Below are positions 1 through 64,000 of a DNA stretch of 64,000 nt, piece after piece; the first letter of the stretch is position 1; each line of letters opens with the position of its first letter. The stretch covers positions 1,550,001-1,614,000 of the forward strand of contig NZ_CP036501.1 in NCBI RefSeq assembly GCF_026230195.1, read 5' to 3'. This DNA is from Candidatus Paraluminiphilus aquimaris. GTDB taxonomy: Bacteria; Pseudomonadota; Gammaproteobacteria; Pseudomonadales; Halieaceae. Below the pieces are notes generated by a model. The model saw only the letters and a list, made by a program, of their open reading frames with translations. It did no database searches and was not told the DNA's origin. The position numbers were made by a program, and so were the translations under genes.

Positions 1-617
1 GCTTACCCAGTGATGTAACGCCACCGTCCTCAACGCCAGTGGCGCAAATACTGACGGCTGACCGACGATTTAAAACCCTCGCGCTCTGGACTGTGTATTT
101 CATGGGGTTTTTGACCATGTATTTCATGTTGTCTTGGATACCGACTTTATTCGTCGATTCAGGCTATACCCGATCTCAGGGCATTGATGCACTGACGGGG
201 TTCAATATTGGCGCGATACCCGGCATTTTAATTCTAGCTTTCCTTACGACGCGGCTACCGTTGGTGCCATTGCTCTCACTCTTTTTTCTGTCCGCGGGTG
301 GGGTATTGGTGTTCGTAGGTCTCACTGAACCCTCTGAGCTGGGCAGTCTCATGGCCCTGATGTTTTTTGCGGGGGTGTTCTTGCACGGGGGCTTTACCTG
401 TCTGTATGCACTGGCAGCTCAGGTTTATCCGAGTGATGTGCGCGCAGCCGGCGTGGGTTGGGCTGCAGGCTTGGGCAGGACCGGTGCAATTGTCTCGCCG
501 GTATTCGCCGCGGCACTGATTACGGCTGGTTGGGACATGTATGCGCTATTTGTGTGCTTTGCACTCCCGCTGCTCGCTGTAGGCTTTTTGCTATGGGTAT
601 TTTCAAATGATGACTGA
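1..617 (+). CDS. MFS transporter, AAHS-like, C-terminal part (5' end outside window)
   Basis: The reading frame is open from the left edge (first full codon at base 3), so only about 204 C-terminal residues are visible. They form five or six hydrophobic segments of a major facilitator superfamily carrier. The stretch AQVYPSDVRAAGVGWAAGLG, with RTGAIVSP after it, resembles the second half of aromatic-acid/H+ symporters (AAHS, PcaK-like). A GTG at 39 could be mistaken for a start but lies inside a longer frame. The stop codon overlaps the next gene, an acyl-CoA synthetase, by 11 bases, so the two are probably co-translated and the carrier may import the acid that the synthetase activates. The substrate cannot be read from the sequence. 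Confidence 0.8.
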   Translation, partial: LPSDVTPPSSTPVAQILTADRRFKTLALWTVYFMGFLTMYFMLSWIPTLFVDSGYTRSQGIDALTGFNIGAIPGILILAFLTTRLPLVPLLSLFFLSAGGVLVFVGLTEPSELGSLMALMFFAGVFLHGGFTCLYALAAQVYPSDVRAAGVGWAAGLGRTGAIVSPVFAAALITAGWDMYALFVCFALPLLAVGFLLWVFSNDD

Positions 618-2097
618 ATCTTTTTCATGGTTTCCTAGTCTCGAAGAACGGGGTAGCGCAACAGCGCTAATAGACCGTGAACAGTCGATTTCCTATGACG
701 CACTCAACCAGTCGGTGGATCGCGTTATTGCGGGCTTATTGAACGCTGCGGATTCACTTGACGAGGAGCGAGTGGCTTTTCTGTATCCGGCAAGTTTCGA
801 CTATGCGGCATTGATCATTGGCGTCGTGGCAGCGGGGGGTATTGCGGTGCCGCTGAGTGTCCATGCGAGCGCTGATGAACTGTCGCATTGTCTTTCTGTG
901 GCTGGGGTCAAGCGATTACTCCTGCCCGATGCGTTGCGTACACCGGCACTCGACACTGTTTGTGATCAGTTGGGTGTGGCGCAACTGAGTGTCGAGGCTT
1001 TACCCGACGCCGATCGACCGAGTGCCTTGCCACTCAAAGCCGAGCAGGGCGCATTAATTGTGTTCACCAGCGGTACCACAGGCAAACCCAAGGCGGTCGT
1101 TCACACGGTTGAGAGCGTGTCGGCCATGATTACATCGCTTATTGAAGCGTGGGGTTGGCTCGAGACCGATCACATTCCATTGTTTCTGCCGCTCCATCAC
1201 GTCCACGGTATCGTTAATATCTTGCTGTGCGCGCTGTGGCGCGGCGCCAGCGTCGACCTTCATGCGCGCTTTGATGCCGAGAGAATCTGCTCCAATGTGG
1301 CTTTGGGGCGTTACTCAGTATTCATGGCGGTACCCACTATTTACGTGAAGCTGATTGCCCACATAAAGACACTCGAGCACGATCGGCAAACACAAGTCAC
1401 CCAGGGGTTTGCCCGAATGAGACTGAACGTTTCAGGATCGGCTGCCTGCCCTGTGCCGCTGTTTGAGGAGTGGGAAGGCCTTACCTCTCAGCGCTTTCTG
1501 GAGCGATACGGGATGACTGAGTTAGGCATGGCGCTATCCAATCCTTACCGTGGTGATCGCCGACCGGGGCACGTGGGCCAACCCTTACCTGGCGTCAAGA
1601 TTAAACGGGTCGATGAGAGCGGTAATGACATCCTTGACGACGCGACCCCGGGTGAGTTGGCGGTGAAAAGCCAAACAGCATTTAGAGAATATTGGGGGAA
1701 TGTCACGTCTACTGACAGAGCATTTGCCGATGGCTGGTTTTTAACCGGGGATATCGCTGTGATTGATGAGGGTGCCTATCGAATATTGGGTCGTGCCTCG
1801 ATCGACATTATTAAGTCAGGCGGCTTCAAGCTATCGGCATTAGAGATAGAGGCGACGTTACTTGAGCACCCCAATGTGAGCGAGGTTGCCGTGATCGGTG
1901 TGCCTGATCATGAATGGGGTGAGCTCGTTGCGTGTGCGCTAGTGTTACATGAGCAGGTCTCGCAAGAGAGTCTCATAGAATGGGCGCGTGAGCGGATGAG
2001 TGCCTACAAAGTGCCCCGCAAATGGCATTTTACCGACGCTTTACCTCGTAACGCCCTTGGAAAGGTAACGAAGCCATCTCTAAGGTCTTGGTTTTAG
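607..2097 (+). CDS. ACSF3/MatB-like malonyl-CoA (or methylmalonyl-CoA) synthetase
   Basis: A 496-residue member of the ANL (AMP-binding) superfamily that would activate a carboxylic acid with ATP and CoA. The phosphate loop TSGTTGKPK is at residues 154-162, the A5 motif RYGMTE at about 300, the hinge region GWFLTGD at about 378, and the C-terminal lysine motif PRNALGK near the end. Several blocks (LPLHHVHGIVN, FMAVPTIY, ERYGMTELGMALS, DIIKSGGFKLSALEIE) closely resemble human ACSF3 and bacterial MatB as I remember them, which points to malonate or methylmalonate rather than a fatty acid. It starts inside the upstream carrier gene, so a dicarboxylate uptake-activation pair is a reasonable inference. 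Another short-chain acid remains possible. Confidence 0.8.
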   Translation: MMTESFSWFPSLEERGSATALIDREQSISYDALNQSVDRVIAGLLNAADSLDEERVAFLYPASFDYAALIIGVVAAGGIAVPLSVHASADELSHCLSVAGVKRLLLPDALRTPALDTVCDQLGVAQLSVEALPDADRPSALPLKAEQGALIVFTSGTTGKPKAVVHTVESVSAMITSLIEAWGWLETDHIPLFLPLHHVHGIVNILLCALWRGASVDLHARFDAERICSNVALGRYSVFMAVPTIYVKLIAHIKTLEHDRQTQVTQGFARMRLNVSGSAACPVPLFEEWEGLTSQRFLERYGMTELGMALSNPYRGDRRPGHVGQPLPGVKIKRVDESGNDILDDATPGELAVKSQTAFREYWGNVTSTDRAFADGWFLTGDIAVIDEGAYRILGRASIDIIKSGGFKLSALEIEATLLEHPNVSEVAVIGVPDHEWGELVACALVLHEQVSQESLIEWARERMSAYKVPRKWHFTDALPRNALGKVTKPSLRSWF

Positions 2098-2147
2098 CGG
2101 GGACACAGCATGTTAGTTGACTTGACGGATCGTTAAGTAATTCATTG

Positions 2148-3215
2148 ATGCAGCGCAAAATCATTCATATCGATGCTGATTGTTTCTACGCCGCCATAGA
2201 GATGCGCGATGACCCTAAGTTGCGCGGTATACCCATGGCCGTTGGCGGCAGTGCGGACCGTCGTGGTGTGTTGACCACAGCCAATTACGATGCGCGGAAA
2301 TTTGGTGTCCGCTCAGCGATGTCGACGGCCCACGCTATGCGTCTTTGTCCGCATCTCACGGTGGTGCCGCCGCAGTTCATGAAGTATCGCGAAGCGTCGA
2401 AAGCGATGCGCGCGATTTTTGAGGAGTACACGGACATCATCGAGCCTTTGTCACTGGACGAGGCCTTCCTCGATGTCACCGAGTCCAGTGGGGAGAGCCT
2501 CACCGCGACAAAAATCGCCAAAGAAATCCGTGCGAAGGTAGAAAAAGAGATCGATATCACCGTGTCAGCTGGCGTATCCGTAAATAAATTTATTGCCAAA
2601 GTCGCCTCCGACTGGGAGAAGCCCAACGGATTGACGGTTGTCACGCCCGATCAAGTTGACGCTTTTGTCGGCGCCTTACCAGTTAAAAAAATTCCGGGCG
2701 TAGGGGCTGTGACGGCTGAAAAAATGCATCGCTATGGATTAAAAACCTGTGCTGATGTGAGGGTTTGGGGTCTCCACGATCTTGTTCGACGATTTGGAAA
2801 ATTCGGTGTAGTGCTTCACGAACGCTCGCGTGGTCGCGATGAAAGGCCCGTTCAGCCAAGCCGGATTCGCAAGTCGATCAGTGTTGAAACCACTTTTGGA
2901 GAGGATCTCGCTGGACCGAGCGTGTGGGAGCCCTACGTCGATAAGTTATTTGAACAGCTACTTGGGCGCATTGAGTCTGCCAAGGCAAATGAGAGCATTC
3001 ATAAAGCGTTTGTGAAGCTAAAATTCTCCGATTTCAGCAGTACCACGGTCGAGCGTGTGGGAACAGCCGCGGTCGAGTCGGATTATCGACAGTTATTGAT
3101 AGAGGGTTGGCACCGCCGTGAGATGCCGGTTCGGCTCATTGGTATTGGCGTGAGGCTACAGGATGGTTGGGAGCATGCATCACGCCGGTTGCCGTTTGAG
3201 CAGGGCGAGGACTGA
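2148..3215 (+). CDS. dinB: DNA polymerase IV (DinB, Y-family translesion polymerase)
   Basis: A 355-residue error-prone DNA polymerase that bypasses lesions. Metal-binding residues are visible as D9 (IHIDADCF) and D104-E105 (SLDEAF). F13 corresponds to the steric-gate residue of E. coli DinB. A helix-hairpin-helix segment, IPGVGAVTAEKMHRYG, lies at about 182-197, and the little-finger domain begins near RKSISVETTF. The length matches E. coli DinB (351 aa). ATG at 2148 is preferred over an adjacent in-frame TTG at 2145 because the protein then begins MQRKIIHID, like its relatives. No beta-clamp motif was checked in detail. No LexA box was recognised upstream. Confidence 0.95.
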   Translation: MQRKIIHIDADCFYAAIEMRDDPKLRGIPMAVGGSADRRGVLTTANYDARKFGVRSAMSTAHAMRLCPHLTVVPPQFMKYREASKAMRAIFEEYTDIIEPLSLDEAFLDVTESSGESLTATKIAKEIRAKVEKEIDITVSAGVSVNKFIAKVASDWEKPNGLTVVTPDQVDAFVGALPVKKIPGVGAVTAEKMHRYGLKTCADVRVWGLHDLVRRFGKFGVVLHERSRGRDERPVQPSRIRKSISVETTFGEDLAGPSVWEPYVDKLFEQLLGRIESAKANESIHKAFVKLKFSDFSSTTVERVGTAAVESDYRQLLIEGWHRREMPVRLIGIGVRLQDGWEHASRRLPFEQGED

Positions 3216-3318
3216 GTTGCATCGAGTGATGCTGCCGAGCGAGCGTTATTTGGTACAGGAAATGCCGGGTGTTTGATCATTGACCGCACGAACAGCCTGG
3301 GTGTGTCTCGATCTGTTT

Positions 3319-3351
3319 GTGTTATTGAGATTATCGATTTGGCGATAACAC
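3319..3351 (+). promoter_or_regulatory. Two overlapping hairpins upstream of the VOC gene
   Basis: GTGTTAT (3319-3325) pairs with ATAACAC (3345-3351), while the inner TTATCG (3331-3336) pairs with CGATAA (3343-3348). The second arms share four bases, so the two stems exclude each other. The site lies in a 207-base gap about 70 bases before the VOC start. It may be chance or a leader structure. Confidence 0.2.
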
Positions 3352-3422
3352 TTGGGTTTGAAAAAACAGCCACGTATCCTTATGCGGTCTCAACTAGCCA
3401 AAAAAGCCCAAGGAACGGCGGT

Positions 3423-4181
3423 ATGTCCCGAATGATTTCTCAGCTCGATTCTGTGGTTGTCGGTGTTAACGATCTGTCTGCTGCGACAGCAGATTATGCG
3501 GCGCTGACAGGGAGCCAAGCACAGGAAGTGGCGTTTCGGGGTGGATCTTCAGTCAGCTTTCAGCTGGCGAATACCTGTTTGCGATTGGTTGAGACGTCTG
3601 AGCGACAGGGCCTCAAACAGCTGGTCTTTGGCTGTCCTGACCTTGACTCCGCGCGTCGCCGGCTACCCAATGTTGGCATCGAGATTATTGATGAGGCGTC
3701 GGATGACGGGTTTCTTGCGCTAAACCCCGAGACCACCCGGAGTGTGAACCTGGCTTTGACGGCAGCGCGCGAGACCGAGTCACGCGATTTACCCAGTGCG
3801 GGCGCCTTATCGGGACTTGATCATGCGGTGGTTGCCAGCGGTGATGGTGATTTTACGTCAGCGCTGTTGAGCGGTCGTTTGCAGCTCGACATGCGCCTCG
3901 ATCTCACTAATGAGAACTGGGACGCGCGCCTCATGTTCTTTCGCTGTGGCGATCTCATCATTGAGGTTTATCAGCCGCTGTCCAAGCCCTTGGGTCCCGA
4001 GCGCGATCGTTTCTTTGGCTTGAGCTGGCGCACGGACAATATTGAAGCGACCCATAGCGAACTTACCGAGCGTGGGTTTGATGTCTCAGAAATCCGGACG
4101 GGTCGACGTCCTGGTACCCAGGTGTGCACGGTGCGTGACAAAACCCATGGTGTACCCACGCTGATACTCGGCAGGGACTAA
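3423..4181 (+). CDS. VOC-superfamily (glyoxalase/dioxygenase-fold) protein
   Basis: A 252-residue protein with two vicinal-oxygen-chelate-like halves, residues about 5-110 (ISQLDSVVVGVNDLSAA) and about 125-250 (LSGLDHAVVAS to TLILGRD). The frame is open for another 50 codons upstream, but the ATG at 3423 has AAGGAA seven bases before it and starts directly at the domain, so it is preferred. The second half keeps H in GLDHAVV and a late E in DLIIEVYQP. A full metal triad of an extradiol dioxygenase is not evident, so a specific activity is not assigned. It stands alone between dinB and a convergent hydrolase gene. Confidence 0.7.
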   Translation: MSRMISQLDSVVVGVNDLSAATADYAALTGSQAQEVAFRGGSSVSFQLANTCLRLVETSERQGLKQLVFGCPDLDSARRRLPNVGIEIIDEASDDGFLALNPETTRSVNLALTAARETESRDLPSAGALSGLDHAVVASGDGDFTSALLSGRLQLDMRLDLTNENWDARLMFFRCGDLIIEVYQPLSKPLGPERDRFFGLSWRTDNIEATHSELTERGFDVSEIRTGRRPGTQVCTVRDKTHGVPTLILGRD

Positions 4182-4216
4182 GGCTTCATCGAATCCTGAA
4201 GGCCCAAGGTTTACTG

Positions 4217-4268
4217 CTGTTTAAGTGTCGCTGTTTAAAAAAATTCTGTTTAAAAAACGGCTGTTTAA
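4217..4268. repeat. Four direct copies of CTGTTTAA at 14-15 base spacing
   Basis: CTGTTTAA occurs at 4217, 4231, 4246 and 4261, three of them followed by further A residues. The copies lie between two convergent genes, just beside a minus-strand terminator. The array probably arose by slippage or small duplications. A protein-binding array is possible but nothing supports it. Confidence 0.7.
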
Positions 4269-4279
4269 AAACGTTCATT

Positions 4280-4309
4280 AAAAAAAGGTGCACGAAATCA
4301 ACATGCACC
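4280..4309 (-). terminator. Rho-independent terminator of the serine hydrolase gene
   Basis: On the minus strand, GGTGCA, an 11-base loop and TGCACC are followed by seven T residues (A run at 4280-4286 on the plus strand). It lies 25 bases after the stop of the 4334-5533 gene. The stem is only six pairs but the T run is good. Confidence 0.6.
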
Positions 4310-4333
4310 GCTTCAGCGCGTTTGAGTCAGAGC

Positions 4334-5533
4334 TTATGAGCCTAACGCCGCCGCAATGGCCGTCATCGCCGCATTGGCATGAGCGTGGTAGTTGGTATCC
4401 ACGGCAGCAGGCGCGTTACTGTGCATCGAGATCACGACGTCTCGATTTGGATCGATAAAGATAAACTGCCCAAAGATGCCTTCCGCCATATACGTGCCAC
4501 CGCCGTACAGCCACCACTTGTAACCGTAGCCCTCATAGCCTTTTGAGGGCGATGTGGCCTCGGCCATCCAGCCGTCGGGCACGATGGATTCACCTACCGC
4601 ATTCACAGCGCCGTTTTTCACGAAAATACCGAGTCGTGCATAGTCACGGATGGATGCGCTGATGCAGCAGCCACCGGTTTCGCCGGCAAATGGGGCCGAT
4701 TGCATCCAGTTACCCCAATGCTCCATGCCAAAGCCCTGCCAGACTTTGGCGTTCATGTAGTCAGTGGCTGAGTTGCCGACGGCCGCTCTTAACACCTCAC
4801 CCAAGAGGTTGCTCTCGGCCGTGTTGTAGTTAAAGACCGCTCCGGGTTTGTGTTTCTGAGGCAGCGTTCCCAAGTAGTCCGTCAGTTGGGTTCCTTGGAA
4901 GGTGCCCGCTTTTGCGACGTCGGAATCCGGATCCGCGTAGTCCTCGTTCCAGGCAACGCCCGAGGACATTTGCAGAATGTTTTTAATCGACACCGCGCCG
5001 TAAGCTGTGCCCTTGAGTCGCGGTAAATAGGTCTCTACCGTGTCTTCAATACTGCCGATGAAGCCATCTTTAACCGCGGCACCAATGAGCGTTGAGGTAA
5101 AGGACTTGGTCACGGAGAAGGAGATCCAAACAGACTCTGGGCTATGGTCTTCAGCGTAGTGCTCAAGCTTGATGGTGTCGCCCTTGACGACCGCCATGCC
5201 CAGGAGTGGTTCCCGCTTCAGGAAATCACCGACCGTGAATGTTTCACCACCAACCTGATAGCTCACGCGCTCAAGATCGCGATCGATCTCAGTAGTCAGC
5301 GCATAGGGTTTCTCGGATGGAAACAAAGGACGCGTCGGCATCCAAGCGTTGATATGCGCAAAGGCGACGCGTCGATCAGCAGTGGGGTAGAGCAGAACAT
5401 TCGCATCAAGGTCGCCCGATTTTAGTCGCTCCAGGAAACCTTCGACTTCTTGGTTCGTGGCGGCGCTGGCGGGCAGTGCTATAGCACTAAGCGTAATGAC
5501 GCTCAGGGTGAGGGCAGTGAGGAGTGATCGCAT
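4334..5533 (-). CDS. Serine hydrolase, beta-lactamase class C / NylB-like family, exported
   Basis: A 399-residue protein with a signal peptide ending near ALPASA (about residues 1-25). The catalytic SxxK motif is S140-V-T-K143 in ISFSVTKSFTS. The second motif tyrosine is Y236 in FNYNTAESN. Family members include penicillin-binding enzymes, esterases and 6-aminohexanoate-oligomer hydrolases. The Y-N-T second motif and the wide spacing look more like the esterase/NylB branch than a true beta-lactamase. AAGGTAA lies six or seven bases before the ATG. It is read in the same direction as the S9 peptidase 75 bases upstream and is followed by a terminator, so the two may be one unit of exported hydrolases. 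The substrate is unknown. Confidence 0.8.
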   Translation of the reverse strand: MRSLLTALTLSVITLSAIALPASAATNQEVEGFLERLKSGDLDANVLLYPTADRRVAFAHINAWMPTRPLFPSEKPYALTTEIDRDLERVSYQVGGETFTVGDFLKREPLLGMAVVKGDTIKLEHYAEDHSPESVWISFSVTKSFTSTLIGAAVKDGFIGSIEDTVETYLPRLKGTAYGAVSIKNILQMSSGVAWNEDYADPDSDVAKAGTFQGTQLTDYLGTLPQKHKPGAVFNYNTAESNLLGEVLRAAVGNSATDYMNAKVWQGFGMEHWGNWMQSAPFAGETGGCCISASIRDYARLGIFVKNGAVNAVGESIVPDGWMAEATSPSKGYEGYGYKWWLYGGGTYMAEGIFGQFIFIDPNRDVVISMHSNAPAAVDTNYHAHANAAMTAIAAALGS

Positions 5534-5608
5534 GGGTTTACCTTTTTTAGAATCGTCTCTATTCGTTGTTATTAAATCGTTGGTCCGTTTGCGTTGTGCG
5601 GGTGCAAC

Positions 5609-7714
5609 TTACTCAGTCGAACCGTCCTGATCATCACTCGAATCCTCTCTATAACGCTCAAACCACGCCAAGATGTTGTTGACCTTGGCGATGAGGTTCG
5701 ACGGCCGCGCATAAATGCTATGGCTCGCGCCGGGGATGCGGACCATGAGCGTATCGATACCACGATGCTTTAGGGCTTGGTAGTACTGCTCGGTCTCACT
5801 CATGGGCGTTCGATAGTCCGCTTCGCCCGTGAGAAGCATCGTGGGCGTTGACACATTACCTACCAAAGACAAGGGGGAGCGCTTCCAATAGCTCTCGTAG
5901 TCTTCCCAAGGTGGAGCGTCAAACCAAGTGGTAGCAAAGTAGTAGTTGAGGTCTGCCGTTAAAACAAAGCTCGCCCAATTGATGACGGGTTTGGCGACTA
6001 CCGCAGCGCGAAATCGATCGGTTTTGCCCACAATCCAGGCCGTGAGTACACCACCACCCGAACCACCGGTAACGTAAAGCTGATTCGCGTCGACATAACC
6101 CCGGTCAAGAAGTACGTCCACACCCGACATCAAGTCATCGTAATCATAACCGGGGTAGGCCAGATCTATGGTGTTCGCAAATTCTTCGCCGTAACTCGTG
6201 CTACCGCGGGGGTTTGTATAGAACACAACATAGCCCGCCGCTGCATAGAGCTGAGCTTCGGTTGAGTAGTTGGGGCCATAGGCAGAGTGGGGGCCGCCGT
6301 GGATCTCAAGAATCATTGGGTAGGTTTTGTTGGGATCGAAACCGGGTGGTTTCATCACCCAGCCTTCGACTTCAAGACCGTCGTGCGAAGAGGCCCAGGT
6401 CATCCTCTCTACGCGCGCCATCTCACGTTGACCCATGAGATCGCTGTTGAGGTCGGTGAGTAAACGCGGCGCTTTTCCGGGCCGCATCAACGCGAGATCA
6501 GCGGGGCGATCATCGCGACCTAGGGTAAATGCTAAATGGCCTTTTCCACCGACCGAGAAAACGCCGCTGGTATAGGGGCGACCGAGTGCGGTACCGCCGA
6601 GAACAATGTCGCTTTGCTTCAACCTTCCTTTCACATCAACCTCAGCAACTCGGGTCATACCAAGGTCGTTGAAGCTAATCCAAAGACGTTTGCTATCGGG
6701 CGTCCATTGAACATCAGAGACTGACCGATCGAGATCTTCTGTAAGCGAGCGGTCCTCACCCGACTGCAAGTCTTTGACTCTCAGTTGAGCACGGTTGTAG
6801 CCCTGACGGGTATCAGCGGCTGAGGTATATGCCAAATAACGTCCGTTTGAGGAGATGACTGGGTTACTCTCAGAGCCGGCGCGGTCCGTCACTTTCACAA
6901 GCTCTCCGCTCACCAGCGAGGCGCTAAAGAGATCGGTTTGGCGCGGGTGATACTCGGCATCGTCACGTCGATTACTCGAAAAAATAATCGACTTGCTGTC
7001 TGGCATCCACGTCACAGGCCCGCCGATGGGGTAGTCACCATTACTCATTTGCCGAGGCGTGCCACCGTCTGCGGGAACCACAAAAACTTGGTTATTACCC
7101 GTTGGCAGATAGCCGCCCCCGTCACGTCTAAAGGTCATGCGATCTATCACAGTTGCAGGTTCCGCCCAGCTAGCCCCTTTTGGCTTTGCAGGCATCTCAG
7201 CTAAGGTCGGTGATGCTTTGGGAACAAACCGTGTGAAGGCAATAAATTTCCCGTCAGGAGACCAGACAATGCTTCGGGGTGATTGGGGCAGGGTGGTGAC
7301 TTTTGCCGTCTCGCCGCCATCTAACCATTGAACAAACAGCTGATTTTTACCGTCACGGTTCGAGAGGTAGGCGAGCCGATCGCCTGAGGGAGACCAACGG
7401 GGAGAGCTGAAGTTGCCTGGGCCACTGACAAGTGGTCGATGATTGTCACCGTTCGTATCCACAACCCAAATCGTCCGCCTTGCTTGGTCAGTCATAATAT
7501 CCATAGATGTACGCACGTAGGCGACGCGCGAGCCATTCGGTGAAACCTGTGGATCGTTGGCGTACTCCATCTCAAACACATCTTCAGCGACGAATACTGG
7601 AAGACTTGCCGCCTGAGAAATCTGTACCTGCAAGGCAAAGGAACTGACGATGACGGTCAGCGATAGGTTGAGAAGGACGCGGGAGCGTGCGGGATACCTT
7701 AGTTTTAGGGGCAT
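5609..7714 (-). CDS. S9-family prolyl-oligopeptidase-like serine peptidase, exported
   Basis: A 701-residue protein with an N-terminal signal sequence, a beta-propeller region of repeated PD40/WD-like motifs (for example SPRWSPSGDRLAYLSNRDGK) at about residues 45-420, and a C-terminal alpha/beta-hydrolase domain. The nucleophile lies in YVTGGSGGG (about residue 552), the aspartate in GEADYRTP (about 631) and the histidine in GASHSIYARP (about 663). ILEIHGGPHSAYG supplies the oxyanion region. This order is typical of acylaminoacyl- or dipeptidyl-peptidases that cut oligopeptides in the periplasm. The serine hydrolase gene follows 75 bases downstream on the same strand. Confidence 0.9.
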   Translation of the reverse strand: MPLKLRYPARSRVLLNLSLTVIVSSFALQVQISQAASLPVFVAEDVFEMEYANDPQVSPNGSRVAYVRTSMDIMTDQARRTIWVVDTNGDNHRPLVSGPGNFSSPRWSPSGDRLAYLSNRDGKNQLFVQWLDGGETAKVTTLPQSPRSIVWSPDGKFIAFTRFVPKASPTLAEMPAKPKGASWAEPATVIDRMTFRRDGGGYLPTGNNQVFVVPADGGTPRQMSNGDYPIGGPVTWMPDSKSIIFSSNRRDDAEYHPRQTDLFSASLVSGELVKVTDRAGSESNPVISSNGRYLAYTSAADTRQGYNRAQLRVKDLQSGEDRSLTEDLDRSVSDVQWTPDSKRLWISFNDLGMTRVAEVDVKGRLKQSDIVLGGTALGRPYTSGVFSVGGKGHLAFTLGRDDRPADLALMRPGKAPRLLTDLNSDLMGQREMARVERMTWASSHDGLEVEGWVMKPPGFDPNKTYPMILEIHGGPHSAYGPNYSTEAQLYAAAGYVVFYTNPRGSTSYGEEFANTIDLAYPGYDYDDLMSGVDVLLDRGYVDANQLYVTGGSGGGVLTAWIVGKTDRFRAAVVAKPVINWASFVLTADLNYYFATTWFDAPPWEDYESYWKRSPLSLVGNVSTPTMLLTGEADYRTPMSETEQYYQALKHRGIDTLMVRIPGASHSIYARPSNLIAKVNNILAWFERYREDSSDDQDGSTE

Positions 7715-7812
7715 ACTGTCTAAGCTTATTCTGTGTGTTTGGTTGAGTATTACTGATGGCGAATCAAGCGAAAAGGGGTAAAAGCTGGGAACGGTGTCGT
7801 TGGGTCAGTCTG

Positions 7813-7842
7813 TCACACCCTCAAACACTTTATTAGGTGTGA
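7813..7842. promoter_or_regulatory. Inverted repeat in the divergent promoter region
   Basis: TCACACC (7813-7819) and GGTGTGA (7836-7842) form a perfect seven-base inverted repeat with a 16-base gap. It sits in the 275-base region between the divergent S9 peptidase and lipoprotein genes. It could be an operator, but it is a single instance. Confidence 0.25.
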
Positions 7843-7989
7843 GATACGACCGGCCTTGGCGCTGAGAACGTTTAACCCTGGTTAGCCAGTATTCAGCGCG
7901 ATGTGCAGGAAATAGCTTCACGGTGGGGGTGCTCGAACACAACAAACATACGTTGTAAGCTAAACCGACCCTTACCGAGGCGAGTCAGT

Positions 7990-8334
7990 ATGCGAAGTAG
8001 CTTACGCATTTTAATGATAGCGGTAGCCTTGAGTGCGTGCGCCACCCCTGAAGAGCGCGAGGTCGCAGCACTTGAGAAAGAGTTGGGCTTAGATGTGGCT
8101 CCTTATTTCCCCAAATGTTTGAGCGAGGAGGTCTCGCCACGCGCAGCTGTGAGAGCCGGTGACTACAGTGTTGCTCATACAATCGATAACCCTCAAGGCG
8201 ACGTCGCCATCGATCGCTGCGCGCGGTGGGAAACCGATGAGCCAACCGGGAGTAAGAAGAAAAAACCGAAAAAATTGGTGCTAAAACCGCAAGAAGAGGT
8301 TGCTCTCCCAAAGGAAGATATTATTGATCGCTAG
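7990..8334 (+). CDS. Small predicted lipoprotein of unknown function
   Basis: A 114-residue protein beginning MRSSLRILMIAVALSAC. This is a signal peptide with a lipobox (LSAC) that places the lipidated cysteine at residue 17. The mature part is acidic first (PEEREVAALEKELGLD), has two further cysteines (FPKCL and DRCARW), and carries a lysine cluster KKKKPKK before an acidic tail. The frame runs 29 codons further upstream, but the ATG at 7990 gives a clean lipoprotein signal. Its last 14 bases overlap the 3' end of the convergent DUF3604 gene. I do not recognise a family. Confidence 0.6.
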   Translation: MRSSLRILMIAVALSACATPEEREVAALEKELGLDVAPYFPKCLSEEVSPRAAVRAGDYSVAHTIDNPQGDVAIDRCARWETDEPTGSKKKKPKKLVLKPQEEVALPKEDIIDR

Positions 8335-10240
8335 CGTTCATCCAAATCGGCGAGCTCCAAGCCATTTCGGTAACCGTAGCAGGGACGTCGCTGGGTGGCA
8401 TTAGTCCAAGTCGTAAGCTGTCGTAGGTTGTCCAGCGACAGGTAGGTATTTGCATAACACGTGCGTAATAAAAGGCGTTGTGGCTCGGGTCATAGTGTGG
8501 GTCTACCCAGTCCGCTCGCAGTTCCGGCGATCCTGCCGTCGTTGACCACGAACAATCTGCAAGATCAACTGGGGCTGTTGTTGCAAGACATGTGCCTGCG
8601 GCATCCACATCGGCACAAGCAACATCAAACACCTTCTCGTACGTTTCACCATCGTTGAGCCAGCCCTTGATAATTTGGATCTTTGCCAGCGGTGCATTGT
8701 CTGGATCTTGCGTCGCCCAAACGAAAAGCCGAGGTGCTTCAGCAGTTGCCTCTAGTGTGCCACCCATGGGAACCCCAGCGTCATAAGCAGCCGCAAGGTC
8801 ACCTGTGTCGGGGAGGTCCGAGGGTAAGTCAGCACCACCAAAAAGACGAAGCGAGAGACGAGTGCCACTTGTTGCATAAACCTCGCGTCGGCTCATGGCA
8901 TCAAAAAGTGCATCTCGGGTATTCTCCGGTGCCCACACAGCTGCTAAGCCTCCAGGGTTGGCCACCTTCGGTTGTCGCAAGCCGTCTTCGAGTCGGTTCT
9001 TAGCAGGCGAGCCCAGGTAAGAATTCGCACCGCGGTAGTCCCATTCTTCTGCATCGCCCGGGTTTGAGTTGTGCGTGTCGGTCGATGCCATGAGACCAAA
9101 CTTCAGAGGGTTAAAGCCCAGCGATTCCTTCAGCGCCAGTCCTTTTTTTAGACCGTCACGGGCCATTGAGGTGGGGTGAATGCAGAGCGTTACCTGGCCT
9201 TCCTCGCACACAGGCCAGAACTGCTCGAAACCACACTCTTCGTCGGTAGCACCAAAGCCAAGCACACACTCGGAATTACCCTTTATCTGGAACATCTCAA
9301 CCAGAGGCTCAAATTTCTCTCTTAGACGCCAGTCGTCGCGGGTGTAGGGTATGCCATCGATGGTTTCGCTGGCGAAGGCCAAGCCCCAGCTCTTATTCGG
9401 GTTGTGCGGAATCGTCAGAAACTCACACCCCTCACCACAAGTTGCCTCGAGTTGCTTCCAGAGATCAATCTCCGAGTCAGCGTCATAGGCCGAAACGGCA
9501 TAGTCGGGCGTGACATCACTGCGGAAGATAACGTTCCGGTGATGCTTACCCCGATCAACCATGGCAGGGGAATACTCATACGCCGCAAAGGTGGTGAAGA
9601 CACCGGGTTCGTTGTGTCGTTCGGCGGCTGCTTTAATGGCCTCCCAGGTGTCGAGGTGATACTGACGCTCTGTCGCTTTGTCATTACCGAAGTAGCTAAG
9701 GTTTTCGACCAACGGCCGGTTCTCAACATTCGCTCTTAGTTCCAGAAACGAGAGTACATTGGGGTTGTTGACCAGTTCACAGTCTTTTGCGATCTCGGGC
9801 GTCGATGGCTCCAAGCACGCCATGACCCGTCCAAAGCCCTCCGCATGATCCGTGACCGCGGCAAAATCCAAGGGCCGGGTAAGTTCGATGATCTCACCGG
9901 TCTCAATTGAGGCAGACTCCCCCTTGGCAAACCGGTAGGTCGCATCGAGATCGCGCCGGTTACCAAATAGGTAAGCATCCGCAGATAGATTGGAGTGGAT
10001 GTGTAAGTCTCCGAAATAGACATTGTTGAGCGGGCTAGCGGGTTGCACAGATCGAGCACTCTGAGGCGGTTGGTAGAAGGCGTTCTCGTCTTGTGCCGCT
10101 ACCTCCTCACGGATTGCCGCGCGCTCTTCAGCTGTTGAAGGTATAAATTTAAGGTTGGTCTCCACGAAGTCGTAAGCAAACCAACCACACAGTAGGACAA
10201 CGGGGGTTGCGAGAAGTAGGGTCTTTTTAACGGTCGACAT
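8321..10240 (-). CDS. DUF3604 protein, PHP-like metallohydrolase, membrane-anchored or exported
   Basis: A 639-residue protein with an N-terminal hydrophobic segment (LLLATPVVLLCGWFAYDFV). It carries the PHP-type metal motifs of DUF3604: GDLHIHSNLSADA at about residues 77-89, FAAVTDHAEG at about 130, and ASTDTHNSN further on. These suggest a metal-dependent phosphoesterase-like fold acting outside the cytoplasm. The true reaction of DUF3604 is not known to me. ATG at 10240 is preferred over an adjacent TTG because GGAAGG lies just upstream. A paralogue of the same length and motif order is at 58114-60033. It is divergent from the Tat-exported flavoprotein. Confidence 0.85.
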   Translation of the reverse strand: MSTVKKTLLLATPVVLLCGWFAYDFVETNLKFIPSTAEERAAIREEVAAQDENAFYQPPQSARSVQPASPLNNVYFGDLHIHSNLSADAYLFGNRRDLDATYRFAKGESASIETGEIIELTRPLDFAAVTDHAEGFGRVMACLEPSTPEIAKDCELVNNPNVLSFLELRANVENRPLVENLSYFGNDKATERQYHLDTWEAIKAAAERHNEPGVFTTFAAYEYSPAMVDRGKHHRNVIFRSDVTPDYAVSAYDADSEIDLWKQLEATCGEGCEFLTIPHNPNKSWGLAFASETIDGIPYTRDDWRLREKFEPLVEMFQIKGNSECVLGFGATDEECGFEQFWPVCEEGQVTLCIHPTSMARDGLKKGLALKESLGFNPLKFGLMASTDTHNSNPGDAEEWDYRGANSYLGSPAKNRLEDGLRQPKVANPGGLAAVWAPENTRDALFDAMSRREVYATSGTRLSLRLFGGADLPSDLPDTGDLAAAYDAGVPMGGTLEATAEAPRLFVWATQDPDNAPLAKIQIIKGWLNDGETYEKVFDVACADVDAAGTCLATTAPVDLADCSWSTTAGSPELRADWVDPHYDPSHNAFYYARVMQIPTCRWTTYDSLRLGLMPPSDVPATVTEMAWSSPIWMNASDQ

Positions 10241-10468
10241 CAATACACCTTCCTTACTTTTTTACTTTTGCTACGTGTCAGACAAGTAAGCGTCGTTACC
10301 TTTGAGTAAACGACAACTCGATTCTGAGTGCCAGCGCTTTTACACTGGTAAGGCGCCCGCCTTCGGTGCTGAACGAATCAGCGCGAAATGCGTGCACGTC
10401 TGAGAAGGGACGGTGAGTGCAACTCAAAAGCGTTCAAATAACAGCCGAGGGGAGCAAAGACGAAACCA

Positions 10469-12358
10469 ATGAAGCAGCCAGTTAAGCCAAAACTCACACG
10501 CCGTGACTTTATTAATGGCGTGGCCATCGGTGCGGCAGGACTCCACCTCTCGCCACTCGAGGCGCTTGCGCAAGGTTTACTCCCCCTCCACTCACTGGGC
10601 CCTGACTATTACCCGCCCGCGCTCACTGGCATGCGGGGTAGTGTGGATGGCACCTATGAAGTGGCTCACGCACTGGCACGCGAGGGCAGGGCGTTTAGTC
10701 TGCCCAAAGAGCAAACAGAGACGACCTATGACCTGGTGGTGGTTGGGGGAGGTATCTCCGGTCTGGCGGCCGCGAAGTTCTTCAGAGACCGCCATGGAAG
10801 CGACAGCAAGATCCTGGTACTGGATAACCACGATGATTTTGGCGGACACGCGCGGCGTAACGAGCTCTCGGTCGATGGCGAGACACTGATTGGCTACGGC
10901 GGGAGCCAGGCGATTGATACACCCTCCGCCTACTCACCGGTGGCGAGCCAGCTTCTGAAAGACCTCGGTATCTTTGTTGAGCGGTTCTACGACTACCACG
11001 ACCAGTCGTTCTTCGAAGATCGTGGTATGACCCGGGGCATCTACTTCGATGAGGCGACGTTTGGGAAACGTGCCATCACTGACAACCCCATTCAGGATTG
11101 GTGGGATCGCTGGGGTTTTCAGCTCAATAACATCACTGGTGATATGCCCATTCCTAAAGAGGACCAAGAGGCCTTCGCCAGCCTATTAAAGGGCGGGAAG
11201 GACTATCTGAAAGGCCTCTCGAACAACGAGCGCGAGGCGGTCCTTCGTGAAACGAGTTATCTTGATTTTCTCAAGAATTACGCCAATCAACCTGCGTCTG
11301 TCAGACGCATTCTGCAGGACTCGTGGCTTCCCATGATGGGTGCAGGCTGGGAAGCTATTTCGGCCTGGGAAGCAATGATTTACTGGTTCCCGGGAACGGA
11401 CGAAGTGGGGGTGCGACCACCGGAAGGAAAAGAAGAGCCTTACATCTTCAAGTTTCCGGACGGTAACGCCAGCATTGCGCGTGCCTTGGTCCGAAACCTG
11501 ATTCCAGACGCCATGCCCGGCAGCACCATGGAAGATCTCGTGACCGCTAAGGCGGATTACAGTCGACTCGATCGGTCAGGTAATCGCGTCAAAATTCGCC
11601 TCAACAGTACGGTGGTCAGGGCGCAGAATACGGGCGACGGGCACTTCGTCGATGTTACCTACGTTAATGGTGGTAAGACCTACCGTGTGCGAGCCAAACA
11701 CGCGGTCATGGCCTGCTATAACCAGATCATTTCGCACCTCTGTCCTGAGGCCAGTCAGGCGCAGACCGAGGCGATAGGGCAGGCAACCAAGATCCCGTTC
11801 GTGCTGGGCACGTTTGCACTCCGAAACTGGCAGGCGTTCAAGGATGCTGGGCATTTCATGTTCTATTCGCCCGGCAATGTGATGTTCAAGTATTTGCACT
11901 TGGACTACCCAGTAAGCATTGGCGATTACGAATACGCTCAAGAGATCGACAGACCCATTGTGGTCACGGCTTGGTACTCACCGACAGCCGCAGGCCTTCC
12001 CGCCATGGATCAGTATCGAGCAGGGCGCATGCAACTACTACAGATGTCCTACCAAGACTTTGAAGACGACATCATCAAACACTTTGATGGCATGCTTGGC
12101 CCTTACGGGTTTGATGTTGAGCGCGATATGGCCGGTATCACGCTCAACCGCTGGCCGCACGGCTATGCCTATGAATTCGAGGGGATTGGCATTAACCCTA
12201 GCTACAATCGCTACAACGGGCCGCATATTGCCGGGCGTGCGCAAATTGGGCGCATCAGCATTGCTAACTCGGACTCCGAGGCGCACGCCTATGTGGATGG
12301 TGCCATTGATGCGGCGGATCGGGCCGTTAATGAACAAATAAAAATGGCCGGCGCGTGA
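10469..12358 (+). CDS. Tat-exported FAD-dependent oxidoreductase, spermidine-dehydrogenase-like
   Basis: A 629-residue protein with a twin-arginine signal (TRRDFINGVAIGAAGL, cleavage near EALAQ) and a dinucleotide-binding motif VVVGGGISGLAAAKFF at about residues 91-106, followed by an FAD-linked GGHARRNE. The C-terminal half contains NRWPHGYAYE and the flavin-proximal region before ADRAVNEQ. The length and the RRDF start resemble Pseudomonas SpdH-type amine dehydrogenases, recalled from memory. That assignment is an inference; an alcohol or other amine may be the substrate. It reads into a small exported cupin gene 168 bases downstream, and the two could work together in the periplasm. Confidence 0.7.
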   Translation: MKQPVKPKLTRRDFINGVAIGAAGLHLSPLEALAQGLLPLHSLGPDYYPPALTGMRGSVDGTYEVAHALAREGRAFSLPKEQTETTYDLVVVGGGISGLAAAKFFRDRHGSDSKILVLDNHDDFGGHARRNELSVDGETLIGYGGSQAIDTPSAYSPVASQLLKDLGIFVERFYDYHDQSFFEDRGMTRGIYFDEATFGKRAITDNPIQDWWDRWGFQLNNITGDMPIPKEDQEAFASLLKGGKDYLKGLSNNEREAVLRETSYLDFLKNYANQPASVRRILQDSWLPMMGAGWEAISAWEAMIYWFPGTDEVGVRPPEGKEEPYIFKFPDGNASIARALVRNLIPDAMPGSTMEDLVTAKADYSRLDRSGNRVKIRLNSTVVRAQNTGDGHFVDVTYVNGGKTYRVRAKHAVMACYNQIISHLCPEASQAQTEAIGQATKIPFVLGTFALRNWQAFKDAGHFMFYSPGNVMFKYLHLDYPVSIGDYEYAQEIDRPIVVTAWYSPTAAGLPAMDQYRAGRMQLLQMSYQDFEDDIIKHFDGMLGPYGFDVERDMAGITLNRWPHGYAYEFEGIGINPSYNRYNGPHIAGRAQIGRISIANSDSEAHAYVDGAIDAADRAVNEQIKMAGA

Positions 12359-12526
12359 CAAGCGTAATGACAGCCACAGTCACAACACGACAGCGCGTCA
12401 GATGCCGATGAACTGCAGTGAGAGCCAGCAAAGCGACAGACCACAGAACAAAAGCAAAGAAAACAACTGAAAAACCACTACAGCGCAAGCAATGGATGAA
12501 AGCAAAAAAGATAGAAGGATAAGAAG

Positions 12527-13000
12527 ATGCAAGGAGCTAGGATTGCTATATACAATAAGGGCGGTTTCTGGGTGAAACTGACGGCGTTGATGAGTCTGAT
12601 TAGCCTCAGCACTCTGGCGACGGCTGAGACAGTGCACCCAGCCAAACTATCGAGCACCGAGCTGGCGGGCTATGCCTTCAAAAACCCCAACACCATCGTG
12701 ACGGAGACACCAACCGGTAAGATACACGACCTTACTTCGCTCAAATCCTCCGACGGCAAGTTTGCCTCAGGTATGTATAGCGCCGGGAAATCCCGCTTTG
12801 ACATTACCGAGCCCTACGGCGTGGACGAGTTCATGTTTTTCCTTGAAGGCAGTGTGACCTTGACCTCCGATGATGGCACTCAAATGACCGTCAATGCGGG
12901 CGAGGCTGTCACCATTCCAAAAGAGTGGACTGGCGTCTGGGAAACCGAGGGGTATCGAAAGATCTGGGTGATTTATTCATCCTCCGGCGAGGGACTTTGA
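12527..13000 (+). CDS. Exported cupin-domain protein (DUF861/EutQ-like)
   Basis: A 157-residue protein with a hydrophobic N-terminal segment (LTALMSLISLSTLATAE) that looks like a signal peptide, then a single cupin fold. The domain is visible in VDEFMFFLEGSVTLTSDDG and GEAVTIPKEWTGVWETE, typical of the cupin_3 group. The usual second histidine of metal cupins is absent in the visible motif, where EW replaces H. It may therefore bind no metal or a different ligand. AGAAGG precedes the ATG. It follows the Tat flavoprotein gene in the same direction. The function is unknown. Confidence 0.65.
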   Translation: MQGARIAIYNKGGFWVKLTALMSLISLSTLATAETVHPAKLSSTELAGYAFKNPNTIVTETPTGKIHDLTSLKSSDGKFASGMYSAGKSRFDITEPYGVDEFMFFLEGSVTLTSDDGTQMTVNAGEAVTIPKEWTGVWETEGYRKIWVIYSSSGEGL

Positions 13001-13048
13001 TTCTTAGGACATGACCAAGGCGAATAAAACGAGCCTTCTAGGTGACAG

Positions 13049-13474
13049 ATGACAATCGGGGAAACTGATTTAGCAACCTTACTACGCACGCTTGACCCCG
13101 TGCTCGATGGCAATGAGTGGGTTTTTGTTAGGGTAGGGGATAGCGAGGTTCCCAAGTACATGCCGTACGCCCTCGCAAGCTTTAGAGAGCCAGAGGGTAT
13201 GACGCTTGTCATGCCGCGCATTAAAGCTACTGAGATTGAACACAGCAGTGCTCCCATGGCGCGGATCACATTACGTGTACATTCGAGTCTCGAGGCCGTA
13301 GGCCTAACAGCAGCCGTATCGCGTGTGCTGGCCAATGACGGCATCAGCGCAAACATGATTGCCGCCTATTATCACGATCATGTCTTTGTCCCGCAGGCTT
13401 TGGCCGATCGTGCTATGAACTGCTTACGCGGCTTATCGCGCGCAGGTAACTCGTTTGACCCACGAGCTTGTTAG
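13049..13474 (+). CDS. ACT-domain protein (ACT_3/ACT_7 type)
   Basis: A 141-residue cytoplasmic protein with two short ACT-like units. The N-terminal unit ends in a predicted ligand-binding stretch near PEGMTLVMPR, and the C-terminal unit contains LEAVGLTAAVSRVLANDGIS and MIAAYYHDHVFVP, the hallmark of the DUF2241/ACT_3 plus ACT_7 family. Such proteins are thought to bind amino acids, but no enzyme partner is encoded nearby. AGGTGA lies four bases before the ATG. The gene is about 50 bases after the cupin and may be co-transcribed with it. Confidence 0.75.
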   Translation: MTIGETDLATLLRTLDPVLDGNEWVFVRVGDSEVPKYMPYALASFREPEGMTLVMPRIKATEIEHSSAPMARITLRVHSSLEAVGLTAAVSRVLANDGISANMIAAYYHDHVFVPQALADRAMNCLRGLSRAGNSFDPRAC

Positions 13475-13914
13475 ATTAAGCGTCGCCTCGGGCAACTTGG
13501 CGAGTGCAGACTGCTACGGCATTACTCAACAGCTGAGCGCTTCATTTACAGCTTAGGTAATTGGCCAGAGATGCCCGTTTCATCGGGCCTCATTACGTCG
13601 ATAAACAGAAAAAAGGGATGCACTGCGTCGGTGCGCTCACATCGCCAATGTCACTTCCATGGTGCGGTGAACGAAGCAGATAGGGCGAAATTAGAGTAAA
13701 AGTGTCATCTTTCCGCTGTCGGTAAAATTTCAAGTAATTGTTTTTAATTGATTTTCTTCTTTTGGTGTACGCTTGGCTTGTCACATTTGCGCACAGATAT
13801 ATACTTCGAGGTGCGTTAATAAAACAGGTGCCTGCAAGCGCTTGAAGACAAACCGCACGACGCGCGTTGACCAGCGTTGTGCAATGAAAGCTAAAAGTAA
13901 AAAAGGACGCCAAA
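13475..13914 (+). other. 440-base gene-free region before the TonB receptor
   Basis: No credible gene was found here. A hairpin, GCCCG-TTTCAT-CGGGC (13573-13588), without a T run lies about 100 bases after the ACT gene and might end its transcript weakly. From 13700 the region is AT-rich and contains the predicted promoter at 13778-13805. Short minus-strand frames here run into the receptor gene and were not accepted. Confidence 0.6.
13778..13805 (+). promoter_or_regulatory. Predicted sigma70 promoter of the TonB receptor gene
   Basis: TTGTCA (13778-13783) and TATACT (13800-13805) are separated by 16 bases, each matching consensus at five of six positions. This would give a leader of about 100 bases before the ATG at 13915. 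Confidence 0.5.
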
Positions 13915-16900
13915 ATGATCAAATCATTGTCTAGAAAGCCGAGCTTTGCGTTAGCTGTAATGGCGGTTGCCGTCGCAACTGCTGCTCCAAGCGCTTTTTC
14001 CCAGGAGGAAATCGAAGAGGTTGTTGTCACTGGATCTCGTATACCAGTTAACACCAACACCATTTCTTCGGTTCCCGTTCAGTCAGTCACCGAAGAGGAC
14101 ATCCGCAACTCCGGTGAGATCAACATTGCTGATATCGTCTCCGATATTCCCGCACTGGTCTCGTCACTCACTGCTGAGAACTCGTTAACCGGTGCTAACA
14201 GCTTGAACCTTCGTGGTTTGGGCGGCGATCGTTCGTTGACACTGGTTAACGGCCGCCGTCACGTTGCGGGCTTCCGCGGTAGCCAGGCTGTAGACGTGGG
14301 TACTATTCCTCGCGCGCTTGTCAAAAGTGTTGAAGTCACGACAGGTGGTGCATCAGCCATTTACGGAGCTGACGCGGTAACAGGTGTTGTTAACTTCATC
14401 CTCAAAGACGACTTCGAAGGCTTCCAAGTTGATCTGTCGGGTGGTGTACCCGAGCGCGGCGGTGCCCAGACAACAACCCTTGACCTGGTATGGGGTTCAA
14501 ATTTTGCTAATGGTCGTGGTAATGCGGTTGTGACGTTCTCATCTGAGATGGATGAAGGTCTCCGTTTTAGAGACCGAAGCTGGTCACGCGATAACGGTAT
14601 TGCCGAGACACTGGTGAACCCAGATCCGAATGGTCCGCCTCGCGCAGTGGTTCAGGATCCACGATTCTGGCTGACCTCACAGGAAGGTTCTATTGCCCCG
14701 GGGTTCGGCGGTCGTAGTGATATTTACGTCGACATTAACGGAAACGGGATTGCTGACTGTCAGGAATCTGAGGGCGGTCGTGTTGGCTACCTTGCGGGCT
14801 GCTGGTTGGTAGGCCCAGACGGAACGGTTCGTGTTAACCAAGACGGCGTCGTTGTTGACGGCTTGTGGGGCACGGGCGGTGACGGTGGTCGGGTGAACTT
14901 CAACCGCGACACGCTGTTCCCAGAGACCGATCGCCAGGTAGTGAATTTCAACGTTAACTACGAGTTTGCTGACAATCTTCGTGGCTTCTTGGAAACCAAA
15001 TATGTTCGCGCCGAGACGACAGTCTTTAACGAGCAAGATACCTTCTACGACACCCTCGAAATACGTGCTGATAACGCCTTCATTCCCGATGCGTTACAAC
15101 CTGTTGTTGACCAAACTGGTTACCTTTTGTTGACTCAGGATCCTCTGGATTTGAGTGACAACAACAATCAGAAGTACACGCGAGAGACGAGTCGCTTTGT
15201 TGCAGGGCTCGAGTGGGAGCCTGCCGATGGTCACAGCGTTGAAGTTTCTTTCAACCGCGGTATGTTCCAGCAGACGGATAAGACGAACGCCATTTATTTG
15301 GATCGATTCTACTCAGCGATTGATTCGGTCGTTGATTCCAGTGGCAACGTGGTGTGTCGTTCAACCCTCGATCCAACAACTGACTACCCGCTAGACTACT
15401 TCGCGGGTTCAAACGGCTTTGCTGATGGCGACTACTACAGCGATCGTTACTACTCGTTTACGCCGGGGGACGGTCAGTGTCAGCCACTGAACCCATTTGG
15501 CACGTATTCTGCCAGTGAAGCGGCTCAAAACTTTGTGACGGCGGATCTTGAAAGCACGCTCAAAATTCAGCAGTGGGTATTCAACGTGACAGCCGTGGGT
15601 CAGTTTGAAGTGCTTCAGTCAGTGCTTGACGGACCGGTTGGCTACGCTGCCGGTGTTGAGCGTCGTGAGGAGTCAAGTGACAACCGACTCGATCCACTAA
15701 CGTTGGGTGTAATTCCTGAAGGAAGCCCTTACGAAGCGGGCCAGTCGGTGAACTCAATATCACCTTGGCTGTATTCGTTCATTTCGTTTGACAACACACA
15801 GCAGTACGACACGAAAGGTGACTATGACGTGACTGACGTGTTTGCAGAGGTGCGGCTGCCGATCTTCCTTGATCGTGACTTCACGCGTGAGCTGACGCTC
15901 GACGCCGCGGTTCGCCAAGCGGATTATTCGACATCGGGTAAAGCGAACACATGGAAAGTTGGTGTGACCTGGGCGCCGATCGACGATATCCGTTTCCGCG
16001 GTACGGTATCGGAGGCGGTTCGTGCGCCAAACATCTCTGAGCTGTTCGATCCTCGTCTGCCTATTACGGTTGCAGCGAGTTCTGACCCCTGTGCGTCGAC
16101 CAACATCAACAACGGTACCGATGCGCGTGAAGCAAACTGTGTGGCGGCACTGACGGCAATTGGCGTCTCACAGGATGCGATCTTCACTGACGGTGTCTAC
16201 GACTGGACTAACCCGCTGACTGCACGCTTCAACGGCGTATCCGGCGGTAACCCTGCGCTTGATGTGGAGACAGCGGATACCACTACTTACGGTGTTGTTA
16301 TTGTACCTAGCTTCGCGCCAGGGCTAACGCTGTCAGTCGACTACTGGGACGTGGCCATCGATCAGGCAATCGCGGCCGTGAGCTCAGACGATATCCTTAA
16401 AGGTTGTTATGACTCCTCTAACTACCCGAGCCTCGATTTCTGTAATGCGTTTACACGTCGTGGTGATGGTGGCTTGAACTTCCTTGAGACCGGTACGATT
16501 AACTTTGCAAAGCTCGAAGCAGAAGGTGTTGACGTGTCAGCGTCCTACGACTGGGCAATGGGCGAAAACGACTTCCGCGTAAGCCTGGTAGGTTCGCGCC
16601 AGAAGCGTCTCGATCGTTTCTTTAACCCACTTGATACCTCTGACGTCGACCCAGAGCTGCAAGAGCTCCAGCGTCCACGTGTCACGGGTTCGTTGAGCCT
16701 CTCATGGGATCGTGGCCCCTGGAGTGTAGGCATCCAGAACGTATACCAGGGTAAGCAGGCTGTTGATGAGATCGAGGAAGTCCTCGGTCTTGGAGACAAC
16801 CAGGCGGTTTATGGAGACGATGGCTTCTTTGATTCGATCGTGATCACAGACATTAACGGTAGCTACCAGTACAGCGATGAGCTGACTATTTATGGCGCGG

Positions 16901-17001
16901 TTAACAACGTGACTGACGAAGAGCCATGGTCAACGCAAAATGCATGGCCTGTGGGCCCACGCGGTCGCACATTTGTGTTGGGTGTTTCTTACTCAATGTA
17001 A
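13915..17001 (+). CDS. TonB-dependent outer-membrane receptor (large, 1028 aa)
   Basis: The signal peptide ends near PSAFSQ. It is followed by a TonB-box-like EEIEEVVVTGSRIP, a plug domain (about residues 45-165, with LNLRGLGGDRSLTLVNGRR and GASAIYGADAVTGVVN) and a long beta-barrel ending in VLGVSYSM. This type carries ligands across the outer membrane using TonB energy. The barrel has large acidic, cysteine-containing loops (for example SSDPCASTN and ANCVAAL), which is common in the 900-1050 residue marine class. AAGGA lies eight bases before the start. It is followed by a terminator and then the NCS1-hydantoinase-DUF917 genes, so it may import their substrate, but co-regulation is not shown. 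Confidence 0.9.
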   Translation: MIKSLSRKPSFALAVMAVAVATAAPSAFSQEEIEEVVVTGSRIPVNTNTISSVPVQSVTEEDIRNSGEINIADIVSDIPALVSSLTAENSLTGANSLNLRGLGGDRSLTLVNGRRHVAGFRGSQAVDVGTIPRALVKSVEVTTGGASAIYGADAVTGVVNFILKDDFEGFQVDLSGGVPERGGAQTTTLDLVWGSNFANGRGNAVVTFSSEMDEGLRFRDRSWSRDNGIAETLVNPDPNGPPRAVVQDPRFWLTSQEGSIAPGFGGRSDIYVDINGNGIADCQESEGGRVGYLAGCWLVGPDGTVRVNQDGVVVDGLWGTGGDGGRVNFNRDTLFPETDRQVVNFNVNYEFADNLRGFLETKYVRAETTVFNEQDTFYDTLEIRADNAFIPDALQPVVDQTGYLLLTQDPLDLSDNNNQKYTRETSRFVAGLEWEPADGHSVEVSFNRGMFQQTDKTNAIYLDRFYSAIDSVVDSSGNVVCRSTLDPTTDYPLDYFAGSNGFADGDYYSDRYYSFTPGDGQCQPLNPFGTYSASEAAQNFVTADLESTLKIQQWVFNVTAVGQFEVLQSVLDGPVGYAAGVERREESSDNRLDPLTLGVIPEGSPYEAGQSVNSISPWLYSFISFDNTQQYDTKGDYDVTDVFAEVRLPIFLDRDFTRELTLDAAVRQADYSTSGKANTWKVGVTWAPIDDIRFRGTVSEAVRAPNISELFDPRLPITVAASSDPCASTNINNGTDAREANCVAALTAIGVSQDAIFTDGVYDWTNPLTARFNGVSGGNPALDVETADTTTYGVVIVPSFAPGLTLSVDYWDVAIDQAIAAVSSDDILKGCYDSSNYPSLDFCNAFTRRGDGGLNFLETGTINFAKLEAEGVDVSASYDWAMGENDFRVSLVGSRQKRLDRFFNPLDTSDVDPELQELQRPRVTGSLSLSWDRGPWSVGIQNVYQGKQAVDEIEEVLGLGDNQAVYGDDGFFDSIVITDINGSYQYSDELTIYGAVNNVTDEEPWSTQNAWPVGPRGRTFVLGVSYSM

Positions 17002-17019
17002 GTACGCCATCGTCAGAAG

Positions 17020-17050
17020 AGCCCGCGCTTAACACCGCGGGCTTTTTTTT
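17020..17050 (+). terminator. Rho-independent terminator after the TonB receptor
   Basis: AGCCCGCG (17020-17027), an eight-base loop and CGCGGGCT (17036-17043) run directly into a T tract to 17050. This is a strong eight-pair GC-rich stem 19 bases after the stop codon. Confidence 0.9.
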
Positions 17051-17121
17051 GTCTCACGTCATGAGGCGGAGTATTGCCTCGCTCTTGGCACACACGCATT
17101 ATGTCAGGGCGATGGATCTTG

Positions 17122-17135
17122 GTTAGAAAGCTAAC
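17122..17135. promoter_or_regulatory. Palindrome GTTAG-N4-CTAAC upstream of the NCS1 gene
   Basis: This 14-base palindrome sits about 70 bases before the permease start and after the receptor terminator, where a promoter is expected. It may be an operator half-site pair. No good sigma70 boxes were recognised around it. Confidence 0.25.
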
Positions 17136-17206
17136 AATAAAAGACGATTAGCAGGGCCGTCGCGAACGATTGGTACGTCATGCTGCGTTTGTGAGTGAAA
17201 AAAATA

Positions 17207-18499
17207 ATGAGTGGTATTTCAGAGCACGACGAGTTCTCGACCCATGCAGTGCCTACCGATGCCCGAGTTGCGACCTTCAGAGTGGCTGCGGTGTCATCGA
17301 TGGTGTCCTTTTCCCTGCCTACATTCATAGCGGGTATTGAAGTCGCCTACGGCGTAGGGGAGGCCATGGCCCTCTGGGCTATCTTAGGCGGCTCGTTTAT
17401 CATTTTCCTTGTTGGCTGGCTTATGGGCTCGATTGGTGCCCGCACAGGCTTTAACTCTTATCTGCTCGTTCGGCTGGCCTTTGGTGACACGGGCGCACGA
17501 ATCGTTAATCTCGCGTTCTCCATTTCTTTACTCGGTTGGTTCGGTATAAACCTGAATCTGTTTGGCCGTGCCATCGCGGGCCTGAGTAGTGATGTCTTGG
17601 GTGTTGTTCCGCCGGAGCTTCTCGTCACGATTTGTGCGAGTGTGTTGATCACGGTGACGACCATTATTGGGTTTCGGGCGATCAATTTTGTGTCGACTTT
17701 GATGATCCCTGTTCTCATGTTGGTTGCCGTGGTGTTCTTGGCCGCGGTTGTTGGGCAAGGTGGGAGTCATTCGATAATGTCAGAAACCCAAATGAGTCTC
17801 GGGGACGGTATCTCCTCCATTGTCGGCTCGATTGTTATCGGCTGCATCATTATGCCCGACATCACGCGCTTCTTGAGGTCGTCTAATGGGGCGCTTGTGA
17901 CAAGCGGCGCAAGCTACATGGTGTTTCAGCCCTTTGTAATGTGGGTGGGGGCAAGTGCCGCTTTTGCTTTGGCGACCGATGACATCACAACAATCATGTT
18001 GACGCTGGGTTTGGGGCTTGGCGCTTTTGCCATCATTATCGCGGGCTCTTGGGTGCTCAATGCACTGAACCTTTACAGTGCTGTGCTTGGCGTAACGGCG
18101 TCTTTTCCTCGGGTTAACGCTAGAAACACGGCTATTTTACTCGGTGCTTTGGGCGTTACCGCCGGATTGATGAATATTCTCGACTCGTTCGTTGAGTTTC
18201 TTTTCTATCTGTCGATTGTATTTATTCCGGTGGCAGGCGTGGTGATCGTTGATCATTTTGTAGTGCGCCAGAGTCATTACTCGGTCGACGTGGTCGCAGA
18301 CAATCAGCCACTTAATGCGCGGGGTTTATTCGCGTGGTTTACGGGTGCCGCCGTTGCATTGGCAGGGTCCGAGGGGTTGATTGTAAGTGTCACCACGGTA
18401 GCTGCAATCGACGCGATGATAGTTTCGGCTTTGCTTTATTTTGTGCTCGCAAAAGCCCTGGGTCCGCGACCTTCAGCTCACAATGGGACGGGTCAATAG
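17207..18499 (+). CDS. NCS1-family (CodB/Fur-type) permease
   Basis: A 430-residue inner-membrane carrier with about 12 hydrophobic segments. The first helices (SFSLPTFIAGIEVAYGVG, then GSIGARTGFNSYLLVRLAFG) and FGINLNLFGRAI match the cytosine/purine/allantoin/hydantoin transporter family NCS1. Either ATG 17207 or GTG 17195 could be the start; neither has a good ribosome site and ATG is chosen. It ends one base before the hydantoinase-type gene, and DUF917 follows, so the three are almost certainly an operon. A hydantoin- or thiohydantoin-like heterocycle is the likely cargo, by context. Confidence 0.85.
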   Translation: MSGISEHDEFSTHAVPTDARVATFRVAAVSSMVSFSLPTFIAGIEVAYGVGEAMALWAILGGSFIIFLVGWLMGSIGARTGFNSYLLVRLAFGDTGARIVNLAFSISLLGWFGINLNLFGRAIAGLSSDVLGVVPPELLVTICASVLITVTTIIGFRAINFVSTLMIPVLMLVAVVFLAAVVGQGGSHSIMSETQMSLGDGISSIVGSIVIGCIIMPDITRFLRSSNGALVTSGASYMVFQPFVMWVGASAAFALATDDITTIMLTLGLGLGAFAIIIAGSWVLNALNLYSAVLGVTASFPRVNARNTAILLGALGVTAGLMNILDSFVEFLFYLSIVFIPVAGVVIVDHFVVRQSHYSVDVVADNQPLNARGLFAWFTGAAVALAGSEGLIVSVTTVAAIDAMIVSALLYFVLAKALGPRPSAHNGTGQ

Positions 18500-18500
18500 T

Positions 18501-20042
18501 ATGCGTATTGGGCTCGATGTCGGCGGTACGCACACCGATGCCGTCTTAATGGATGGGCAGCGGGTGGTGGCGCACACGAAAGCAATAACCACGGCCGATG
18601 TCGGGTCGGGTATCGAAACGGCGCTCGAGACGATCCTCAGCGGCGTAAGCCCCACTGATGTAGAGCTTCTCACCATTGGTACGACACAATTCACCAACGC
18701 CGTAGTTGAGCGAAAGCACTTATCCACGGTTGCTGCGGTGCGCGTTTGTCTCCCTGCCGGACGCGGGCTTCTACCCCGTGCGGATTGGCCTGCAGATCTC
18801 GTGAGAGCAACGGATGGTGGAAATTATTTAATCCATGGTGGGCACTTATACGACGCTCGTGAGCTTGCGCCGGTCAAGGAGGCGGAGCTTGACGAACTAT
18901 TGCGGACACTCGCGAGCACGAAACCGAGTGCGGTTGTTATTTCGTGTGCGTTTTCCCCTTCGCAACCCGAGCTGGAACAGCGTCTCGCGGCGCAAATAGC
19001 AAAGGCGTTACCAGCGAGTCGTGTTATCGCGTCCCATACTATGGGTGGACTGGGTTTAATCGAACGTGAAAATGCGTCTATTTTGAACGCCGCGTTACTG
19101 AATTTTGCTGACCACGTTGCGTCTGCGCTTGTCGCTTCGAGTGCGCGTCTGGGTTTGCGATGCCCCGTTTATGTGAGTCAGAACGACGGCACTCTGATCG
19201 ATTTAGAGCGCGTGAGACAGTATCCAGCGTTGACCTTCGCGTCTGGACCCACCAATTCACTCCGTGGCGCCTGGGCGCTTACCGGGCTTTCAGATGCCTT
19301 GGTTATCGACGTCGGCGGTACGACGTCTGATATTGGCGTGCTGAAAAATGGATTCCCAAGGCAATCTAACCTTGTGATCGATGTGGGCGGTGCGCGGACC
19401 AATTTCCGAATGCCAGACGTTTTAGCGATTGGGTTGGGTGGTGGCAGCGAGATAGGCGAGGGCGGTGTCAGTTGCGGTCCACAGTCGGTTGCCCGAGAGC
19501 TCAGGGAAAAAGCCCTTTGTTTTGGTGGCGAGGTCATGACACTTACAGATATTGCCGTGTCTCAGGGGCGACTGACGATTACTAGCGCCGTTGAACCTCA
19601 TCCTGTGGATGCTGAAGTTTGTACTGCGGTCGATCGGCTTATTCTTGAAAAGTTAAATGCGGCGGTAGATCTTATGAAGCCCGGTGGTGCGATATTGCCA
19701 GTTGTGTTGGTTGGCGGGGGTGCGCCGCTTATTCCGGGCGACACCCTTGCAGATTGTCCGATCATTCGCCCTCAGTATGCGGACGTCGCAAACGCTATTG
19801 GCGCGTCAATTGCGCAAGTGAGCGGTGAGGCAGAGGGCTTACATGTGCTCACAAGTCAGTCGCGAAGTGAGATGATCGATCAGTTGACGCGTGAAGCAAC
19901 CGAGCGTGCGATAGCCGCCGGAGCTGCCGAGGCGAGCATTACTACAGTCGATGTCGAAGAGATCGATATTCCCTATATGGCGAATGAAACGACCCAAATT
20001 AGTGTTCGCGTTGTTGGCGATCTCTTGTTGGGAGCAAACTAG
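18501..20042 (+). CDS. Hydantoinase/oxoprolinase-family protein (HyuA-like)
   Basis: A 513-residue ATP-dependent amidohydrolase-type protein. The N-terminal actin-like phosphate loop is MRIGLDVGGTHTDAV, a second nucleotide site is VIDVGGTTSDIGVL (about residue 269), and SGPTNSLRGAW lies between them. HyuA/oxoprolinase members hydrolyse cyclic amides at the cost of ATP. It is shorter than classical N-methylhydantoinase A (about 690 aa), which fits the group that pairs with DUF917. ATG 18501 is preferred over an in-frame ATG at 18483, because the protein then starts at the conserved MRIGLDVGG. It starts two bases after the permease ends and stops three bases before the DUF917 gene. Confidence 0.85.
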   Translation: MRIGLDVGGTHTDAVLMDGQRVVAHTKAITTADVGSGIETALETILSGVSPTDVELLTIGTTQFTNAVVERKHLSTVAAVRVCLPAGRGLLPRADWPADLVRATDGGNYLIHGGHLYDARELAPVKEAELDELLRTLASTKPSAVVISCAFSPSQPELEQRLAAQIAKALPASRVIASHTMGGLGLIERENASILNAALLNFADHVASALVASSARLGLRCPVYVSQNDGTLIDLERVRQYPALTFASGPTNSLRGAWALTGLSDALVIDVGGTTSDIGVLKNGFPRQSNLVIDVGGARTNFRMPDVLAIGLGGGSEIGEGGVSCGPQSVARELREKALCFGGEVMTLTDIAVSQGRLTITSAVEPHPVDAEVCTAVDRLILEKLNAAVDLMKPGGAILPVVLVGGGAPLIPGDTLADCPIIRPQYADVANAIGASIAQVSGEAEGLHVLTSQSRSEMIDQLTREATERAIAAGAAEASITTVDVEEIDIPYMANETTQISVRVVGDLLLGAN

Positions 20043-20045
20043 TTG

Positions 20046-21137
20046 ATGAAAATTTACGCAACCGACCTTGATGATTTAGCACTTGGCGCCGTCTTTTTGG
20101 CAACGGGTGGCGGGGGTGATCCCTACTTACCGACATTGATTGCCAAGCAGACGCTTGAGCAGACGGGGCCCGCGACCCTCATCGACGCTGAGGCACTGAG
20201 TGATGAGGCCTTCGTGGTGCCTGTAGGAGGTGTTGGCGCCCCTACTGTGTCGTTAGAGTTGTTGCCGTCGATCGATGAGGCATCACGTGTTCTGGATGCC
20301 TACGTAACACTGATTAGTAAAGAGATAGATGCGGTTGCTTCGTTTGAGATAGGCGGGGGGAATTCATTGATTCCTCTCATGGCGGCAGCCGTACGGGGAC
20401 TGCCCGTCATTGACGGTGATGGTATGGGCCGAGCTTTCCCCGAGGCACAAATGATGAGCTACGCCATCTCGGGCGTAAAACCAACGCCTGCGCTAGCAAT
20501 GGACTACGCGGGCAATACAGCACTTTTTGATACCTCAGATACCACAACCTATGAGCACCACATTCGATCGTTTGCCGCCGCCGCAGGTGGAATGGTCACC
20601 GTCGCCGAGCATCCGATGACGGGGGCACAATTGAAACGTTCTGTCATTCCGAAAACCGTGAGCTTCTCCCTGACCTTGGGGCGCCTACTGCGTGAAAAAA
20701 GAGGCCCGATTGGCGATCTACTGCCTCTGCTTCGTGACGTGTTCGCCGATTCGGTCTATGGCGCTGTCCATCAAATTTTTACAGGTAAGGTCTCGGGTAA
20801 GAGCACCCGTACCGTCGGCGGTTACGATATTGGGGAGCTTTCCATCGAGTGTTTTGACGACCCGACTGCTGTCTGCAATATCACCATTAAGAACGAATAC
20901 TTAGTGGCAACTGCCGGCGGAAAGCCACTCGCCATGGTGCCTGACTTAATTGTGATCGTTGATGCCGAGACGACGACGCCAATTAATGCAGAGCGACTTC
21001 ACTTCGGGCAGCGCGTGGCGGTGCTTGCAGTTGGTGCACCTGATTTTTATCAAACCCCCGAGGCGCTGGCGGCCACACAACCTCGTTGTTTTGGCATCGA
21101 TCTCGATTACACGCCACTGGCTTCATTGGTGAGGTGA
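20046..21137 (+). CDS. DUF917 (S-methyl-thiohydantoin desulfurase-type) protein
   Basis: A 363-residue cytoplasmic protein with the DUF917 signature ATGGGGDPYLP near residues 19-29, VPVGGVGAPTV, FEIGGGNS and LPVIDGDGMGRAFPEAQM. The family is now named after a thiohydantoin desulfurase activity, and many members sit beside hydantoinase-type genes, as here. GGGAG upstream supports ATG 20046 over the TTG three bases earlier. It is the last gene of the permease-hydantoinase operon and converges with the RND pump gene eight bases away. A role in opening or desulfurising a five-membered heterocycle is inferred from family and context. Confidence 0.8.
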   Translation: MKIYATDLDDLALGAVFLATGGGGDPYLPTLIAKQTLEQTGPATLIDAEALSDEAFVVPVGGVGAPTVSLELLPSIDEASRVLDAYVTLISKEIDAVASFEIGGGNSLIPLMAAAVRGLPVIDGDGMGRAFPEAQMMSYAISGVKPTPALAMDYAGNTALFDTSDTTTYEHHIRSFAAAAGGMVTVAEHPMTGAQLKRSVIPKTVSFSLTLGRLLREKRGPIGDLLPLLRDVFADSVYGAVHQIFTGKVSGKSTRTVGGYDIGELSIECFDDPTAVCNITIKNEYLVATAGGKPLAMVPDLIVIVDAETTTPINAERLHFGQRVAVLAVGAPDFYQTPEALAATQPRCFGIDLDYTPLASLVR

Positions 21138-21145
21138 GAAATTAT

Positions 21146-24100
21146 CTATTGAATAAGCGGCGTGTCCTCGCTGCCCGAGACGGCCTCTTTTTCGCTGCCT
21201 AGCAGAGAAGAGAAATCTTCAAGGATCACGTACAGAGCAGGTATCAAGATAAGCGTCACGCCCGTAGCCAAAATAACACCAAAGCCCAGCGAAACAGCCA
21301 GCGGCACAAACGGCGCAGTATCGAAGTCCCGGGTAACCATCAGTGGCATCAGTCCCATGAAAGTCGTTACTGAGGTCAAGAAAATTGGCCTGAAACGTGA
21401 CATACCTGAGTCAATGACCGCGTCATGCAAGTTCATTTTATGAATGCGTCGATTTCGATTAATGAAATCAACAAGGACAAGGCTGGAGTTAATCACAACG
21501 CCCGCTAAAGCGATCATCCCAAGGAGCGAGAAGAAAACGAGGTCATAATTCATGATCTGGTGGCCGATGATCGCGCCAATAAACCCAAAGGGGATGCTCG
21601 CCATTACGACGAGAGGTTGAAGGTATGACTTCAGGGGTACGGCGAGCAACGTATAGATAACCATGAGGGCCACAAGGCTTGAACTAACGAGTCCGCTTAT
21701 TGCACGTGCGCGTTCCTCAGCCTCGCCTGCTTGCCCCACTGTTACGCCTGGGTATGCCTCGATAATACGCGGCACATGTGTTCTGAATACTTCTAGGAGT
21801 ATTGTTTCAGGCGCCACTTTATCGCGATTCGCTGAGGCAATAACATTAATGGTTCGTTGGCCGTCGGTGCGATTAATCGTCGAGTTGCCGGTGGTCGGCG
21901 CAAGCTCTGCCACCGACAGTGCGGGCACCTCAGTGCCGTCTGCGAGTCGGATACTCATGTTTTCGAGGCTTGCCAGCGACGTACGGTCTTCTTTTGGGAA
22001 GCGCACCATAACGCGTACGTCATCTCTTCCACGCTGAACGCGTTGGGCTTCGTGACCGTAGAAGGCGTCGCGTATTTGATTCCCTAGATCCGCCTGCGTC
22101 AGGCCCAGCGTTTCGGCTTCTGGTCGTATACGCATGGCGAGCTCACGCTTACCCGACCGGTAGGTATTACTGATATCGTAAAGGCCATCATAGCCTTGGA
22201 GGACCTCGGTAAGTTCAGCCGCCGCGCGGCCCAGCTGTTCGATGTCCCGTCCGCGTAATTCGAGATCGATATCCTCTCCAAGGGATACGGCGTCCGCTGA
22301 GAAGCTCAGCTCCACTACATCGGGGAGGGGGGGCGTCATATCTCGCCAGAGGTTCACCACTTCTTGTGGTGTCATCCCGCCCCGCTCTCTAAAGGGCACA
22401 AGGTTCAGAGAGACCTCAGCTACATGCGACCCTGTGGCGCCGGTCATCACCAAGGCGCCTTGTGTGATGGCCACCCCTACAGAAGAAAGCTCATTTTTAA
22501 AGGTTGATGTACCGTCAGTGCGCTCGCCGTCCACGATACGACGTGTCGCTTCACCTGAGGCTTGAAGCTTCCTCACAATGGCTTGTGTGCCAGCGAGTGG
22601 ATAACCCTCGGGCATGACGACTCTGGCGACGACATTGTTTCCTGAGACTGAGGGAAAGAACTGAAAAACGACTCTTCCACTTGCCATCATGCCGCCCATG
22701 ACGATCATCAGGGCCAAAGCGATAGCAAATGTGGTGTATCGATTTTCAATACCCCATTCAATCCAGCCTTTGTAGTGGGTATGGGCAAAATGTTCGAGCG
22801 ATCCTGCGATACGATCCTGAAAGCGTTCCCAGCGCTTGCCAAAGCCTGACTCGCGCTTCGTATTACTCCGGTGTGCTAGGTGGGACGGCAAAATCAATTG
22901 TGATTCCACGATGCTGAAAATGAGGCACAGTACGACGGTGCCACCGATCGATATAAAGAACTGCCCAAGATTACTGTCAACGTTCAGAAGCGGCATAAAG
23001 GCGGCAATGGTCGTTAACACGCCAAAAAATACGGGGACCGCCACCTCACTGGTGCCCTCGATAGCGGCACTTCTTGCATCCATGCCACTTTGCTCTTTCG
23101 TATAAATTCGCTCACCCACTACGATAGCGTCGTCCACCACAACACCGAGCGATAAGAGCAGCCCCATCAGCGAAAGCGTACTGATACTCAGGTCGGTAGC
23201 GGGGAATAGGGCGATAGCGCCGAAAATGGCGACAGGAATTCCAGCGCTCACCCAAAGCGCAAGTCTGACGCGCAGGAATAAACTAAGGCTGATAATGACC
23301 AGTAGCAAGCCGCCAAGTGCGTTGTTGATCATGGTGCCCAGTCGACCGATAAGCTCGTCTGCCTCGTTGTTCCAGACGGTGAAGTGGATCCCTTCAGGGA
23401 GCTCCCGCTCTTTTGCGGCAACGTAGTCGATGACCGCTTCCGAAATCTTAATCGTGTCGTCACTACCGATACGAAATATCTGAATCATCATGGCCTGTTC
23501 GCCATTAAATTCACCGTATTGGTCTAGCTCCTCGAATCCGTCAACGATGTGAGCAATATCTTTGAGTAATAAACGCGCTCCGCTCGCCTCGCGTGCAACA
23601 ACGATATTTTCCAAATCTTCGCCACGATAGCGTTGCCCGGTGCTTCGAAGTCTTATCTCCCCCGCATCCGCTTTTACTGCGCCGCCCGGAATATCCACAC
23701 TGGAGCTGCGAATCGCCTGGGCAATTTGAGCCAGCGTCAGTTGATGGCGTCGTAGCGTCGCCTCTGAGACTTCGACTGAAATTTCATCGGGCCGCATGTA
23801 AAGCGTCTCAACGAGGCTGACTTCAGGCAATTCAAGTAAATCCGTTCGAATGGACTGCGTGATATTTTTCAGTGAGCGCTCGTCGGTGTCTCCGTGAACG
23901 GCGATCTGGGCAACCATACTGCGCATCGTGACCTGGGATACGATAGGTCGCTCGGTGTTGGCAGGAAAGGTTGAGATAGCGTTGACTTGGGCTTTGATGT
24001 CATCCAGCGCTTTGGCTTTGTCGGCCTTCATATCGAGCTCAATGGCTACGCTGCATGCGCCCTCAGCTGCGGTTGTTTTAACTTTCAATATGTTTTCAAT

Positions 24101-24322
24101 ACCGTCGATCGACTCCTCGATCCGTGTGCAAACGCCCGTCTCGACTTCCGCGGGTGCGGCACCTAAATAGGGGACCATAACCGTCACCACCGGCGCTTCG
24201 ACGTTAGGAAATTCTTCTTTTCGTACGTCCTGAAGTGCCAGTAAACCCGAGGCAATCAGGATGAACATGAGCAGATTTGCAGCGATGGGGTTATCAACGA
24301 ACCATGCGATTAGTTTTGGCAT
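21146..24322 (-). CDS. RND-family efflux pump, AcrB/HAE1-like inner-membrane subunit
   Basis: A 1058-residue transporter. It shows the N-terminal helix (IAWFVDNPIAANLLMFILIA), two large periplasmic porter loops and twelve transmembrane helices in the usual 1+5 / 1+5 arrangement. LSLGVVVDDAIVVGERIY is the proton-relay helix 4 region with the paired aspartates of the HAE1 family, and GMIALAGVVINSSLVLVDF is its counterpart in the second half. It should export hydrophobic compounds with proton antiport. It is translated after the adaptor gene, which ends 10 bases upstream. No outer-membrane channel gene (TolC-like) is in the window, so a channel encoded elsewhere is expected. Confidence 0.95.
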   Translation of the reverse strand: MPKLIAWFVDNPIAANLLMFILIASGLLALQDVRKEEFPNVEAPVVTVMVPYLGAAPAEVETGVCTRIEESIDGIENILKVKTTAAEGACSVAIELDMKADKAKALDDIKAQVNAISTFPANTERPIVSQVTMRSMVAQIAVHGDTDERSLKNITQSIRTDLLELPEVSLVETLYMRPDEISVEVSEATLRRHQLTLAQIAQAIRSSSVDIPGGAVKADAGEIRLRSTGQRYRGEDLENIVVAREASGARLLLKDIAHIVDGFEELDQYGEFNGEQAMMIQIFRIGSDDTIKISEAVIDYVAAKERELPEGIHFTVWNNEADELIGRLGTMINNALGGLLLVIISLSLFLRVRLALWVSAGIPVAIFGAIALFPATDLSISTLSLMGLLLSLGVVVDDAIVVGERIYTKEQSGMDARSAAIEGTSEVAVPVFFGVLTTIAAFMPLLNVDSNLGQFFISIGGTVVLCLIFSIVESQLILPSHLAHRSNTKRESGFGKRWERFQDRIAGSLEHFAHTHYKGWIEWGIENRYTTFAIALALMIVMGGMMASGRVVFQFFPSVSGNNVVARVVMPEGYPLAGTQAIVRKLQASGEATRRIVDGERTDGTSTFKNELSSVGVAITQGALVMTGATGSHVAEVSLNLVPFRERGGMTPQEVVNLWRDMTPPLPDVVELSFSADAVSLGEDIDLELRGRDIEQLGRAAAELTEVLQGYDGLYDISNTYRSGKRELAMRIRPEAETLGLTQADLGNQIRDAFYGHEAQRVQRGRDDVRVMVRFPKEDRTSLASLENMSIRLADGTEVPALSVAELAPTTGNSTINRTDGQRTINVIASANRDKVAPETILLEVFRTHVPRIIEAYPGVTVGQAGEAEERARAISGLVSSSLVALMVIYTLLAVPLKSYLQPLVVMASIPFGFIGAIIGHQIMNYDLVFFSLLGMIALAGVVINSSLVLVDFINRNRRIHKMNLHDAVIDSGMSRFRPIFLTSVTTFMGLMPLMVTRDFDTAPFVPLAVSLGFGVILATGVTLILIPALYVILEDFSSLLGSEKEAVSGSEDTPLIQ

Positions 24323-24332
24323 TGTTTACGGC

Positions 24333-25499
24333 TCAGTTGATAACTTGCACGGGCATGCCTTCTACAACGAACTGTAGAGGCGATATGTTCACGTGTTCAC
24401 CCTTTTCCAGCCCGTCTGATAGGAGGACCTCGTCCGCGGTGAGTTGGAAAATTTGAACATGCCGGAAGTGCAATTGATCGTTTTCGTCGATAACCATGAC
24501 CGTATCGTCCGCTCTCAATGCAGTTCTCGGAATGCGAACGAGCCCCTCGGCATCCCGTCCCGATATGGTGGCATCCACGAATAGACCGAGCGGTAATTGA
24601 ACGCCTCTGTCGCTGGTTGTCTCGCTAACCTCAGCGATGACGTGTAGGAAGCGACTTCGTGTCGAGATATCTCCCTCAGTGCGAGTCAGCGTTGCCTCCC
24701 AAGTCTGCTCTGCACCTGCAAAATTCGCAGTGAGAGTGACCTGAGCTGGATTTTCACCTGCGCTGCCCACATTGGCATATTGCGGCGCAAGGTAAGCGAG
24801 TTGAGCGTCGGCGAGCGGCAGTTTGACCTCGAGTCGCTCGGTGTCATAAACGGTCGCAATACTTGCGCCCTTTTGCAGGAATTGGCCAACGTCAACGGAC
24901 TCGTTGCGCACGCGGCCATTGAAGGGAGCCCTGATGAGCGTGCGCTCAAGATCAATATTGGCGCGCTCGAGCGCCGCTGTGGCCTCCATCGCCGATGCCT
25001 CAGCCACCGCAAGTAGGCGCTCTGCGCCCTGCAGGTCGGCCACGCTTGCGAGTTCATCCCCATAGAGCGCTCGCACACGCCCAGCTTCGAGACGTGCAAA
25101 ATTCAGCTCGGCTTGCGAGCGACTGAGACTCGCCTGGGCTCTATCCCTTGCGATTTCATAATCACGTGGATCAAGCTTTAGCAACGTATCGCCGAGTTGA
25201 AATTGACCACCCGATAACATCGTATCTGCCACGTAGATGACCTCACCAGCCACCTGCGCCAAGAGGTTTGTTTGCGAGCGTGGCTGCACATTCCCCTCTG
25301 AATAGACTTTCAGATTGACCGTCTCTGGCTCAACGGTTATCGCCCTGACAGCCACGGGAACAGGTTCCTTGACCGTTGTATCCAGCTCAGCCGTTGTGTT
25401 TATGAGTCCCAGGTAAATACCTGACGCGATGACAAGCACGATAAGGGGCGCAATAAGCTTCTTGAGCCGGAGTGAGCGCGGAGTAGGGCTTTGATTCAT
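24333..25499 (-). CDS. RND efflux periplasmic adaptor (membrane fusion protein)
   Basis: A 388-residue HlyD-like adaptor. An N-terminal membrane anchor (KKLIAPLIVLVIASGIYLGL) is followed by a lipoyl/barrel segment (VYSEGNVQPRSQTNLLAQVA), a coiled-coil hairpin rich in alanine, glutamate and arginine at about residues 118-185 (AQASLSRSQAELNFARLEAG), the second lipoyl half (LIRAPFNGRV) and a C-terminal barrel. It links the inner-membrane RND pump, whose gene follows 10 bases downstream, to an outer-membrane channel. The gene is 147 bases after the Rieske gene on the same strand, so a common transcript is possible. Confidence 0.92.
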   Translation of the reverse strand: MNQSPTPRSLRLKKLIAPLIVLVIASGIYLGLINTTAELDTTVKEPVPVAVRAITVEPETVNLKVYSEGNVQPRSQTNLLAQVAGEVIYVADTMLSGGQFQLGDTLLKLDPRDYEIARDRAQASLSRSQAELNFARLEAGRVRALYGDELASVADLQGAERLLAVAEASAMEATAALERANIDLERTLIRAPFNGRVRNESVDVGQFLQKGASIATVYDTERLEVKLPLADAQLAYLAPQYANVGSAGENPAQVTLTANFAGAEQTWEATLTRTEGDISTRSRFLHVIAEVSETTSDRGVQLPLGLFVDATISGRDAEGLVRIPRTALRADDTVMVIDENDQLHFRHVQIFQLTADEVLLSDGLEKGEHVNISPLQFVVEGMPVQVIN

Positions 25500-25646
25500 T
25501 GTAGGTCTCGTATCATTACAGCGTGTGGGCCTTCCTTTTCCCGCGGCAACTATACGCTTTATGAGCAGTTGGCCGTCTCATTCCAATCAATTACGACAAT
25601 AAGTAGATAGCGAGCCTACCGATAACGAAAAGCAGATCACCGGTGG

Positions 25647-26747
25647 CTAGATGGGTAATCCCTCGTCAATAGCATGGTTTCGCTCCGCGGGCGTTTGTAC
25701 ACCGGGTACGTGGTAAAGACCATTCACTGCGTCTTGGGTGGACTTTACGTCGGCTCGATCCGCGTAGAACTGGCTATACCACTTACGGCCCTTAAGGAAG
25801 GGACCTTCCGTTTTCATTGCCATTGGCTTTAGAGCGGGTTTCTTATGCTGCCAGATTTCAAAGTCTTTGGAGAAGGCCTCCAATGCACCGGCTTGGATGG
25901 CTTTCGCCATTTCTTTATCTTCTGCGGTGATGGTGCCGGTTGCGGATTTGACGAGACACCCGTGCCAGGCCTTGATTCTCCCGTCACCTATGGGCGTGTT
26001 CGCGATCATTTCGAACTGCGTTGCGTCGCCCCAGACTTGCTTCGACAGTAAAACGCCGGGTCCGGTATACCACGTTGTCGTGTACAACATGGCGCCGCCA
26101 TAGAGTGTCATTGCACCACCTTGACGTTGAATTAAAACATGGTCCCGCATTTCGTTTTCAAAATATTCGCAGGGTGCGCCGTGGGTGGGTCCTAGGTGTC
26201 GGTTATCGCACATGTTATCGAGGACTTCCTGCGGGTGTAGATCTAGTTCTGGTAGGTGGTCAAGGTCCCAGTGCACCCAGCCTCCCTCGTCCCACTGCTC
26301 GAGATAGGGCGGCGCATAATCCGGGGCTGCACCCTCTTCATCAAACCACATCATGATGCATCCCATGTTATCGACAACGGGGTAGGAACGAATCGACGCA
26401 GATTTAGGGCAGGGGCCATCGTGATAGGGGATATCGTCGACCTGCCCCTCGGAGTTGTAGCGCCAGCCGTGATAAGGGCAGCGAATCGAATCTCCCTCGA
26501 CATGTTTACCGCCAACATCGGCAACAATGAGCATCGCACTGGTGTTTTTGGCGAGGTGAGTCCCCATATGTTTGCAATACGCGTCAAGCATCACAGGGTT
26601 GCCACTTTCGCCTCTGTAAAGGGCGAAGTCACGGCCGAAAAAGGTAACTCCGATAGGGCCGTTATCAATCTCCCGACTCTCCGCCACGATGAACCATCCT
26701 CGAGGATAGGTGTTGGGGCCAAGGCCATACTCTGCTGCTGTTGCCAC
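25647..26747 (-). CDS. Rieske non-heme iron oxygenase, alpha-subunit-like (KshA-type family)
   Basis: A 366-residue protein with a Rieske [2Fe-2S] domain (CKH at residues about 54-56 and CPYHGW about 22 residues on) and a catalytic mononuclear-iron motif, D-x2-H-x4-H in CDNRHLGPTH. Such proteins add O2 to hydrophobic rings and need an external reductase. The start is GTG 26747, because AGGAG lies seven bases before it; a longer frame continues upstream but only antisense to the next gene. It differs from the other two Rieske proteins here: the pocket-side helix reads LDNMCDNRH, not ENAVDAAH. It is divergent from two acyl-CoA dehydrogenase genes. A steroid or terpenoid substrate is suggested by context only. 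Confidence 0.8.
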   Translation of the reverse strand: MATAAEYGLGPNTYPRGWFIVAESREIDNGPIGVTFFGRDFALYRGESGNPVMLDAYCKHMGTHLAKNTSAMLIVADVGGKHVEGDSIRCPYHGWRYNSEGQVDDIPYHDGPCPKSASIRSYPVVDNMGCIMMWFDEEGAAPDYAPPYLEQWDEGGWVHWDLDHLPELDLHPQEVLDNMCDNRHLGPTHGAPCEYFENEMRDHVLIQRQGGAMTLYGGAMLYTTTWYTGPGVLLSKQVWGDATQFEMIANTPIGDGRIKAWHGCLVKSATGTITAEDKEMAKAIQAGALEAFSKDFEIWQHKKPALKPMAMKTEGPFLKGRKWYSQFYADRADVKSTQDAVNGLYHVPGVQTPAERNHAIDEGLPI

Positions 26748-26754
26748 GGTGAGT

Positions 26755-26759
26755 CTCCT
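26755..26759 (-). promoter_or_regulatory. Ribosome binding site AGGAG deciding the Rieske GTG start
   Basis: AGGAG on the minus strand lies seven bases before GTG 26747. It supports the shorter 366-residue protein over a frame that continues upstream. Confidence 0.75.
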
Positions 26760-26923
26760 GTCCGCGCCTGGTGACGCTATTATTCCCTGCAATGGAGATA
26801 AACTAGGTGAAATGCGGACTTCGGTCAAAACACGAAGGCGCCGTTGCGTAGACAAAAAGGACGATGACACAAAGGTGTGTGCCAACGAGCATGGGCGCCC
26901 TAAAGTAGCCTGCGAACGCCTCG

Positions 26924-26928
26924 AGGAG
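26924..26928 (+). promoter_or_regulatory. Ribosome binding site AGGAG deciding a TTG start
   Basis: AGGAG is six bases before TTG 26935. From there the protein reads MYNEELTQFRAET, the usual start of an acyl-CoA dehydrogenase. Upstream in-frame ATG codons give an arginine- and lysine-rich leader with no resemblance to the family. Confidence 0.65.
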
Positions 26929-26934
26929 TTTGGT

Positions 26935-28146
26935 TTGTACAATGAAGAGTTAACGCAATTCAGAGCTGAGACCGTCGCGTGGCTAGAGGCTAATTGTCCA
27001 CAGTCACAGCGACAACCCATTGTCCGAGACCAGCAGATCTGGGGTGGGCGACGGCGAGTATTTCCCAGTGCAGAGGCTCAGCAGTGGTTTGAGGCATGCC
27101 GTGACAAGGGCTACACCGCACCCGAGTGGCCAAGTGAGTACGGTGGCGGCGGCTTATCTTCAGCCCAGGCAAAAGTCTTGCAGCAAGAGATGGCAAGGAT
27201 GCGCTGCAGACCGCCCCTCTATTGCCAAGGTTTATGGATGTTAGGGCCCGCACTGTTGGTCTACGGCAATGAAGCCCAGAAGCGGGAGCACCTTGGTGCC
27301 ATCTGTCGTGGTGAGATTCGCTGGGCCCAGGGTTATTCTGAGCCCTCAGCCGGTTCTGATCTTGCAAACCTCAAGACTAAAGCCGAGGATTGCGGCGATC
27401 ACTTTCTCGTCAATGGCACTAAGATTTGGACGACAAAAGCGGACGAGGCTGATTGGATTTTTTGCCTAGTTCGCACCAGTGATACGACCCCCAAGCAAGC
27501 GGGAATCAGTTTTCTTCTTATCGATATGGAAACCGAGGGCGTTTCTACGTCACCAATTCCCCTAATTAGTGGAGAATCCGAGTTCTGTCAGACCTTTTTT
27601 GACAGCGTGAAAGTGCCTAAGGCGAATCTTGTTGGCGAGTTGAATGGCGGCTGGGCGGTGGCCAAAGAGCTACTCAAGCACGAGCGCAAGATGATGGCGG
27701 CGTTCGAGGGTATGCTCGAGAAGCCAGCAATGGAGCTACTCGAGCTTGCGCAACATGCGGTTGGCGTTGACGACTCGGGAGCATTGGCAGATGACGAGTT
27801 AAGAAGTGATATAGCGCGTCACCTCATGCGCGAAACAGCCATGGGTCAACTGGGCGAACGCATTTACAGACAAGGCAAGGCGAAGCAGTCCGATCCGAGG
27901 CTCCCGCTCCTGATGAAGTATCTCGGTACCTCTGAAGCGCAAACGAAAGACGAACTTATTTTGCGTGCACTGGGCGATGAAGGCTTATCGATGGATGATC
28001 CCACTGTTTCTTTGGGTCTTAGAAAAATGGTCAAGCAGTGGGCCTTCAATAAATCGCTGACAATCGCCGGCGGCACCAGTGAGGTCCAGCTCAATATCAT
28101 CGCGAAGCGGGCCTTGGGTATGCCGTCCGCGGAGGGTAAGTCATGA
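26935..28146 (+). CDS. Acyl-CoA dehydrogenase, larger subunit of a predicted pair
   Basis: A 403-residue FAD flavoprotein of the ACAD family. Conserved blocks include APEWPSEYGGGGL, QGYSEPSAGSDLANLKTKA (FAD and substrate region), INGTKIWTT-like VNGTKIWTTKA, and TIAGGTSEVQLNIIAKRALGM at the C-terminus. In the last block the position of the catalytic glutamate of medium-chain enzymes (YEGT) is occupied by glycine (AGGT), so the base may lie elsewhere or in the partner. TTG 26935 is chosen as start. The next gene, a smaller ACAD, begins in the last four bases (ATGA). Such co-translated pairs form heteromeric enzymes in steroid side-chain or ring-derived acyl-CoA oxidation; that role is inferred. 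Confidence 0.85.
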   Translation: MYNEELTQFRAETVAWLEANCPQSQRQPIVRDQQIWGGRRRVFPSAEAQQWFEACRDKGYTAPEWPSEYGGGGLSSAQAKVLQQEMARMRCRPPLYCQGLWMLGPALLVYGNEAQKREHLGAICRGEIRWAQGYSEPSAGSDLANLKTKAEDCGDHFLVNGTKIWTTKADEADWIFCLVRTSDTTPKQAGISFLLIDMETEGVSTSPIPLISGESEFCQTFFDSVKVPKANLVGELNGGWAVAKELLKHERKMMAAFEGMLEKPAMELLELAQHAVGVDDSGALADDELRSDIARHLMRETAMGQLGERIYRQGKAKQSDPRLPLLMKYLGTSEAQTKDELILRALGDEGLSMDDPTVSLGLRKMVKQWAFNKSLTIAGGTSEVQLNIIAKRALGMPSAEGKS

Positions 28147-29246
28147 TCTTGAATGAAGAGCAGGCGATGCTCAAAGAGACCGTGGCTCAGTTTTTTGCCG
28201 AGCAAGCCCCTGTTGCATGTTTACGTCAACTGGGGGAGGGATCATCAAGCGTTGCATACGACCCACACCTTTGGTCAGAGATGGTTGCGCTGGGTCTAAC
28301 AGGGATAACAGTGCCCGAAGAATTTGAGGGGTTGAACTTCGGTTGGTTGGCGGTTGGTGCTATCGCTCAAGAGGCGGGTCGCAGGTTAGTCGCCAGCCCC
28401 TTCCTATCCAGTGTGGTGTTTGCTCAAAACCTACTTCTTAACTGTGGCTCACGCCATCAAATAGAAACGTATTTGCCGAAACTCATATCGGGAGATCAAA
28501 CGGGCAGTGTTGCGTTGGATGAGGGTCGGTTTTTCAATCCACACGCCACTGAGCTGTCAGTGGTCGACGGCCGTCTCACGGGCGTTAAGACCCGTGTTTT
28601 AAATGGGCAGACCAGCAATTTGTTGCTGTGTGTGGCGAGGCGCGCATCGGGTGCTCTGGGCGTAGCCCTAATCCCGCGAGATCTGGCGGGTGTTGAAGTC
28701 GAGGCTAAGCGGGCAATGGATCTCCATGGTTATGCCAGCATTAGTTTTAACGGCGTTAACGACGCCCATATTGAGTGGCTGGAGGGTGAGTCAGTCGATA
28801 CGGGCATAACGAGAGCTATCGATCAGGCGACCATCGTTTTAGCGGCAGAGATGATGGGGAGTGCCCGCGAAGTCCTTAAGCGAACTGTCGAATATCTGGG
28901 AGAGCGGGAGCAGTTCGATGTGAAACTGGGCAGTTTTCAGGCACTACAGCATCGTTGCGCCCAAATGTTTTGTGAACTCGAACTGGCTGAGAGTGCGGTG
29001 AGTGCTGCATTAACAGGTTTAGATGAGAACGCGGCTAACCTGAGTCTTCTTTGTAGTGCGGCAAAGGCGCTTGCCAATGACTGTTTTACCTTGATTTCGT
29101 CTGAAGCGATCCAACTGCACGGTGGTATGGGTGTCACCGAGGAGATGGATATGGGGCTGTTCCTGAAACGATCGCGAGTCTGTAATCAGCTCCTCGGTTC
29201 TTCGAGCTACCACCGAGATCGATTTGCACGCCTTCACGAATTCTGA
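28143..29246 (+). CDS. Acyl-CoA dehydrogenase, smaller subunit of the pair
   Basis: A 367-residue ACAD-family protein. It begins MILNEEQAMLKETVAQFFAE and has an abbreviated middle region: the usual YTEP/SGSD motif is weak, here GSVALDEGRFFNPHAT. The C-terminal AIQLHGGMGVTEEMDMGLFLKRS is well kept. The loss of parts of the FAD and substrate site while the tail stays intact is what one sees in the second partner of heteromeric acyl-CoA dehydrogenases. It overlaps the upstream ACAD by four bases, and no other gene follows in the operon. Confidence 0.85.
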   Translation: MILNEEQAMLKETVAQFFAEQAPVACLRQLGEGSSSVAYDPHLWSEMVALGLTGITVPEEFEGLNFGWLAVGAIAQEAGRRLVASPFLSSVVFAQNLLLNCGSRHQIETYLPKLISGDQTGSVALDEGRFFNPHATELSVVDGRLTGVKTRVLNGQTSNLLLCVARRASGALGVALIPRDLAGVEVEAKRAMDLHGYASISFNGVNDAHIEWLEGESVDTGITRAIDQATIVLAAEMMGSAREVLKRTVEYLGEREQFDVKLGSFQALQHRCAQMFCELELAESAVSAALTGLDENAANLSLLCSAAKALANDCFTLISSEAIQLHGGMGVTEEMDMGLFLKRSRVCNQLLGSSSYHRDRFARLHEF

Positions 29247-29340
29247 GGCGGGCCGACTGCGTTAGCGCCAAAAATTTGAGCTCAGTAACGATTCAAGCGT
29301 CGTTGAGTGAGGAGGGCAGGTAGTGGATATAGCTTCGCGC

Positions 29341-29368
29341 TAAGCCCCCCACTAAGTAAGCCCCCCAC
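29341..29368. repeat. Tandem direct repeat TAAGCCCCCCAC x2
   Basis: Two perfect 12-base copies at 29341-29352 and 29357-29368 are separated by TAAG, a repeat unit of 16 bases. It lies in the 218-base gap between the convergent ACAD and Rieske genes. A hairpin GAGGCAT/ATGCCTC follows near 29416-29438 without a T run. Confidence 0.7.
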
Positions 29369-29464
29369 GCTAGGAAAAAAGGTGCTAAGCGGCCACGTAA
29401 GGCGAGCGCTGTTGAGAGGCATCCAACCGGCATGCCTCGCCGCAACTTAGCTCACACAGTGCTT

Positions 29465-30472
29465 CTAGGCGGTAGGTTCCACCAAGAACTGACTAAACCA
29501 CCGTCGAAACTTAGCAAAGGGGCCGTCACCATCGCAGAGTAACGGACGTTCAAAGTATTGCTTTCGATCCCAAATAATTTGATCTTCAGCCATTTGCTGG
29601 CAGATATTGCCGATAATGGCTTGTCCGACAGTTTTCCCGAGTGTTTCCTGTGTGGCCCGCGGTTGAATAAAGGCGTAGGAAGCATAGGTTTTTTCAGGCC
29701 CTACGGGCGTCACATTAGCGAGCAGCAGGGTATCGTAGATTCCTGTAAACCGAACGACGGAGAGTCCTGCACCTTGACTGCGGGTTTCGATGGCACCGTC
29801 GACCACACCGCGAGGCGTTGGTTGGCGAGTGATGAACTTTCCCTCTCGGATATGACCGTCGAAGTTTTGAAACGCGGCCTCTGGTACATCGTCCGTGCCA
29901 TGAACATAGTGAAAATGAGCAGCATCTACGGCGTTTTCGCCCATTTCCTGCATGTGCGTATTGATATCCCAGGTATGGATAATCATCTCGCCCCAGTCAG
30001 GGTGATTGGCTGCCGCCTCGGGGATGACCTCGGGTTCCCAGGTTGGGGCTTCTTTCTTCGGGTGATACCAAACAAGTATTTGCTGATTAACTTCACGAAC
30101 ATCCCAAGCCCCAAGGATCGTCTCTCCCTTGGCAACCCGTGGCGGCATATTCTTGGCATAGGGGATGTGGGTGCATTGACCCTCACCATTCCAGCGCCAG
30201 CCGTGAAAGGGGCACTCAATACTGTCACCGACGATACGGGGACCTTTCCCGGTTTGCTCACGAATGCCGTAACCGAGGTGTGCGCCCATGTGCGGACAGA
30301 ACGCATCAACCACCTTTGGCTCGCCCGCTTCAGTGCGAAAAACCACCAATTCTTGCCCAAAGTATTCAACGGGAATTGCGTCGCCCACCGCTAACTCGTG
30401 GGAGTACAGTACTTGAAACCAACCCATCGGCATGGGGAGTGGACATCTGGGGGTATCGGTCGCAATCATCAT
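29465..30472 (-). CDS. Rieske non-heme iron oxygenase (KshA/Neverland-like clade)
   Basis: A 335-residue oxygenase component. The Rieske cluster ligands are in AFCPHMGAHLGYG and IECPFHGWRWNGEGQC. The catalytic iron motif is D-x2-H-x4-H in ENAVDAAHFHYVHG (about residues 172-185). This ENxxDxxHFxxVH pattern is the one shared by 3-ketosteroid 9alpha-hydroxylase KshA and the cholesterol 7-desaturase Neverland/DAF-36, as I recall it. A role in hydroxylating a steroid-like ring is plausible but not proven. It is divergent from an acyl-CoA ligase gene, with a 195-base promoter region between. No reductase gene is nearby. Confidence 0.85.
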   Translation of the reverse strand: MMIATDTPRCPLPMPMGWFQVLYSHELAVGDAIPVEYFGQELVVFRTEAGEPKVVDAFCPHMGAHLGYGIREQTGKGPRIVGDSIECPFHGWRWNGEGQCTHIPYAKNMPPRVAKGETILGAWDVREVNQQILVWYHPKKEAPTWEPEVIPEAAANHPDWGEMIIHTWDINTHMQEMGENAVDAAHFHYVHGTDDVPEAAFQNFDGHIREGKFITRQPTPRGVVDGAIETRSQGAGLSVVRFTGIYDTLLLANVTPVGPEKTYASYAFIQPRATQETLGKTVGQAIIGNICQQMAEDQIIWDRKQYFERPLLCDGDGPFAKFRRWFSQFLVEPTA

Positions 30473-30549
30473 AGAACGTTGTCCGGCAACTGAAGCAGAG
30501 CGTGAAGTATAACGGCTGATGCGCCGCTGCCCAGCCGGGCCAGAGGTGC

Positions 30550-30582
30550 AAACGGATTATGGTGCCTTCAAATGGATTATGC
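30550..30582. promoter_or_regulatory. Direct repeat AAAYGGATTATG, 20-base spacing, in a divergent promoter
   Basis: AAACGGATTATG (30550-30561) and AAATGGATTATG (30570-30581) differ at one base and are spaced two helical turns apart. They lie between the divergent Rieske oxygenase and acyl-CoA ligase genes. This is the layout of a regulator binding site. No regulator gene is in the window. Confidence 0.4.
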
Positions 30583-30667
30583 GCAGGGAGATAACCTGAT
30601 CGATTTATAGGTGACGATCTCAGTACACTCGAAGCTTCGCGAGCCGGCGCAATAAAAAGGAAAACGT

Positions 30668-32347
30668 GTGTCTATTAAAGCGACGATAACGGAGCTCACA
30701 GGTGTTGGCGCCTTTTTTGAAGTGGAGCAACTTCAGACTGAGCGCGGCGCAATGGATGGTTATAAACACGCACCGCAGACACTTACAGAGATTATTCAAA
30801 ATGCCCGTGGACACGGTGATCAGGGATTCATTGTCTCGGGTGATACGCGATTAACATTTGCACAATTCTTTGACCGAGCAGACCGGCTGCGCGCCTATTT
30901 GCAGGAAAGTGGTCTCAACGCAGGCGATCGGTTTGCCATTGCCATGCGCAATAATGCCGAGTGGTTGGTGGGCTTTACAGCGGCCTTTTTGGCGGGCGCA
31001 ACAGTCGTCCCCATAAACAGTTGGGGGCAAGCTGACGAGCTGGCTTTTGCGCTGCAAGATTGCGGTGCATCGTGGCTACTGTGTGACGACCAGCGTGGAA
31101 CCATGCTCTCTGGCGAGCTCGATACCAAAAAACGACTTATCGTTTATGACCGTGCGGTACCCGGGTCGCTACGGGGTATCGATTTCAACGACGCGACAAG
31201 TAATGCATTACCAAAAGAGGTCGCTACGCCCGCTGCGGACGACGTCTGCTTGATCTTGTACACCTCGGGCAGCACCGGGACGCCGAAAGGTGTTGTGCAC
31301 TGTCAGCAGGCGCTGTCTCAAGCGGTATTCAATATGATGTTTACGGGCATGCTGACGATGACCGTAGAAGGGGGGTTACGCGAGTTAAGGGGCGGCGCGA
31401 CTCAAGAAAAGGCGTTACTGAATGTCCCGCTATTTCACGCTACGGGTCTGCTGGGATCGTTTGTGCTGCCGCTGGTCACTGCGCAGGGGATTGTCATGAT
31501 TTCCAAGTGGGATGCGCAAGAGGCGTTACGTTTGATAGAGGCCGAGCGCGTAACCCTCTTTAGCAGCGTTCCCGCTTTGGTAAAGGATTTATTGACTCAG
31601 CCGAATTTGGCGAATTTTGATATTTCATCACTACACCGCGTGTCCTCAGGCGGCGCTGCAATGCCGTCAGATCTACCCGGAATCATCGAGGGGACAATCG
31701 ACAAGGCCTACGCATCAGGAGGCTACGGGTTGACCGAGACACTCGCCGTCGGGAGTCAGGCGGCGGGTGCGGTGTTTGACGCAAAGCCCGCTGCTGCAGG
31801 TGTTCAGTCGCCAATCATGGCCATTCGCTGTAGCGGCGCCGATGGATCCGTATTGCCGCCGGGGGAGGCGGGTGAGATCGAGATGCGTGGTGTGGCCTGT
31901 ACCCTCGGATATTGGAATAAGCCAGAGGCAAATGCCGCCGTGTTCACCGAAGATGGATGGATGAAAACGGGCGATGTGGGTTATGTGGCCGATGACGGTT
32001 ATGTTCATATCACGGGCAGAATTAAGGACATCGTTATACGCGGTGGTGAGAATATTTATCCCGGGGATACCGAGCAGGCCTGCTATCAGATAGACGGTGT
32101 ACAGGAGTGCGTGGTCTTTGGTGTGCCCGATGAGCTGATGGGAGAAGAGCTGGCTATGGTTGTCAGGGTGGCTGCATCTTCTCTGTCAGAAGATGACGTC
32201 AGAGCTGGGCTCAAAGCCCGCATAGCGGGCTACAAGGTACCTAAGTTTATCGAATTAACGGATCAGCCCTTGGCTCGAGGCGCTACTGAGAAATTCGATA
32301 AGCGCGCTATTCAGGCCGCTTTTGTTGCGACGCAAAAGCGTCAGTGA
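30668..32347 (+). CDS. Acyl-CoA synthetase (ANL family)
   Basis: A 559-residue AMP-forming ligase. The P-loop TSGSTGTPKG is at residues 199-208, followed by GGYGLTE, GWMKTGDVGYVADDGY, the hinge GRIKDIVIRGGENIYP and the C-terminal lysine block RGATEKFDKRA. The GENIYP pattern is typical of medium/long-chain fatty-acid and cyclic-acid CoA ligases. The protein starts at GTG 30668, with AAGGA about seven bases upstream, and carries about 40 extra residues before the usual domain start. It is divergent from a KshA-like Rieske gene. It is likely to make the CoA thioester of a side-chain or ring-derived acid for the ACAD pair; that is inference. Confidence 0.88.
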   Translation: MSIKATITELTGVGAFFEVEQLQTERGAMDGYKHAPQTLTEIIQNARGHGDQGFIVSGDTRLTFAQFFDRADRLRAYLQESGLNAGDRFAIAMRNNAEWLVGFTAAFLAGATVVPINSWGQADELAFALQDCGASWLLCDDQRGTMLSGELDTKKRLIVYDRAVPGSLRGIDFNDATSNALPKEVATPAADDVCLILYTSGSTGTPKGVVHCQQALSQAVFNMMFTGMLTMTVEGGLRELRGGATQEKALLNVPLFHATGLLGSFVLPLVTAQGIVMISKWDAQEALRLIEAERVTLFSSVPALVKDLLTQPNLANFDISSLHRVSSGGAAMPSDLPGIIEGTIDKAYASGGYGLTETLAVGSQAAGAVFDAKPAAAGVQSPIMAIRCSGADGSVLPPGEAGEIEMRGVACTLGYWNKPEANAAVFTEDGWMKTGDVGYVADDGYVHITGRIKDIVIRGGENIYPGDTEQACYQIDGVQECVVFGVPDELMGEELAMVVRVAASSLSEDDVRAGLKARIAGYKVPKFIELTDQPLARGATEKFDKRAIQAAFVATQKRQ

Positions 32348-32428
32348 TCAAGCAGGCAATAGCGCCCGATTTTGAACGGCCCGCGTATTCGGCCGAGCGC
32401 TCGGCTTGTCGTTGAAACGCCGCCTTTT

Positions 32429-33199
32429 TTAAACGCCAAAACCACCATCTACCGGTATGAGCTGTCCGGTGGTGTAGGCTGCGTTATCGGAGGCAAGGAA
32501 TACGGCCATCTTTGCAACCTCTTCAGGTTGGCCGAATCGATTCAGCGGAAGGGCACTCTTAACGCCTTCAATCCAAGCATCATCAAAGACGCCTTGTTCT
32601 TTGAGGCGCAGGAAAATGCCGGTCTCGATGACGCCAATGGCGATGCTATTTGCCCTGATATTGTTGATGCCTTCCTCTTTTGCGACGCCTTTTATTAACT
32701 CCTCGACAGCCGCCTTGGGCGCAACGCTCAGGATATCAAGCGGCGGATACTTCAGAAGCCCAGCGGAGCTTATGTGTACGTAGCTACCGCCACCACCATC
32801 ACGCAGGTGCGGTAATGTTGCATGTATCGCGTTAAAAGCGCCCTCGGCATCTGAACGCATAACCCGCTGCCAAAGCTCTGGGGTGACTTCTGAAATCGGC
32901 GATTGTGGAATGTCGTAGCCAGTGGCAATAAAAACCGAATGTAAACGACCGTACTGAGCGATACCGCGGCTAATGGCACGGTTAAGGGTAGTAAGGTCTT
33001 GAAGTGTGACCTGTTCGCAGGACACGGACGCTTGGCTCCCACCTAATTCATTCGATAGTCGCTCGGCGCGCTCACGGTTGCTGTTATAAGTCAGCAGCAC
33101 CGGTATGTTGTTGGCTACCAATTCCTGGCAAATAGCGGTGCCCACACCTCCGCTACCACCGATGACTAAGGCAAATCCACTTGGGTAAAGATCATTCAT
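32429..33199 (-). CDS. SDR-family protein with the catalytic tyrosine replaced by serine
   Basis: A 256-residue short-chain dehydrogenase/reductase fold. The cofactor motif is GGSGGVGTA (about residues 14-22), and the C-terminal segment ends in TTGQLIPVDGGFGV. The active-site region reads SSAGLLKYPPLDILSVAPKAAVEEL. The serine and lysine stay in register, but the position that is normally tyrosine in YxxxK holds serine (SVAPK). The NNAG element is also altered (FIATG). The protein may use another residue for proton transfer or be a non-catalytic binding protein. GGAGGAA precedes the ATG. It lies downstream of the TonB receptor on the same strand, past a terminator. Confidence 0.8.
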   Translation of the reverse strand: MNDLYPSGFALVIGGSGGVGTAICQELVANNIPVLLTYNSNRERAERLSNELGGSQASVSCEQVTLQDLTTLNRAISRGIAQYGRLHSVFIATGYDIPQSPISEVTPELWQRVMRSDAEGAFNAIHATLPHLRDGGGGSYVHISSAGLLKYPPLDILSVAPKAAVEELIKGVAKEEGINNIRANSIAIGVIETGIFLRLKEQGVFDDAWIEGVKSALPLNRFGQPEEVAKMAVFLASDNAAYTTGQLIPVDGGFGV

Positions 33200-33273
33200 G
33201 GTTCTGGATTCCTCCGAGTACCTTTTCGAGCATATACCGTCTTATCGCTAACAGATAGCCACGAACTTTGGTC

Positions 33274-33301
33274 AAAAAAAACCCGCCGTTAGGCGGGTTT
33301 T
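33274..33301 (-). terminator. Rho-independent terminator after the second TonB receptor
   Basis: On the minus strand, AAAACCCGCC, a four-base loop and GGCGGGTTTT continue into more T residues (A run from 33274 on the plus strand). It lies 16 bases after the receptor stop. The mirrored A and T runs could also let it work on the other strand. Confidence 0.9.
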
Positions 33302-33316
33302 GGTCGAGCAGGCAAC

Positions 33317-36046
33317 TTATAGGTCGAGTCGAATATCGACACCATACGTTGCAGGGTTGCCCCACTGGTGAACGGCGTATCCGAGATCAGGACCATAGTT
33401 GAATCCAAAGGTTCGGTACTCTTCATCTGTGATGTTACGACCCCATAGTGCGACGTTTACATTACGCCCGTTATCCATCTCCGTATTAAACGTCAGGCGG
33501 GCATTAACAAGATCACGCTCTTGGTTAGTGGGCTGACTTAGGTTCACAGGAATAGATGGCTGTCCTGCTGCCGTGTAGTTACCCGGTACAGAGTTGATGC
33601 TGACGGTCTCGTCTGTATGCGAGGTGGAAATTTGCAGGTCGAGTGTGCTTCCACCTGAACTCCACATCTGCCAATCCATCACCAAGCTGTATTGGTTATC
33701 CGGCGTCAGACCTTGACTAGGCTGAATGTTCAGACCGAGATACGCGGGATAATCGTCAAAGTCCCGGTTGGTATAGGCGTACTGAGCACGGAACTGCAGA
33801 CTGTCTGTAGCAAGCCATGCCACGTCGAGTTCCAGGCCATCTGTACTGAAGCTGGCGGCATTTACAACGTCTGTTGAAATGGCGCCCGCATCAGTCTTAA
33901 CAACACTCACCTGTACGTCATCGTAGTCATAGGTATAGTACGCAGCGTTTATGCGCACTCGACCATCGGCCAACATAGACTTCATACCCACTTCGAAGCT
34001 CGCAATGGTCTCCTCGGTGTAGTCATCGCCTGTGCCCGTGTCCTTATTAAAGGCACCTCCATTGAAACCGCCCGCTCGGTAGCCTGTTGTGTAACTGGCG
34101 TAGAAGTTGGTGTTGTCGTCAAGATTGTATTTGGCGACTAAACGACCCGATGTGTTGTTAAAGTCTTGCTTGTTGTAGTTGCCATAGACTCCCGGTGTTT
34201 CTGCGATATCGCTTATGTTCTCAAGTCCGCCAACGTAGGCGTCTGTAAGGCTGCGAGGGACAGATATAGGATCTACGCCAGGGGGTAAGAAGGCGTTCGT
34301 CAACGCTTCTTCAATCACAGCGCCGATCCATGAACCGATCGCGCCCGGGTTATCGCGCCAACGATAAGTCATGTACTTCGTTTCATCGTTGTAGCGCAGA
34401 CCTGCGGTGAATGACCACTTGTCAGAAGCTCTCCAAGTCACCTCACCGAAGACGGACTGGGCGTCACCACCGACGTCAAAACCACGACTTGCTGATCCTG
34501 CCAGGGTGTAGGTAGGATTCTGCACGTTTCGCATTTCACCGTAATCTTCCCAATCGTAGAGACCGACAACCCAGTCAATGGAGTCCGTTGAACCTAAAAT
34601 CTGCAGCTCATGGCTCTCTTGCTCATAACGGTTTGCGAGATCTGTCCAGAATACGCCATCACCGTTATTCGCGTTGATAGCACCCATCATGGCTAAGGCA
34701 AGCTCGAAGTCGTAGGAGTTAGGGATATCGACCTGGAAGGGAGGCGGTGTCCCGGCGGGGCATGCGCCAACCGACTGCGTTGCCGCGCAGAACGTGTCAG
34801 GGATAACCTGGCCGAAGAACGCACCACCGATCGTTTGCAAGGTCAGATCGCTACGCACACCAGACGATACCGAGTTATCAATGCCGTCTAAGTCACTGAG
34901 TGATCGATCATTCATGGTGCGATCACCATAGATGTACTTGATGCTGACCGCATCACTCAGCTCGTAATTCAGCGTGAGTGTGTGTGCTTCATTTTCCACG
35001 TTTGCAAAGCTGTTTATATCTGTAGAGCCTGCACCAAAGTGTGAATCAGTATTGTCCAGAACACCATTCGCCCACGCCACGTAGTCATTTGACCAACCCA
35101 GGAACTGCTGGATTTGGGGAAGTGGTGGTAACAGACCAAACTGGGCCGCTTGAGCAACGCCGCCGGCGATTGCCTGCACGGTTTGGATACGTGATGTGCT
35201 GTCAATCGGTACGTTGGCTTGATCGCCTCCGGCGGCAAGATAACCGCCAAGCGCCGCATAACTGGGGTTCAAGCCACTTGGTCGGTTCCAGTTGTCGAGC
35301 TCTCCATTTACATTGCTCTTCGCATAGGAGTAGTCAACACTCAGGCGATCAGTCGCGTCCCAGGCGAACGCAACACGAAAGCCATCGCGGTCGATACTAT
35401 TAAAACCATCGATGTCCGGGTTGGTGTTGTCATAGAACGGATCCCGCTGCCGATCGTTAAACGAAATAGCCGTGCGGAAGGAGTCGGAGAAGGGGATGTC
35501 GGCGCGGACAGAATACTCCTGAGTGCCGTAGTTGCCCATCGTTCCACGCAAGGTAAGGCCCATCTCATCCGAGGGCGCTTTACTGATGTAATTGATTGCA
35601 CCCGATGTTGAGTTTCGGCCAGACAGTGTTCCTTGCGGTCCCTTCAAAATCTCGATTCTGGCGAGGTCAACAATGTCGGGGGAGCTGCCTTGGTTTTTAC
35701 CGATGTACACGCCATCGACGTAGCGACCAGCCGCGGGATCAAGCGAAATCTGAGGCGCGCCATCGCCAATACCGCGGATGATGAAAGCTGTAGAGGAACC
35801 TCCCTGCGGCGATCCGTAGCCGTTTACACCAACCACTTCATTAATCATATCCAAGTTGTTATTGATGCCGCGCTCCTGAATGTCTCTTTCAGTCAAGGCT
35901 TCAATTGAAATGGGCGTATCTTGAAGACTCGCTTCACGACGCTCAGCTGTTACGACAACCTCCTCGAGCTGCGCAAAGGCGGTTTCCGCTGTCATCACGG
36001 CCATTACGGCTGCTGCTAATAGCGTCTTTGGGCTAGATGGGTTCAT
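33317..36046 (-). CDS. TonB-dependent outer-membrane receptor (909 aa)
   Basis: The signal peptide ends near AETAFAQ. Then come a TonB-box-like LEEVVVTAERREASLQDTPI, a plug domain (INEVVGVNGYG, FIIRGIGDGAPQ, RIEILKGPQGTLSGRNSTSG, at about residues 50-160) and a beta-barrel ending in YGVDIRLDL with the terminal hydrophobic residue. The plug block with GPQGTLxGRNSTxGAI is characteristic of the sphingomonad/OM60-type receptors often found in aromatic, steroid and terpenoid loci. A strong promoter lies upstream and a terminator downstream. It is divergent from a zinc alcohol dehydrogenase gene inside the catabolic island, so it may import the island's substrate. Confidence 0.92.
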   Translation of the reverse strand: MNPSSPKTLLAAAVMAVMTAETAFAQLEEVVVTAERREASLQDTPISIEALTERDIQERGINNNLDMINEVVGVNGYGSPQGGSSTAFIIRGIGDGAPQISLDPAAGRYVDGVYIGKNQGSSPDIVDLARIEILKGPQGTLSGRNSTSGAINYISKAPSDEMGLTLRGTMGNYGTQEYSVRADIPFSDSFRTAISFNDRQRDPFYDNTNPDIDGFNSIDRDGFRVAFAWDATDRLSVDYSYAKSNVNGELDNWNRPSGLNPSYAALGGYLAAGGDQANVPIDSTSRIQTVQAIAGGVAQAAQFGLLPPLPQIQQFLGWSNDYVAWANGVLDNTDSHFGAGSTDINSFANVENEAHTLTLNYELSDAVSIKYIYGDRTMNDRSLSDLDGIDNSVSSGVRSDLTLQTIGGAFFGQVIPDTFCAATQSVGACPAGTPPPFQVDIPNSYDFELALAMMGAINANNGDGVFWTDLANRYEQESHELQILGSTDSIDWVVGLYDWEDYGEMRNVQNPTYTLAGSASRGFDVGGDAQSVFGEVTWRASDKWSFTAGLRYNDETKYMTYRWRDNPGAIGSWIGAVIEEALTNAFLPPGVDPISVPRSLTDAYVGGLENISDIAETPGVYGNYNKQDFNNTSGRLVAKYNLDDNTNFYASYTTGYRAGGFNGGAFNKDTGTGDDYTEETIASFEVGMKSMLADGRVRINAAYYTYDYDDVQVSVVKTDAGAISTDVVNAASFSTDGLELDVAWLATDSLQFRAQYAYTNRDFDDYPAYLGLNIQPSQGLTPDNQYSLVMDWQMWSSGGSTLDLQISTSHTDETVSINSVPGNYTAAGQPSIPVNLSQPTNQERDLVNARLTFNTEMDNGRNVNVALWGRNITDEEYRTFGFNYGPDLGYAVHQWGNPATYGVDIRLDL

Positions 36047-36435
36047 GGTTTTAACCTCTTTTTAGCGTTATTAAGTTAAGAACTGCTTCATCAATTAAAA
36101 GATATGTCATAAATTGTGTCAAATAACTGATTTTTCCTTTCAGTACCGCCTTTGGCCGCAATTTTCAGTGAATGGATCCAAGCCTGCGCGACCGTTATCA
36201 GAACCAATGAAAAGCAGTACTTTGTCATTATTCTGTCACGATAGTGTCTCTCAGGGGCGAGATCGAGGGAATGCCTGTTTCGCGTTGTGTTTAGAACAAA
36301 CGGACTACCTCAAATAGGCGCGGTTGGCGTGTGGTGGTGGGGTGCGAAGCGCCATGCCGTGACGGAGTCGGCGCGACATAACCTAAAAACCCGCATAAAG
36401 TGTGACCGACGGTTTGGTGGAGTGAAAGTAAGCGT
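36047..36435. other. 389-base divergent intergenic region
   Basis: The part next to the TonB receptor is AT-rich and holds its promoter at 36094-36122. The part next to the alcohol dehydrogenase is GC-richer (36300-36420) and shows no obvious gene or sigma70 boxes. A 67-codon plus-strand frame that overlaps the promoter lacks a ribosome site and was rejected. Confidence 0.6.
36094..36122 (-). promoter_or_regulatory. Strong predicted sigma70 promoter of the second TonB receptor
   Basis: On the minus strand, TTGACA (36122-36117) is a perfect -35 box, followed by a 17-base spacer and TTTAAT (36099-36094), five of six matches to -10. The leader would be about 40 bases, with AAGAGG before the ATG at 36046. 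Confidence 0.75.
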
Positions 36436-37482
36436 ATGAAAGCCTTAGTGTTCAACGGTCCGCGAGATGTGCGGTACGAGCGTTTTCCTGACCCTGAATT
36501 AGCGACCGATAATAGTGTCATCGTTAAGGTCGAGCGGTGCAGTATTTGCGGCTCTGATTTGCACATGTACCACGGCGATAATGTGGGTGTCGCCAACTAC
36601 AGTGAAGGTGTAGAGCCCTTTTGTGTTGGGCATGAATTTGCGGGCGAAGTTGTGGAGGTAGGAAAGAGCGTCCATCGACACAAAGTGGGACAAAAGGTAC
36701 TTGCCTCTGGCGGTGCGCCCTGTGGTCGCTGCGAACACTGTCTTTCGGGGCATACAGCGCTGTGTAAGCACTGGACAGCGTTTGGACTAAGTACTCGCTT
36801 GAACGGTGGCCAGGCAGAGTTTGTCAATGTGCCAATGGCGGATCTCACCTTGCAGCCCATTCCTGAAGGGGTAAGCGATGAGCAGAGTATCCTGCTGACT
36901 GATGCAATGTGCACGGCCTACTTTGGTCTGACGCGAACAGCGATGGAGCCGGGCGACGCGGTCGCTGTTGTAGGCCTTGGCCCTATTGGACTTATAGGCG
37001 TTGAATTGGCGTATGTGCTGGGTGCCTCAAAGGTCTACGCCATCGATCCTGTGGCAAATCGTCGGGCGCACGCGGCGAATCTGGGCGCTGTGGCTTTGGC
37101 GCCCTCGCAAGCACTACCCACCATCATGGAGGCAACAAAAGGGGCGGGAGTACCGCGTGTCTTCGAGGCCTCAGGTGCTAAGTCGGCCGTCGAACTCGCC
37201 ATTAAAATTGCGGGGCGAGGTAGCACCGCATCATTTATTGGACTGCCCCAACCGGATGTACAGCTGCCTATGCTAAAAGTGCTCTACAAAGACATCACGA
37301 TTCGCGCGGGTGTGGCCTCAGTGATTGATCAATGGCCTCACCTGATTCCGCTCTTACAACACGGACGTTTAAAGGCGGAGGGGCTGTTTTCGCATCACAT
37401 GTCACTCGCACAGGGCACCGAGGCCTATCGAATCTTCGACGCCAAAGAGGACGACGTTGTTAAAATCATGATGACGCTCTAG
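36436..37482 (+). CDS. Zinc-dependent medium-chain alcohol dehydrogenase
   Basis: A 348-residue MDR-family enzyme. Catalytic zinc ligands are C38 (CSICGSD) and H66-E67 (VGHEFAG). The structural zinc is held by C96, C99, C102 and C110 (CGRCEHCLSGHTALC). The NAD(P) motif is VVGLGPIGLIG at about residue 177, and the later IDPV with A-N-R suggests NAD preference. It should oxidise a primary or secondary alcohol to a carbonyl compound. It is read away from the TonB receptor and converges on an SDR gene 58 bases downstream. The substrate is unknown; an alcohol intermediate of the island's pathway is likely. Confidence 0.9.
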   Translation: MKALVFNGPRDVRYERFPDPELATDNSVIVKVERCSICGSDLHMYHGDNVGVANYSEGVEPFCVGHEFAGEVVEVGKSVHRHKVGQKVLASGGAPCGRCEHCLSGHTALCKHWTAFGLSTRLNGGQAEFVNVPMADLTLQPIPEGVSDEQSILLTDAMCTAYFGLTRTAMEPGDAVAVVGLGPIGLIGVELAYVLGASKVYAIDPVANRRAHAANLGAVALAPSQALPTIMEATKGAGVPRVFEASGAKSAVELAIKIAGRGSTASFIGLPQPDVQLPMLKVLYKDITIRAGVASVIDQWPHLIPLLQHGRLKAEGLFSHHMSLAQGTEAYRIFDAKEDDVVKIMMTL

Positions 37483-37539
37483 CCACAGGCTATGTATCGC
37501 GCGTGCCAATGTCTAATTTTGCCCTGCGCTGTTGTGGGT

Positions 37540-38289
37540 TTAGAGGTAAGGCATTTGGATAGTAGAGCTGTTATCAACCCTGATTTCAGCTCCGTTAATG
37601 TGGCGTGATTCATGACTGGCTAGGAAGTAAATAACGTCGGTAACGGCTTCGGGTTCGCAGGCAAAACTGAAGGCTTTCATCGCCTGATGAGGCTCCATTT
37701 CTGGGAAGGTCCCCTCCATATTGTTGGTCATATCCGTCAGAATGCCATCAGGGTGAACACTGTTGCAGCGAATCGGTAACTGGTTGGTTTGACAGTGGAC
37801 CGCCACACTCATAGTGAGGCTTCTCACTGCCGCTTTTGCTGCACCATAGGCGATGAAGTGCGGGTAGCCCGCCAAGGCCGATGACGAAGAGATGTTAACA
37901 ATCGATGCAGCGTCGCTTTTCTTCAATGCATCGAGCATGAACTTCATACCCAAAAAGACCGATGTCGAGTTCACTTCCATCATTCGCTTGTAGTCATCAA
38001 CAGACGAAGTCTCAATGGTGTAGGTCATCAAAATAGCCGCGTTGTTGACCAGGACGTCGAGCTTTTCGTGGTCGGCAATGACAGAGTCTGACAGTGCTTG
38101 CCAGTCTGATTCACGAGTCACATCACAGGCCCGATAGGACACCTCTGGGTGTTCGAATAAGCCGTCGGGCACTCTAATGTCGGTGCCAATTACTGTGTAG
38201 CCGTGCTCCGCAAACTTCTTTACCGTCGATTGACCGACGCCACCTGCGGCGCCCGTTATGACGGCTACGCGTTTATTTTGAGTAGACAC
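37540..38289 (-). CDS. SDR-family oxidoreductase (classical, YGAAK)
   Basis: A 249-residue NAD(P)-dependent dehydrogenase. The cofactor motif is TGAAGGVGQS near the N-terminus, followed by NNAA (LVNNAAIL), the serine in NISSSSALAG and the catalytic YGAAK. The start is GTG 38289, with AGGAGG six bases upstream; the frame continues 20 codons further but without support. The C-terminal ending HINGAEIRVDNSSTIQMPYL departs from the usual GG-hydrophobic ending. It is divergent from a second SDR gene. A hydroxysteroid-dehydrogenase-like role fits the setting but cannot be read directly. Confidence 0.85.
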   Translation of the reverse strand: MSTQNKRVAVITGAAGGVGQSTVKKFAEHGYTVIGTDIRVPDGLFEHPEVSYRACDVTRESDWQALSDSVIADHEKLDVLVNNAAILMTYTIETSSVDDYKRMMEVNSTSVFLGMKFMLDALKKSDAASIVNISSSSALAGYPHFIAYGAAKAAVRSLTMSVAVHCQTNQLPIRCNSVHPDGILTDMTNNMEGTFPEMEPHQAMKAFSFACEPEAVTDVIYFLASHESRHINGAEIRVDNSSTIQMPYL

Positions 38290-38295
38290 CGAAGG

Positions 38296-38301
38296 CCTCC
38301 T
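38296..38301 (-). promoter_or_regulatory. Ribosome binding site AGGAGG deciding a GTG start
   Basis: A perfect AGGAGG (minus strand) lies six bases before GTG 38289 and supports the shorter SDR start. Confidence 0.8.
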
Positions 38302-38524
38302 ATTATGGGTTTTTGAACTCTCGACCAGAGGTCCTAGAGTGCCAATCATGCCCGGTGTTTAGCAAGGGCAGCGATAGGGTGCGGATGCGCAAATGGACCA
38401 TGCTGAGGCGCCAAGGTCGTGGGATGGTTGACGTAAATTTCGCACTGACAGCGCAGTTCGTCACGTGGCGGGTATGTCGCGAAGGTAATTCGCACGCTTT
38501 GAGGACTTTTTGAGGAAAAGCACC

Positions 38525-39304
38525 ATGTTGTTGAAGGATAAAGTAATAGTGATTAGCGGCGTGGGCCCCGGCCTTGGACAAACACTCGCCAAATTAGCGG
38601 CGTCTGAAGGTGCGAAGGTTGTTCTTGGCGCGCGCAATCAGGCATTCCTTGATGAAGTCAGGGAGTCGATAGAGGCGATGGGGGGGGAAGCGGTCGCGCT
38701 TAGCACGGACGTTACTTCAACAAAACAGTGCAAAGCCCTTGTGAGCGCCGGTGTCGAGGCTTTTGGCCGAATCAATGGGTTGGTGAACAGCGCCTATGCC
38801 CACGGTGACTGGGCTGCTGCTGATGCATCAGACCCTGACAAGATGGGAGAGGTTATCAATGTGATATGCCAAGGTGCCTTGCGTATGGCGCAGGCCTGTG
38901 CGCCTCACATGCAAGCTGCTGGGGGCGGATCAATTGTCAATGTATCGACCATGTCGACCGTAAAGCCTTTCTCTGGTGAAACCATGTATGCCGCAGGCAA
39001 GGGTGCCTTGAGTGCATTAACGCGGCACATGGCTAATGATTTTGGAAAGCATGCCATTCGAGTTAATGCACTGAGAATGGGCTGGATAGGTGGTGCGCCT
39101 GTTTACGGATTCATCGATGCCCAAGTTGAGGCCGGTGCAGATCGCGATACCGTTGTTCGAAGCATCACGGATCGAATCCCCCTTGGCATCATCCCGCCAG
39201 AGGCGGATTGTGCCAAGGCGGTACTTGCTTTCCTATCTGATTATTCAGCGGTCATTACCGGTACGTCTGTCGATGTGAACGGCGGCGAGTACATGGCACC
39301 GTAA
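38525..39304 (+). CDS. SDR-family oxidoreductase (classical, YAAGK)
   Basis: A 259-residue enzyme. The glycine motif is GVGPGLGQTLA, which is slightly unusual (P in the second position), with NSAYAHGDW in place of NNAG, a serine in NVSTMSTVKP and the catalytic YAAGK. The C-terminus, ITGTSVDVNGGEYMAP, is typical. ATG 38525 is chosen because AGGA lies eight bases before it, although a TTG five codons earlier is in frame. A small SRPBCC gene follows after 157 bases on the same strand. The substrate is unknown. The GVGPGLG variant occurs in SDRs that act on cyclic or steroid-like compounds; I note this only as a weak hint. Confidence 0.85.
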   Translation: MLLKDKVIVISGVGPGLGQTLAKLAASEGAKVVLGARNQAFLDEVRESIEAMGGEAVALSTDVTSTKQCKALVSAGVEAFGRINGLVNSAYAHGDWAAADASDPDKMGEVINVICQGALRMAQACAPHMQAAGGGSIVNVSTMSTVKPFSGETMYAAGKGALSALTRHMANDFGKHAIRVNALRMGWIGGAPVYGFIDAQVEAGADRDTVVRSITDRIPLGIIPPEADCAKAVLAFLSDYSAVITGTSVDVNGGEYMAP

Positions 39305-39461
39305 TGTCCACTACACGGTCGTACTCCCGCGCTCGTGGTAGACAGGGTAGGTGCTTAAAAGGTTGAAGACGACGGGTCACAGAGCGAATGGCAAACCGCG
39401 GTATTTTACGGGAAGTTCGCGTGACGCTCGGTTTTATCGAAGTGCGCAGAAGGAGTAAGTC

Positions 39462-39938
39462 ATGACTGAAGACGAAAAGTTGGCCGTGGATCCAAAGGCC
39501 ATTGTTCATTCAATCACGGTGCAAATTGATGCACCGGCACAGGTCGTCTGGGATGTACTCGTTGACTTTGAGCGCTATCGCGAGTGGAACCCCTTTTGTG
39601 TGGAGGCCTCGGGTGCACTTGAAATAGGCGCCCCATTAACCATGACGCTAAAAAGCTACACAGAAGAAGGGCAGTATTTCGATAATGTGGAGTTCATTAC
39701 CGAAATTGACGAGCCTCGCTTGGTGTCGTGGTCGGCGCCTTGGGTAGATGAATGGCCCTATCCGGCGAGGAGAGACCAATTTGTCATCTCTACAGGACCC
39801 GATACCTGCGAGTACTACTCTACTGACGCGTTCTTGGGGCCTCACGGCATTCACGTTATGCGCTTTGCCGGACCTTGGGTTAAGCGTGCCTTTGATGACA
39901 CAGCCCATGCGTTAAAGGCTTATATTGAGAGCAAGTGA
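39462..39938 (+). CDS. SRPBCC-family (polyketide cyclase/START-like) protein
   Basis: A 158-residue small ligand-binding-fold protein. It shows the typical VQIDAPAQVVWDVLVDFERY, the EWNPF motif and the later FAGPWVKRAFDDTAHALKAYI helix that closes the cavity. SRPBCC proteins bind hydrophobic compounds, sometimes acting as cyclases, but no catalytic residue can be named here. AAGGAG lies six bases before the ATG. A paralogue with the same EWNPF-x(n)-GAP arrangement lies at 56638-57084 in the same island. It faces the convergent sulfotransferase gene 16 bases away. Confidence 0.85.
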   Translation: MTEDEKLAVDPKAIVHSITVQIDAPAQVVWDVLVDFERYREWNPFCVEASGALEIGAPLTMTLKSYTEEGQYFDNVEFITEIDEPRLVSWSAPWVDEWPYPARRDQFVISTGPDTCEYYSTDAFLGPHGIHVMRFAGPWVKRAFDDTAHALKAYIESK

Positions 39939-39954
39939 TGCTTTTTAAGGGGTA

Positions 39955-41106
39955 TTAACGCGCCGTATGTCGCGAAATATACTCGCCAAACTGGTCTTCG
40001 ATACCCGCGGCTGTGAAACCATAATCTGCTAACTGGTAATGGTGCTCGGGGCGGTTCTCGCGCGCATTCATATCTCGCCAACGGGCCATTTCCGTTAGCG
40101 CCCCTTCGGTTAGCGTTTGCCCCGTGAATTCATAGATCCGCCGAATCGTCGCTTCAGGGTCGCTCACTGAGTCTTGGAACCACAGGTCTAAATAGTGATG
40201 GTCATGGCCGTTGTCGCGGAACTCCCGAGTCTTGGCGAGGCCGACCTGCCACTTATTTGCCCAATGTTGGGCCATGGCAACAGGGTCGAGCTTGTCGGTA
40301 AAGGGTGACGCCAGAGCTGACATCATGCTGCCGTACGAGGGGATGACCTCGAGCGGGTGGCGGTGAGTTTGAATCACTACCGCATCGGGGAATCGTGCAA
40401 AAAGATGTTCAGGGTAGTGAAGGTGATGCGGTGTTTTTAAGAGCCAGCGCCTGCCGGTTAGCCCTTTTCTTCGTTTCTGCCACTGTAAGAACTGCAGCTG
40501 TAGGTAGAGATAGTTGTAGCCGGCAGATTGATCTTGGTTGTAAAGGTTGTCGCCGTACTTAGGCATGAAGCCATAACATTCAGGAACGGTGCTCATGAAG
40601 GCATGCTCGAGCAGCATGATCTCTTCATCAGCAGCAACAGGGTCCATAGGGTGGATGGCTGCAAGTTCAGGTGAAGCCTCCAGCATGGCAGCGACTTCTG
40701 CCTGAGCAATTGGAATTCGATCGTCTTCTTGCTCAAAGTCGTCGTTGAGCGGACTCGGTTGGCGAACTTCATACCAAAGCGGTGCGAGAAGTTGGTCATC
40801 AGCGGCAATGCTTCGGTGCAACATCGTCGTACCTGTGCGAGGAAGTCCGATCACAACAATGGGGCTGAGAATTTCCTCTTCTAGAATCTTGGGATAGCGC
40901 TCAATCCATTGCTCAAGTCTAAGTCGATTTGCGAGCAAATCTATCAAACGAGCCGCATGGAACTGTCTGCCAATCTCGTTAAGGGCGGCCTCGGTATTTA
41001 GTCCCTCGATCAGGGATTCGAAGAGAGGTAAGAAACGCAGATCGCTGAATGCTGAAGCGTTCGCCACTTCCAGCGCCTTGGTTACGAGTTGATCAGTATT
41101 TAGCAC
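39955..41106 (-). CDS. Sulfotransferase (PAPS-dependent, Sulfotransfer_3-like)
   Basis: A 383-residue cytosolic enzyme that would transfer sulfate from PAPS to a hydroxyl group. The 5'-phosphosulfate loop is visible as PIVVIGLPRTGTTMLH (about residues 101-116). The 3'-phosphate motif is in HRHPLEVIPSYGSM, where the arginine and serine are seven residues apart. The remainder is the alpha-helical domain of the Sulfotransfer_3 family. The start GTG 41106 is preferred; an in-frame ATG 60 bases earlier lies inside the preceding gene. It is the last gene of the DUF1214 operon, and a sulfatase and an alkylsulfatase-like gene lie 8-10 kb away. Confidence 0.88.
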   Translation of the reverse strand: MLNTDQLVTKALEVANASAFSDLRFLPLFESLIEGLNTEAALNEIGRQFHAARLIDLLANRLRLEQWIERYPKILEEEILSPIVVIGLPRTGTTMLHRSIAADDQLLAPLWYEVRQPSPLNDDFEQEDDRIPIAQAEVAAMLEASPELAAIHPMDPVAADEEIMLLEHAFMSTVPECYGFMPKYGDNLYNQDQSAGYNYLYLQLQFLQWQKRRKGLTGRRWLLKTPHHLHYPEHLFARFPDAVVIQTHRHPLEVIPSYGSMMSALASPFTDKLDPVAMAQHWANKWQVGLAKTREFRDNGHDHHYLDLWFQDSVSDPEATIRRIYEFTGQTLTEGALTEMARWRDMNARENRPEHHYQLADYGFTAAGIEDQFGEYISRHTAR

Positions 41107-41125
41107 AATCTGGTCCCCATGGGAT

Positions 41126-42577
41126 TTACAGCTCCGATGCGCTCTGAGCCGTGTCGTTAGAGCCACTGTTGAGCGTTCTTAGCCTCGCGGTTGGCGCCGG
41201 TGCCTGATCAGATAGTAAATATCGTATCGCCACCAACCCCTCTGACGCACCGCCGGTATTGAGCCAGTCCTCACCTTCTGGCGGTGGAGTATCGCTAATC
41301 CAAACACGATAGTTACCTTGTCGGTTTGTGATTTCACTGCCCTTGAGCGAGGCGGGTTCTCCATTAGACTCGATAGACTGCATCCAATGGTCTTGTAAGG
41401 TGATACTCCAGAAGGCGGCCACAGGTACTTCGCCCTCAACAACGAGGGCGTCACCCGGCGCGAGCGAGAAAGAGCCGCCGTGGTAGTCATTGTCGGGCGT
41501 CGGATAAAAAATGCCGACGAAATCCGGAGACACGGTAGCGGGACGATCAAAACTATTCGTTGTTTCTTTGAGTGCGTCTGCAAGTGCAAGACTGCCTTGC
41601 CAAGTCTGATTGAAAAAGTTCACAGCGTTCTCTGCGCGCGTTTCAAAGGAGGTAGCGTCCTGACCAGGGGTGCCTGTCTGAGTTATTAATCCTGCAATAG
41701 AGGTAGCCGAGGTTCTCAAGCGTTTAATTGTGAGTCTCGAAGGCTGGCGAGGCTCTGAGTCAAAAAAATACTCCCGAACCATGATCAGGTGACTGCTAGC
41801 ACTGAGCTTCAGTGTCGCTTGCTGGGAGTTTGACCCTATGTTCCGCATCCGAAAGCCTGAAACGTCGTCGTGGGAAAGGATAGATAACGCACTTTCTGCT
41901 CCCTCTGATATTTCTGTACTTCCTGCGCTCTCTCCCAAAACAGTATCTAATTTCTTGCTCTGAGACGTCTTGTCACTCGATTCGCTGGTCAACCGGATGC
42001 GGAATACGCTGTTTTCTGCATCGGGGACGATACTGGTACTGTCCGCTGCGCGATTCCACCCGATGATGGGATTACGCTCATAAACAACGAACCCTAGATA
42101 GTCGGCGGACCCTGTGGTTATCGCTACCTCGTACTCCCCATCAGCTTCGATTGGCGCTGTTGAGTAAATGGCATCAGGGCTGTCCCCCAAGAATTTTCGA
42201 TAATCACTCATCCAGTTGGTGAATTCTGGCTGTAACGGGTCCCCTTTGGCGATATGCATCTCCACTGATGCTGCCAACAACCCACCTAGGTAGTCATAGG
42301 CTTTCCCTAGCGAGGCTTCTGAAGCTTTCGGATTACGCTCACGGATGGCGTTTGCCGCATGCTCGAGACTAATCGATAAATCACTTATTTTTATGGCAGC
42401 AGCCGAGCCCAGAGCCCAGCTCATATCCGGTCGACTGATCGTATCTCGTGCGTTAAAGGTGCCTAGTGCGTAACTGACCGACGCCACAATAAGTATGGCC
42501 GCAATGACACTTGCCAGCCGACCGAGGCGCCTGGTCATGAAGGTTCGGGCGTGAGGTGCGGATATCTCCTGGGTCAT
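41126..42577 (-). CDS. DUF1214 protein with N-terminal membrane anchor
   Basis: A 483-residue protein. Residues about 15-40 (RLASVIAAILIVASVSYALG) look like a membrane anchor or uncleaved signal. The rest ends in a DUF1214 domain recognisable by FSLAPGDALVVEGEVPVAAFWSITLQDHW and EDWLNTGGASEGLVAIRYLL. The function of the family is unknown to me; the beta-rich fold and conserved W residues could bind sugars or other ligands. It starts four bases inside the previous DUF1214 gene (ATGA) and ends 19 bases before the sulfotransferase start. It is the second of three DUF1214 proteins in the window. Confidence 0.8.
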   Translation of the reverse strand: MTQEISAPHARTFMTRRLGRLASVIAAILIVASVSYALGTFNARDTISRPDMSWALGSAAAIKISDLSISLEHAANAIRERNPKASEASLGKAYDYLGGLLAASVEMHIAKGDPLQPEFTNWMSDYRKFLGDSPDAIYSTAPIEADGEYEVAITTGSADYLGFVVYERNPIIGWNRAADSTSIVPDAENSVFRIRLTSESSDKTSQSKKLDTVLGESAGSTEISEGAESALSILSHDDVSGFRMRNIGSNSQQATLKLSASSHLIMVREYFFDSEPRQPSRLTIKRLRTSATSIAGLITQTGTPGQDATSFETRAENAVNFFNQTWQGSLALADALKETTNSFDRPATVSPDFVGIFYPTPDNDYHGGSFSLAPGDALVVEGEVPVAAFWSITLQDHWMQSIESNGEPASLKGSEITNRQGNYRVWISDTPPPEGEDWLNTGGASEGLVAIRYLLSDQAPAPTARLRTLNSGSNDTAQSASEL

Positions 42578-43659
42578 GCGCTAGCGTCCGAAGCGTGGAT
42601 GACTCGGGTGGTCGGATTTACGGGGTCTTTGCAGCCCACCCATCGGAAGCAGAGTGTGCCCTCCACGTGACCGCCGGTGCTGAGCCAGTTTGCGTGTCCG
42701 CTGTCTTTCACTGCGATGTGTATATCAACTGACCCGTCAACCTTAACGCTGGCTGTGTGTCGGTTGATTGAAATCTTGTGATATCGGTAGTCGAGAGACT
42801 CCATCCAGTAGTTATCAACTTGCAGGTTCCAGGTCTGGCACTCGGGAACAGAGGGGAGTGTCACAATCATGACCTCATCCGAATTCAGACGAAAATGACC
42901 ATGGTAGTAAATGATATTGGGATCTCCACCCACAGCTTGGCAAAAAGCCTGATCCCAAAGTGGGAGACTATTTGGGTTCTCCCGGATTTCTTTACTCCAC
43001 TGTGAAAACAAACCGACTGTATTGCGATAAAAGGCCATCGCCTTGTCGAAGTCGGCTGTGACTTTCTCTTTGCTTAAGGGAGAAGGTATCGCCGTCGTAT
43101 CAACCCGATGAATCTGTATATCAGCCGATGTCTCAAGCGATCGGTCTAAAAAGGTCTGACGAATCAGCAGTGATTCGGATTCTGTATCCATGGCTAGCCA
43201 GTTGCCCGACTGCTCGTTGGCGCTAAGGATGATCTCGAAGTTGCCCTCAGCGTCGATCTCAATCGTATTGCTGTCGAGGAACCCCGTTTCGATTTGTTTG
43301 AAATTCTCTGCGTAACTGCCTTTGCTCGTCGCAAAGCTGATGTAGTCGATCGATCCGCGTTTTCCCGTCAGCCGGTATTCAAACCGACCGTCGATAACGG
43401 CTTTTTGGTAGATATTATCGGGGTTGTCGGCGCCTAACTTAATAGTTTCATGCGCGGGTTGGTAAAGCACCGGGAATGCCGCGTCGTTGAATTCCACGTA
43501 CCACTCCAGCGCGGCTCGTGCCATTCGGGACAAATAACGCAATCCCTCCGCCTGGCTTTGCTCGTCCTGAGGGACGTGATCCTTTGTCAGCTCTTGTCCT
43601 GCCACTTTTAGTGTGTCGCAGAAGGCATCCCATGTGGCAGCCATATCGTTAGCGGCCAT
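42574..43659 (-). CDS. DUF1214 protein without signal peptide
   Basis: A 361-residue protein with the DUF1214 C-terminal domain (IIYYHGHFRLNSDEVMIVT, then WNLQVDNYWMESLDYRYHK and GHANWLSTGGHVEGTLCFRW). No export signal is visible, unlike the neighbour that follows. The start is ATG 43659, with AAGGAA seven bases upstream; a longer frame reaching 43719 would overlap the SnoaL-like gene. It ends in a four-base overlap (ATGA) with the anchored DUF1214 gene. The two tandem paralogues, one soluble and one anchored, are likely to act together, perhaps in different compartments. The reaction is unknown. Confidence 0.8.
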   Translation of the reverse strand: MAANDMAATWDAFCDTLKVAGQELTKDHVPQDEQSQAEGLRYLSRMARAALEWYVEFNDAAFPVLYQPAHETIKLGADNPDNIYQKAVIDGRFEYRLTGKRGSIDYISFATSKGSYAENFKQIETGFLDSNTIEIDAEGNFEIILSANEQSGNWLAMDTESESLLIRQTFLDRSLETSADIQIHRVDTTAIPSPLSKEKVTADFDKAMAFYRNTVGLFSQWSKEIRENPNSLPLWDQAFCQAVGGDPNIIYYHGHFRLNSDEVMIVTLPSVPECQTWNLQVDNYWMESLDYRYHKISINRHTASVKVDGSVDIHIAVKDSGHANWLSTGGHVEGTLCFRWVGCKDPVNPTTRVIHASDASA

Positions 43660-43669
43660 ACGACTTTCC

Positions 43670-44179
43670 TTATTGTTCAGTGACCAAACCTGGCGCGCTG
43701 CCGATTTGTTCGATTGCAACGACGCCCTCAGCAGACGAAAGAAATAGGTTGGACATCAACGTGTACTTGGAGACGCGCATTTTCCACTCGCCATTAACTC
43801 TAGCGTACTCATCTTCGTAGTAACCGCTCATCAGCTGCACTTGCTTTTGCTCGGTCTCCAGCAGTTGGAATCGCATCCGCCAGCGACCTTTCGCTGTATC
43901 CGGCCCCGTCATCTCAATTTCAGGGGCTGTGCCGTGGTGCATGTCAACGTGTGTGGGGTGGCAGGCGAGTGACTCGAAGACGCCGATGAAGGCGTCCATG
44001 TCAGTGAATTCACCGATGAATCCAAAATCGATAAGGAAATCATCTTCGTCGTAACAGCTGCGCATCCCTGCAAGATCACGCGTATCACAGGCGAACCACC
44101 ACCGTGCTTTGAGCCGCTTTATGGCCTCAATGTCTTCGAGTGCTTGGACCCTTAAAGCGAGATCAGTTGCTGCAGACAC
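43670..44179 (-). CDS. SnoaL-like (NTF2-fold) protein
   Basis: A 169-residue protein of the SnoaL_4/NTF2-like group, with the N-terminal helix LEDIEAIKRLKARWWFACDTRD and the beta-strand GYYEDEYARVNGEWKMRVSKYTL near the end. The fold includes ketosteroid isomerase, scytalone dehydratase and ring-hydroxylating beta subunits. KSI catalytic residues cannot be confirmed. It starts at GTG 44179, two bases after the ADC-like gene ends, and is followed ten bases later by a DUF1214 gene. A related SnoaL-like gene is at 62476-63117, next to the 3-ketosteroid dehydrogenase-like gene. Confidence 0.8.
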   Translation of the reverse strand: MSAATDLALRVQALEDIEAIKRLKARWWFACDTRDLAGMRSCYDEDDFLIDFGFIGEFTDMDAFIGVFESLACHPTHVDMHHGTAPEIEMTGPDTAKGRWRMRFQLLETEQKQVQLMSGYYEDEYARVNGEWKMRVSKYTLMSNLFLSSAEGVVAIEQIGSAPGLVTEQ

Positions 44180-44181
44180 GG

Positions 44182-44955
44182 TTATTTCCCGGGCGCACCA
44201 TTAACACCGGGCCATCGTGAGCCAGAAATGGTGTCTGCGAAGGGCAGGAATGCCTCGGGATCAAGCGGTTTTGATAATGTGACAGAACGATCCAAGAAGA
44301 TTGGCCACCACAGGTAGGCCGATAGCTGCTCACGCATAGGCAGCTTGCTGGCCAGGGGATCCCATGGACTGTCGCGCAACACTAGCTGGCCTTGTACGTT
44401 CTCTTTCCACGCAGTGCCATATTTGCTGGCCACGTGGACCACGTGGGGAGGGAAGTCGTAGCCTGTCGCAGGGCCACCAATGCTGACCGCGCGGGAAACC
44501 TTAATCCACCACTCATTTTGCACGAATTCGTCACCAGTATCGGTTGGTCCTTCGCTCATGCCGTCAAATTCGAGGAACGTATAGCCTTGGTGTGTGCACT
44601 TTGCTCGGACCATAGGACCCAAGCGGTGATAGTCAATTTCGCAGGGGTATTTAGGCTGACCATTCGTCTCTTGTGAGATAAAAATGGCCGACTCCTGATC
44701 GATGCCGTAGCCGAGTGTGAATTCACCTTCGACGCCATCAAAATCCGCATTAACAGTGGTTACAACGCCGTACTCGGGTACGTCTGGAACCGGGAAATTG
44801 TAAACAGTCAGGTTTACGTTTGGCTCTTTGCCCACCGTGATACCGGGCGGCAAGAGCGCGGCGATTGCCTCAGGATCAGTACGGTAGTGAACCTTAAGCA
44901 TTGGCCAATTAATAATATCGCCTGGTGCGCCCATTGGGGCTTGTGCGTCACTCAT
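44182..44955 (-). CDS. Acetoacetate-decarboxylase-family protein
   Basis: A 257-residue protein of the ADC-like fold. The start MLKVHYRTDPEAIAALLPPGI and the middle VYNFPVPDVPEYG match the family. The Schiff-base lysine region is seen in SQETNGQPKYPCEID, where the usual PKK is PKY, so the first lysine is kept and the modulating second lysine is not. Family members decarboxylate beta-keto acids or act as retro-aldolases. A different substrate from acetoacetate is likely, given the neighbours. AAGGA lies eight bases before the ATG. It begins a five-gene block that ends with the sulfotransferase. Confidence 0.8.
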   Translation of the reverse strand: MSDAQAPMGAPGDIINWPMLKVHYRTDPEAIAALLPPGITVGKEPNVNLTVYNFPVPDVPEYGVVTTVNADFDGVEGEFTLGYGIDQESAIFISQETNGQPKYPCEIDYHRLGPMVRAKCTHQGYTFLEFDGMSEGPTDTGDEFVQNEWWIKVSRAVSIGGPATGYDFPPHVVHVASKYGTAWKENVQGQLVLRDSPWDPLASKLPMREQLSAYLWWPIFLDRSVTLSKPLDPEAFLPFADTISGSRWPGVNGAPGK

Positions 44956-45040
44956 AGTGTTGTTCCTTCTTATCGTTCTTTTAGAATTTTTGTCACTGTA
45001 CGGACTGGTTTTATCTGCGCTTCATAGGTTTAGCGGGCGA

Positions 45041-45925
45041 TCAACCCACCGATTCGGGCACCGGCGTCGTTTTATTAATAATCATATCGGCTCGGCGCTG
45101 AACCTTCGCCATACTCTCTTCAGTATGTGCCAGGAGCCAAAAGTTACCATCTGGAATTCCGGCAAGCGCCATCTCAGCGACTTCGTCGGGATGCGTTGTC
45201 TTTAGGTCGAAGCCAAATTCCTCGGCCATTCGTTTCATGTCCTCAACGGAATTGATTCCCGTTTCGTTTCCGGTCACACCCTTATCGAACTCTTCAGGCC
45301 GCACTCGACCTGAGTTGAATAAACCCGTTTCCACGACGTGTGGGCCAGGGAATAGCGCGCTTACCACGACGGGTAATCCACCCATTTGCACTTGGTAGTG
45401 CAGGTTCTCAGTGATGGTGTGGACCGCCGCCTTGGTTGCTGTGTAGATGGGAACATCGGGTAGGACGGTGTAAGCGCCGTTGCCCGAGCCGGTAATGATG
45501 ATATGAGTACGCTCGGGGCGTGTAATCAGGTAGGGCATAAATACGCTGATACTGTTTACCGCCCCCCAAAGATTAACGTTAAAACACCATTGCCAGTCTT
45601 TTTCAGAGAACCCCCAAATCGGGCCGGCTTCACCCGCTCCGATACCGGCGTTGGCGAAGACAAGATCCACCTTCCCAAACGTTTCGAGGGAGGCATCGAG
45701 AAGCGATTGAAGACTCGCCTTGTCGGTGACGTCACAGCGTTCAATTCGATTGGAAATGCCCTCACTGGACAGATCCTTTGCCATTGATTCCATGGCACTT
45801 GCGTCCACATCGCCAATGACTACGTTGGCACCTGCGCGACCCAGTCCAAAGGCAAGCGAGCGTCCTACACCGCTAGCGCCACCCGTGATGACGGCCGTTT
45901 TCCCTTCGTAATACTCGTTGCTCAT
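45041..45925 (-). CDS. SDR-family oxidoreductase (classical, YTATK)
   Basis: A 294-residue SDR. Cofactor motif TGGASGVGRS, D-V-D after the second strand (VVIGDVDASAM, suggesting NAD), NAG (FANAGIG), the serine in TGSGNGAYT and the catalytic YTATK are all visible. The extended C-terminal region (about 50 residues beyond a 250-aa SDR) contains the helix HPDEVAEMALAGIPDGN. The ATG overlaps the stop of the upstream Rieske gene by four bases (ATGA), so the oxygenase and the dehydrogenase are translationally coupled. It would be suited to act on the alcohol made by that oxygenase. Confidence 0.87.
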   Translation of the reverse strand: MSNEYYEGKTAVITGGASGVGRSLAFGLGRAGANVVIGDVDASAMESMAKDLSSEGISNRIERCDVTDKASLQSLLDASLETFGKVDLVFANAGIGAGEAGPIWGFSEKDWQWCFNVNLWGAVNSISVFMPYLITRPERTHIIITGSGNGAYTVLPDVPIYTATKAAVHTITENLHYQVQMGGLPVVVSALFPGPHVVETGLFNSGRVRPEEFDKGVTGNETGINSVEDMKRMAEEFGFDLKTTHPDEVAEMALAGIPDGNFWLLAHTEESMAKVQRRADMIINKTTPVPESVG

Positions 45926-46887
45926 TGCTGACCCCGCGGGCTTTCTGGTAGGTAAAATTGTCTTACCCATTTTCTAAAGAGCACGAGTGTCTCGTCGCCT
46001 TTGCAGAAGATGGGTTGTTTCCTGTGCACCTTGTTTTCCCAAATAGGGTAGTCATCGGACAGGCCTTCAATAATGCCGTCCATGACTTGATCGCCTACAA
46101 ACTCGGCGATTTCATTGCGAACAATAAGCGTCCAGCGCAGAAGCGTTTCATTGCGCGAAATCGGTTGGGCTGAGTTGTAAACCAGCATTTCAGCACCGGG
46201 ACCATAGCTCGTCATGACCCGTGCCAAACCGGGCTGGAACATCGTTGCGTGGAGATCGCCTTTCATACCTTGTGCTTCGATTTCTGAGCGAAGGTGAACG
46301 GCCCCGTCGTCCTCTACCTCAACAGAGGAGGGCGGTGTCTGATTTTGCTTGTGAACGTATTGGAAGTGCTCGGGGTCGCAGGAGTTTTCAGCAATATCCT
46401 GTATGTGAACAGGAATGTTGAACTCGACTTGGCGCGGCTCCGTCCAATGCTCATCGCCAATCTGCTCAATGATAGGCACTTCGCGGTCGGGGTCAGCGCC
46501 TGTGGGATGGAACCACATGTAAATTTCGCCATTGACCTCGCTGACGGGCCAATTTTGTACCTTCGCGCGGGAGGGAATCGTCTCGCAGTAGGGGATGTGG
46601 TTGCACTTCCCGTCACCGCCGAACTGCCAACCGTGGAAGGGACACTGGATAGACTCGCCAACGACTTTACCGTTTACACCCAAATGCGCGCCGAGGTGCG
46701 GGCAAAAGGCGTCATGCACGCGTGCCTCACCGGAGTCTGTTCTGTAAACAACGAGTTCACGATCCAGCGCACTAACGGACTTTACATCGCCTGGCTCGAG
46801 TTCATGGCTTCTCGCCACTGACCACCAGCCAATAGGGAAGTCAGGCGCAGTATTTGTTTTTGAATCACAGACAGCAATGAGTTCCAT
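45922..46887 (-). CDS. Rieske non-heme iron oxygenase (third copy)
   Basis: A 321-residue oxygenase component. The Rieske cluster is in AFCPHLGAHLGVNGK and IQCPFHGWQFGGDGKC, and the catalytic iron motif is D-x2-H-x4-H in AENSCDPEHFQYVHK (about residues 164-178). It belongs to the same clade as the 29465-30472 protein, with the shared opening PIGWWSVARSHELEPGDV like MGWFQVLYSHELAVGD. The gene starts 30 bases after the amidohydrolase stop, with AAAGGA nine bases before the ATG, and couples to the SDR that follows. An electron-transfer partner is not encoded here. A polycyclic substrate is inferred from context. Confidence 0.87.
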   Translation of the reverse strand: MELIAVCDSKTNTAPDFPIGWWSVARSHELEPGDVKSVSALDRELVVYRTDSGEARVHDAFCPHLGAHLGVNGKVVGESIQCPFHGWQFGGDGKCNHIPYCETIPSRAKVQNWPVSEVNGEIYMWFHPTGADPDREVPIIEQIGDEHWTEPRQVEFNIPVHIQDIAENSCDPEHFQYVHKQNQTPPSSVEVEDDGAVHLRSEIEAQGMKGDLHATMFQPGLARVMTSYGPGAEMLVYNSAQPISRNETLLRWTLIVRNEIAEFVGDQVMDGIIEGLSDDYPIWENKVHRKQPIFCKGDETLVLFRKWVRQFYLPESPRGQQ

Positions 46888-46917
46888 GTGAGTTAAATCC
46901 TTTCTTTTTGTTTTTGA

Positions 46918-48135
46918 TTAAGCCGCAAATATATCCTTGGACGGTCCAATATTGGCGGCAAGGCCATCAAGGTAGGCTCGGTCGAGTCCGTAGAACTCGA
47001 TGGCATTACCGCCCAAAATCTTGCGTCCTGCTTCCGCGTCAAATCCTTTGAACGTATCGAGATAGTATTGGGCTGTGTTTGGCCACGTGCCTTCTGGGTG
47101 TGGGAAGTCGCTGCCCCACATGATTTGCTCAAGGCCGATTTGATCTCTCATATCGAGGTCTCGTCTTGGCACACACGACGCGCCAATACCGCAATTACGT
47201 GCGAAGTATTCACTCGGCGCCATAGAGAGGTGTGATCGGAAATCGCCCAGCTTTGCCGAGAACTGAATGTCCGTGTAGTTGTGATCGAGGAGCATCAGCC
47301 AAGAGGGCACCATAAACATTGTGCCGCCCTCGACTACCATGGCCTTGAGGCGAGGGAATCGCTCGAATACACCGCCCCAGAGCATGAAGGTCAACGGCCG
47401 ATAGAGCCAGAACATGACCTCTGAGACATAAGCGCCCATGGCCCCGGGCAACTCCGCGCTTCGGTCTTCATTGGGGAATGCGGGGCCGAAGTACTCATTG
47501 TGTGGCGCCGGTCCCGAATGGAAGTGGATAACAATGCCCAGATCTTCGCAAATCTCCCAAAATGGATCGTATTTGATGTCGTGGTACGCCGCATGCTCGC
47601 CCCACATCGTTGGCAACATAACGCCTTTGAGGCCGTTCTCGTGACACCATCGTGCCGCGTCAACAGCTTGTTGAACGTCGAAAAGAAGCGGAATTGAGGC
47701 TACGCCAAAGTGTCGCTTGGGGTCATTCTCGACCAGCTCGGACAGCCAGCGGTTGTGTGCCATGGCACCCGCCCACTGAAGCTCAGGCACGGCGTCTTTG
47801 GGCGATAAGCCAAGTCCTGCACCAAACGGTGGCGTGTTTTGCTCTGTAATACCGTCAGGGAAGATGATCTCGGCCGCGATGCCATCTTTCGCCAGCATCT
47901 TGTGCCGCTCGCTGTATTCCCAAGCACCGGTAAGCTCCTGCTGAATGGGTGCTCGCCACTCATCGTTGATCTCTTTGATGAGAAACTGTTGTTCAGCCTT
48001 ATCCATCATGTCGATCTGTACGTCGACAGCCATGTCGATGAAGTCGTGATACTTCGAATCGACATAGGGTTTGTATTGAGCAATCGGCAGTCCGGCGTGG
48101 CAGTCCGTGGAGACGACGGTTAAACGGTCAGTCAT
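46918..48135 (-). CDS. Amidohydrolase-superfamily protein (Amidohydro_2)
   Basis: A 405-residue TIM-barrel protein of the group that includes 2-amino-3-carboxymuconate-6-semialdehyde decarboxylase and other metal-dependent decarboxylases and hydrolases. The first metal motif reads VSTDCHAG, one H rather than the common DxHxH. IHFHSGPAP and the late IMWGSDFPHPEG provide the other ligands. AGGA lies five bases before the ATG. It is the first gene of the eight-gene minus-strand run (amidohydrolase to sulfotransferase) and may decarboxylate or hydrolyse a ring-derived acid. A precise role is not readable. Confidence 0.8.
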   Translation of the reverse strand: MTDRLTVVSTDCHAGLPIAQYKPYVDSKYHDFIDMAVDVQIDMMDKAEQQFLIKEINDEWRAPIQQELTGAWEYSERHKMLAKDGIAAEIIFPDGITEQNTPPFGAGLGLSPKDAVPELQWAGAMAHNRWLSELVENDPKRHFGVASIPLLFDVQQAVDAARWCHENGLKGVMLPTMWGEHAAYHDIKYDPFWEICEDLGIVIHFHSGPAPHNEYFGPAFPNEDRSAELPGAMGAYVSEVMFWLYRPLTFMLWGGVFERFPRLKAMVVEGGTMFMVPSWLMLLDHNYTDIQFSAKLGDFRSHLSMAPSEYFARNCGIGASCVPRRDLDMRDQIGLEQIMWGSDFPHPEGTWPNTAQYYLDTFKGFDAEAGRKILGGNAIEFYGLDRAYLDGLAANIGPSKDIFAA

Positions 48136-48328
48136 AGGATCCTCGTTGTATGCGTTTTGTTATCACTAGATACGATGAACATAGGGGACGGGATGCGTCA
48201 GAGCAACTCGTGGTGAAGTCTTGTCTTAGTCCGGTTGAGGGGGGCGAAAATTCTTCCTTTCGGACTGATATCTGCTTTGACAGCACGAACGACACGTCCA
48301 CGCGGCGTCTCGAGCAATGTTTTGTGCG

Positions 48329-49705
48329 TCATTGAAGCTTTTCAAGCTCGCTGTCCAGCCAATAAAGCTCGTAGTCATTGCCCAGCGGCTCAGCTTGCTG
48401 CTTGAGTTGTAGCAGTGTCTGTGTGCGCAGCGCTCTGAGTGTCTCTGAAGCCCTACTTCCCTCGAGCAACTCAAGTAGCAGTAGCGCTTTTTCGGGCTGT
48501 GCGTCATTCAAATAGGTTCGTACCTGTAATTGGGCCGCCTCAAGGTCGATGAGCCTAGCGACATCGGCCAAAATGGCGCGCTGAGAAGTGGGGTATAGCT
48601 CGCTAGTACGATCAAAGTGAAACCAAGTCGCGTAGTACTCCCAAATCGATTTAACCGCCCAACTGACCTTCCCGTGAGATTGTGACAACGTTAAGTCTTT
48701 AGGCAATGCAATTTCCGCCATGACGGTTTCGAGCGAATAGCCTGCATTCATGCCAGCCACGGTCTCGTCATGAACGTATTGCACTGCATCGCGAATTTTC
48801 CGCATATCAGCTGCGATGTTTTCTGCGCCCCTAATCGGTGCAAGGTGGCTGGGTAGGATCACTTCTGGCTCAAGAGCGAGGAGCGTGTTGAGGGACGCGA
48901 TGTACTCAATGGGTTTGCGGACCTTCTCGCCCCGCATCGTAAAGATGTTGGGAAATTGCGGAAACTGAGGACCGAAAAAATCGCCCGAGAGCAGTATTTT
49001 TTCATCGGGTAACCACAGAACAACGTTGTCTGCCCCCTCGGCTCCCGGCATTGCGTGTACTTCAAATCGTCTGCCACCAAGCGAAAAACGGTAGGGCTCG
49101 CCATTACGCACCCGCGTATCGGGAATAAGCCCTCGAAAGTTCATGCCTACAAGCGTGCGGGGTGACTCAGGAATCCACGGAAATAAGACCCTATTTCTTT
49201 GGTGGAGGTAAGGATTGAGCTCCGTTAGATAGCGCTGTTCCTCTTCAAATTCCTCATGCGCGATTAGTTCGGCTTGACCACGGTCCCAGAGCCGTGTGCC
49301 ACCGACGTGGTCTGCATGGCTGTGGCTTAGAATGATCTTTTGGGGCTCTGCATCGCCAATCAGGGCTTTTAATTTTGTCACCTGCTCGCTGGCCTGAATA
49401 ATCAGTCCTGTATCGAATATGACGTTGCCATCACGGGTTGTTACGGCGAAGGAGTTACCAACGCCCGATGCTTGGAAAATCCCACTTGCCACTTCAGTAA
49501 CGGATATGGGGAGCGTAATGAGCTCGGCCGCAGCAAGGCCACGCTCGTTGTTCTCGGCAACGAGGGATGACATGTTTGACACGGCTGCCTGGCCCGCGAA
49601 ACGCGTAACCGTCTCCCGGACCGCTTGCTCGAGGGTATCGCGCTCTGTAACAGCCGCGATCAAGGCAACGGCACTCAAACTGACTAAAAGATTTCTTCGC
49701 CGCAT
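48329..49705 (-). CDS. Alkylsulfatase-like metallo-beta-lactamase-fold protein
   Basis: A 458-residue exported enzyme. The hydrophobic start RRRNLLVSLSAVALIAAV suggests a signal or anchor. The zinc motif HSHADHVGG (about residue 132) opens the MBL domain, and GDFFGP gives the late metal aspartate. The C-terminal region, SHGKVSWAVKSIWEYYATWF and following, resembles the dimerisation domain of type III alkyl/aryl sulfatases (SdsA1/Pisa1). It is therefore more likely to hydrolyse a sulfate ester than a beta-lactam. ATG 49705 is preferred over GTG three codons upstream. It faces the arylsulfatase gene across a 116-base divergent promoter region. Confidence 0.7.
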   Translation of the reverse strand: MRRRNLLVSLSAVALIAAVTERDTLEQAVRETVTRFAGQAAVSNMSSLVAENNERGLAAAELITLPISVTEVASGIFQASGVGNSFAVTTRDGNVIFDTGLIIQASEQVTKLKALIGDAEPQKIILSHSHADHVGGTRLWDRGQAELIAHEEFEEEQRYLTELNPYLHQRNRVLFPWIPESPRTLVGMNFRGLIPDTRVRNGEPYRFSLGGRRFEVHAMPGAEGADNVVLWLPDEKILLSGDFFGPQFPQFPNIFTMRGEKVRKPIEYIASLNTLLALEPEVILPSHLAPIRGAENIAADMRKIRDAVQYVHDETVAGMNAGYSLETVMAEIALPKDLTLSQSHGKVSWAVKSIWEYYATWFHFDRTSELYPTSQRAILADVARLIDLEAAQLQVRTYLNDAQPEKALLLLELLEGSRASETLRALRTQTLLQLKQQAEPLGNDYELYWLDSELEKLQ

Positions 49706-49706
49706 A

Positions 49707-49810
49707 CTGTTCACTCTTGTTCTTGGCAGGCTAATCTGTGGCCGTTCGCCAAATCATCGTTAATGGCATCGACAGGCGACAGAGTAAAAAACAAGAATAA
49801 GCGAGAATAG
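49707..49810. repeat. Imperfect inverted repeat of 19-base arms around the sulfatase promoters
   Basis: The plus-strand arm CAAGAATAAGCGAGAATAG (49792-49810) and the minus-strand arm CAAGAACAAGAGTGAACAG (49725-49707) match at 15 of 19 bases. Each arm lies near the start of one of the two divergent sulfatase-type genes, pointing in the direction of its gene. The arms are purine-rich, so part of the match may come from ribosome-site composition. Confidence 0.4.
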
Positions 49811-49821
49811 GAAGGTGCAAT

Positions 49822-51441
49822 ATGGTCCGAATAGGGGCCTTCGCGCTGCTCTTTAGCGCGACATTCGTATCCCTTGTGGCTGCGGCGTCTGAGCGACCCA
49901 ACGTGATCGTAATGGTGGCGGATGATCTTGGCTGGGCCGATGTCGGATTCCATGGAAACCCGATTATTGAGACACCCGCACTGGATCGGATTGCCGCGGA
50001 GGGCGTGCAGCTCAACCGTTTTTACACAACGCCCATATGTTCACCCACTCGTGCGGCATTGATGACGGGTCGGGATCCCATTCGATTGGGCGTGGCCTAT
50101 TCAACCATTATGCCCTGGCAAAATAACGGTATTCATCCCCAAGAGACCTTTCTTCCCGAACTGTTCCTCGGTGCCGGTTACCAAACGGCTATGGTGGGTA
50201 AGTGGCATTTGGGACACGCGCAACAGACGTATCACCCGAACTCTCGGGGTTTTGAGCATTTTTATGGCCACCTGCACACGGAAGTCGGGTTTTTCCCGCC
50301 GTTCGCAAGCTTAGGCGGGAAGGACTTCCAGCGAAACGGGGTGTCAATCGACGATCAGGGCTACGAGAGCTACCTACTTGCAGAAGAGGTCAGTCGCTAC
50401 ATTTTGGAAAGAGACCCTGAGAAGCCTTTTTTCATTTATATGCCGTTTATTGCGCCTCACACACCGCTTGATGCGCCTGATGAATTAAAAGCCAAGTACG
50501 CAGATATGGGGGACGACCGCGGTAAATCACGGAGTGAGCGGGCCGATCAAACGCGATTTATGGCAAAAATAACCGGCCGCGAGAGCGCGCGGCCCATGTA
50601 TGCCGCGGTCGTCGACGGCATGGATCAATCCATTGGTAGAGTCCTGGACACGCTGGATGCTGAGGGACTTGCGGACAACACCATCGTACTGTTCTTCTCC
50701 GACAATGGTGGTGCTGTTTATGCCACCGGTGGGGCTGACAATGCGCCACTTAGGGGCGGCAAGGGCGATACCTTTGAGGGTGGCATCCGCGTCGTGGCCG
50801 CGATGCGCTGGCCTGAGAAAATTATCGCGGGAGGCCAGGTCAATTCGATTATGTCGGTGATGGATGTTTTACCGACATTGCTTGCTGCCGCAGGAATCGA
50901 ACCCATTACACGTTATCGATTGGATGGCCGAAATTTACTCCCCGCCATCGTTGAGGACGAAGCCTCGCCCAGAGAGCGGTTGTTATTTTTTATTGCCGAG
51001 TCGCCTTTTAAAAATACGGTCAATGTCACGGCGTTCAATGATGAGTGGAAACTGGTACAGCGGATCGAGACAGGGTTTAGCTCAGTAGAAGTCAGTAACT
51101 TTCTTTTTGATATCAACACTGACCCCAATGAATACACGAACCTTGCATCAGAGCATCCCGATATAGTCGATGAACTGGCCAGAGAGATTCGTCACTGGCG
51201 TAATCTGTATCCGGTTGCCGGTACGCGCTCCGAGCTCATGCCACCGCCTGGGTGGAGGGCGCCGCTGGATTGGGCGCGTTATCCGCTACAAAACAGTGCC
51301 CTGCAGGATAAAGCGTCGGGAGGCATGCCACCTGAGAGTGCGATCAGGGTGCTCGATTGGCAGTACGGCGAAAATGGGCGTCTCATCTACAACTGCGAGC
51401 CGTACCGTTGGGCTGGGGGCGGTTTGTGCAAGGGTCAGTGA
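49822..51441 (+). CDS. Arylsulfatase (FGly-type sulfatase), exported
   Basis: A 539-residue sulfatase with a signal peptide ending near LVAAAS. The catalytic formylglycine motif C-x-P-x-R is C73-S-P-T-R77. Metal aspartates are D34-D35 (MVADDLGWAD), with GKWHLGH and SDNGG later in the chain. Maturation needs a formylglycine-generating enzyme or an anaerobic SME encoded elsewhere. AGGAAGG lies six bases before the ATG. It is divergent from the alkylsulfatase-like gene and near a sulfotransferase, so sulfate esters appear to matter to this locus. The natural substrate could be an algal or steroid sulfate. Confidence 0.92.
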   Translation: MVRIGAFALLFSATFVSLVAAASERPNVIVMVADDLGWADVGFHGNPIIETPALDRIAAEGVQLNRFYTTPICSPTRAALMTGRDPIRLGVAYSTIMPWQNNGIHPQETFLPELFLGAGYQTAMVGKWHLGHAQQTYHPNSRGFEHFYGHLHTEVGFFPPFASLGGKDFQRNGVSIDDQGYESYLLAEEVSRYILERDPEKPFFIYMPFIAPHTPLDAPDELKAKYADMGDDRGKSRSERADQTRFMAKITGRESARPMYAAVVDGMDQSIGRVLDTLDAEGLADNTIVLFFSDNGGAVYATGGADNAPLRGGKGDTFEGGIRVVAAMRWPEKIIAGGQVNSIMSVMDVLPTLLAAAGIEPITRYRLDGRNLLPAIVEDEASPRERLLFFIAESPFKNTVNVTAFNDEWKLVQRIETGFSSVEVSNFLFDINTDPNEYTNLASEHPDIVDELAREIRHWRNLYPVAGTRSELMPPPGWRAPLDWARYPLQNSALQDKASGGMPPESAIRVLDWQYGENGRLIYNCEPYRWAGGGLCKGQ

Positions 51442-51635
51442 GGTGCAAACCCGATAGTGTGTGGCGTTAATGCGTAAGTTGAGCTACGCAGCTGCTAAGA
51501 GAGACAGCTCTACGCATTTCAGGTTTTAACAACGTGATCAGATTTGGATGGGTCGACGCCCTGTTGTGCAGGTCTGAGTCGATGTTTGCCCGTATTAAGA
51601 ACATCACCATCACTCAGCATTAGAGGGATTACATT

Positions 51636-52886
51636 ATGTCTGGTTGTCCGTTTACCCATCCGCTTGACCTTGATGCGTATCGTTCTGGTATGCCCTATGA
51701 GGCACTCGCTGCTGCGCGTCAAAAAGGAAGCTTTGTCCGGTATGAGGACCCCGCGACGGGTGTTCCCTATTGGGCCGCGGTGAAACGAGATGCGCTGGAT
51801 TTTGTTTCACAGAACCCTGCGCTGTTCTCATCGCAAACGGAAGGTCCTTTCCCCATGGAACCACCGGACGAGACCGCGCGCGAAGTCACCAAAATCATGA
51901 ATGACAACAGTTTCATTGCGATGGATCCGCCTAATCACGTCACGCATAGACGCGTTGTGAAAGACGCGTTTACACCTAAGGCTGTGGCTGCCATGGAGCC
52001 ATGGCTTCGTGAGCAGGCGAAGAATATTATCGATCGCGTCGCACAGCGCGGTGAGTGTGAGTTTGTCGAGGAGGTGGCGGCTGAATTACCCTTGATGGCG
52101 ATCCTAGAGCTTTTAGGTGTGCCACTTGAAGACCGCGCGCAGTTCTTTAAATGGACCAATACCATGGCATTCGCCGATGACCCAGATGTCGCAGGGGGTA
52201 TGGAGGACGCGCAAACGGCCTCGTTTGAAGTCATGATCTACGCCGCTGAGCTTGCCCAGAAACAACGCCAGGGTTTTACTGGCCCGATTATCCAAGCGCT
52301 CCTCGAGGGCGAAATAGACGGTCAACCCATTACCGATGACATGTTTTCATGGGTGTTTATTCTGCTGATGGTTGGCGGCAACGAAAGCACGCGGACTGCC
52401 ATTGCGCATGGTTTGAGGCTGCTCATGGAAAACCCAGATCAACTGCAGCATCTTGTGGACCATCCTGAAGATATTGCGGCTGCCGTTGAGGAAATGCTGC
52501 GCTACAACACAGCGTTCATTGCCATGCGTCGGACCGCCACGCAGGACATTGAGTGGCAGGGCTATCGATTCAAAAAGGGCGACAAGATCGTCATGCACTA
52601 CCACTCGGTGAATCATGACGAAGACGTGTTTGGCGATGACGCGCTCACCTTTGATATTCACCGGATGAAGCGCATGCCAACGCTCAATCGCGAGATTCGC
52701 TCCTTTGGTATTGGCCAGCACTTTTGTCTGGGCATTAACCTTGCGCGACTTGAAATGCGCATCATGTTTGAGGAGTTGCTGCCGCGCCTGAGGAACCCGC
52801 GACTAGCGGGCGATATTACCTATATGCGATCGTTCTTCATTTCGACAATCAAAGCGATGCCGATCGAATTTACACCGGAGCCTTAG
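51636..52886 (+). CDS. Cytochrome P450
   Basis: A 416-residue soluble bacterial P450. It shows the I-helix LLMVGGNESTRTAI, the ExxR motif EEMLR and the heme-binding FGIGQHFCLGINLARLE with its cysteine at about residue 363. The N-terminal MSGCPFTHPLDLDAY has no membrane anchor. It resembles the CYP125/CYP142 and terpenoid-hydroxylating types by architecture only; the substrate is not readable. AGAGGG precedes the ATG. Its ferredoxin and reductase are not in the window. An SDR gene follows 72 bases downstream in the same direction, suited to oxidise an alcohol made by the P450. Confidence 0.92.
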   Translation: MSGCPFTHPLDLDAYRSGMPYEALAAARQKGSFVRYEDPATGVPYWAAVKRDALDFVSQNPALFSSQTEGPFPMEPPDETAREVTKIMNDNSFIAMDPPNHVTHRRVVKDAFTPKAVAAMEPWLREQAKNIIDRVAQRGECEFVEEVAAELPLMAILELLGVPLEDRAQFFKWTNTMAFADDPDVAGGMEDAQTASFEVMIYAAELAQKQRQGFTGPIIQALLEGEIDGQPITDDMFSWVFILLMVGGNESTRTAIAHGLRLLMENPDQLQHLVDHPEDIAAAVEEMLRYNTAFIAMRRTATQDIEWQGYRFKKGDKIVMHYHSVNHDEDVFGDDALTFDIHRMKRMPTLNREIRSFGIGQHFCLGINLARLEMRIMFEELLPRLRNPRLAGDITYMRSFFISTIKAMPIEFTPEP

Positions 52887-52958
52887 CGTCCAATACGAGA
52901 ACCAATTTAATAACGAGCGGGAAAGCGCGACGATAAAAGTGAAACAGAGGGGGTCGTC

Positions 52959-53729
52959 ATGGCATTCACAGGTCAGTTAGCCGTCATAACTGGGGGTGGT
53001 AGCGGAATGGGTCAAGCCTGGACGAGACAGCTTGCCAAAGAGGGTGCAACCGTTGCCATTCTCGATGTGAATAGTGAAGGCATGGCTGAGACGGCTTCGG
53101 GCTTTGATACCGTGCATCGGTTTGAAGTCGACATTACGGACTCAGACGCAGTGGCTGGCGCTTTCAAAACAATAGAATCATCGTTAGGCCCCATCGAGCG
53201 AGTCATCAATGCAGCGGCCATCATGCCCTTTGGGCGTCTCGTTGACGAAGATCCGCGTGTCACCAATAAGGTAATGTCGGTCAACTATGGGGGCTTAGCG
53301 AATGTTGCCACCGCAGCTTTACCACCCATGCTCGAGCGAGGCTACGGCGACTTCATCAGCTTCTCGTCGATGACGGGAATCATCCCCGGGCTACTTATGG
53401 GCGCTTATGCCTCGAGTAAGGCTGCGGTTCAGCATTACAGCGAAATTCTCTACCACGAAAATCGCGACAGTGGTCTGCGCTTTTGTTGCGTTTGTCCGCC
53501 GGCGGTTGCAACGCCTCTGTGGCGACAAGCGGAAGCCACTGTGGTACCGAAGTTGCCGGCCAAGGGTGAGACGTTGACACCCGATGAGGTAATTGCCGAG
53601 GTAGAGCGGTGCCTCGAGAGCGGCAGGCCCTTTGCTTATCCGGGCAAGCAGACCAAATTCGGTGTCATGATGCGGCGCTTGTTCCCGGGGCTAGTATGGA
53701 AAGCGTCCCATGAGGCAGAGGGTTTCTAG
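52959..53729 (+). CDS. SDR-family oxidoreductase (classical, YASSK)
   Basis: A 256-residue SDR. Cofactor motif TGGGSGMGQAW, acidic residue after the second strand (AILDVNSEGM, likely NAD), NAA (VINAAAIM), the serine in FSSMTGIIPG and the catalytic YASSK are visible. The end FGVMMRRLFPGLVWKASHEAEGF lacks the usual GG terminus and may be a membrane-associated tail, like hydroxysteroid 17-beta/11-beta dehydrogenase types. GAGGGGG lies six bases before the ATG. It follows the P450 gene and converges on a DUF1214 gene 25 bases away. The assigned reaction, alcohol to ketone, is inferred. Confidence 0.87.
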   Translation: MAFTGQLAVITGGGSGMGQAWTRQLAKEGATVAILDVNSEGMAETASGFDTVHRFEVDITDSDAVAGAFKTIESSLGPIERVINAAAIMPFGRLVDEDPRVTNKVMSVNYGGLANVATAALPPMLERGYGDFISFSSMTGIIPGLLMGAYASSKAAVQHYSEILYHENRDSGLRFCCVCPPAVATPLWRQAEATVVPKLPAKGETLTPDEVIAEVERCLESGRPFAYPGKQTKFGVMMRRLFPGLVWKASHEAEGF

Positions 53730-53754
53730 GGTTTTGAGCGCATAGAGCTAGGCA

Positions 53755-55053
53755 CTAGCCACCAAAGCGCTCATGAACTGCTCTGCGCCTGACCTGAACC
53801 GCGCTGCGTCGCTCCTTGGGTGATACCTTGGGAAGGTTCTCAATGTAAGTGGCTAACTCTTCAGGGGATAACACGCGCGTCCGTGGCTGATCTGCTTTAG
53901 TAGGTGGTGAGTCAAGACCCTGCCACCGCATAAAAATGAGCCCCTCATTATGGCCCGCCGGATCTAGCCAGTTTGCAACACCCGGATCCTCGAGTGAGAT
54001 CAGTGCATAACAGCGGCTCTCGTCCTCACGACATCCCAACTGATTCATATTCAGGGTGCTCGTGTGGTTCTCGTAATCCATACTGACGAACCACCGATTG
54101 CCTAATTGAATCCCCATGTAAGGCGCGCCAGTATCTCCAAATTCAATGAGCATGGTCTCTTCAGGGGCGAGCTTGAAGTTGCCGAAGGCTGAGTATTGAC
54201 CAACCAGACCACCCGGGGTTACCCGCATATTGAAAATAGAGTTATTGGGAACCAGCGACCACATGCGATCGGCGATTGCGATCCAGCTCGCGGTTCGATC
54301 GTACATGGACTGTGAGGTGCGTTTTAAACCGGCAGCCAACGAGGCTTCCGTTAACGGTGCGGGAGGCTCTCCATCGGTATCGAGGCGTTCGATGTACAAA
54401 GGGTCAATGCGCTCGGTTTCCCAATTGGAGTGCGTGAATCTGACTAATAGCGACTCGGCCCCCGGTGCATTTTTCATCCAGTTTTTGGCGTCATCGGGCC
54501 GCTCAGGGCTGACTATAATCTCAAAATTGCCCTCTTCATCGAGGACGAGGTCTTCGTCATACAGCACATCGACATTGGTGCTGGAGCCTGCGTTACCCAC
54601 TCCTGGGACACCAATAACCAGCTGAAAAATGAGCTGAGTGGTATTGCCGCGCTTTCCATGAAGCCGATAACTACCTTCGTCGTCGAGCAGAGCGAAAAAG
54701 TAGTTATTATCGGGATTGTCGAGACCTGCCTTACTGGTCCAGTCGACACCGCGCATAGCGCGAGGGTATTCATGCGACATCAGCGCCCCCGATTTGATGG
54801 AGCCCACAATGGTGTACAGGACGCCGCGATAGGCCTCTGCCGCCGCTAAGGGATCGTCAAAATTTTCATGAGCTTTGTAAAGAGCCAAGGTATCGCGTTG
54901 AGCCTGAATAAACTCCTCGAAGGCAGCATCCATAGGATTCGAGGTATCTACTGTTTGTGCATCGAATCGTGGGGCAGGGGCCGTAAATCGGCCTGCGGTG
55001 AACCCCGCTGCGGTAACCGCTATGACAACGAGTAAAAGGGCAATTTTCTTCAC
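53755..55053 (-). CDS. DUF1214 protein, exported or membrane-anchored (third copy)
   Basis: A 432-residue protein with the N-terminal segment VKKIALLLVVIAVTAAGFTAGRF, a signal or anchor. The C-terminal DUF1214 domain is recognisable in FGNFKLAPEETMLIEFGDTG, GIQLGNRWFVSMDYENH and GVANWLDPAGHNEGLIFMRW. GTG 55053 is chosen as start, with AGGAG six bases upstream. The frame runs upstream another 58 codons. It converges on the P450-linked SDR and is divergent from an OYE gene, not part of the other DUF1214 operon. The function is unknown. Confidence 0.8.
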   Translation of the reverse strand: MKKIALLLVVIAVTAAGFTAGRFTAPAPRFDAQTVDTSNPMDAAFEEFIQAQRDTLALYKAHENFDDPLAAAEAYRGVLYTIVGSIKSGALMSHEYPRAMRGVDWTSKAGLDNPDNNYFFALLDDEGSYRLHGKRGNTTQLIFQLVIGVPGVGNAGSSTNVDVLYDEDLVLDEEGNFEIIVSPERPDDAKNWMKNAPGAESLLVRFTHSNWETERIDPLYIERLDTDGEPPAPLTEASLAAGLKRTSQSMYDRTASWIAIADRMWSLVPNNSIFNMRVTPGGLVGQYSAFGNFKLAPEETMLIEFGDTGAPYMGIQLGNRWFVSMDYENHTSTLNMNQLGCREDESRCYALISLEDPGVANWLDPAGHNEGLIFMRWQGLDSPPTKADQPRTRVLSPEELATYIENLPKVSPKERRSAVQVRRRAVHERFGG

Positions 55054-55242
55054 GGTCGACTCCTGTGCCGTTAGAGGTTCTCTGTGCGATACCAGCGGAT
55101 GGCATAGGACGGTGTCGGAAAGAGAGCGGGGTGTCCAGCCGAGCTCCTTAAACACTTTTTCATGACTCATTGCGCCAAATGCTGCCGATAGGAACATGGA
55201 GGTTCGGCTGAACTGGTCGTCCTGCATTACCCGCAGTAATTA
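55054..55242 (-). other. Open frame upstream of DUF1214, possibly a gene remnant
   Basis: The same frame as the DUF1214 gene is open for about 62 codons before its GTG start, after a stop at 55240-55242. It includes HEKVFKELGWTPRSLSDTVL, which resembles the tail of NAD-dependent epimerase/dehydratase proteins (a common ELGWxPR pattern). It may be a relic of a lost neighbour or chance. Confidence 0.25.
55060..55064 (-). promoter_or_regulatory. Ribosome binding site AGGAG deciding a GTG start
   Basis: AGGAG on the minus strand is six bases before GTG 55053 and supports the signal-peptide-bearing start of the DUF1214 protein. Confidence 0.75.
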
Positions 55243-55351
55243 TCGTATTTCTACCCGTCTTCGGCTCGGTGTCCACCCTCCAAAGGGACGATGGTCTGGT
55301 AGGAGGGCTGGGTATACTGAGTCTCTATGACATTTATGGTTGAACGACGAC

Positions 55352-56572
55352 ATGTTATCGACAGCTTATGAGCCTTTGACCCTCGGTCCCATTACGTTGC
55401 CCAATCGCTTCATCAAAGCGGGCGCAAACGAAAACATGTCCAAGAGAGGGCGTCCCACACGCGCCATGCGCATGCATCATGAGGCGCTCATTAAGGGCGG
55501 CGTTGGTATGACCACCATGGCCTATGTGGCCGTTGAGAAAGACGGCCGAACACTGCCTGATCAAGTGTGGATCCATGACGAGGCTATGGCTGACCTGCGC
55601 GCGGTGACAGATGCTGTCCACGGTGCGGGCGGCAAAATTGCGGCACAAATCACTCACGGCGGTAGTTTTGTGACCGGTGTCTTTGTACCTAGACGCTTAC
55701 AAAGCTCGGTTTCGGGGTTCAATCCCGCGGGCTTGCTTCGTGGGAATATGTTTCGTCGTGCGATGAATGAAAAAGACATGGCCCGTATGGTCGACTTATT
55801 CGTGAACGCTGCCGAGCGTTGCTTCGACGCGGGATTCGATGCCGTGGAGATTCACATGGGGCACGGCTACCTTTTGAATCAGTTCCTCTCCCCTCTCGAT
55901 AACAACCGAAAAGACGAGTACGGCGGAAGCGCCGAGAACCGAGCGCGATTCCCGGCACGGGTGTTGAAAGCGGTCAAGGCCGCGGTAGGGGACCGCATGG
56001 CGGTCATCGCTAAGATCAATGTCGCGGATGGCCGAAGCAAAGGCGCGCAACTCGAAGACGGCATCGTTACCGCCAAAGTCCTTGAGGCGGCTGGCGCTGA
56101 CATGTTGGTGCTCTCGGGTGGCCGTAACGTGGAGTCCGGCTGGTTTACCTTTGGCAGTAATATGAACTTGGATGCCATGCTGCGCGTGATGGGTAAGTGG
56201 TCTTTGAGCGGGATGGCGATCGCTTCAACCCAAGCCACTGTCCCCAAGATAGAATTCAAAGAGCTCTATTTCTGGGAGTACTCTACCAAGATCCGTGAGG
56301 CGGTTAATCTGCCGTTGGCGTATCTGGGAGGCATCAAGTCGGCGGACAATGTCGCGCAATGTATGGCCGCAGGCTTTGAGGCTGTCCAGGTTGCTCGAGC
56401 CTTTTTACGAGAGCCTGATCTGGTGAATCGCTGGCGCGAAGAAGGTGGTGAATCGTTGTGCGATAACTGTAATAGCTGTGTTGCCTACATTTACCACCCT
56501 GCGGGCACGTGGTGTATTCACCAACCAGCTAATAAGCTTGAAGATAATCAAATACTCGCATCAGCGGGTTAG
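55352..56572 (+). CDS. Old yellow enzyme family NADH:flavin oxidoreductase with Cys cluster
   Basis: A 406-residue FMN-binding TIM-barrel ene-reductase. The motifs GHGYLLNQFLSPLDNN and DEYGGSAENRARFPAR are characteristic. The C-terminal tail carries LCDNCNSCVAYIYHPAGTWC, with cysteines spaced C-x2-C-x2-C-x11-C, like the [4Fe-4S] loop of the dienoyl-CoA reductase branch but one residue shorter and with no flavodoxin-like domain. It may be a redox loop or a remnant. ATG 55352 is preferred over TTG 55340; neither has a clear ribosome site. The gene is followed by a SRPBCC and an SDR gene in the same direction. Confidence 0.85.
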   Translation: MLSTAYEPLTLGPITLPNRFIKAGANENMSKRGRPTRAMRMHHEALIKGGVGMTTMAYVAVEKDGRTLPDQVWIHDEAMADLRAVTDAVHGAGGKIAAQITHGGSFVTGVFVPRRLQSSVSGFNPAGLLRGNMFRRAMNEKDMARMVDLFVNAAERCFDAGFDAVEIHMGHGYLLNQFLSPLDNNRKDEYGGSAENRARFPARVLKAVKAAVGDRMAVIAKINVADGRSKGAQLEDGIVTAKVLEAAGADMLVLSGGRNVESGWFTFGSNMNLDAMLRVMGKWSLSGMAIASTQATVPKIEFKELYFWEYSTKIREAVNLPLAYLGGIKSADNVAQCMAAGFEAVQVARAFLREPDLVNRWREEGGESLCDNCNSCVAYIYHPAGTWCIHQPANKLEDNQILASAG

Positions 56573-56637
56573 CACGTGTTGATTCAGAGGCGTTAATCAT
56601 TGCGTCTGACGACAGCACTAACGAGGGCGTCAATACG

Positions 56638-57084
56638 ATGAAGATTGAGTTTTTGCGGGAGATCGCCGCGCCAAAAGAGATCGTATGGCAAGTAATTACC
56701 GACTTTTCGAGCTACGGTGAGTGGAACCCCTTCGTGACTGCATGCGATGCCGAATTGCGCGTAGGTGCACCTATTTCCATGACAGTTGCACTTGGAAGCA
56801 ACACGCGTGATCAAGTTGAATTTGTGAGCCGGGTCGTCGAGGGCGAGCTTTTTGAGTACCGAATGAAACCTGTGGGCCTGCTGCTTCACAGTTATCGCCA
56901 ACATGAAATTGCCGCGTCTGGCGATGGAAAAACAATGTACCGGTCGACCTTTGAGCTCAGGGGTTGGCTGTCGGGCCTCGTTAGTATGAGTTTGGGTTCT
57001 GCGCTGCGCGATGGCTTTCATGGCATGACCGATAGTTTGGTGAGTCGCGCCGAGAGCTTGGTGGAGCCCAGTGTCAGGGCCTAA
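56638..57084 (+). CDS. SRPBCC-family protein (paralogue of the 39.5 kb gene)
   Basis: A 148-residue small hydrophobic-ligand-binding-fold protein: REIAAPKEIVWQVITDFSSY, the EWNPF motif, LRVGAPISMTV and a closing C-terminal helix (RDGFHGMTDSLVSRAES). It shares the order and spacing of motifs with the SRPBCC at 39462-39938, so the two are paralogues, but identity was not calculated. Its stop codon lies in the loop of a terminator-like hairpin. It stands between an OYE gene and an SDR gene. The function is unknown. Confidence 0.85.
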   Translation: MKIEFLREIAAPKEIVWQVITDFSSYGEWNPFVTACDAELRVGAPISMTVALGSNTRDQVEFVSRVVEGELFEYRMKPVGLLLHSYRQHEIAASGDGKTMYRSTFELRGWLSGLVSMSLGSALRDGFHGMTDSLVSRAESLVEPSVRA

Positions 57085-57100
57085 CGGGCCCTGGTTTTTT
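57075..57100 (+). terminator. Terminator hairpin whose loop contains the stop codon
   Basis: CAGGGCC (57075-57081), a five-base loop TAACG and GGCCCTG (57087-57093) are followed by G and six T. The TAA in the loop is the stop codon of the SRPBCC gene. The next gene's GGAGGAA follows, so the element may partly separate the two genes. Confidence 0.75.
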
Positions 57101-57113
57101 ATCGGAGGAACTT

Positions 57114-57992
57114 ATGGGTATCACTGATACACCTGTAGCGCTCGTAACAGGCGCGAGTCGAGGTGCCGGCGCGGGTATCGCACGCGCATTGGGGCGTCAT
57201 GGTATGCGTGTTTACGTGACGGGTAGGGCGGAGACTGTCGGTAAGGCCAAAGGCTGGGATGGCGCGCCGCTTCCAGGGACAATTCATAGCACAGCCGCTG
57301 AAGTAACGGCGGCGGGCGGCGAGGGTATCGCCCTTCGTTGTGACCACGCAGACGACAGGCAGGTCGCTGCAGTGTTCGAGGAGATTCAACGTCATTCTGG
57401 GCGTCTGGATATCTTGGTGAACAACGCGACGATGATTCATCCGGAGCTGATTAGTCCTAAGCCATTTTGGGAAAAGGGTTTGGATGCGGCGGGTATATTA
57501 GAGGTAGGGTTGCGATCGGCGTATGTGGCGAGCTGGCACGCAGCCCATATCATGGTGCCGCAGGGTTCGGGCCTGATTGCCTTCGGTTCGTCCTTTGGTG
57601 CGAACTGCTACATGCATGGCCCTGGCTATGGGGCTCAAAAAGCCGGTATCGATAAATTTGCGCACGACATGCAACACGACTTTTCGAATACGGGTGTCAA
57701 TGCTGTCTCGATTTGGATGGGCCCGTTGAAAACCGAGCGTGCACTCATGGCAGCCGAAGTGCATCCGGAGCAGTATGAAGAGATCATGAAGGTCGCAGAG
57801 ACCCCTGAGTACACGGGGCACCTCCTTTACGCACTCTCGATCAGCCCCGATATCGATAAGTATGCAGGTAAGACCTTAGTTGGTGCCGAGTTGGGCATGG
57901 AGCTTGGCATACGCGATGAGGGCGAGTTCCGGGTGTCTCATAGGGCGATGCTGGGTGGTCCACCTGAGCGATCCGAGGCCATCATCTATTAA
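57114..57992 (+). CDS. SDR-family oxidoreductase (DHRS1-like)
   Basis: A 292-residue SDR. The cofactor motif is TGASRGAGAG, then TGR after the second strand, acidic CDHADD and NNAT (LVNNATMI). The serine region is FGSSFGANCYMHGPG and the catalytic motif is YGAQK. The length and order, with a long C-terminal helix, resemble DHRS1-type proteins. GGAGGAA lies six bases before the ATG. It is the sixth SDR of the island. It is followed by 121 bases and then a DUF3604 gene. The substrate is unknown. Confidence 0.85.
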   Translation: MGITDTPVALVTGASRGAGAGIARALGRHGMRVYVTGRAETVGKAKGWDGAPLPGTIHSTAAEVTAAGGEGIALRCDHADDRQVAAVFEEIQRHSGRLDILVNNATMIHPELISPKPFWEKGLDAAGILEVGLRSAYVASWHAAHIMVPQGSGLIAFGSSFGANCYMHGPGYGAQKAGIDKFAHDMQHDFSNTGVNAVSIWMGPLKTERALMAAEVHPEQYEEIMKVAETPEYTGHLLYALSISPDIDKYAGKTLVGAELGMELGIRDEGEFRVSHRAMLGGPPERSEAIIY

Positions 57993-58113
57993 CGCGGGGA
58001 TAAAGCGTCCCTGTCACGTTATCGCAGCATGGACGCTCAGGAAGGGTAGTCAGAGTCACACAAGCCGGGTGAGCGAGAGAGGACCCAGAGCTTTAGAGGG
58101 ATGAAGGAAACGT

Positions 58114-60033
58114 ATGCAGCGAGTGACATCAAAAAAAGGTGCAACCCGAATTACGGCGCTAGTGGTTCTTGCGCTTCTTCTCTCTTATCTGACATACCAG
58201 CTGCTGACACCTATTGATGATCCATCGCTCGATGGGCCCCGCGTGACAGTGGTGCCTGTCCCAAACCCTAATGGGTTCGATGCGCCGCATTCGGTCGTCG
58301 CAGAGACCCCCCAAGTCTTCTGGGGTGATCTTCATATTCACACGTCGCTCTCCAGCGATGCTTTCACGATGGGCGTGCGAGCAGTACCCGACGATGTCTA
58401 TCGGTTCGCCAAAGGTGAGACGCTGACACATGGCGCAGGGTATCCCGTGACCATTAGCAGGGCCCTTGATTTCGCAGCGGTTACCGACCACGCGGAGTAC
58501 TTGGGACAAGCCAAACTCTCTGACTTAGATGTGCCCACGACGCGGCAGGCGCTGTCGGATATTCTCCGGCGAGAGAATCGACTCACGGTAACCCGGTCCT
58601 GGTGGGAGATCATGAGTCTGATCCGAGACAACGGCTTCAAGCTGACGCTCGAGGGTGTAGACGCCGACATAAATCGATTGGCTTGGGAAGAAATTATTGC
58701 GGCAGCAGAGCGCCATAATGCCCCAGGTGTCTTTACGACCTTTGCGGGTTGGGAGTGGTCCGCCGATGCGGGCGACGTTGGAACGCACCTCCACCGCAAT
58801 ATCATCTATGGCGGAGGGGGTTTGCCTGACATTCCCTTTAGCGCTATCGATGGGCCAACCCCTCCCGAATTATGGGCATTTTTGCGAGCCGAGCGAGCCC
58901 TCGGACGGCGAGTAATGGCGATTCCTCATAACCCCAACCTCAGCGAAGGACTCGCTTATCGCATTGCAGACGAGACAGGCAAACGACTCGAGTCGTTATC
59001 ACCTGTCGATCGATCTGAGCTGGAACCTCTGAGCGAGATTTTGCAGATCAAAGGTAGCTCAGAGACACATCCACTGCTGTCGAGCCTTGATGAGTTCGCT
59101 GACTTCGAAATAGCGGGCACAGTACCGGGGCGTGACATGACATTGACGAGCGTCAAAGGGGCTTATGCGCGTGATGCGCTGCGAAGTGGCATCTCGATGT
59201 CGCACAGTGAAGGATTCAACCCCCTGAAGTTTGGTGTCATTGGATCAAGTGACAGCCACAACGCGACCTCCCCGAGTAATGAAAAGGGGTATACCGGAAA
59301 ACTCCCCATGATGGATGGATCTGCCGGTCTCAGAACTGGCGCGGCAGGGCTTGGGCTCAACATAATGACGCCCGCTCGCAAGTGGGGCTCGGGTGGTCTG
59401 GCAGGTGTTTGGGCGGCTGAAAATACCCGAGAAGCACTCTTTGACGCCATGCAACGCCGTGAAACATTTGCCACATCAGGACCTAGAATCGTGGTGAGTG
59501 TTTTTGCGGGCTGGAGTTTCCCAAACCAAACAGCGACGTCGCCTAATTTTGATGCGATTGCGCGGGGTAAGGGCGTCCCCATGGGGTCTACTCTGGTAGC
59601 AAGCGGCGAGAATGAGGCGCCCGAATTTGTGGTGGTGGCCGAGCGTGACCCGGTGGGCGCGAACCTGGACCGCATTCAAATGATCAAGGGTTGGGTCGAC
59701 GCCAAAGGTGAGAGCCAAGAGCGAATATATGATGTCGCTTGGTCTGGGGATCGCGTTATTGACAGTGTCACTAAACGACTCTCGCCTGTTGGATCCACTG
59801 TCGATGCCGCTGTAGCTACGTTTGATAACAGCATTGGCTCGCCTCAACTGCGGGCTCAGTGGAAAGACCCTGACTTTGACGCCAGTCAAGAGGCTTTTTA
59901 TTACGCACGAGTCTTGGAAATTCCAACACCTCGATGGTCGACCTACGATGCTGTTCAGCTGGGTACCAAGCCCATGGCGCCTGTCTCGATTCAGGAACGC
60001 GCCATCAGCTCAGCCATTTGGTACCAACCCTAG
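58114..60033 (+). CDS. DUF3604 protein, PHP-like (paralogue of the 8-10 kb gene)
   Basis: A 639-residue protein with an N-terminal hydrophobic segment (ITALVVLALLLSYLTYQLL). PHP-type metal motifs are WGDLHIHTSLSSDAF, FAAVTDHAEYLGQ and IGSSDSHNAT. The region around RRETFATSGPRI, with the following FAGWSFP, and the ending SSAIWYQP are conserved with the first DUF3604 protein. Both are 639 residues. AAGGA lies six bases before the ATG. It faces the convergent 5alpha-reductase homologue 11 bases away. The reaction is unknown; a metal-dependent phosphoesterase-like or hydrolase role outside the cytoplasm is inferred. Confidence 0.85.
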   Translation: MQRVTSKKGATRITALVVLALLLSYLTYQLLTPIDDPSLDGPRVTVVPVPNPNGFDAPHSVVAETPQVFWGDLHIHTSLSSDAFTMGVRAVPDDVYRFAKGETLTHGAGYPVTISRALDFAAVTDHAEYLGQAKLSDLDVPTTRQALSDILRRENRLTVTRSWWEIMSLIRDNGFKLTLEGVDADINRLAWEEIIAAAERHNAPGVFTTFAGWEWSADAGDVGTHLHRNIIYGGGGLPDIPFSAIDGPTPPELWAFLRAERALGRRVMAIPHNPNLSEGLAYRIADETGKRLESLSPVDRSELEPLSEILQIKGSSETHPLLSSLDEFADFEIAGTVPGRDMTLTSVKGAYARDALRSGISMSHSEGFNPLKFGVIGSSDSHNATSPSNEKGYTGKLPMMDGSAGLRTGAAGLGLNIMTPARKWGSGGLAGVWAAENTREALFDAMQRRETFATSGPRIVVSVFAGWSFPNQTATSPNFDAIARGKGVPMGSTLVASGENEAPEFVVVAERDPVGANLDRIQMIKGWVDAKGESQERIYDVAWSGDRVIDSVTKRLSPVGSTVDAAVATFDNSIGSPQLRAQWKDPDFDASQEAFYYARVLEIPTPRWSTYDAVQLGTKPMAPVSIQERAISSAIWYQP

Positions 60034-60044
60034 TTTAGCAATAC

Positions 60045-60845
60045 CTACAAGATGCCGGGGATGATGGCTTTGCGAGCCTTAGGGTAGTCATCGAAGTTTT
60101 TGTGGAACCACTTGTGCGTGAACAAGGCCCTCGGGATCAAGTTGCCCGCGGTCATAGCCAACACAAAGACAGCACCTAGGTTCCAAACCATAATGGCGAA
60201 GCCGGTGAAAGATAGAATTTCACCGAAGTACTGAGGACAGGTCACCCATTTGAAGCCGCCGCCATAGGGAATCTTATAGCGTGGCTCGTCTGGACTCGGA
60301 TTGGGTGCGCGAAGATTTCTTAAAATGCTGTCTGAGTGCACATTGAGCGAGAAACCAATGACATAGACCACAAGGCCAATTTGAAAGCGGGGATCACTAA
60401 ACCATGCGTCAGTATATTGCTCACCGAATTGTGTCAGGTAGGCGGCATTGAAGTAGCCGTGTAAAAAAAGTGTTGCCCACCCTGCAATGACAACACCGAG
60501 CGAGAAGCTCGCAGTTGAGCCTGGCTGAACCCTCATCAGCATCGGCGCCACAAGCGCGCGGTTGGTATAGTGGAACATCCAGACGGCTAAGAAGAACAGC
60601 GGCACACTTTGATCGGCGTTAGGCCCCATGAAAAAGACGACGGGGAATACCAGTAGTCCCGGTAACTCCATAAGGATCCATCCAGTTTTAGAACCTAACT
60701 TGATGCCCTTGGCTCGCTTGCCACCCCCAAATCTGCCGCCATAGGCCGCCGTGCCAAAAACGCTAGAGACCATGACGAGTAACGAATAAGCGAAGCCGAC
60801 GATGAGAAGCGTGTCGTAGAGTGTATTCCCGGTATACCACTGCAT
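60045..60845 (-). CDS. Steroid 5alpha-reductase family (SRD5A-like) membrane protein
   Basis: A 266-residue integral membrane protein with about seven hydrophobic segments. It shows E60 in WILMELPG, matching the catalytic glutamate region (QELP) of human SRD5A2; Y93 in FHYTNRAL; SLNVHSDSILRNLR, matching the NIHSD-ILR block; YKIPYGGGFKWVT; and the ending KWFHKNFDDYPKARKAIIP, very like the human C-terminus as I remember it. The family reduces the delta4 double bond of 3-keto-steroids with NADPH. Start ATG 60845 has AGGA eight bases upstream. It is divergent from a flavoprotein that would catalyse the reverse type of reaction. Confidence 0.85.
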   Translation of the reverse strand: MQWYTGNTLYDTLLIVGFAYSLLVMVSSVFGTAAYGGRFGGGKRAKGIKLGSKTGWILMELPGLLVFPVVFFMGPNADQSVPLFFLAVWMFHYTNRALVAPMLMRVQPGSTASFSLGVVIAGWATLFLHGYFNAAYLTQFGEQYTDAWFSDPRFQIGLVVYVIGFSLNVHSDSILRNLRAPNPSPDEPRYKIPYGGGFKWVTCPQYFGEILSFTGFAIMVWNLGAVFVLAMTAGNLIPRALFTHKWFHKNFDDYPKARKAIIPGIL

Positions 60846-60990
60846 ATGCGATGTCCTGTTATCGATTAGTGCCGCGGCGCTAAAGGTCGCCCCGTCGCGA
60901 TGTATACGCAAGGGTTCACCATCGTCCAAACGGAGGCAGAGACGCGCAAAGGTAGTCGATACATTGGTGGCTATACCGATAAAAACAGCG

Positions 60991-60995
60991 AGGAG
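60991..60995 (+). promoter_or_regulatory. Ribosome binding site AGGAG deciding a GTG start
   Basis: AGGAG lies four bases before GTG 61000, a short but usable spacing, and gives the start of the flavoprotein after an in-frame upstream TTG and GTG. Confidence 0.6.
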
Positions 60996-60999
60996 CACC

Positions 61000-62463
61000 G
61001 TGTCCTTTTCACCCATATTAGAAAAAGACGTCGTCACTTGGACTGATAAGAAAGACGTGCTGGTTGTCGGGTTTGGTGGTGCCGGTGCCTGCTCGGCGAT
61101 CGAAGCGTTTGATAATGGTGCATCAGTTGCCATTTTTGAGGCGGCCTCGGAGAGTGGTGGGTCAACAAAGTTGTCCTCAGCGGAGCTTTACTTGGGCGGA
61201 GGCACAACGGTACAGAAGGCCGTCGGTTATGATGACTCGGTGGAAGATGTCTACGGATACCTGATGGACTCCAACGGCCCACAAGCGGATGCAGCGAAGG
61301 TTAGGGCATACGCAGAGGGCGGTGCGGCACATCTTGATTGGCTCATGGCGCTCGGCGTCCCTTTTAAGATGTCAGAGTATCCTCAGCGCGCAATGATGGC
61401 GTTGACCGACGACTGTTTGTTGTACACCGGCAGCGAGAAGGCCTGGCCCTATGTTGATAAATACAAGCATGCTCCGCGCGGTCATAACCTCTATGTTGAG
61501 GGAGATAATGGTGGGCCCTTATTCGTCAAGATTATTACCGAGGCGGTAGAACAGCGCGATATCGATATTCATATTGAGGCGCGGGCTTTGCGCTTGATTG
61601 TTGACGCTTTTGGGCCTGAGCAGCGTGTCGTCGGACTTGTGGTCCGAGAAGATATGCAAGAGCGGTATTACCGTGCAAATAAGGGCGTCATTCTCTGCGC
61701 TGGTGGCTTTGTGATGAATGCCGAAATGATGCAGCAATATGCGCCTGAGCTCGCAAAGGCGGGAACTGTTCCGATCGGTAATCCAAACGATACTGGTGGC
61801 GGCATTCAAATGGGATTAAGCGTTGGAGCGCGTGCAATTAATATGCACGAGGGGTTTTTGAGTGTTCCTTTTTATCCTCCGGCTACGCTAACCCATGGAA
61901 TTTTTGTCAACGGACAGGGGCAGCGCTTCATTAATGAAGATGCCTACCATGGACGCATAGGCTGCTACCTCGTGAGACAAACCTACCCGGTTTACCTCGT
62001 TTTGAATGTGGAAGATTACGCAGACTACGAAACAGCGAGTTGGCTTGCGGCGCCGGTGGCTGGTACAGGGGAGACAGTGGCAGAGCTCGCCGAGGAACTC
62101 CGTTTGCCGGACAGCGGGTTGATCGACACGATAAACACTTACAATCTCGCGGCACAGAGCGGTAATGATGAGCAATTCCATAAGTCTAAGGAATGGCTAA
62201 AGCCCCTGACGGGGCCCTTTGTCGCGCTGGATTGCACGCCGGGAGCCGGCGCTTTCCTACCGCACTTTACCCTTGGCGGCTTGGATACCACGGTGGACGG
62301 TCAGGTCTTGTCAGTGCAGGGTGATGTCATATCAGGACTTTACGCCGCGGGTAGGACGGCCTGTGGTGTGCCGCGTCGCGGGGACGGCTACGCGTCGGGA
62401 AGCTCTGTCGGTGACGCTACGTTTTCCGGACGTCGCGCGGGCCGTCAGGCCGCTATCGCTTAA
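61000..62463 (+). CDS. 3-Ketosteroid delta4-(5alpha)-dehydrogenase-like FAD flavoprotein
   Basis: A 487-residue FAD_binding_2 flavoprotein. The dinucleotide fold VVGFGGAGACSAIEA is at about residues 22-36. The C-terminal GDGYASGSSVGDATFSGRRA gives Y464 and S466, and Y316 lies in NEDAYHG. Their positions and spacing match the active-site Y319, Y466 and S468 reported for the Rhodococcus jostii RHA1 delta4-(5alpha)-dehydrogenase (from memory). The enzyme oxidises 5alpha-3-ketosteroids to delta4 compounds. A delta1-KstD or fumarate-reductase-type function is less likely. It leads an operon with a SnoaL-like gene and an OYE gene. Confidence 0.8.
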   Translation: MSFSPILEKDVVTWTDKKDVLVVGFGGAGACSAIEAFDNGASVAIFEAASESGGSTKLSSAELYLGGGTTVQKAVGYDDSVEDVYGYLMDSNGPQADAAKVRAYAEGGAAHLDWLMALGVPFKMSEYPQRAMMALTDDCLLYTGSEKAWPYVDKYKHAPRGHNLYVEGDNGGPLFVKIITEAVEQRDIDIHIEARALRLIVDAFGPEQRVVGLVVREDMQERYYRANKGVILCAGGFVMNAEMMQQYAPELAKAGTVPIGNPNDTGGGIQMGLSVGARAINMHEGFLSVPFYPPATLTHGIFVNGQGQRFINEDAYHGRIGCYLVRQTYPVYLVLNVEDYADYETASWLAAPVAGTGETVAELAEELRLPDSGLIDTINTYNLAAQSGNDEQFHKSKEWLKPLTGPFVALDCTPGAGAFLPHFTLGGLDTTVDGQVLSVQGDVISGLYAAGRTACGVPRRGDGYASGSSVGDATFSGRRAGRQAAIA

Positions 62464-62475
62464 GAGGAAAAGAGG

Positions 62476-63117
62476 ATGACTGACTCAGCACTAATGGCTC
62501 GCATCGATCGCTTAGAGTCTATCGATGAAATTCGCCAACTGGCTGCGAAATACTCGTTGGCGCTCGATATGCGCGACATGGACGCTTTAGTGAATCTCTT
62601 CCCCGAAAATGTCCGTGTTGGCAAAGATAAAGTCGGGAGGGCGCATTTTAAGCAGTGGATGGACGAGACGTTGCGAGTGCAATTTACGGGGACTTCGCAT
62701 CATATTGGCAATCACATCATTGAGTTCGAAGACCCTGACCGCGCTGTCGGCGTCGTGTACTCAAAAAATGAGCATGAAACGCCCACGCAGGACGGTGGGT
62801 GTGAATGGGTGATCATGCAGATGCTCTACTGGGATCATTATGAGCGTATCGATGGGCGTTGGTATTTCAAACGGCGGCTTCCCTGTTATTTTTATGCCAC
62901 TGACCTCAACAAGCCGCCCTGCGGTGACAATAAAATGCGATGGCCAGACCGCGATCATTACGATGGCGCCTTCCATAGCTTGTTTCCGAGCTGGCAAAAG
63001 TTTTGGAGTGAGCCTCCCTCTGAGGAGCTTCCCACGGTGGCGGCACCTGCGCCTTACGAGCAGTTTTTGAAAACGATGCGGGCGGGTGTTGAAAACCCGA
63101 GTATCCGAACGCGTTAA
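62476..63117 (+). CDS. SnoaL-like (NTF2-fold) protein
   Basis: A 213-residue protein of the SnoaL_4 group. The N-terminal helix, RIDRLESIDEIRQLAAKYSL and following, resembles the 43.7 kb SnoaL-like protein, and the strand DHYERIDGRWYFKRRLPCYF closes the fold. The C-terminal 60 residues are an extension rich in tryptophan and proline. KSI-type aspartates were not assigned. AGAGGAAAAGAGG precedes the ATG, 13 bases after the flavoprotein. Close linkage to a 3-ketosteroid dehydrogenase-like gene suggests a role in the same pathway (isomerase, dehydratase or binding protein). Confidence 0.8.
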   Translation: MTDSALMARIDRLESIDEIRQLAAKYSLALDMRDMDALVNLFPENVRVGKDKVGRAHFKQWMDETLRVQFTGTSHHIGNHIIEFEDPDRAVGVVYSKNEHETPTQDGGCEWVIMQMLYWDHYERIDGRWYFKRRLPCYFYATDLNKPPCGDNKMRWPDRDHYDGAFHSLFPSWQKFWSEPPSEELPTVAAPAPYEQFLKTMRAGVENPSIRTR

Positions 63118-63129
63118 AGGATTTTCTCT

Positions 63130-64000
63130 ATGAACCTTGAGCACTTGCTGTCGCCCCTGACGGTCGGCGATATGACACTCAAAAACCGCGTCATCATGGC
63201 ACCGATGACGCGTAGCCGGGCGTCACAAGTTGATGATTGCGTCTCGGCGCTTCATGAGGCGTATTACTCGCAACGGGCCAACGCGGGCTTGATCATTACG
63301 GAAGGAGTGCACCCCTCATTTGATGGCAAGGGTTACAACCGTACCCCCGGTATTTGCAATGACGAGCATGTCGCGGCTTGGTCAAGGGTGACATCTGCCG
63401 TTCATAGAGCAGGTGGTCTTATTGCCTGCCAGCTAATGCATTGCGGTCGTGTTGGTCATCCCGACAACAAAGCGACGGGCACACGGATGCTGGCGCCGTC
63501 AGCCATTGCCGCGCGAGCCGAAATTTTTACCGAGCAAGGTATGCAGGCCATGCCTGAGCCTGAGGCGATGACGGTCGATGAGATTGCGGGGGTCATCGAG
63601 GATTACCGTCAGGCGGCTGAACGCTGCAAGGCGGCGGGCTTTGACGGCATTGAGCTGCATTGCGCATCGGGTTACTTGCCCGGGCAGTTTCTCGCATCAG
63701 GCAGTAATGTGAGAGAAGACGAGTACGGTGGCTCTCTTGAGAACCGGTTGCGGTTTGTTGCGCAAGTTATCGATGCGTTAGCGAGTGTGATGGGTATAGC
63801 GCGAGTTGGACTTCGAATTTCTCCTGGAAATCGTTACAACGACCACGTCGATGCGGACCCTCAAGCAACCTATGGTGCTCTACTGAGAATGGCACAAAGA
63901 AAAGGAATAGCGTGGATTCACGCGATTCGCATGCCCTCGACAGGGATCGACAGTCTCGCTCTGACCCGAGACAATTTCTCAGGCGTACTTATCGGAAGTG
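63130..64000 (+). CDS. Old yellow enzyme family alkene reductase, 5' part (runs off window)
   Basis: The frame opens at ATG 63130 (AAAGGA eight bases before it) and stays open to the right edge, giving 290 residues. It begins MNLEHLLSPLTVGDMTLKNR, with VIMAPMTRSRA (FMN site), MHCGRVGHP (substrate-binding histidine region) and HCASGYLPGQFL with EDEYGGSLENRLRF. This is the NemA/XenB-like branch of NADPH-dependent ene-reductases. It follows the SnoaL-like gene by 13 bases and is the third visible gene of the flavoprotein operon. A second OYE gene, of a different branch, is at 55352. It may reduce an enone formed in the pathway. Confidence 0.9.
   Translation, partial: MNLEHLLSPLTVGDMTLKNRVIMAPMTRSRASQVDDCVSALHEAYYSQRANAGLIITEGVHPSFDGKGYNRTPGICNDEHVAAWSRVTSAVHRAGGLIACQLMHCGRVGHPDNKATGTRMLAPSAIAARAEIFTEQGMQAMPEPEAMTVDEIAGVIEDYRQAAERCKAAGFDGIELHCASGYLPGQFLASGSNVREDEYGGSLENRLRFVAQVIDALASVMGIARVGLRISPGNRYNDHVDADPQATYGALLRMAQRKGIAWIHAIRMPSTGIDSLALTRDNFSGVLIGS

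Follow-up and report, generated by a model that had tools for sequence, protein, structure and literature searches.

What does a sulfotransferase do in a catabolic operon, and why does it stand next to proteins of a family, DUF1214, to which the structural entries nearest in fold assign no function? The question is raised by eight genes of Candidatus Paraluminiphilus aquimaris that lie within a 64-kb stretch of its genome, referred to here as the window. These genes, and those around them that bear on the argument, are as follows.

46918..48135, minus strand: amidohydrolase (Amidohydro_2); best solved relative DitZ
45922..46887, minus strand: Rieske oxygenase carrying a KshA_C domain; its best solved relatives, 3-ketosteroid 9alpha-hydroxylases
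45041..45925, minus strand: SDR; refined start ATG 45925, in ATGA overlap with the Rieske gene
44182..44955, minus strand: acetoacetate-decarboxylase-like protein (ADC)
43670..44179, minus strand: SnoaL_4 protein; among solved proteins, related best to BaiE, a bile acid 7alpha-dehydratase
42574..43659, minus strand: D1214a, a soluble member of DUF1214 that forms the core pair with the sulfotransferase; refined start ATG 43659
41126..42577, minus strand: D1214b, an accessory insert: a diverged paralogue in DUF1214 that has an N-terminal hydrophobic segment
39955..41106, minus strand: STF1-type sulfotransferase (Sulfotransfer_3); start GTG 41106 preferred over 41166
48329..49714, minus strand: metallo-beta-lactamase (MBL)-fold protein with a weak alkylsulfatase dimerisation match; neighbour kept in some relatives
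49822..51441, plus strand: sulfatase with N-terminal hydrophobic segment; neighbour kept in some relatives
51636..52886, plus strand: cytochrome P450
53755..55227, minus strand: third DUF1214-family protein, with N-terminal hydrophobic segment; no Pfam match
29465..30472, minus strand: KshA_C Rieske oxygenase
25647..27020, minus strand: KshA_C Rieske oxygenase, the genome's strongest KshA_C match

The operon and its steroid-catabolic setting

Family matches and refined starts bear out the preliminary description of eight minus-strand genes: with the best starts the intergenic gaps are 30, -4, 85, 2, 10, -4 and 19 bases, the two negative values being ATGA overlaps of Rieske with SDR gene (45922-45925) and of the two DUF1214 genes (42574-42577). 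The last gap depends on an uncertain sulfotransferase start (GTG 41106 leaves 19 bases, GTG 41166 an overlap of 41). Neither promoter-like sites (9, with 8.0 expected) nor terminator-like sites (6, with 11.0 expected) show an excess over shuffled sequence, and the case for co-transcription is therefore based on spacing and conservation. The eight-gene run is conserved in Halieaceae (absence of the order from every relative would have refuted the preliminary description), and the order amidohydrolase-Rieske-SDR-ADC-SnoaL-DUF1214 is found again in 12 of 36 loci compared (among the 12, L020 and L028 have an amidohydrolase truncated at the contig end), so that it is not due to chance. The remaining 24, mostly from distant species, are shortened by contig ends or do not have the order.

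The operon sits within a locus for steroid catabolism. All three KshA_C Rieske genes of the genome lie within the window, and relatives of HsaA, HsaC, HsaF, HsaG and FadD3 are located 14-22 kb past its right end; the window thus shares KshA_C with the known loci for 9,10-seco steroid degradation (KshA, HsaA-D, HsaF/G, FadD3), with the Hsa and FadD3 relatives just outside. Genomic context accordingly supports the polycyclic substrate first surmised, probably a steroid. The Rieske protein of the operon exceeds the cut-offs for the Rieske domain and KshA_C (79.4 and 100.3 bits), and its best solved relative is KshA (3.4e-42), although this copy may hydroxylate a position other than 9alpha. FadD3 passes its cut-off (669.6 bits against 657), as do the aldolase (526 against 286) and the acetaldehyde dehydrogenase (436.6 against 282.25), the HsaF and HsaG models not being steroid-specific. 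HsaA (289.5 bits) and HsaC (306.9) fall below the NCBIfam cut-off of 450 that applies to each, though these are the best or only named families; the curated HsaC cut-off is passed by none of 194 genomes of the order. The SnoaL_4 protein matches BaiE over the NTF2-like domain (1.1e-11), with a stretch MHxG..PEI that aligns and may hold the catalytic residues.

The association with steroid genes extends across the order. Taking D to denote D1214a and its relatives, KshA_C (E<=1e-30) is present in 41 of the 45 genomes with D (E<1e-70) versus 10 of the 149 others, a comparison whose Fisher tests ignore the kinship of genomes. Five of the 45 are without HsaC (threshold in effect E<=2e-40, so that G104, at 1.2e-40, counts as having it) and four without KshA_C; D at the same stringency is absent from 10 of 48 genomes that have both markers.

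A DUF1214 protein and a sulfotransferase as the conserved core

Both DUF1214 proteins of the operon exceed the Pfam gathering cut-off for PF06742 of 25 bits (D1214a 30.2, D1214b 29.2); the third copy has no PF06742 match, yet scores 216 bits against a profile of D. D1214a shares the fold of 6ANS (48% identity, TM 0.94), an uncharacterised protein of Burkholderia cenocepacia that is its nearest likeness and whose entry names no function. VPA0735 and VPA0106, which we take to be of the DUF1254/DUF1214 type, are distant matches with poor alignment (TM <0.5), and their entries likewise name no function.

The preliminary description had centred on a translationally coupled pair of DUF1214 proteins, one soluble and one anchored. 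D1214b is probably anchored, but the pair does not hold up as the key feature of the operon. Sixteen Halieaceae-type loci continue past D; in 9 of them D1214b is missing and D is followed directly by the sulfotransferase (S), and one (L006) has D alone. Because D1214b sits between D and S in only 6 of these 16 close relatives, it is an accessory paralogue, a lineage-specific insert, and not core. The conserved core is instead D with an STF1-type S.

The search for DUF1214 genes beside Sulfotransfer_3 genes that had been proposed at the outset is strongly positive. Of 60 D loci sampled from the order, 54 have S on the same strand as D and no more than 300 bp away (44 in the order D>S, 10 in the order S>D); neither gene occurs in 20 control regions, which were set at round-number positions in 14 of the genomes sampled. 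Six D loci are without adjacent S, one of them having S 1.1 kb off. The 60 regions were hand-picked from at least about 150 places listed, 40 nearly by rank, with mostly places near contig ends skipped, and then 20 of lower rank; several are close kin (L065-L069; L086 and L087), and the contigs of L021-L025 and L027 come up again as L065-L069 and L074. Because the profiles for D (69 sequences) and S (55 sequences) are made from the sampled loci themselves, detection of S is biased to this subfamily. In one genome, without KshA_C and without HsaC, D and S are fused as one 797-residue protein. Further fusions suspected from long open frames at L149-L152 were discounted, none being a clear fusion: D and S are adjacent or overlapping at L149, L150 and L151, and no S is seen at L152, which is cut by a contig end. 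The trees of D and S agree, with a Mantel r of 0.59 against a maximum of 0.28 in 2000 permutations (58 pairs).

Seven of the loci covered are on plasmids: at four (L060, L062, L063 and L154) no S accompanies D over 15-19 kb, at two S lies 4-6 kb from D, and at one an SDR gene separates the pair. The four of these seven without S nearby are the main counter-evidence to a sulfonation module, which is discussed below.

Sulfotransferase and PAPS supply

The sulfotransferase step that was originally suggested stands as an activity predicted from context. The protein scores 127.7 bits against Sulfotransfer_3 (cut-off 27), and its predicted structure (pLDDT 92) has STF1 as best fold match, which is its nearest solved relative by sequence as well as by fold. 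G87, R90, G92, R249 and S257, presumably the residues that bind PAPS (5' loop and 3' phosphate), are unchanged in 46 of 46 sulfotransferases. APS kinase is encoded in 18 of the 60 D loci, together with ATP sulfurylase in 13 and with CysD/CysN in 2, and PAPS-supply genes occur in none of the 20 control regions; at L103, D, S, CysC and Sat are consecutive. A PAPS supply dedicated to the pair was rejected for the window genome, where the genes for APS kinase and ATP sulfurylase lie 570 kb off; the genome also carries a PAPS-reductase-family gene. That D and S are kept together across many distantly related bacteria, often near PAPS genes, suggests a so far undescribed sulfation step in steroid digestion.

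The open-access literature searched yields no sulfotransferase step in 9,10-seco steroid degradation among the matches listed, no description of DUF1214 together with a sulfotransferase, and no steroid-degradation gene cluster with sulfotransferase, Rieske and acetoacetate decarboxylase genes. DUF1214 itself gives a match only on another subject, judging by its title, and sulfotransferases appear, among the matches listed and as far as their excerpts go, only in a gut sterol review (PMC12667688) and a mouse liver study (PMC10837461).

Possible roles of the pair

The pairing of D with S, the steroid setting, the linkage to PAPS genes and the PAPS signature together make a PAPS-dependent sulfonation module of steroid catabolism the best reading of these genes, sulfonation being read from genomic context; we give about an even chance to the proposal that D1214a and S form such a module, with D acting on the sulfated intermediate. 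In the cytoplasm S would use PAPS to sulfate a hydroxyl, either on a steroid or on an intermediate of ring degradation, and the ester so formed would probably be what D1214a acts on next. The most likely chemistry is that sulfate serves as leaving group and that D1214a perhaps eliminates it, so that a C=C would replace an unactivated hydroxyl in what amounts to a two-enzyme dehydration. In this scheme the Rieske protein and the P450 would add hydroxyls, the SDR would oxidise them, and the BaiE-like SnoaL protein would dehydrate those that are keto-activated.

The precedents for such chemistry are the sulfotransferase domains of CurM and OLS and retinol dehydratase, which sulfate a hydroxyl and thereby turn it into a group that is lost in the step that follows. 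All three are among the Foldseek matches of S and belong to the same fold class, yet their whole-chain similarity to it is low (TM 0.30-0.37 by query), they are biosynthetic or animal enzymes, unlike the catabolic operon of the window, and we know of no system of this type that works with a DUF1214 protein. Nor, to our knowledge, does any known step of steroid degradation need sulfation, which weighs against a sulfonation module, as do the D loci without adjacent S, the genomes in which D and the markers KshA_C and HsaC do not coincide, and the distance of the PAPS genes from the window.

Sulfation might also be an end in itself, the "hide" of the preliminary description's "modify and sulfate, or hide". 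S would then sulfate a hydroxysteroid intermediate, which would bring it into solution, lower its toxicity or retain it in the cell; D would hydrolyse, carry or regulate the conjugate, and the flanking sulfatase and MBL-fold genes would recover steroid sulfates from outside. These genes do flank the operon in the window and in relatives that include L003, L004, L010, L011 and L018, and lie beside D and S in L079; D-S pairs with their own PAPS supply are compatible with plain sulfation, and the fold matches include conjugating enzymes of the SULT type. However, no exporter family is prominent among the clustered neighbours (each cluster being assessed from the opening residues of a single member), and sulfation would spend ATP and yield no carbon in a catabolic operon. 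Conjugation as the purpose of the sulfotransferase step appears rather unlikely. It is improbable that D and S are linked only by a common pathway, D performing a hydration, dehydration or hydrolysis of its own on steroid or terpenoid intermediates and S another step: the four plasmid loci without S, two of which (L063 and L154) have D overlapping an NTF2-like gene, and the end of the SnoaL gene 10 bases ahead of D in the window would fit, but the fusion, the occurrence of both gene orders and the joint descent of the pair speak for coupling. Least of all do we expect S to lie outside small-molecule steroid breakdown, as an enzyme that sulfates protein or lipid or serves signalling. Tyrosylprotein sulfotransferases are among its fold matches, and Rv3529c (Stf1) inhibits TLR2 signalling through MyD88, according to an excerpt of PMC8882603; against this, D follows steroid markers through the order (194 genomes), and the genes around S in the window make up a catabolic operon.

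Sulfotransferases are mostly regarded as conjugating or biosynthetic enzymes, and a conserved PAPS-fed sulfonation within steroid catabolism would constitute a new catabolic strategy. In a tentative extension, bacteria of two or more phyla would break down steroids with sulfate as a throwaway activating group: PAPS made by ATP sulfurylase and APS kinase would feed an STF1-type S that sulfates an unactivated hydroxyl, and DUF1214 would be a new sulfate-eliminating lyase that finishes the dehydration. Were this true, DUF1214 would gain its first reaction and unassigned genes of the mycobacterial cholesterol region would be explained. At a Tsukamurella locus (L061), cysC/cysD adjoin a D-SDR-S operon whose S is an STF1 orthologue (573.6 bits). 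Its functions follow one another as in Rv3531c-Rv3530c-Rv3529c (Stf1) of Mycobacterium tuberculosis, where Rv3531c is only a putative member of D. In contrast to the M. tuberculosis segment, the window has no SDR gene between D and S; like the window, the segment is steroid-catabolic, lying in the KstR cholesterol region, and a KstR motif is placed upstream of Rv3531c in an excerpt of PMC1995591. A point against the sulfonation module is that, in an M. tuberculosis list, Rv3531c alone is predicted to be required on cholesterol, and not Rv3529c or Rv3530c.

The DUF1214-sulfotransferase pair in a conserved operon

The eight genes of the minus-strand operon at 39955-48135 (amidohydrolase, Rieske oxygenase, SDR, ADC, SnoaL, two DUF1214 proteins and a sulfotransferase) have the families and the spacing that the preliminary description gave them. 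The SDR start is refined to ATG 45925 and that of the first DUF1214 gene to ATG 43659; GTG 41106 is probably the sulfotransferase start. The DUF1214 and sulfotransferase features of the window are:

39955-41106, minus strand: STF1-type sulfotransferase (Sulfotransfer_3), the S of this window
41126-42577, minus strand: second DUF1214 copy, D1214b
42574-43659, minus strand: DUF1214 protein D1214a, the D of this operon
53755-55227: third DUF1214-family protein, 490 aa by longest frame, with an N-terminal hydrophobic segment

Most relatives found in the genome collection are MAGs of Halieaceae/Luminiphilus type, and the nearest, L003 (MED611), has the entire run in common at 93-100% protein identity. 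The order from amidohydrolase to DUF1214 is kept in 12 of 36 homologous loci, the amidohydrolase being cut by a contig end in 2 of the 12; in the remaining 24, contig ends cut the run short or that order is absent. The MBL-fold and sulfatase genes that flank the operon (48329-51441) keep their position in, for example, L003, L004, L010, L011 and L018; neither was seen between the P450 and amidohydrolase genes of L012, L015 and L019. The flanking sulfatase carries a CSPTR motif, presumably of the formylglycine type.

D and S form one unit. Among 60 regions holding a D homologue from the window genome's bacterial order, hand-picked among the matches listed, 54 have S within 300 bp of D on the same strand (D then S in 44, S then D in 10), with a median gap of 52 bp, measured between profile bounds. 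The misses are L078, L083, L091, L093, L113 and L120 (S 1.1 kb away). Neither D nor S was found in 20 control regions from 14 of the same genomes. Five of the 36 operon-homologue loci are cut off and stand outside the pair count; the pair is present in 26 of the 31 with room, with D1214b intervening in 6, and is missing from L006, L029, L030, L034 and L037. The D and S trees are congruent over 58 pairs (Mantel r 0.59, against at most 0.28 in 2000 permutations). In same-genome pairs the outside neighbours of D and of S are mostly alike; L110 and L103 are among the exceptions. In L122 the two are fused in one 797-residue protein that exceeds the cut-offs for both DUF1214 and Sulfotransfer_3; KshA_C and HsaC have no matches in that genome. 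The fusion gene directly follows an APS kinase gene (L122 7361-10376).

Steroid breakdown and sulfate activation

The setting of the operon is steroid breakdown. All three KshA_C Rieske genes of the genome fall inside the window. Relatives of FadD3, HsaF and HsaG exceed their NCBIfam cut-offs 14 to 22 kb to its right (L145, L146), the HsaF and HsaG models not being steroid-specific; in the same region HsaA and HsaC relatives fall below theirs, and an alpha/beta hydrolase occupies the HsaD place. The best solved relatives are KshA for the operon's Rieske protein, BaiE for SnoaL and DitZ, a name from diterpenoid degradation, for the amidohydrolase; those of the ADC protein are all weak. At 26710-29246 two acyl-CoA dehydrogenase genes overlap by 4 bases, a pair presumably resembling heteromeric steroid acyl-CoA dehydrogenases. 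Three DUF3604 genes lie in or near the steroid locus (window 8321-10243 and 58114-60033; L145 2700-4712), and DUF3604 adjoins D in L070, L083 and L120 too. Steroid degradation by sponge-derived Halieaceae isolates is reported in PMC5790920.

Of 194 genomes belonging to the order, 45 carry D (E<1e-70). KshA_C (E<=1e-30) occurs in 41 of these 45 versus 10 of the 149 others (Fisher 7e-28, relatedness ignored), and HsaC (about E<=1e-40, with a genome at 1.2e-40 taken as positive) in 40 versus 19 (Fisher 2e-21, relatedness again ignored). Both markers occur in 48 genomes, 10 of which are without D at E<1e-70, so D-S lies outside the core and serves some substrates or intermediates. A phylum-wide sample of 299 genomes has D matches at E<=1e-60 in 3, one being the window's own.

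Genes for activated sulfate accompany D: of the 60 loci around D, 18 hold APS kinase (13 with ATP sulfurylase, 2 with CysD/CysN, 3 alone), 5 of the 18 (L065-L069) being near relatives; APS kinase, ATP sulfurylase and CysD/CysN were found in none of the 20 control regions. One strand of L103 bears D, S, then APS kinase and ATP sulfurylase in succession (Pfam-confirmed), and such genes also occur in L031, in L036 and on L061, a Tsukamurella plasmid. The window genome carries a single ATP sulfurylase beside its only strong APS kinase match, at 2164-2166 kb; the two share 71% identity with members of the operon versions. Since this genome also has a PAPS-reductase-family gene, the pair may not be dedicated to the module. 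Sulfotransfer_3 matches in the whole genome number five.

Proposed chemistry and its rivals

S, judged by context, would sulfonate a hydroxylated steroid intermediate in a PAPS-dependent step, and D, less surely, would then eliminate the sulfate; the D-S module itself is well supported. Steps with sulfate as leaving group do exist, since retinol dehydratase, CurM and OLS, enzymes of the S fold, use it in this way. The rivals to sulfonation followed by elimination are conjugation, and D and S steps that are consecutive but uncoupled. The strongest counter-evidence to the proposed mechanism comes from seven plasmid loci, sampled out of 29 matching records: in four (L060, L062, L063, L154) D is present and S absent within 15-19 kb, in L059 and L064 S lies about 4 and 6 kb from D, and only L061 has S one gene away. 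On sphingomonad plasmids (L063 7974-9520, L154 8019-9616) D and an NTF2-like gene overlap, with no S nearby, an arrangement resembling the window's SnoaL-D neighbourhood.

The D1214a model (pLDDT 90) best matches 6ANS, an uncharacterised protein (48% identity, TM 0.94), followed distantly by VPA0735 and VPA0106. Residues invariant or nearly so in 75 D sequences, among them D81, Y95, R101, R167, N283, E287, D290, Y291, N324, H331 and R339, are active-site candidates. For the S model (pLDDT 92) the nearest folds are STF1 (2zq5) and STF9, then the CurM, tyrosylprotein and OLS sulfotransferases and retinol dehydratase; its putative PAPS-site residues show no variation across S sequences (46 of 46).

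DUF1214 copies and mycobacterial loci

The second copy of the twin DUF1214 is accessory. Among 16 Halieaceae-type loci extending beyond D (L003-L006, L008, L009, L011-L017, L019, L020, L028), 6 (L003, L004, L005, L009, L013, L016) carry a second DUF1214 gene that separates D from S, and S directly follows D in 9. On the D profile D1214a scores 575 bits and D1214b, which carries an N-terminal hydrophobic segment, 135. A close D1214a homologue (80%) lies alone in 15 kb of L006 (6117-7208), without operon or S, reading as either relocation or misassembly. Pfam gives no match to the 53755-55227 protein although the D family's conserved stretches are present there; part of the DUF1214 family escapes Pfam.

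Its score (573.6 bits over 378 residues) marks the S of Tsukamurella as an orthologue of STF1, and the gene order of that locus is D-SDR-S. PMC8882603 identifies Rv3529c as Stf1, and PMC1995591 locates a KstR motif at Rv3531c/Rv3532; from gene order, Rv3531c is expected to be a D-family member.
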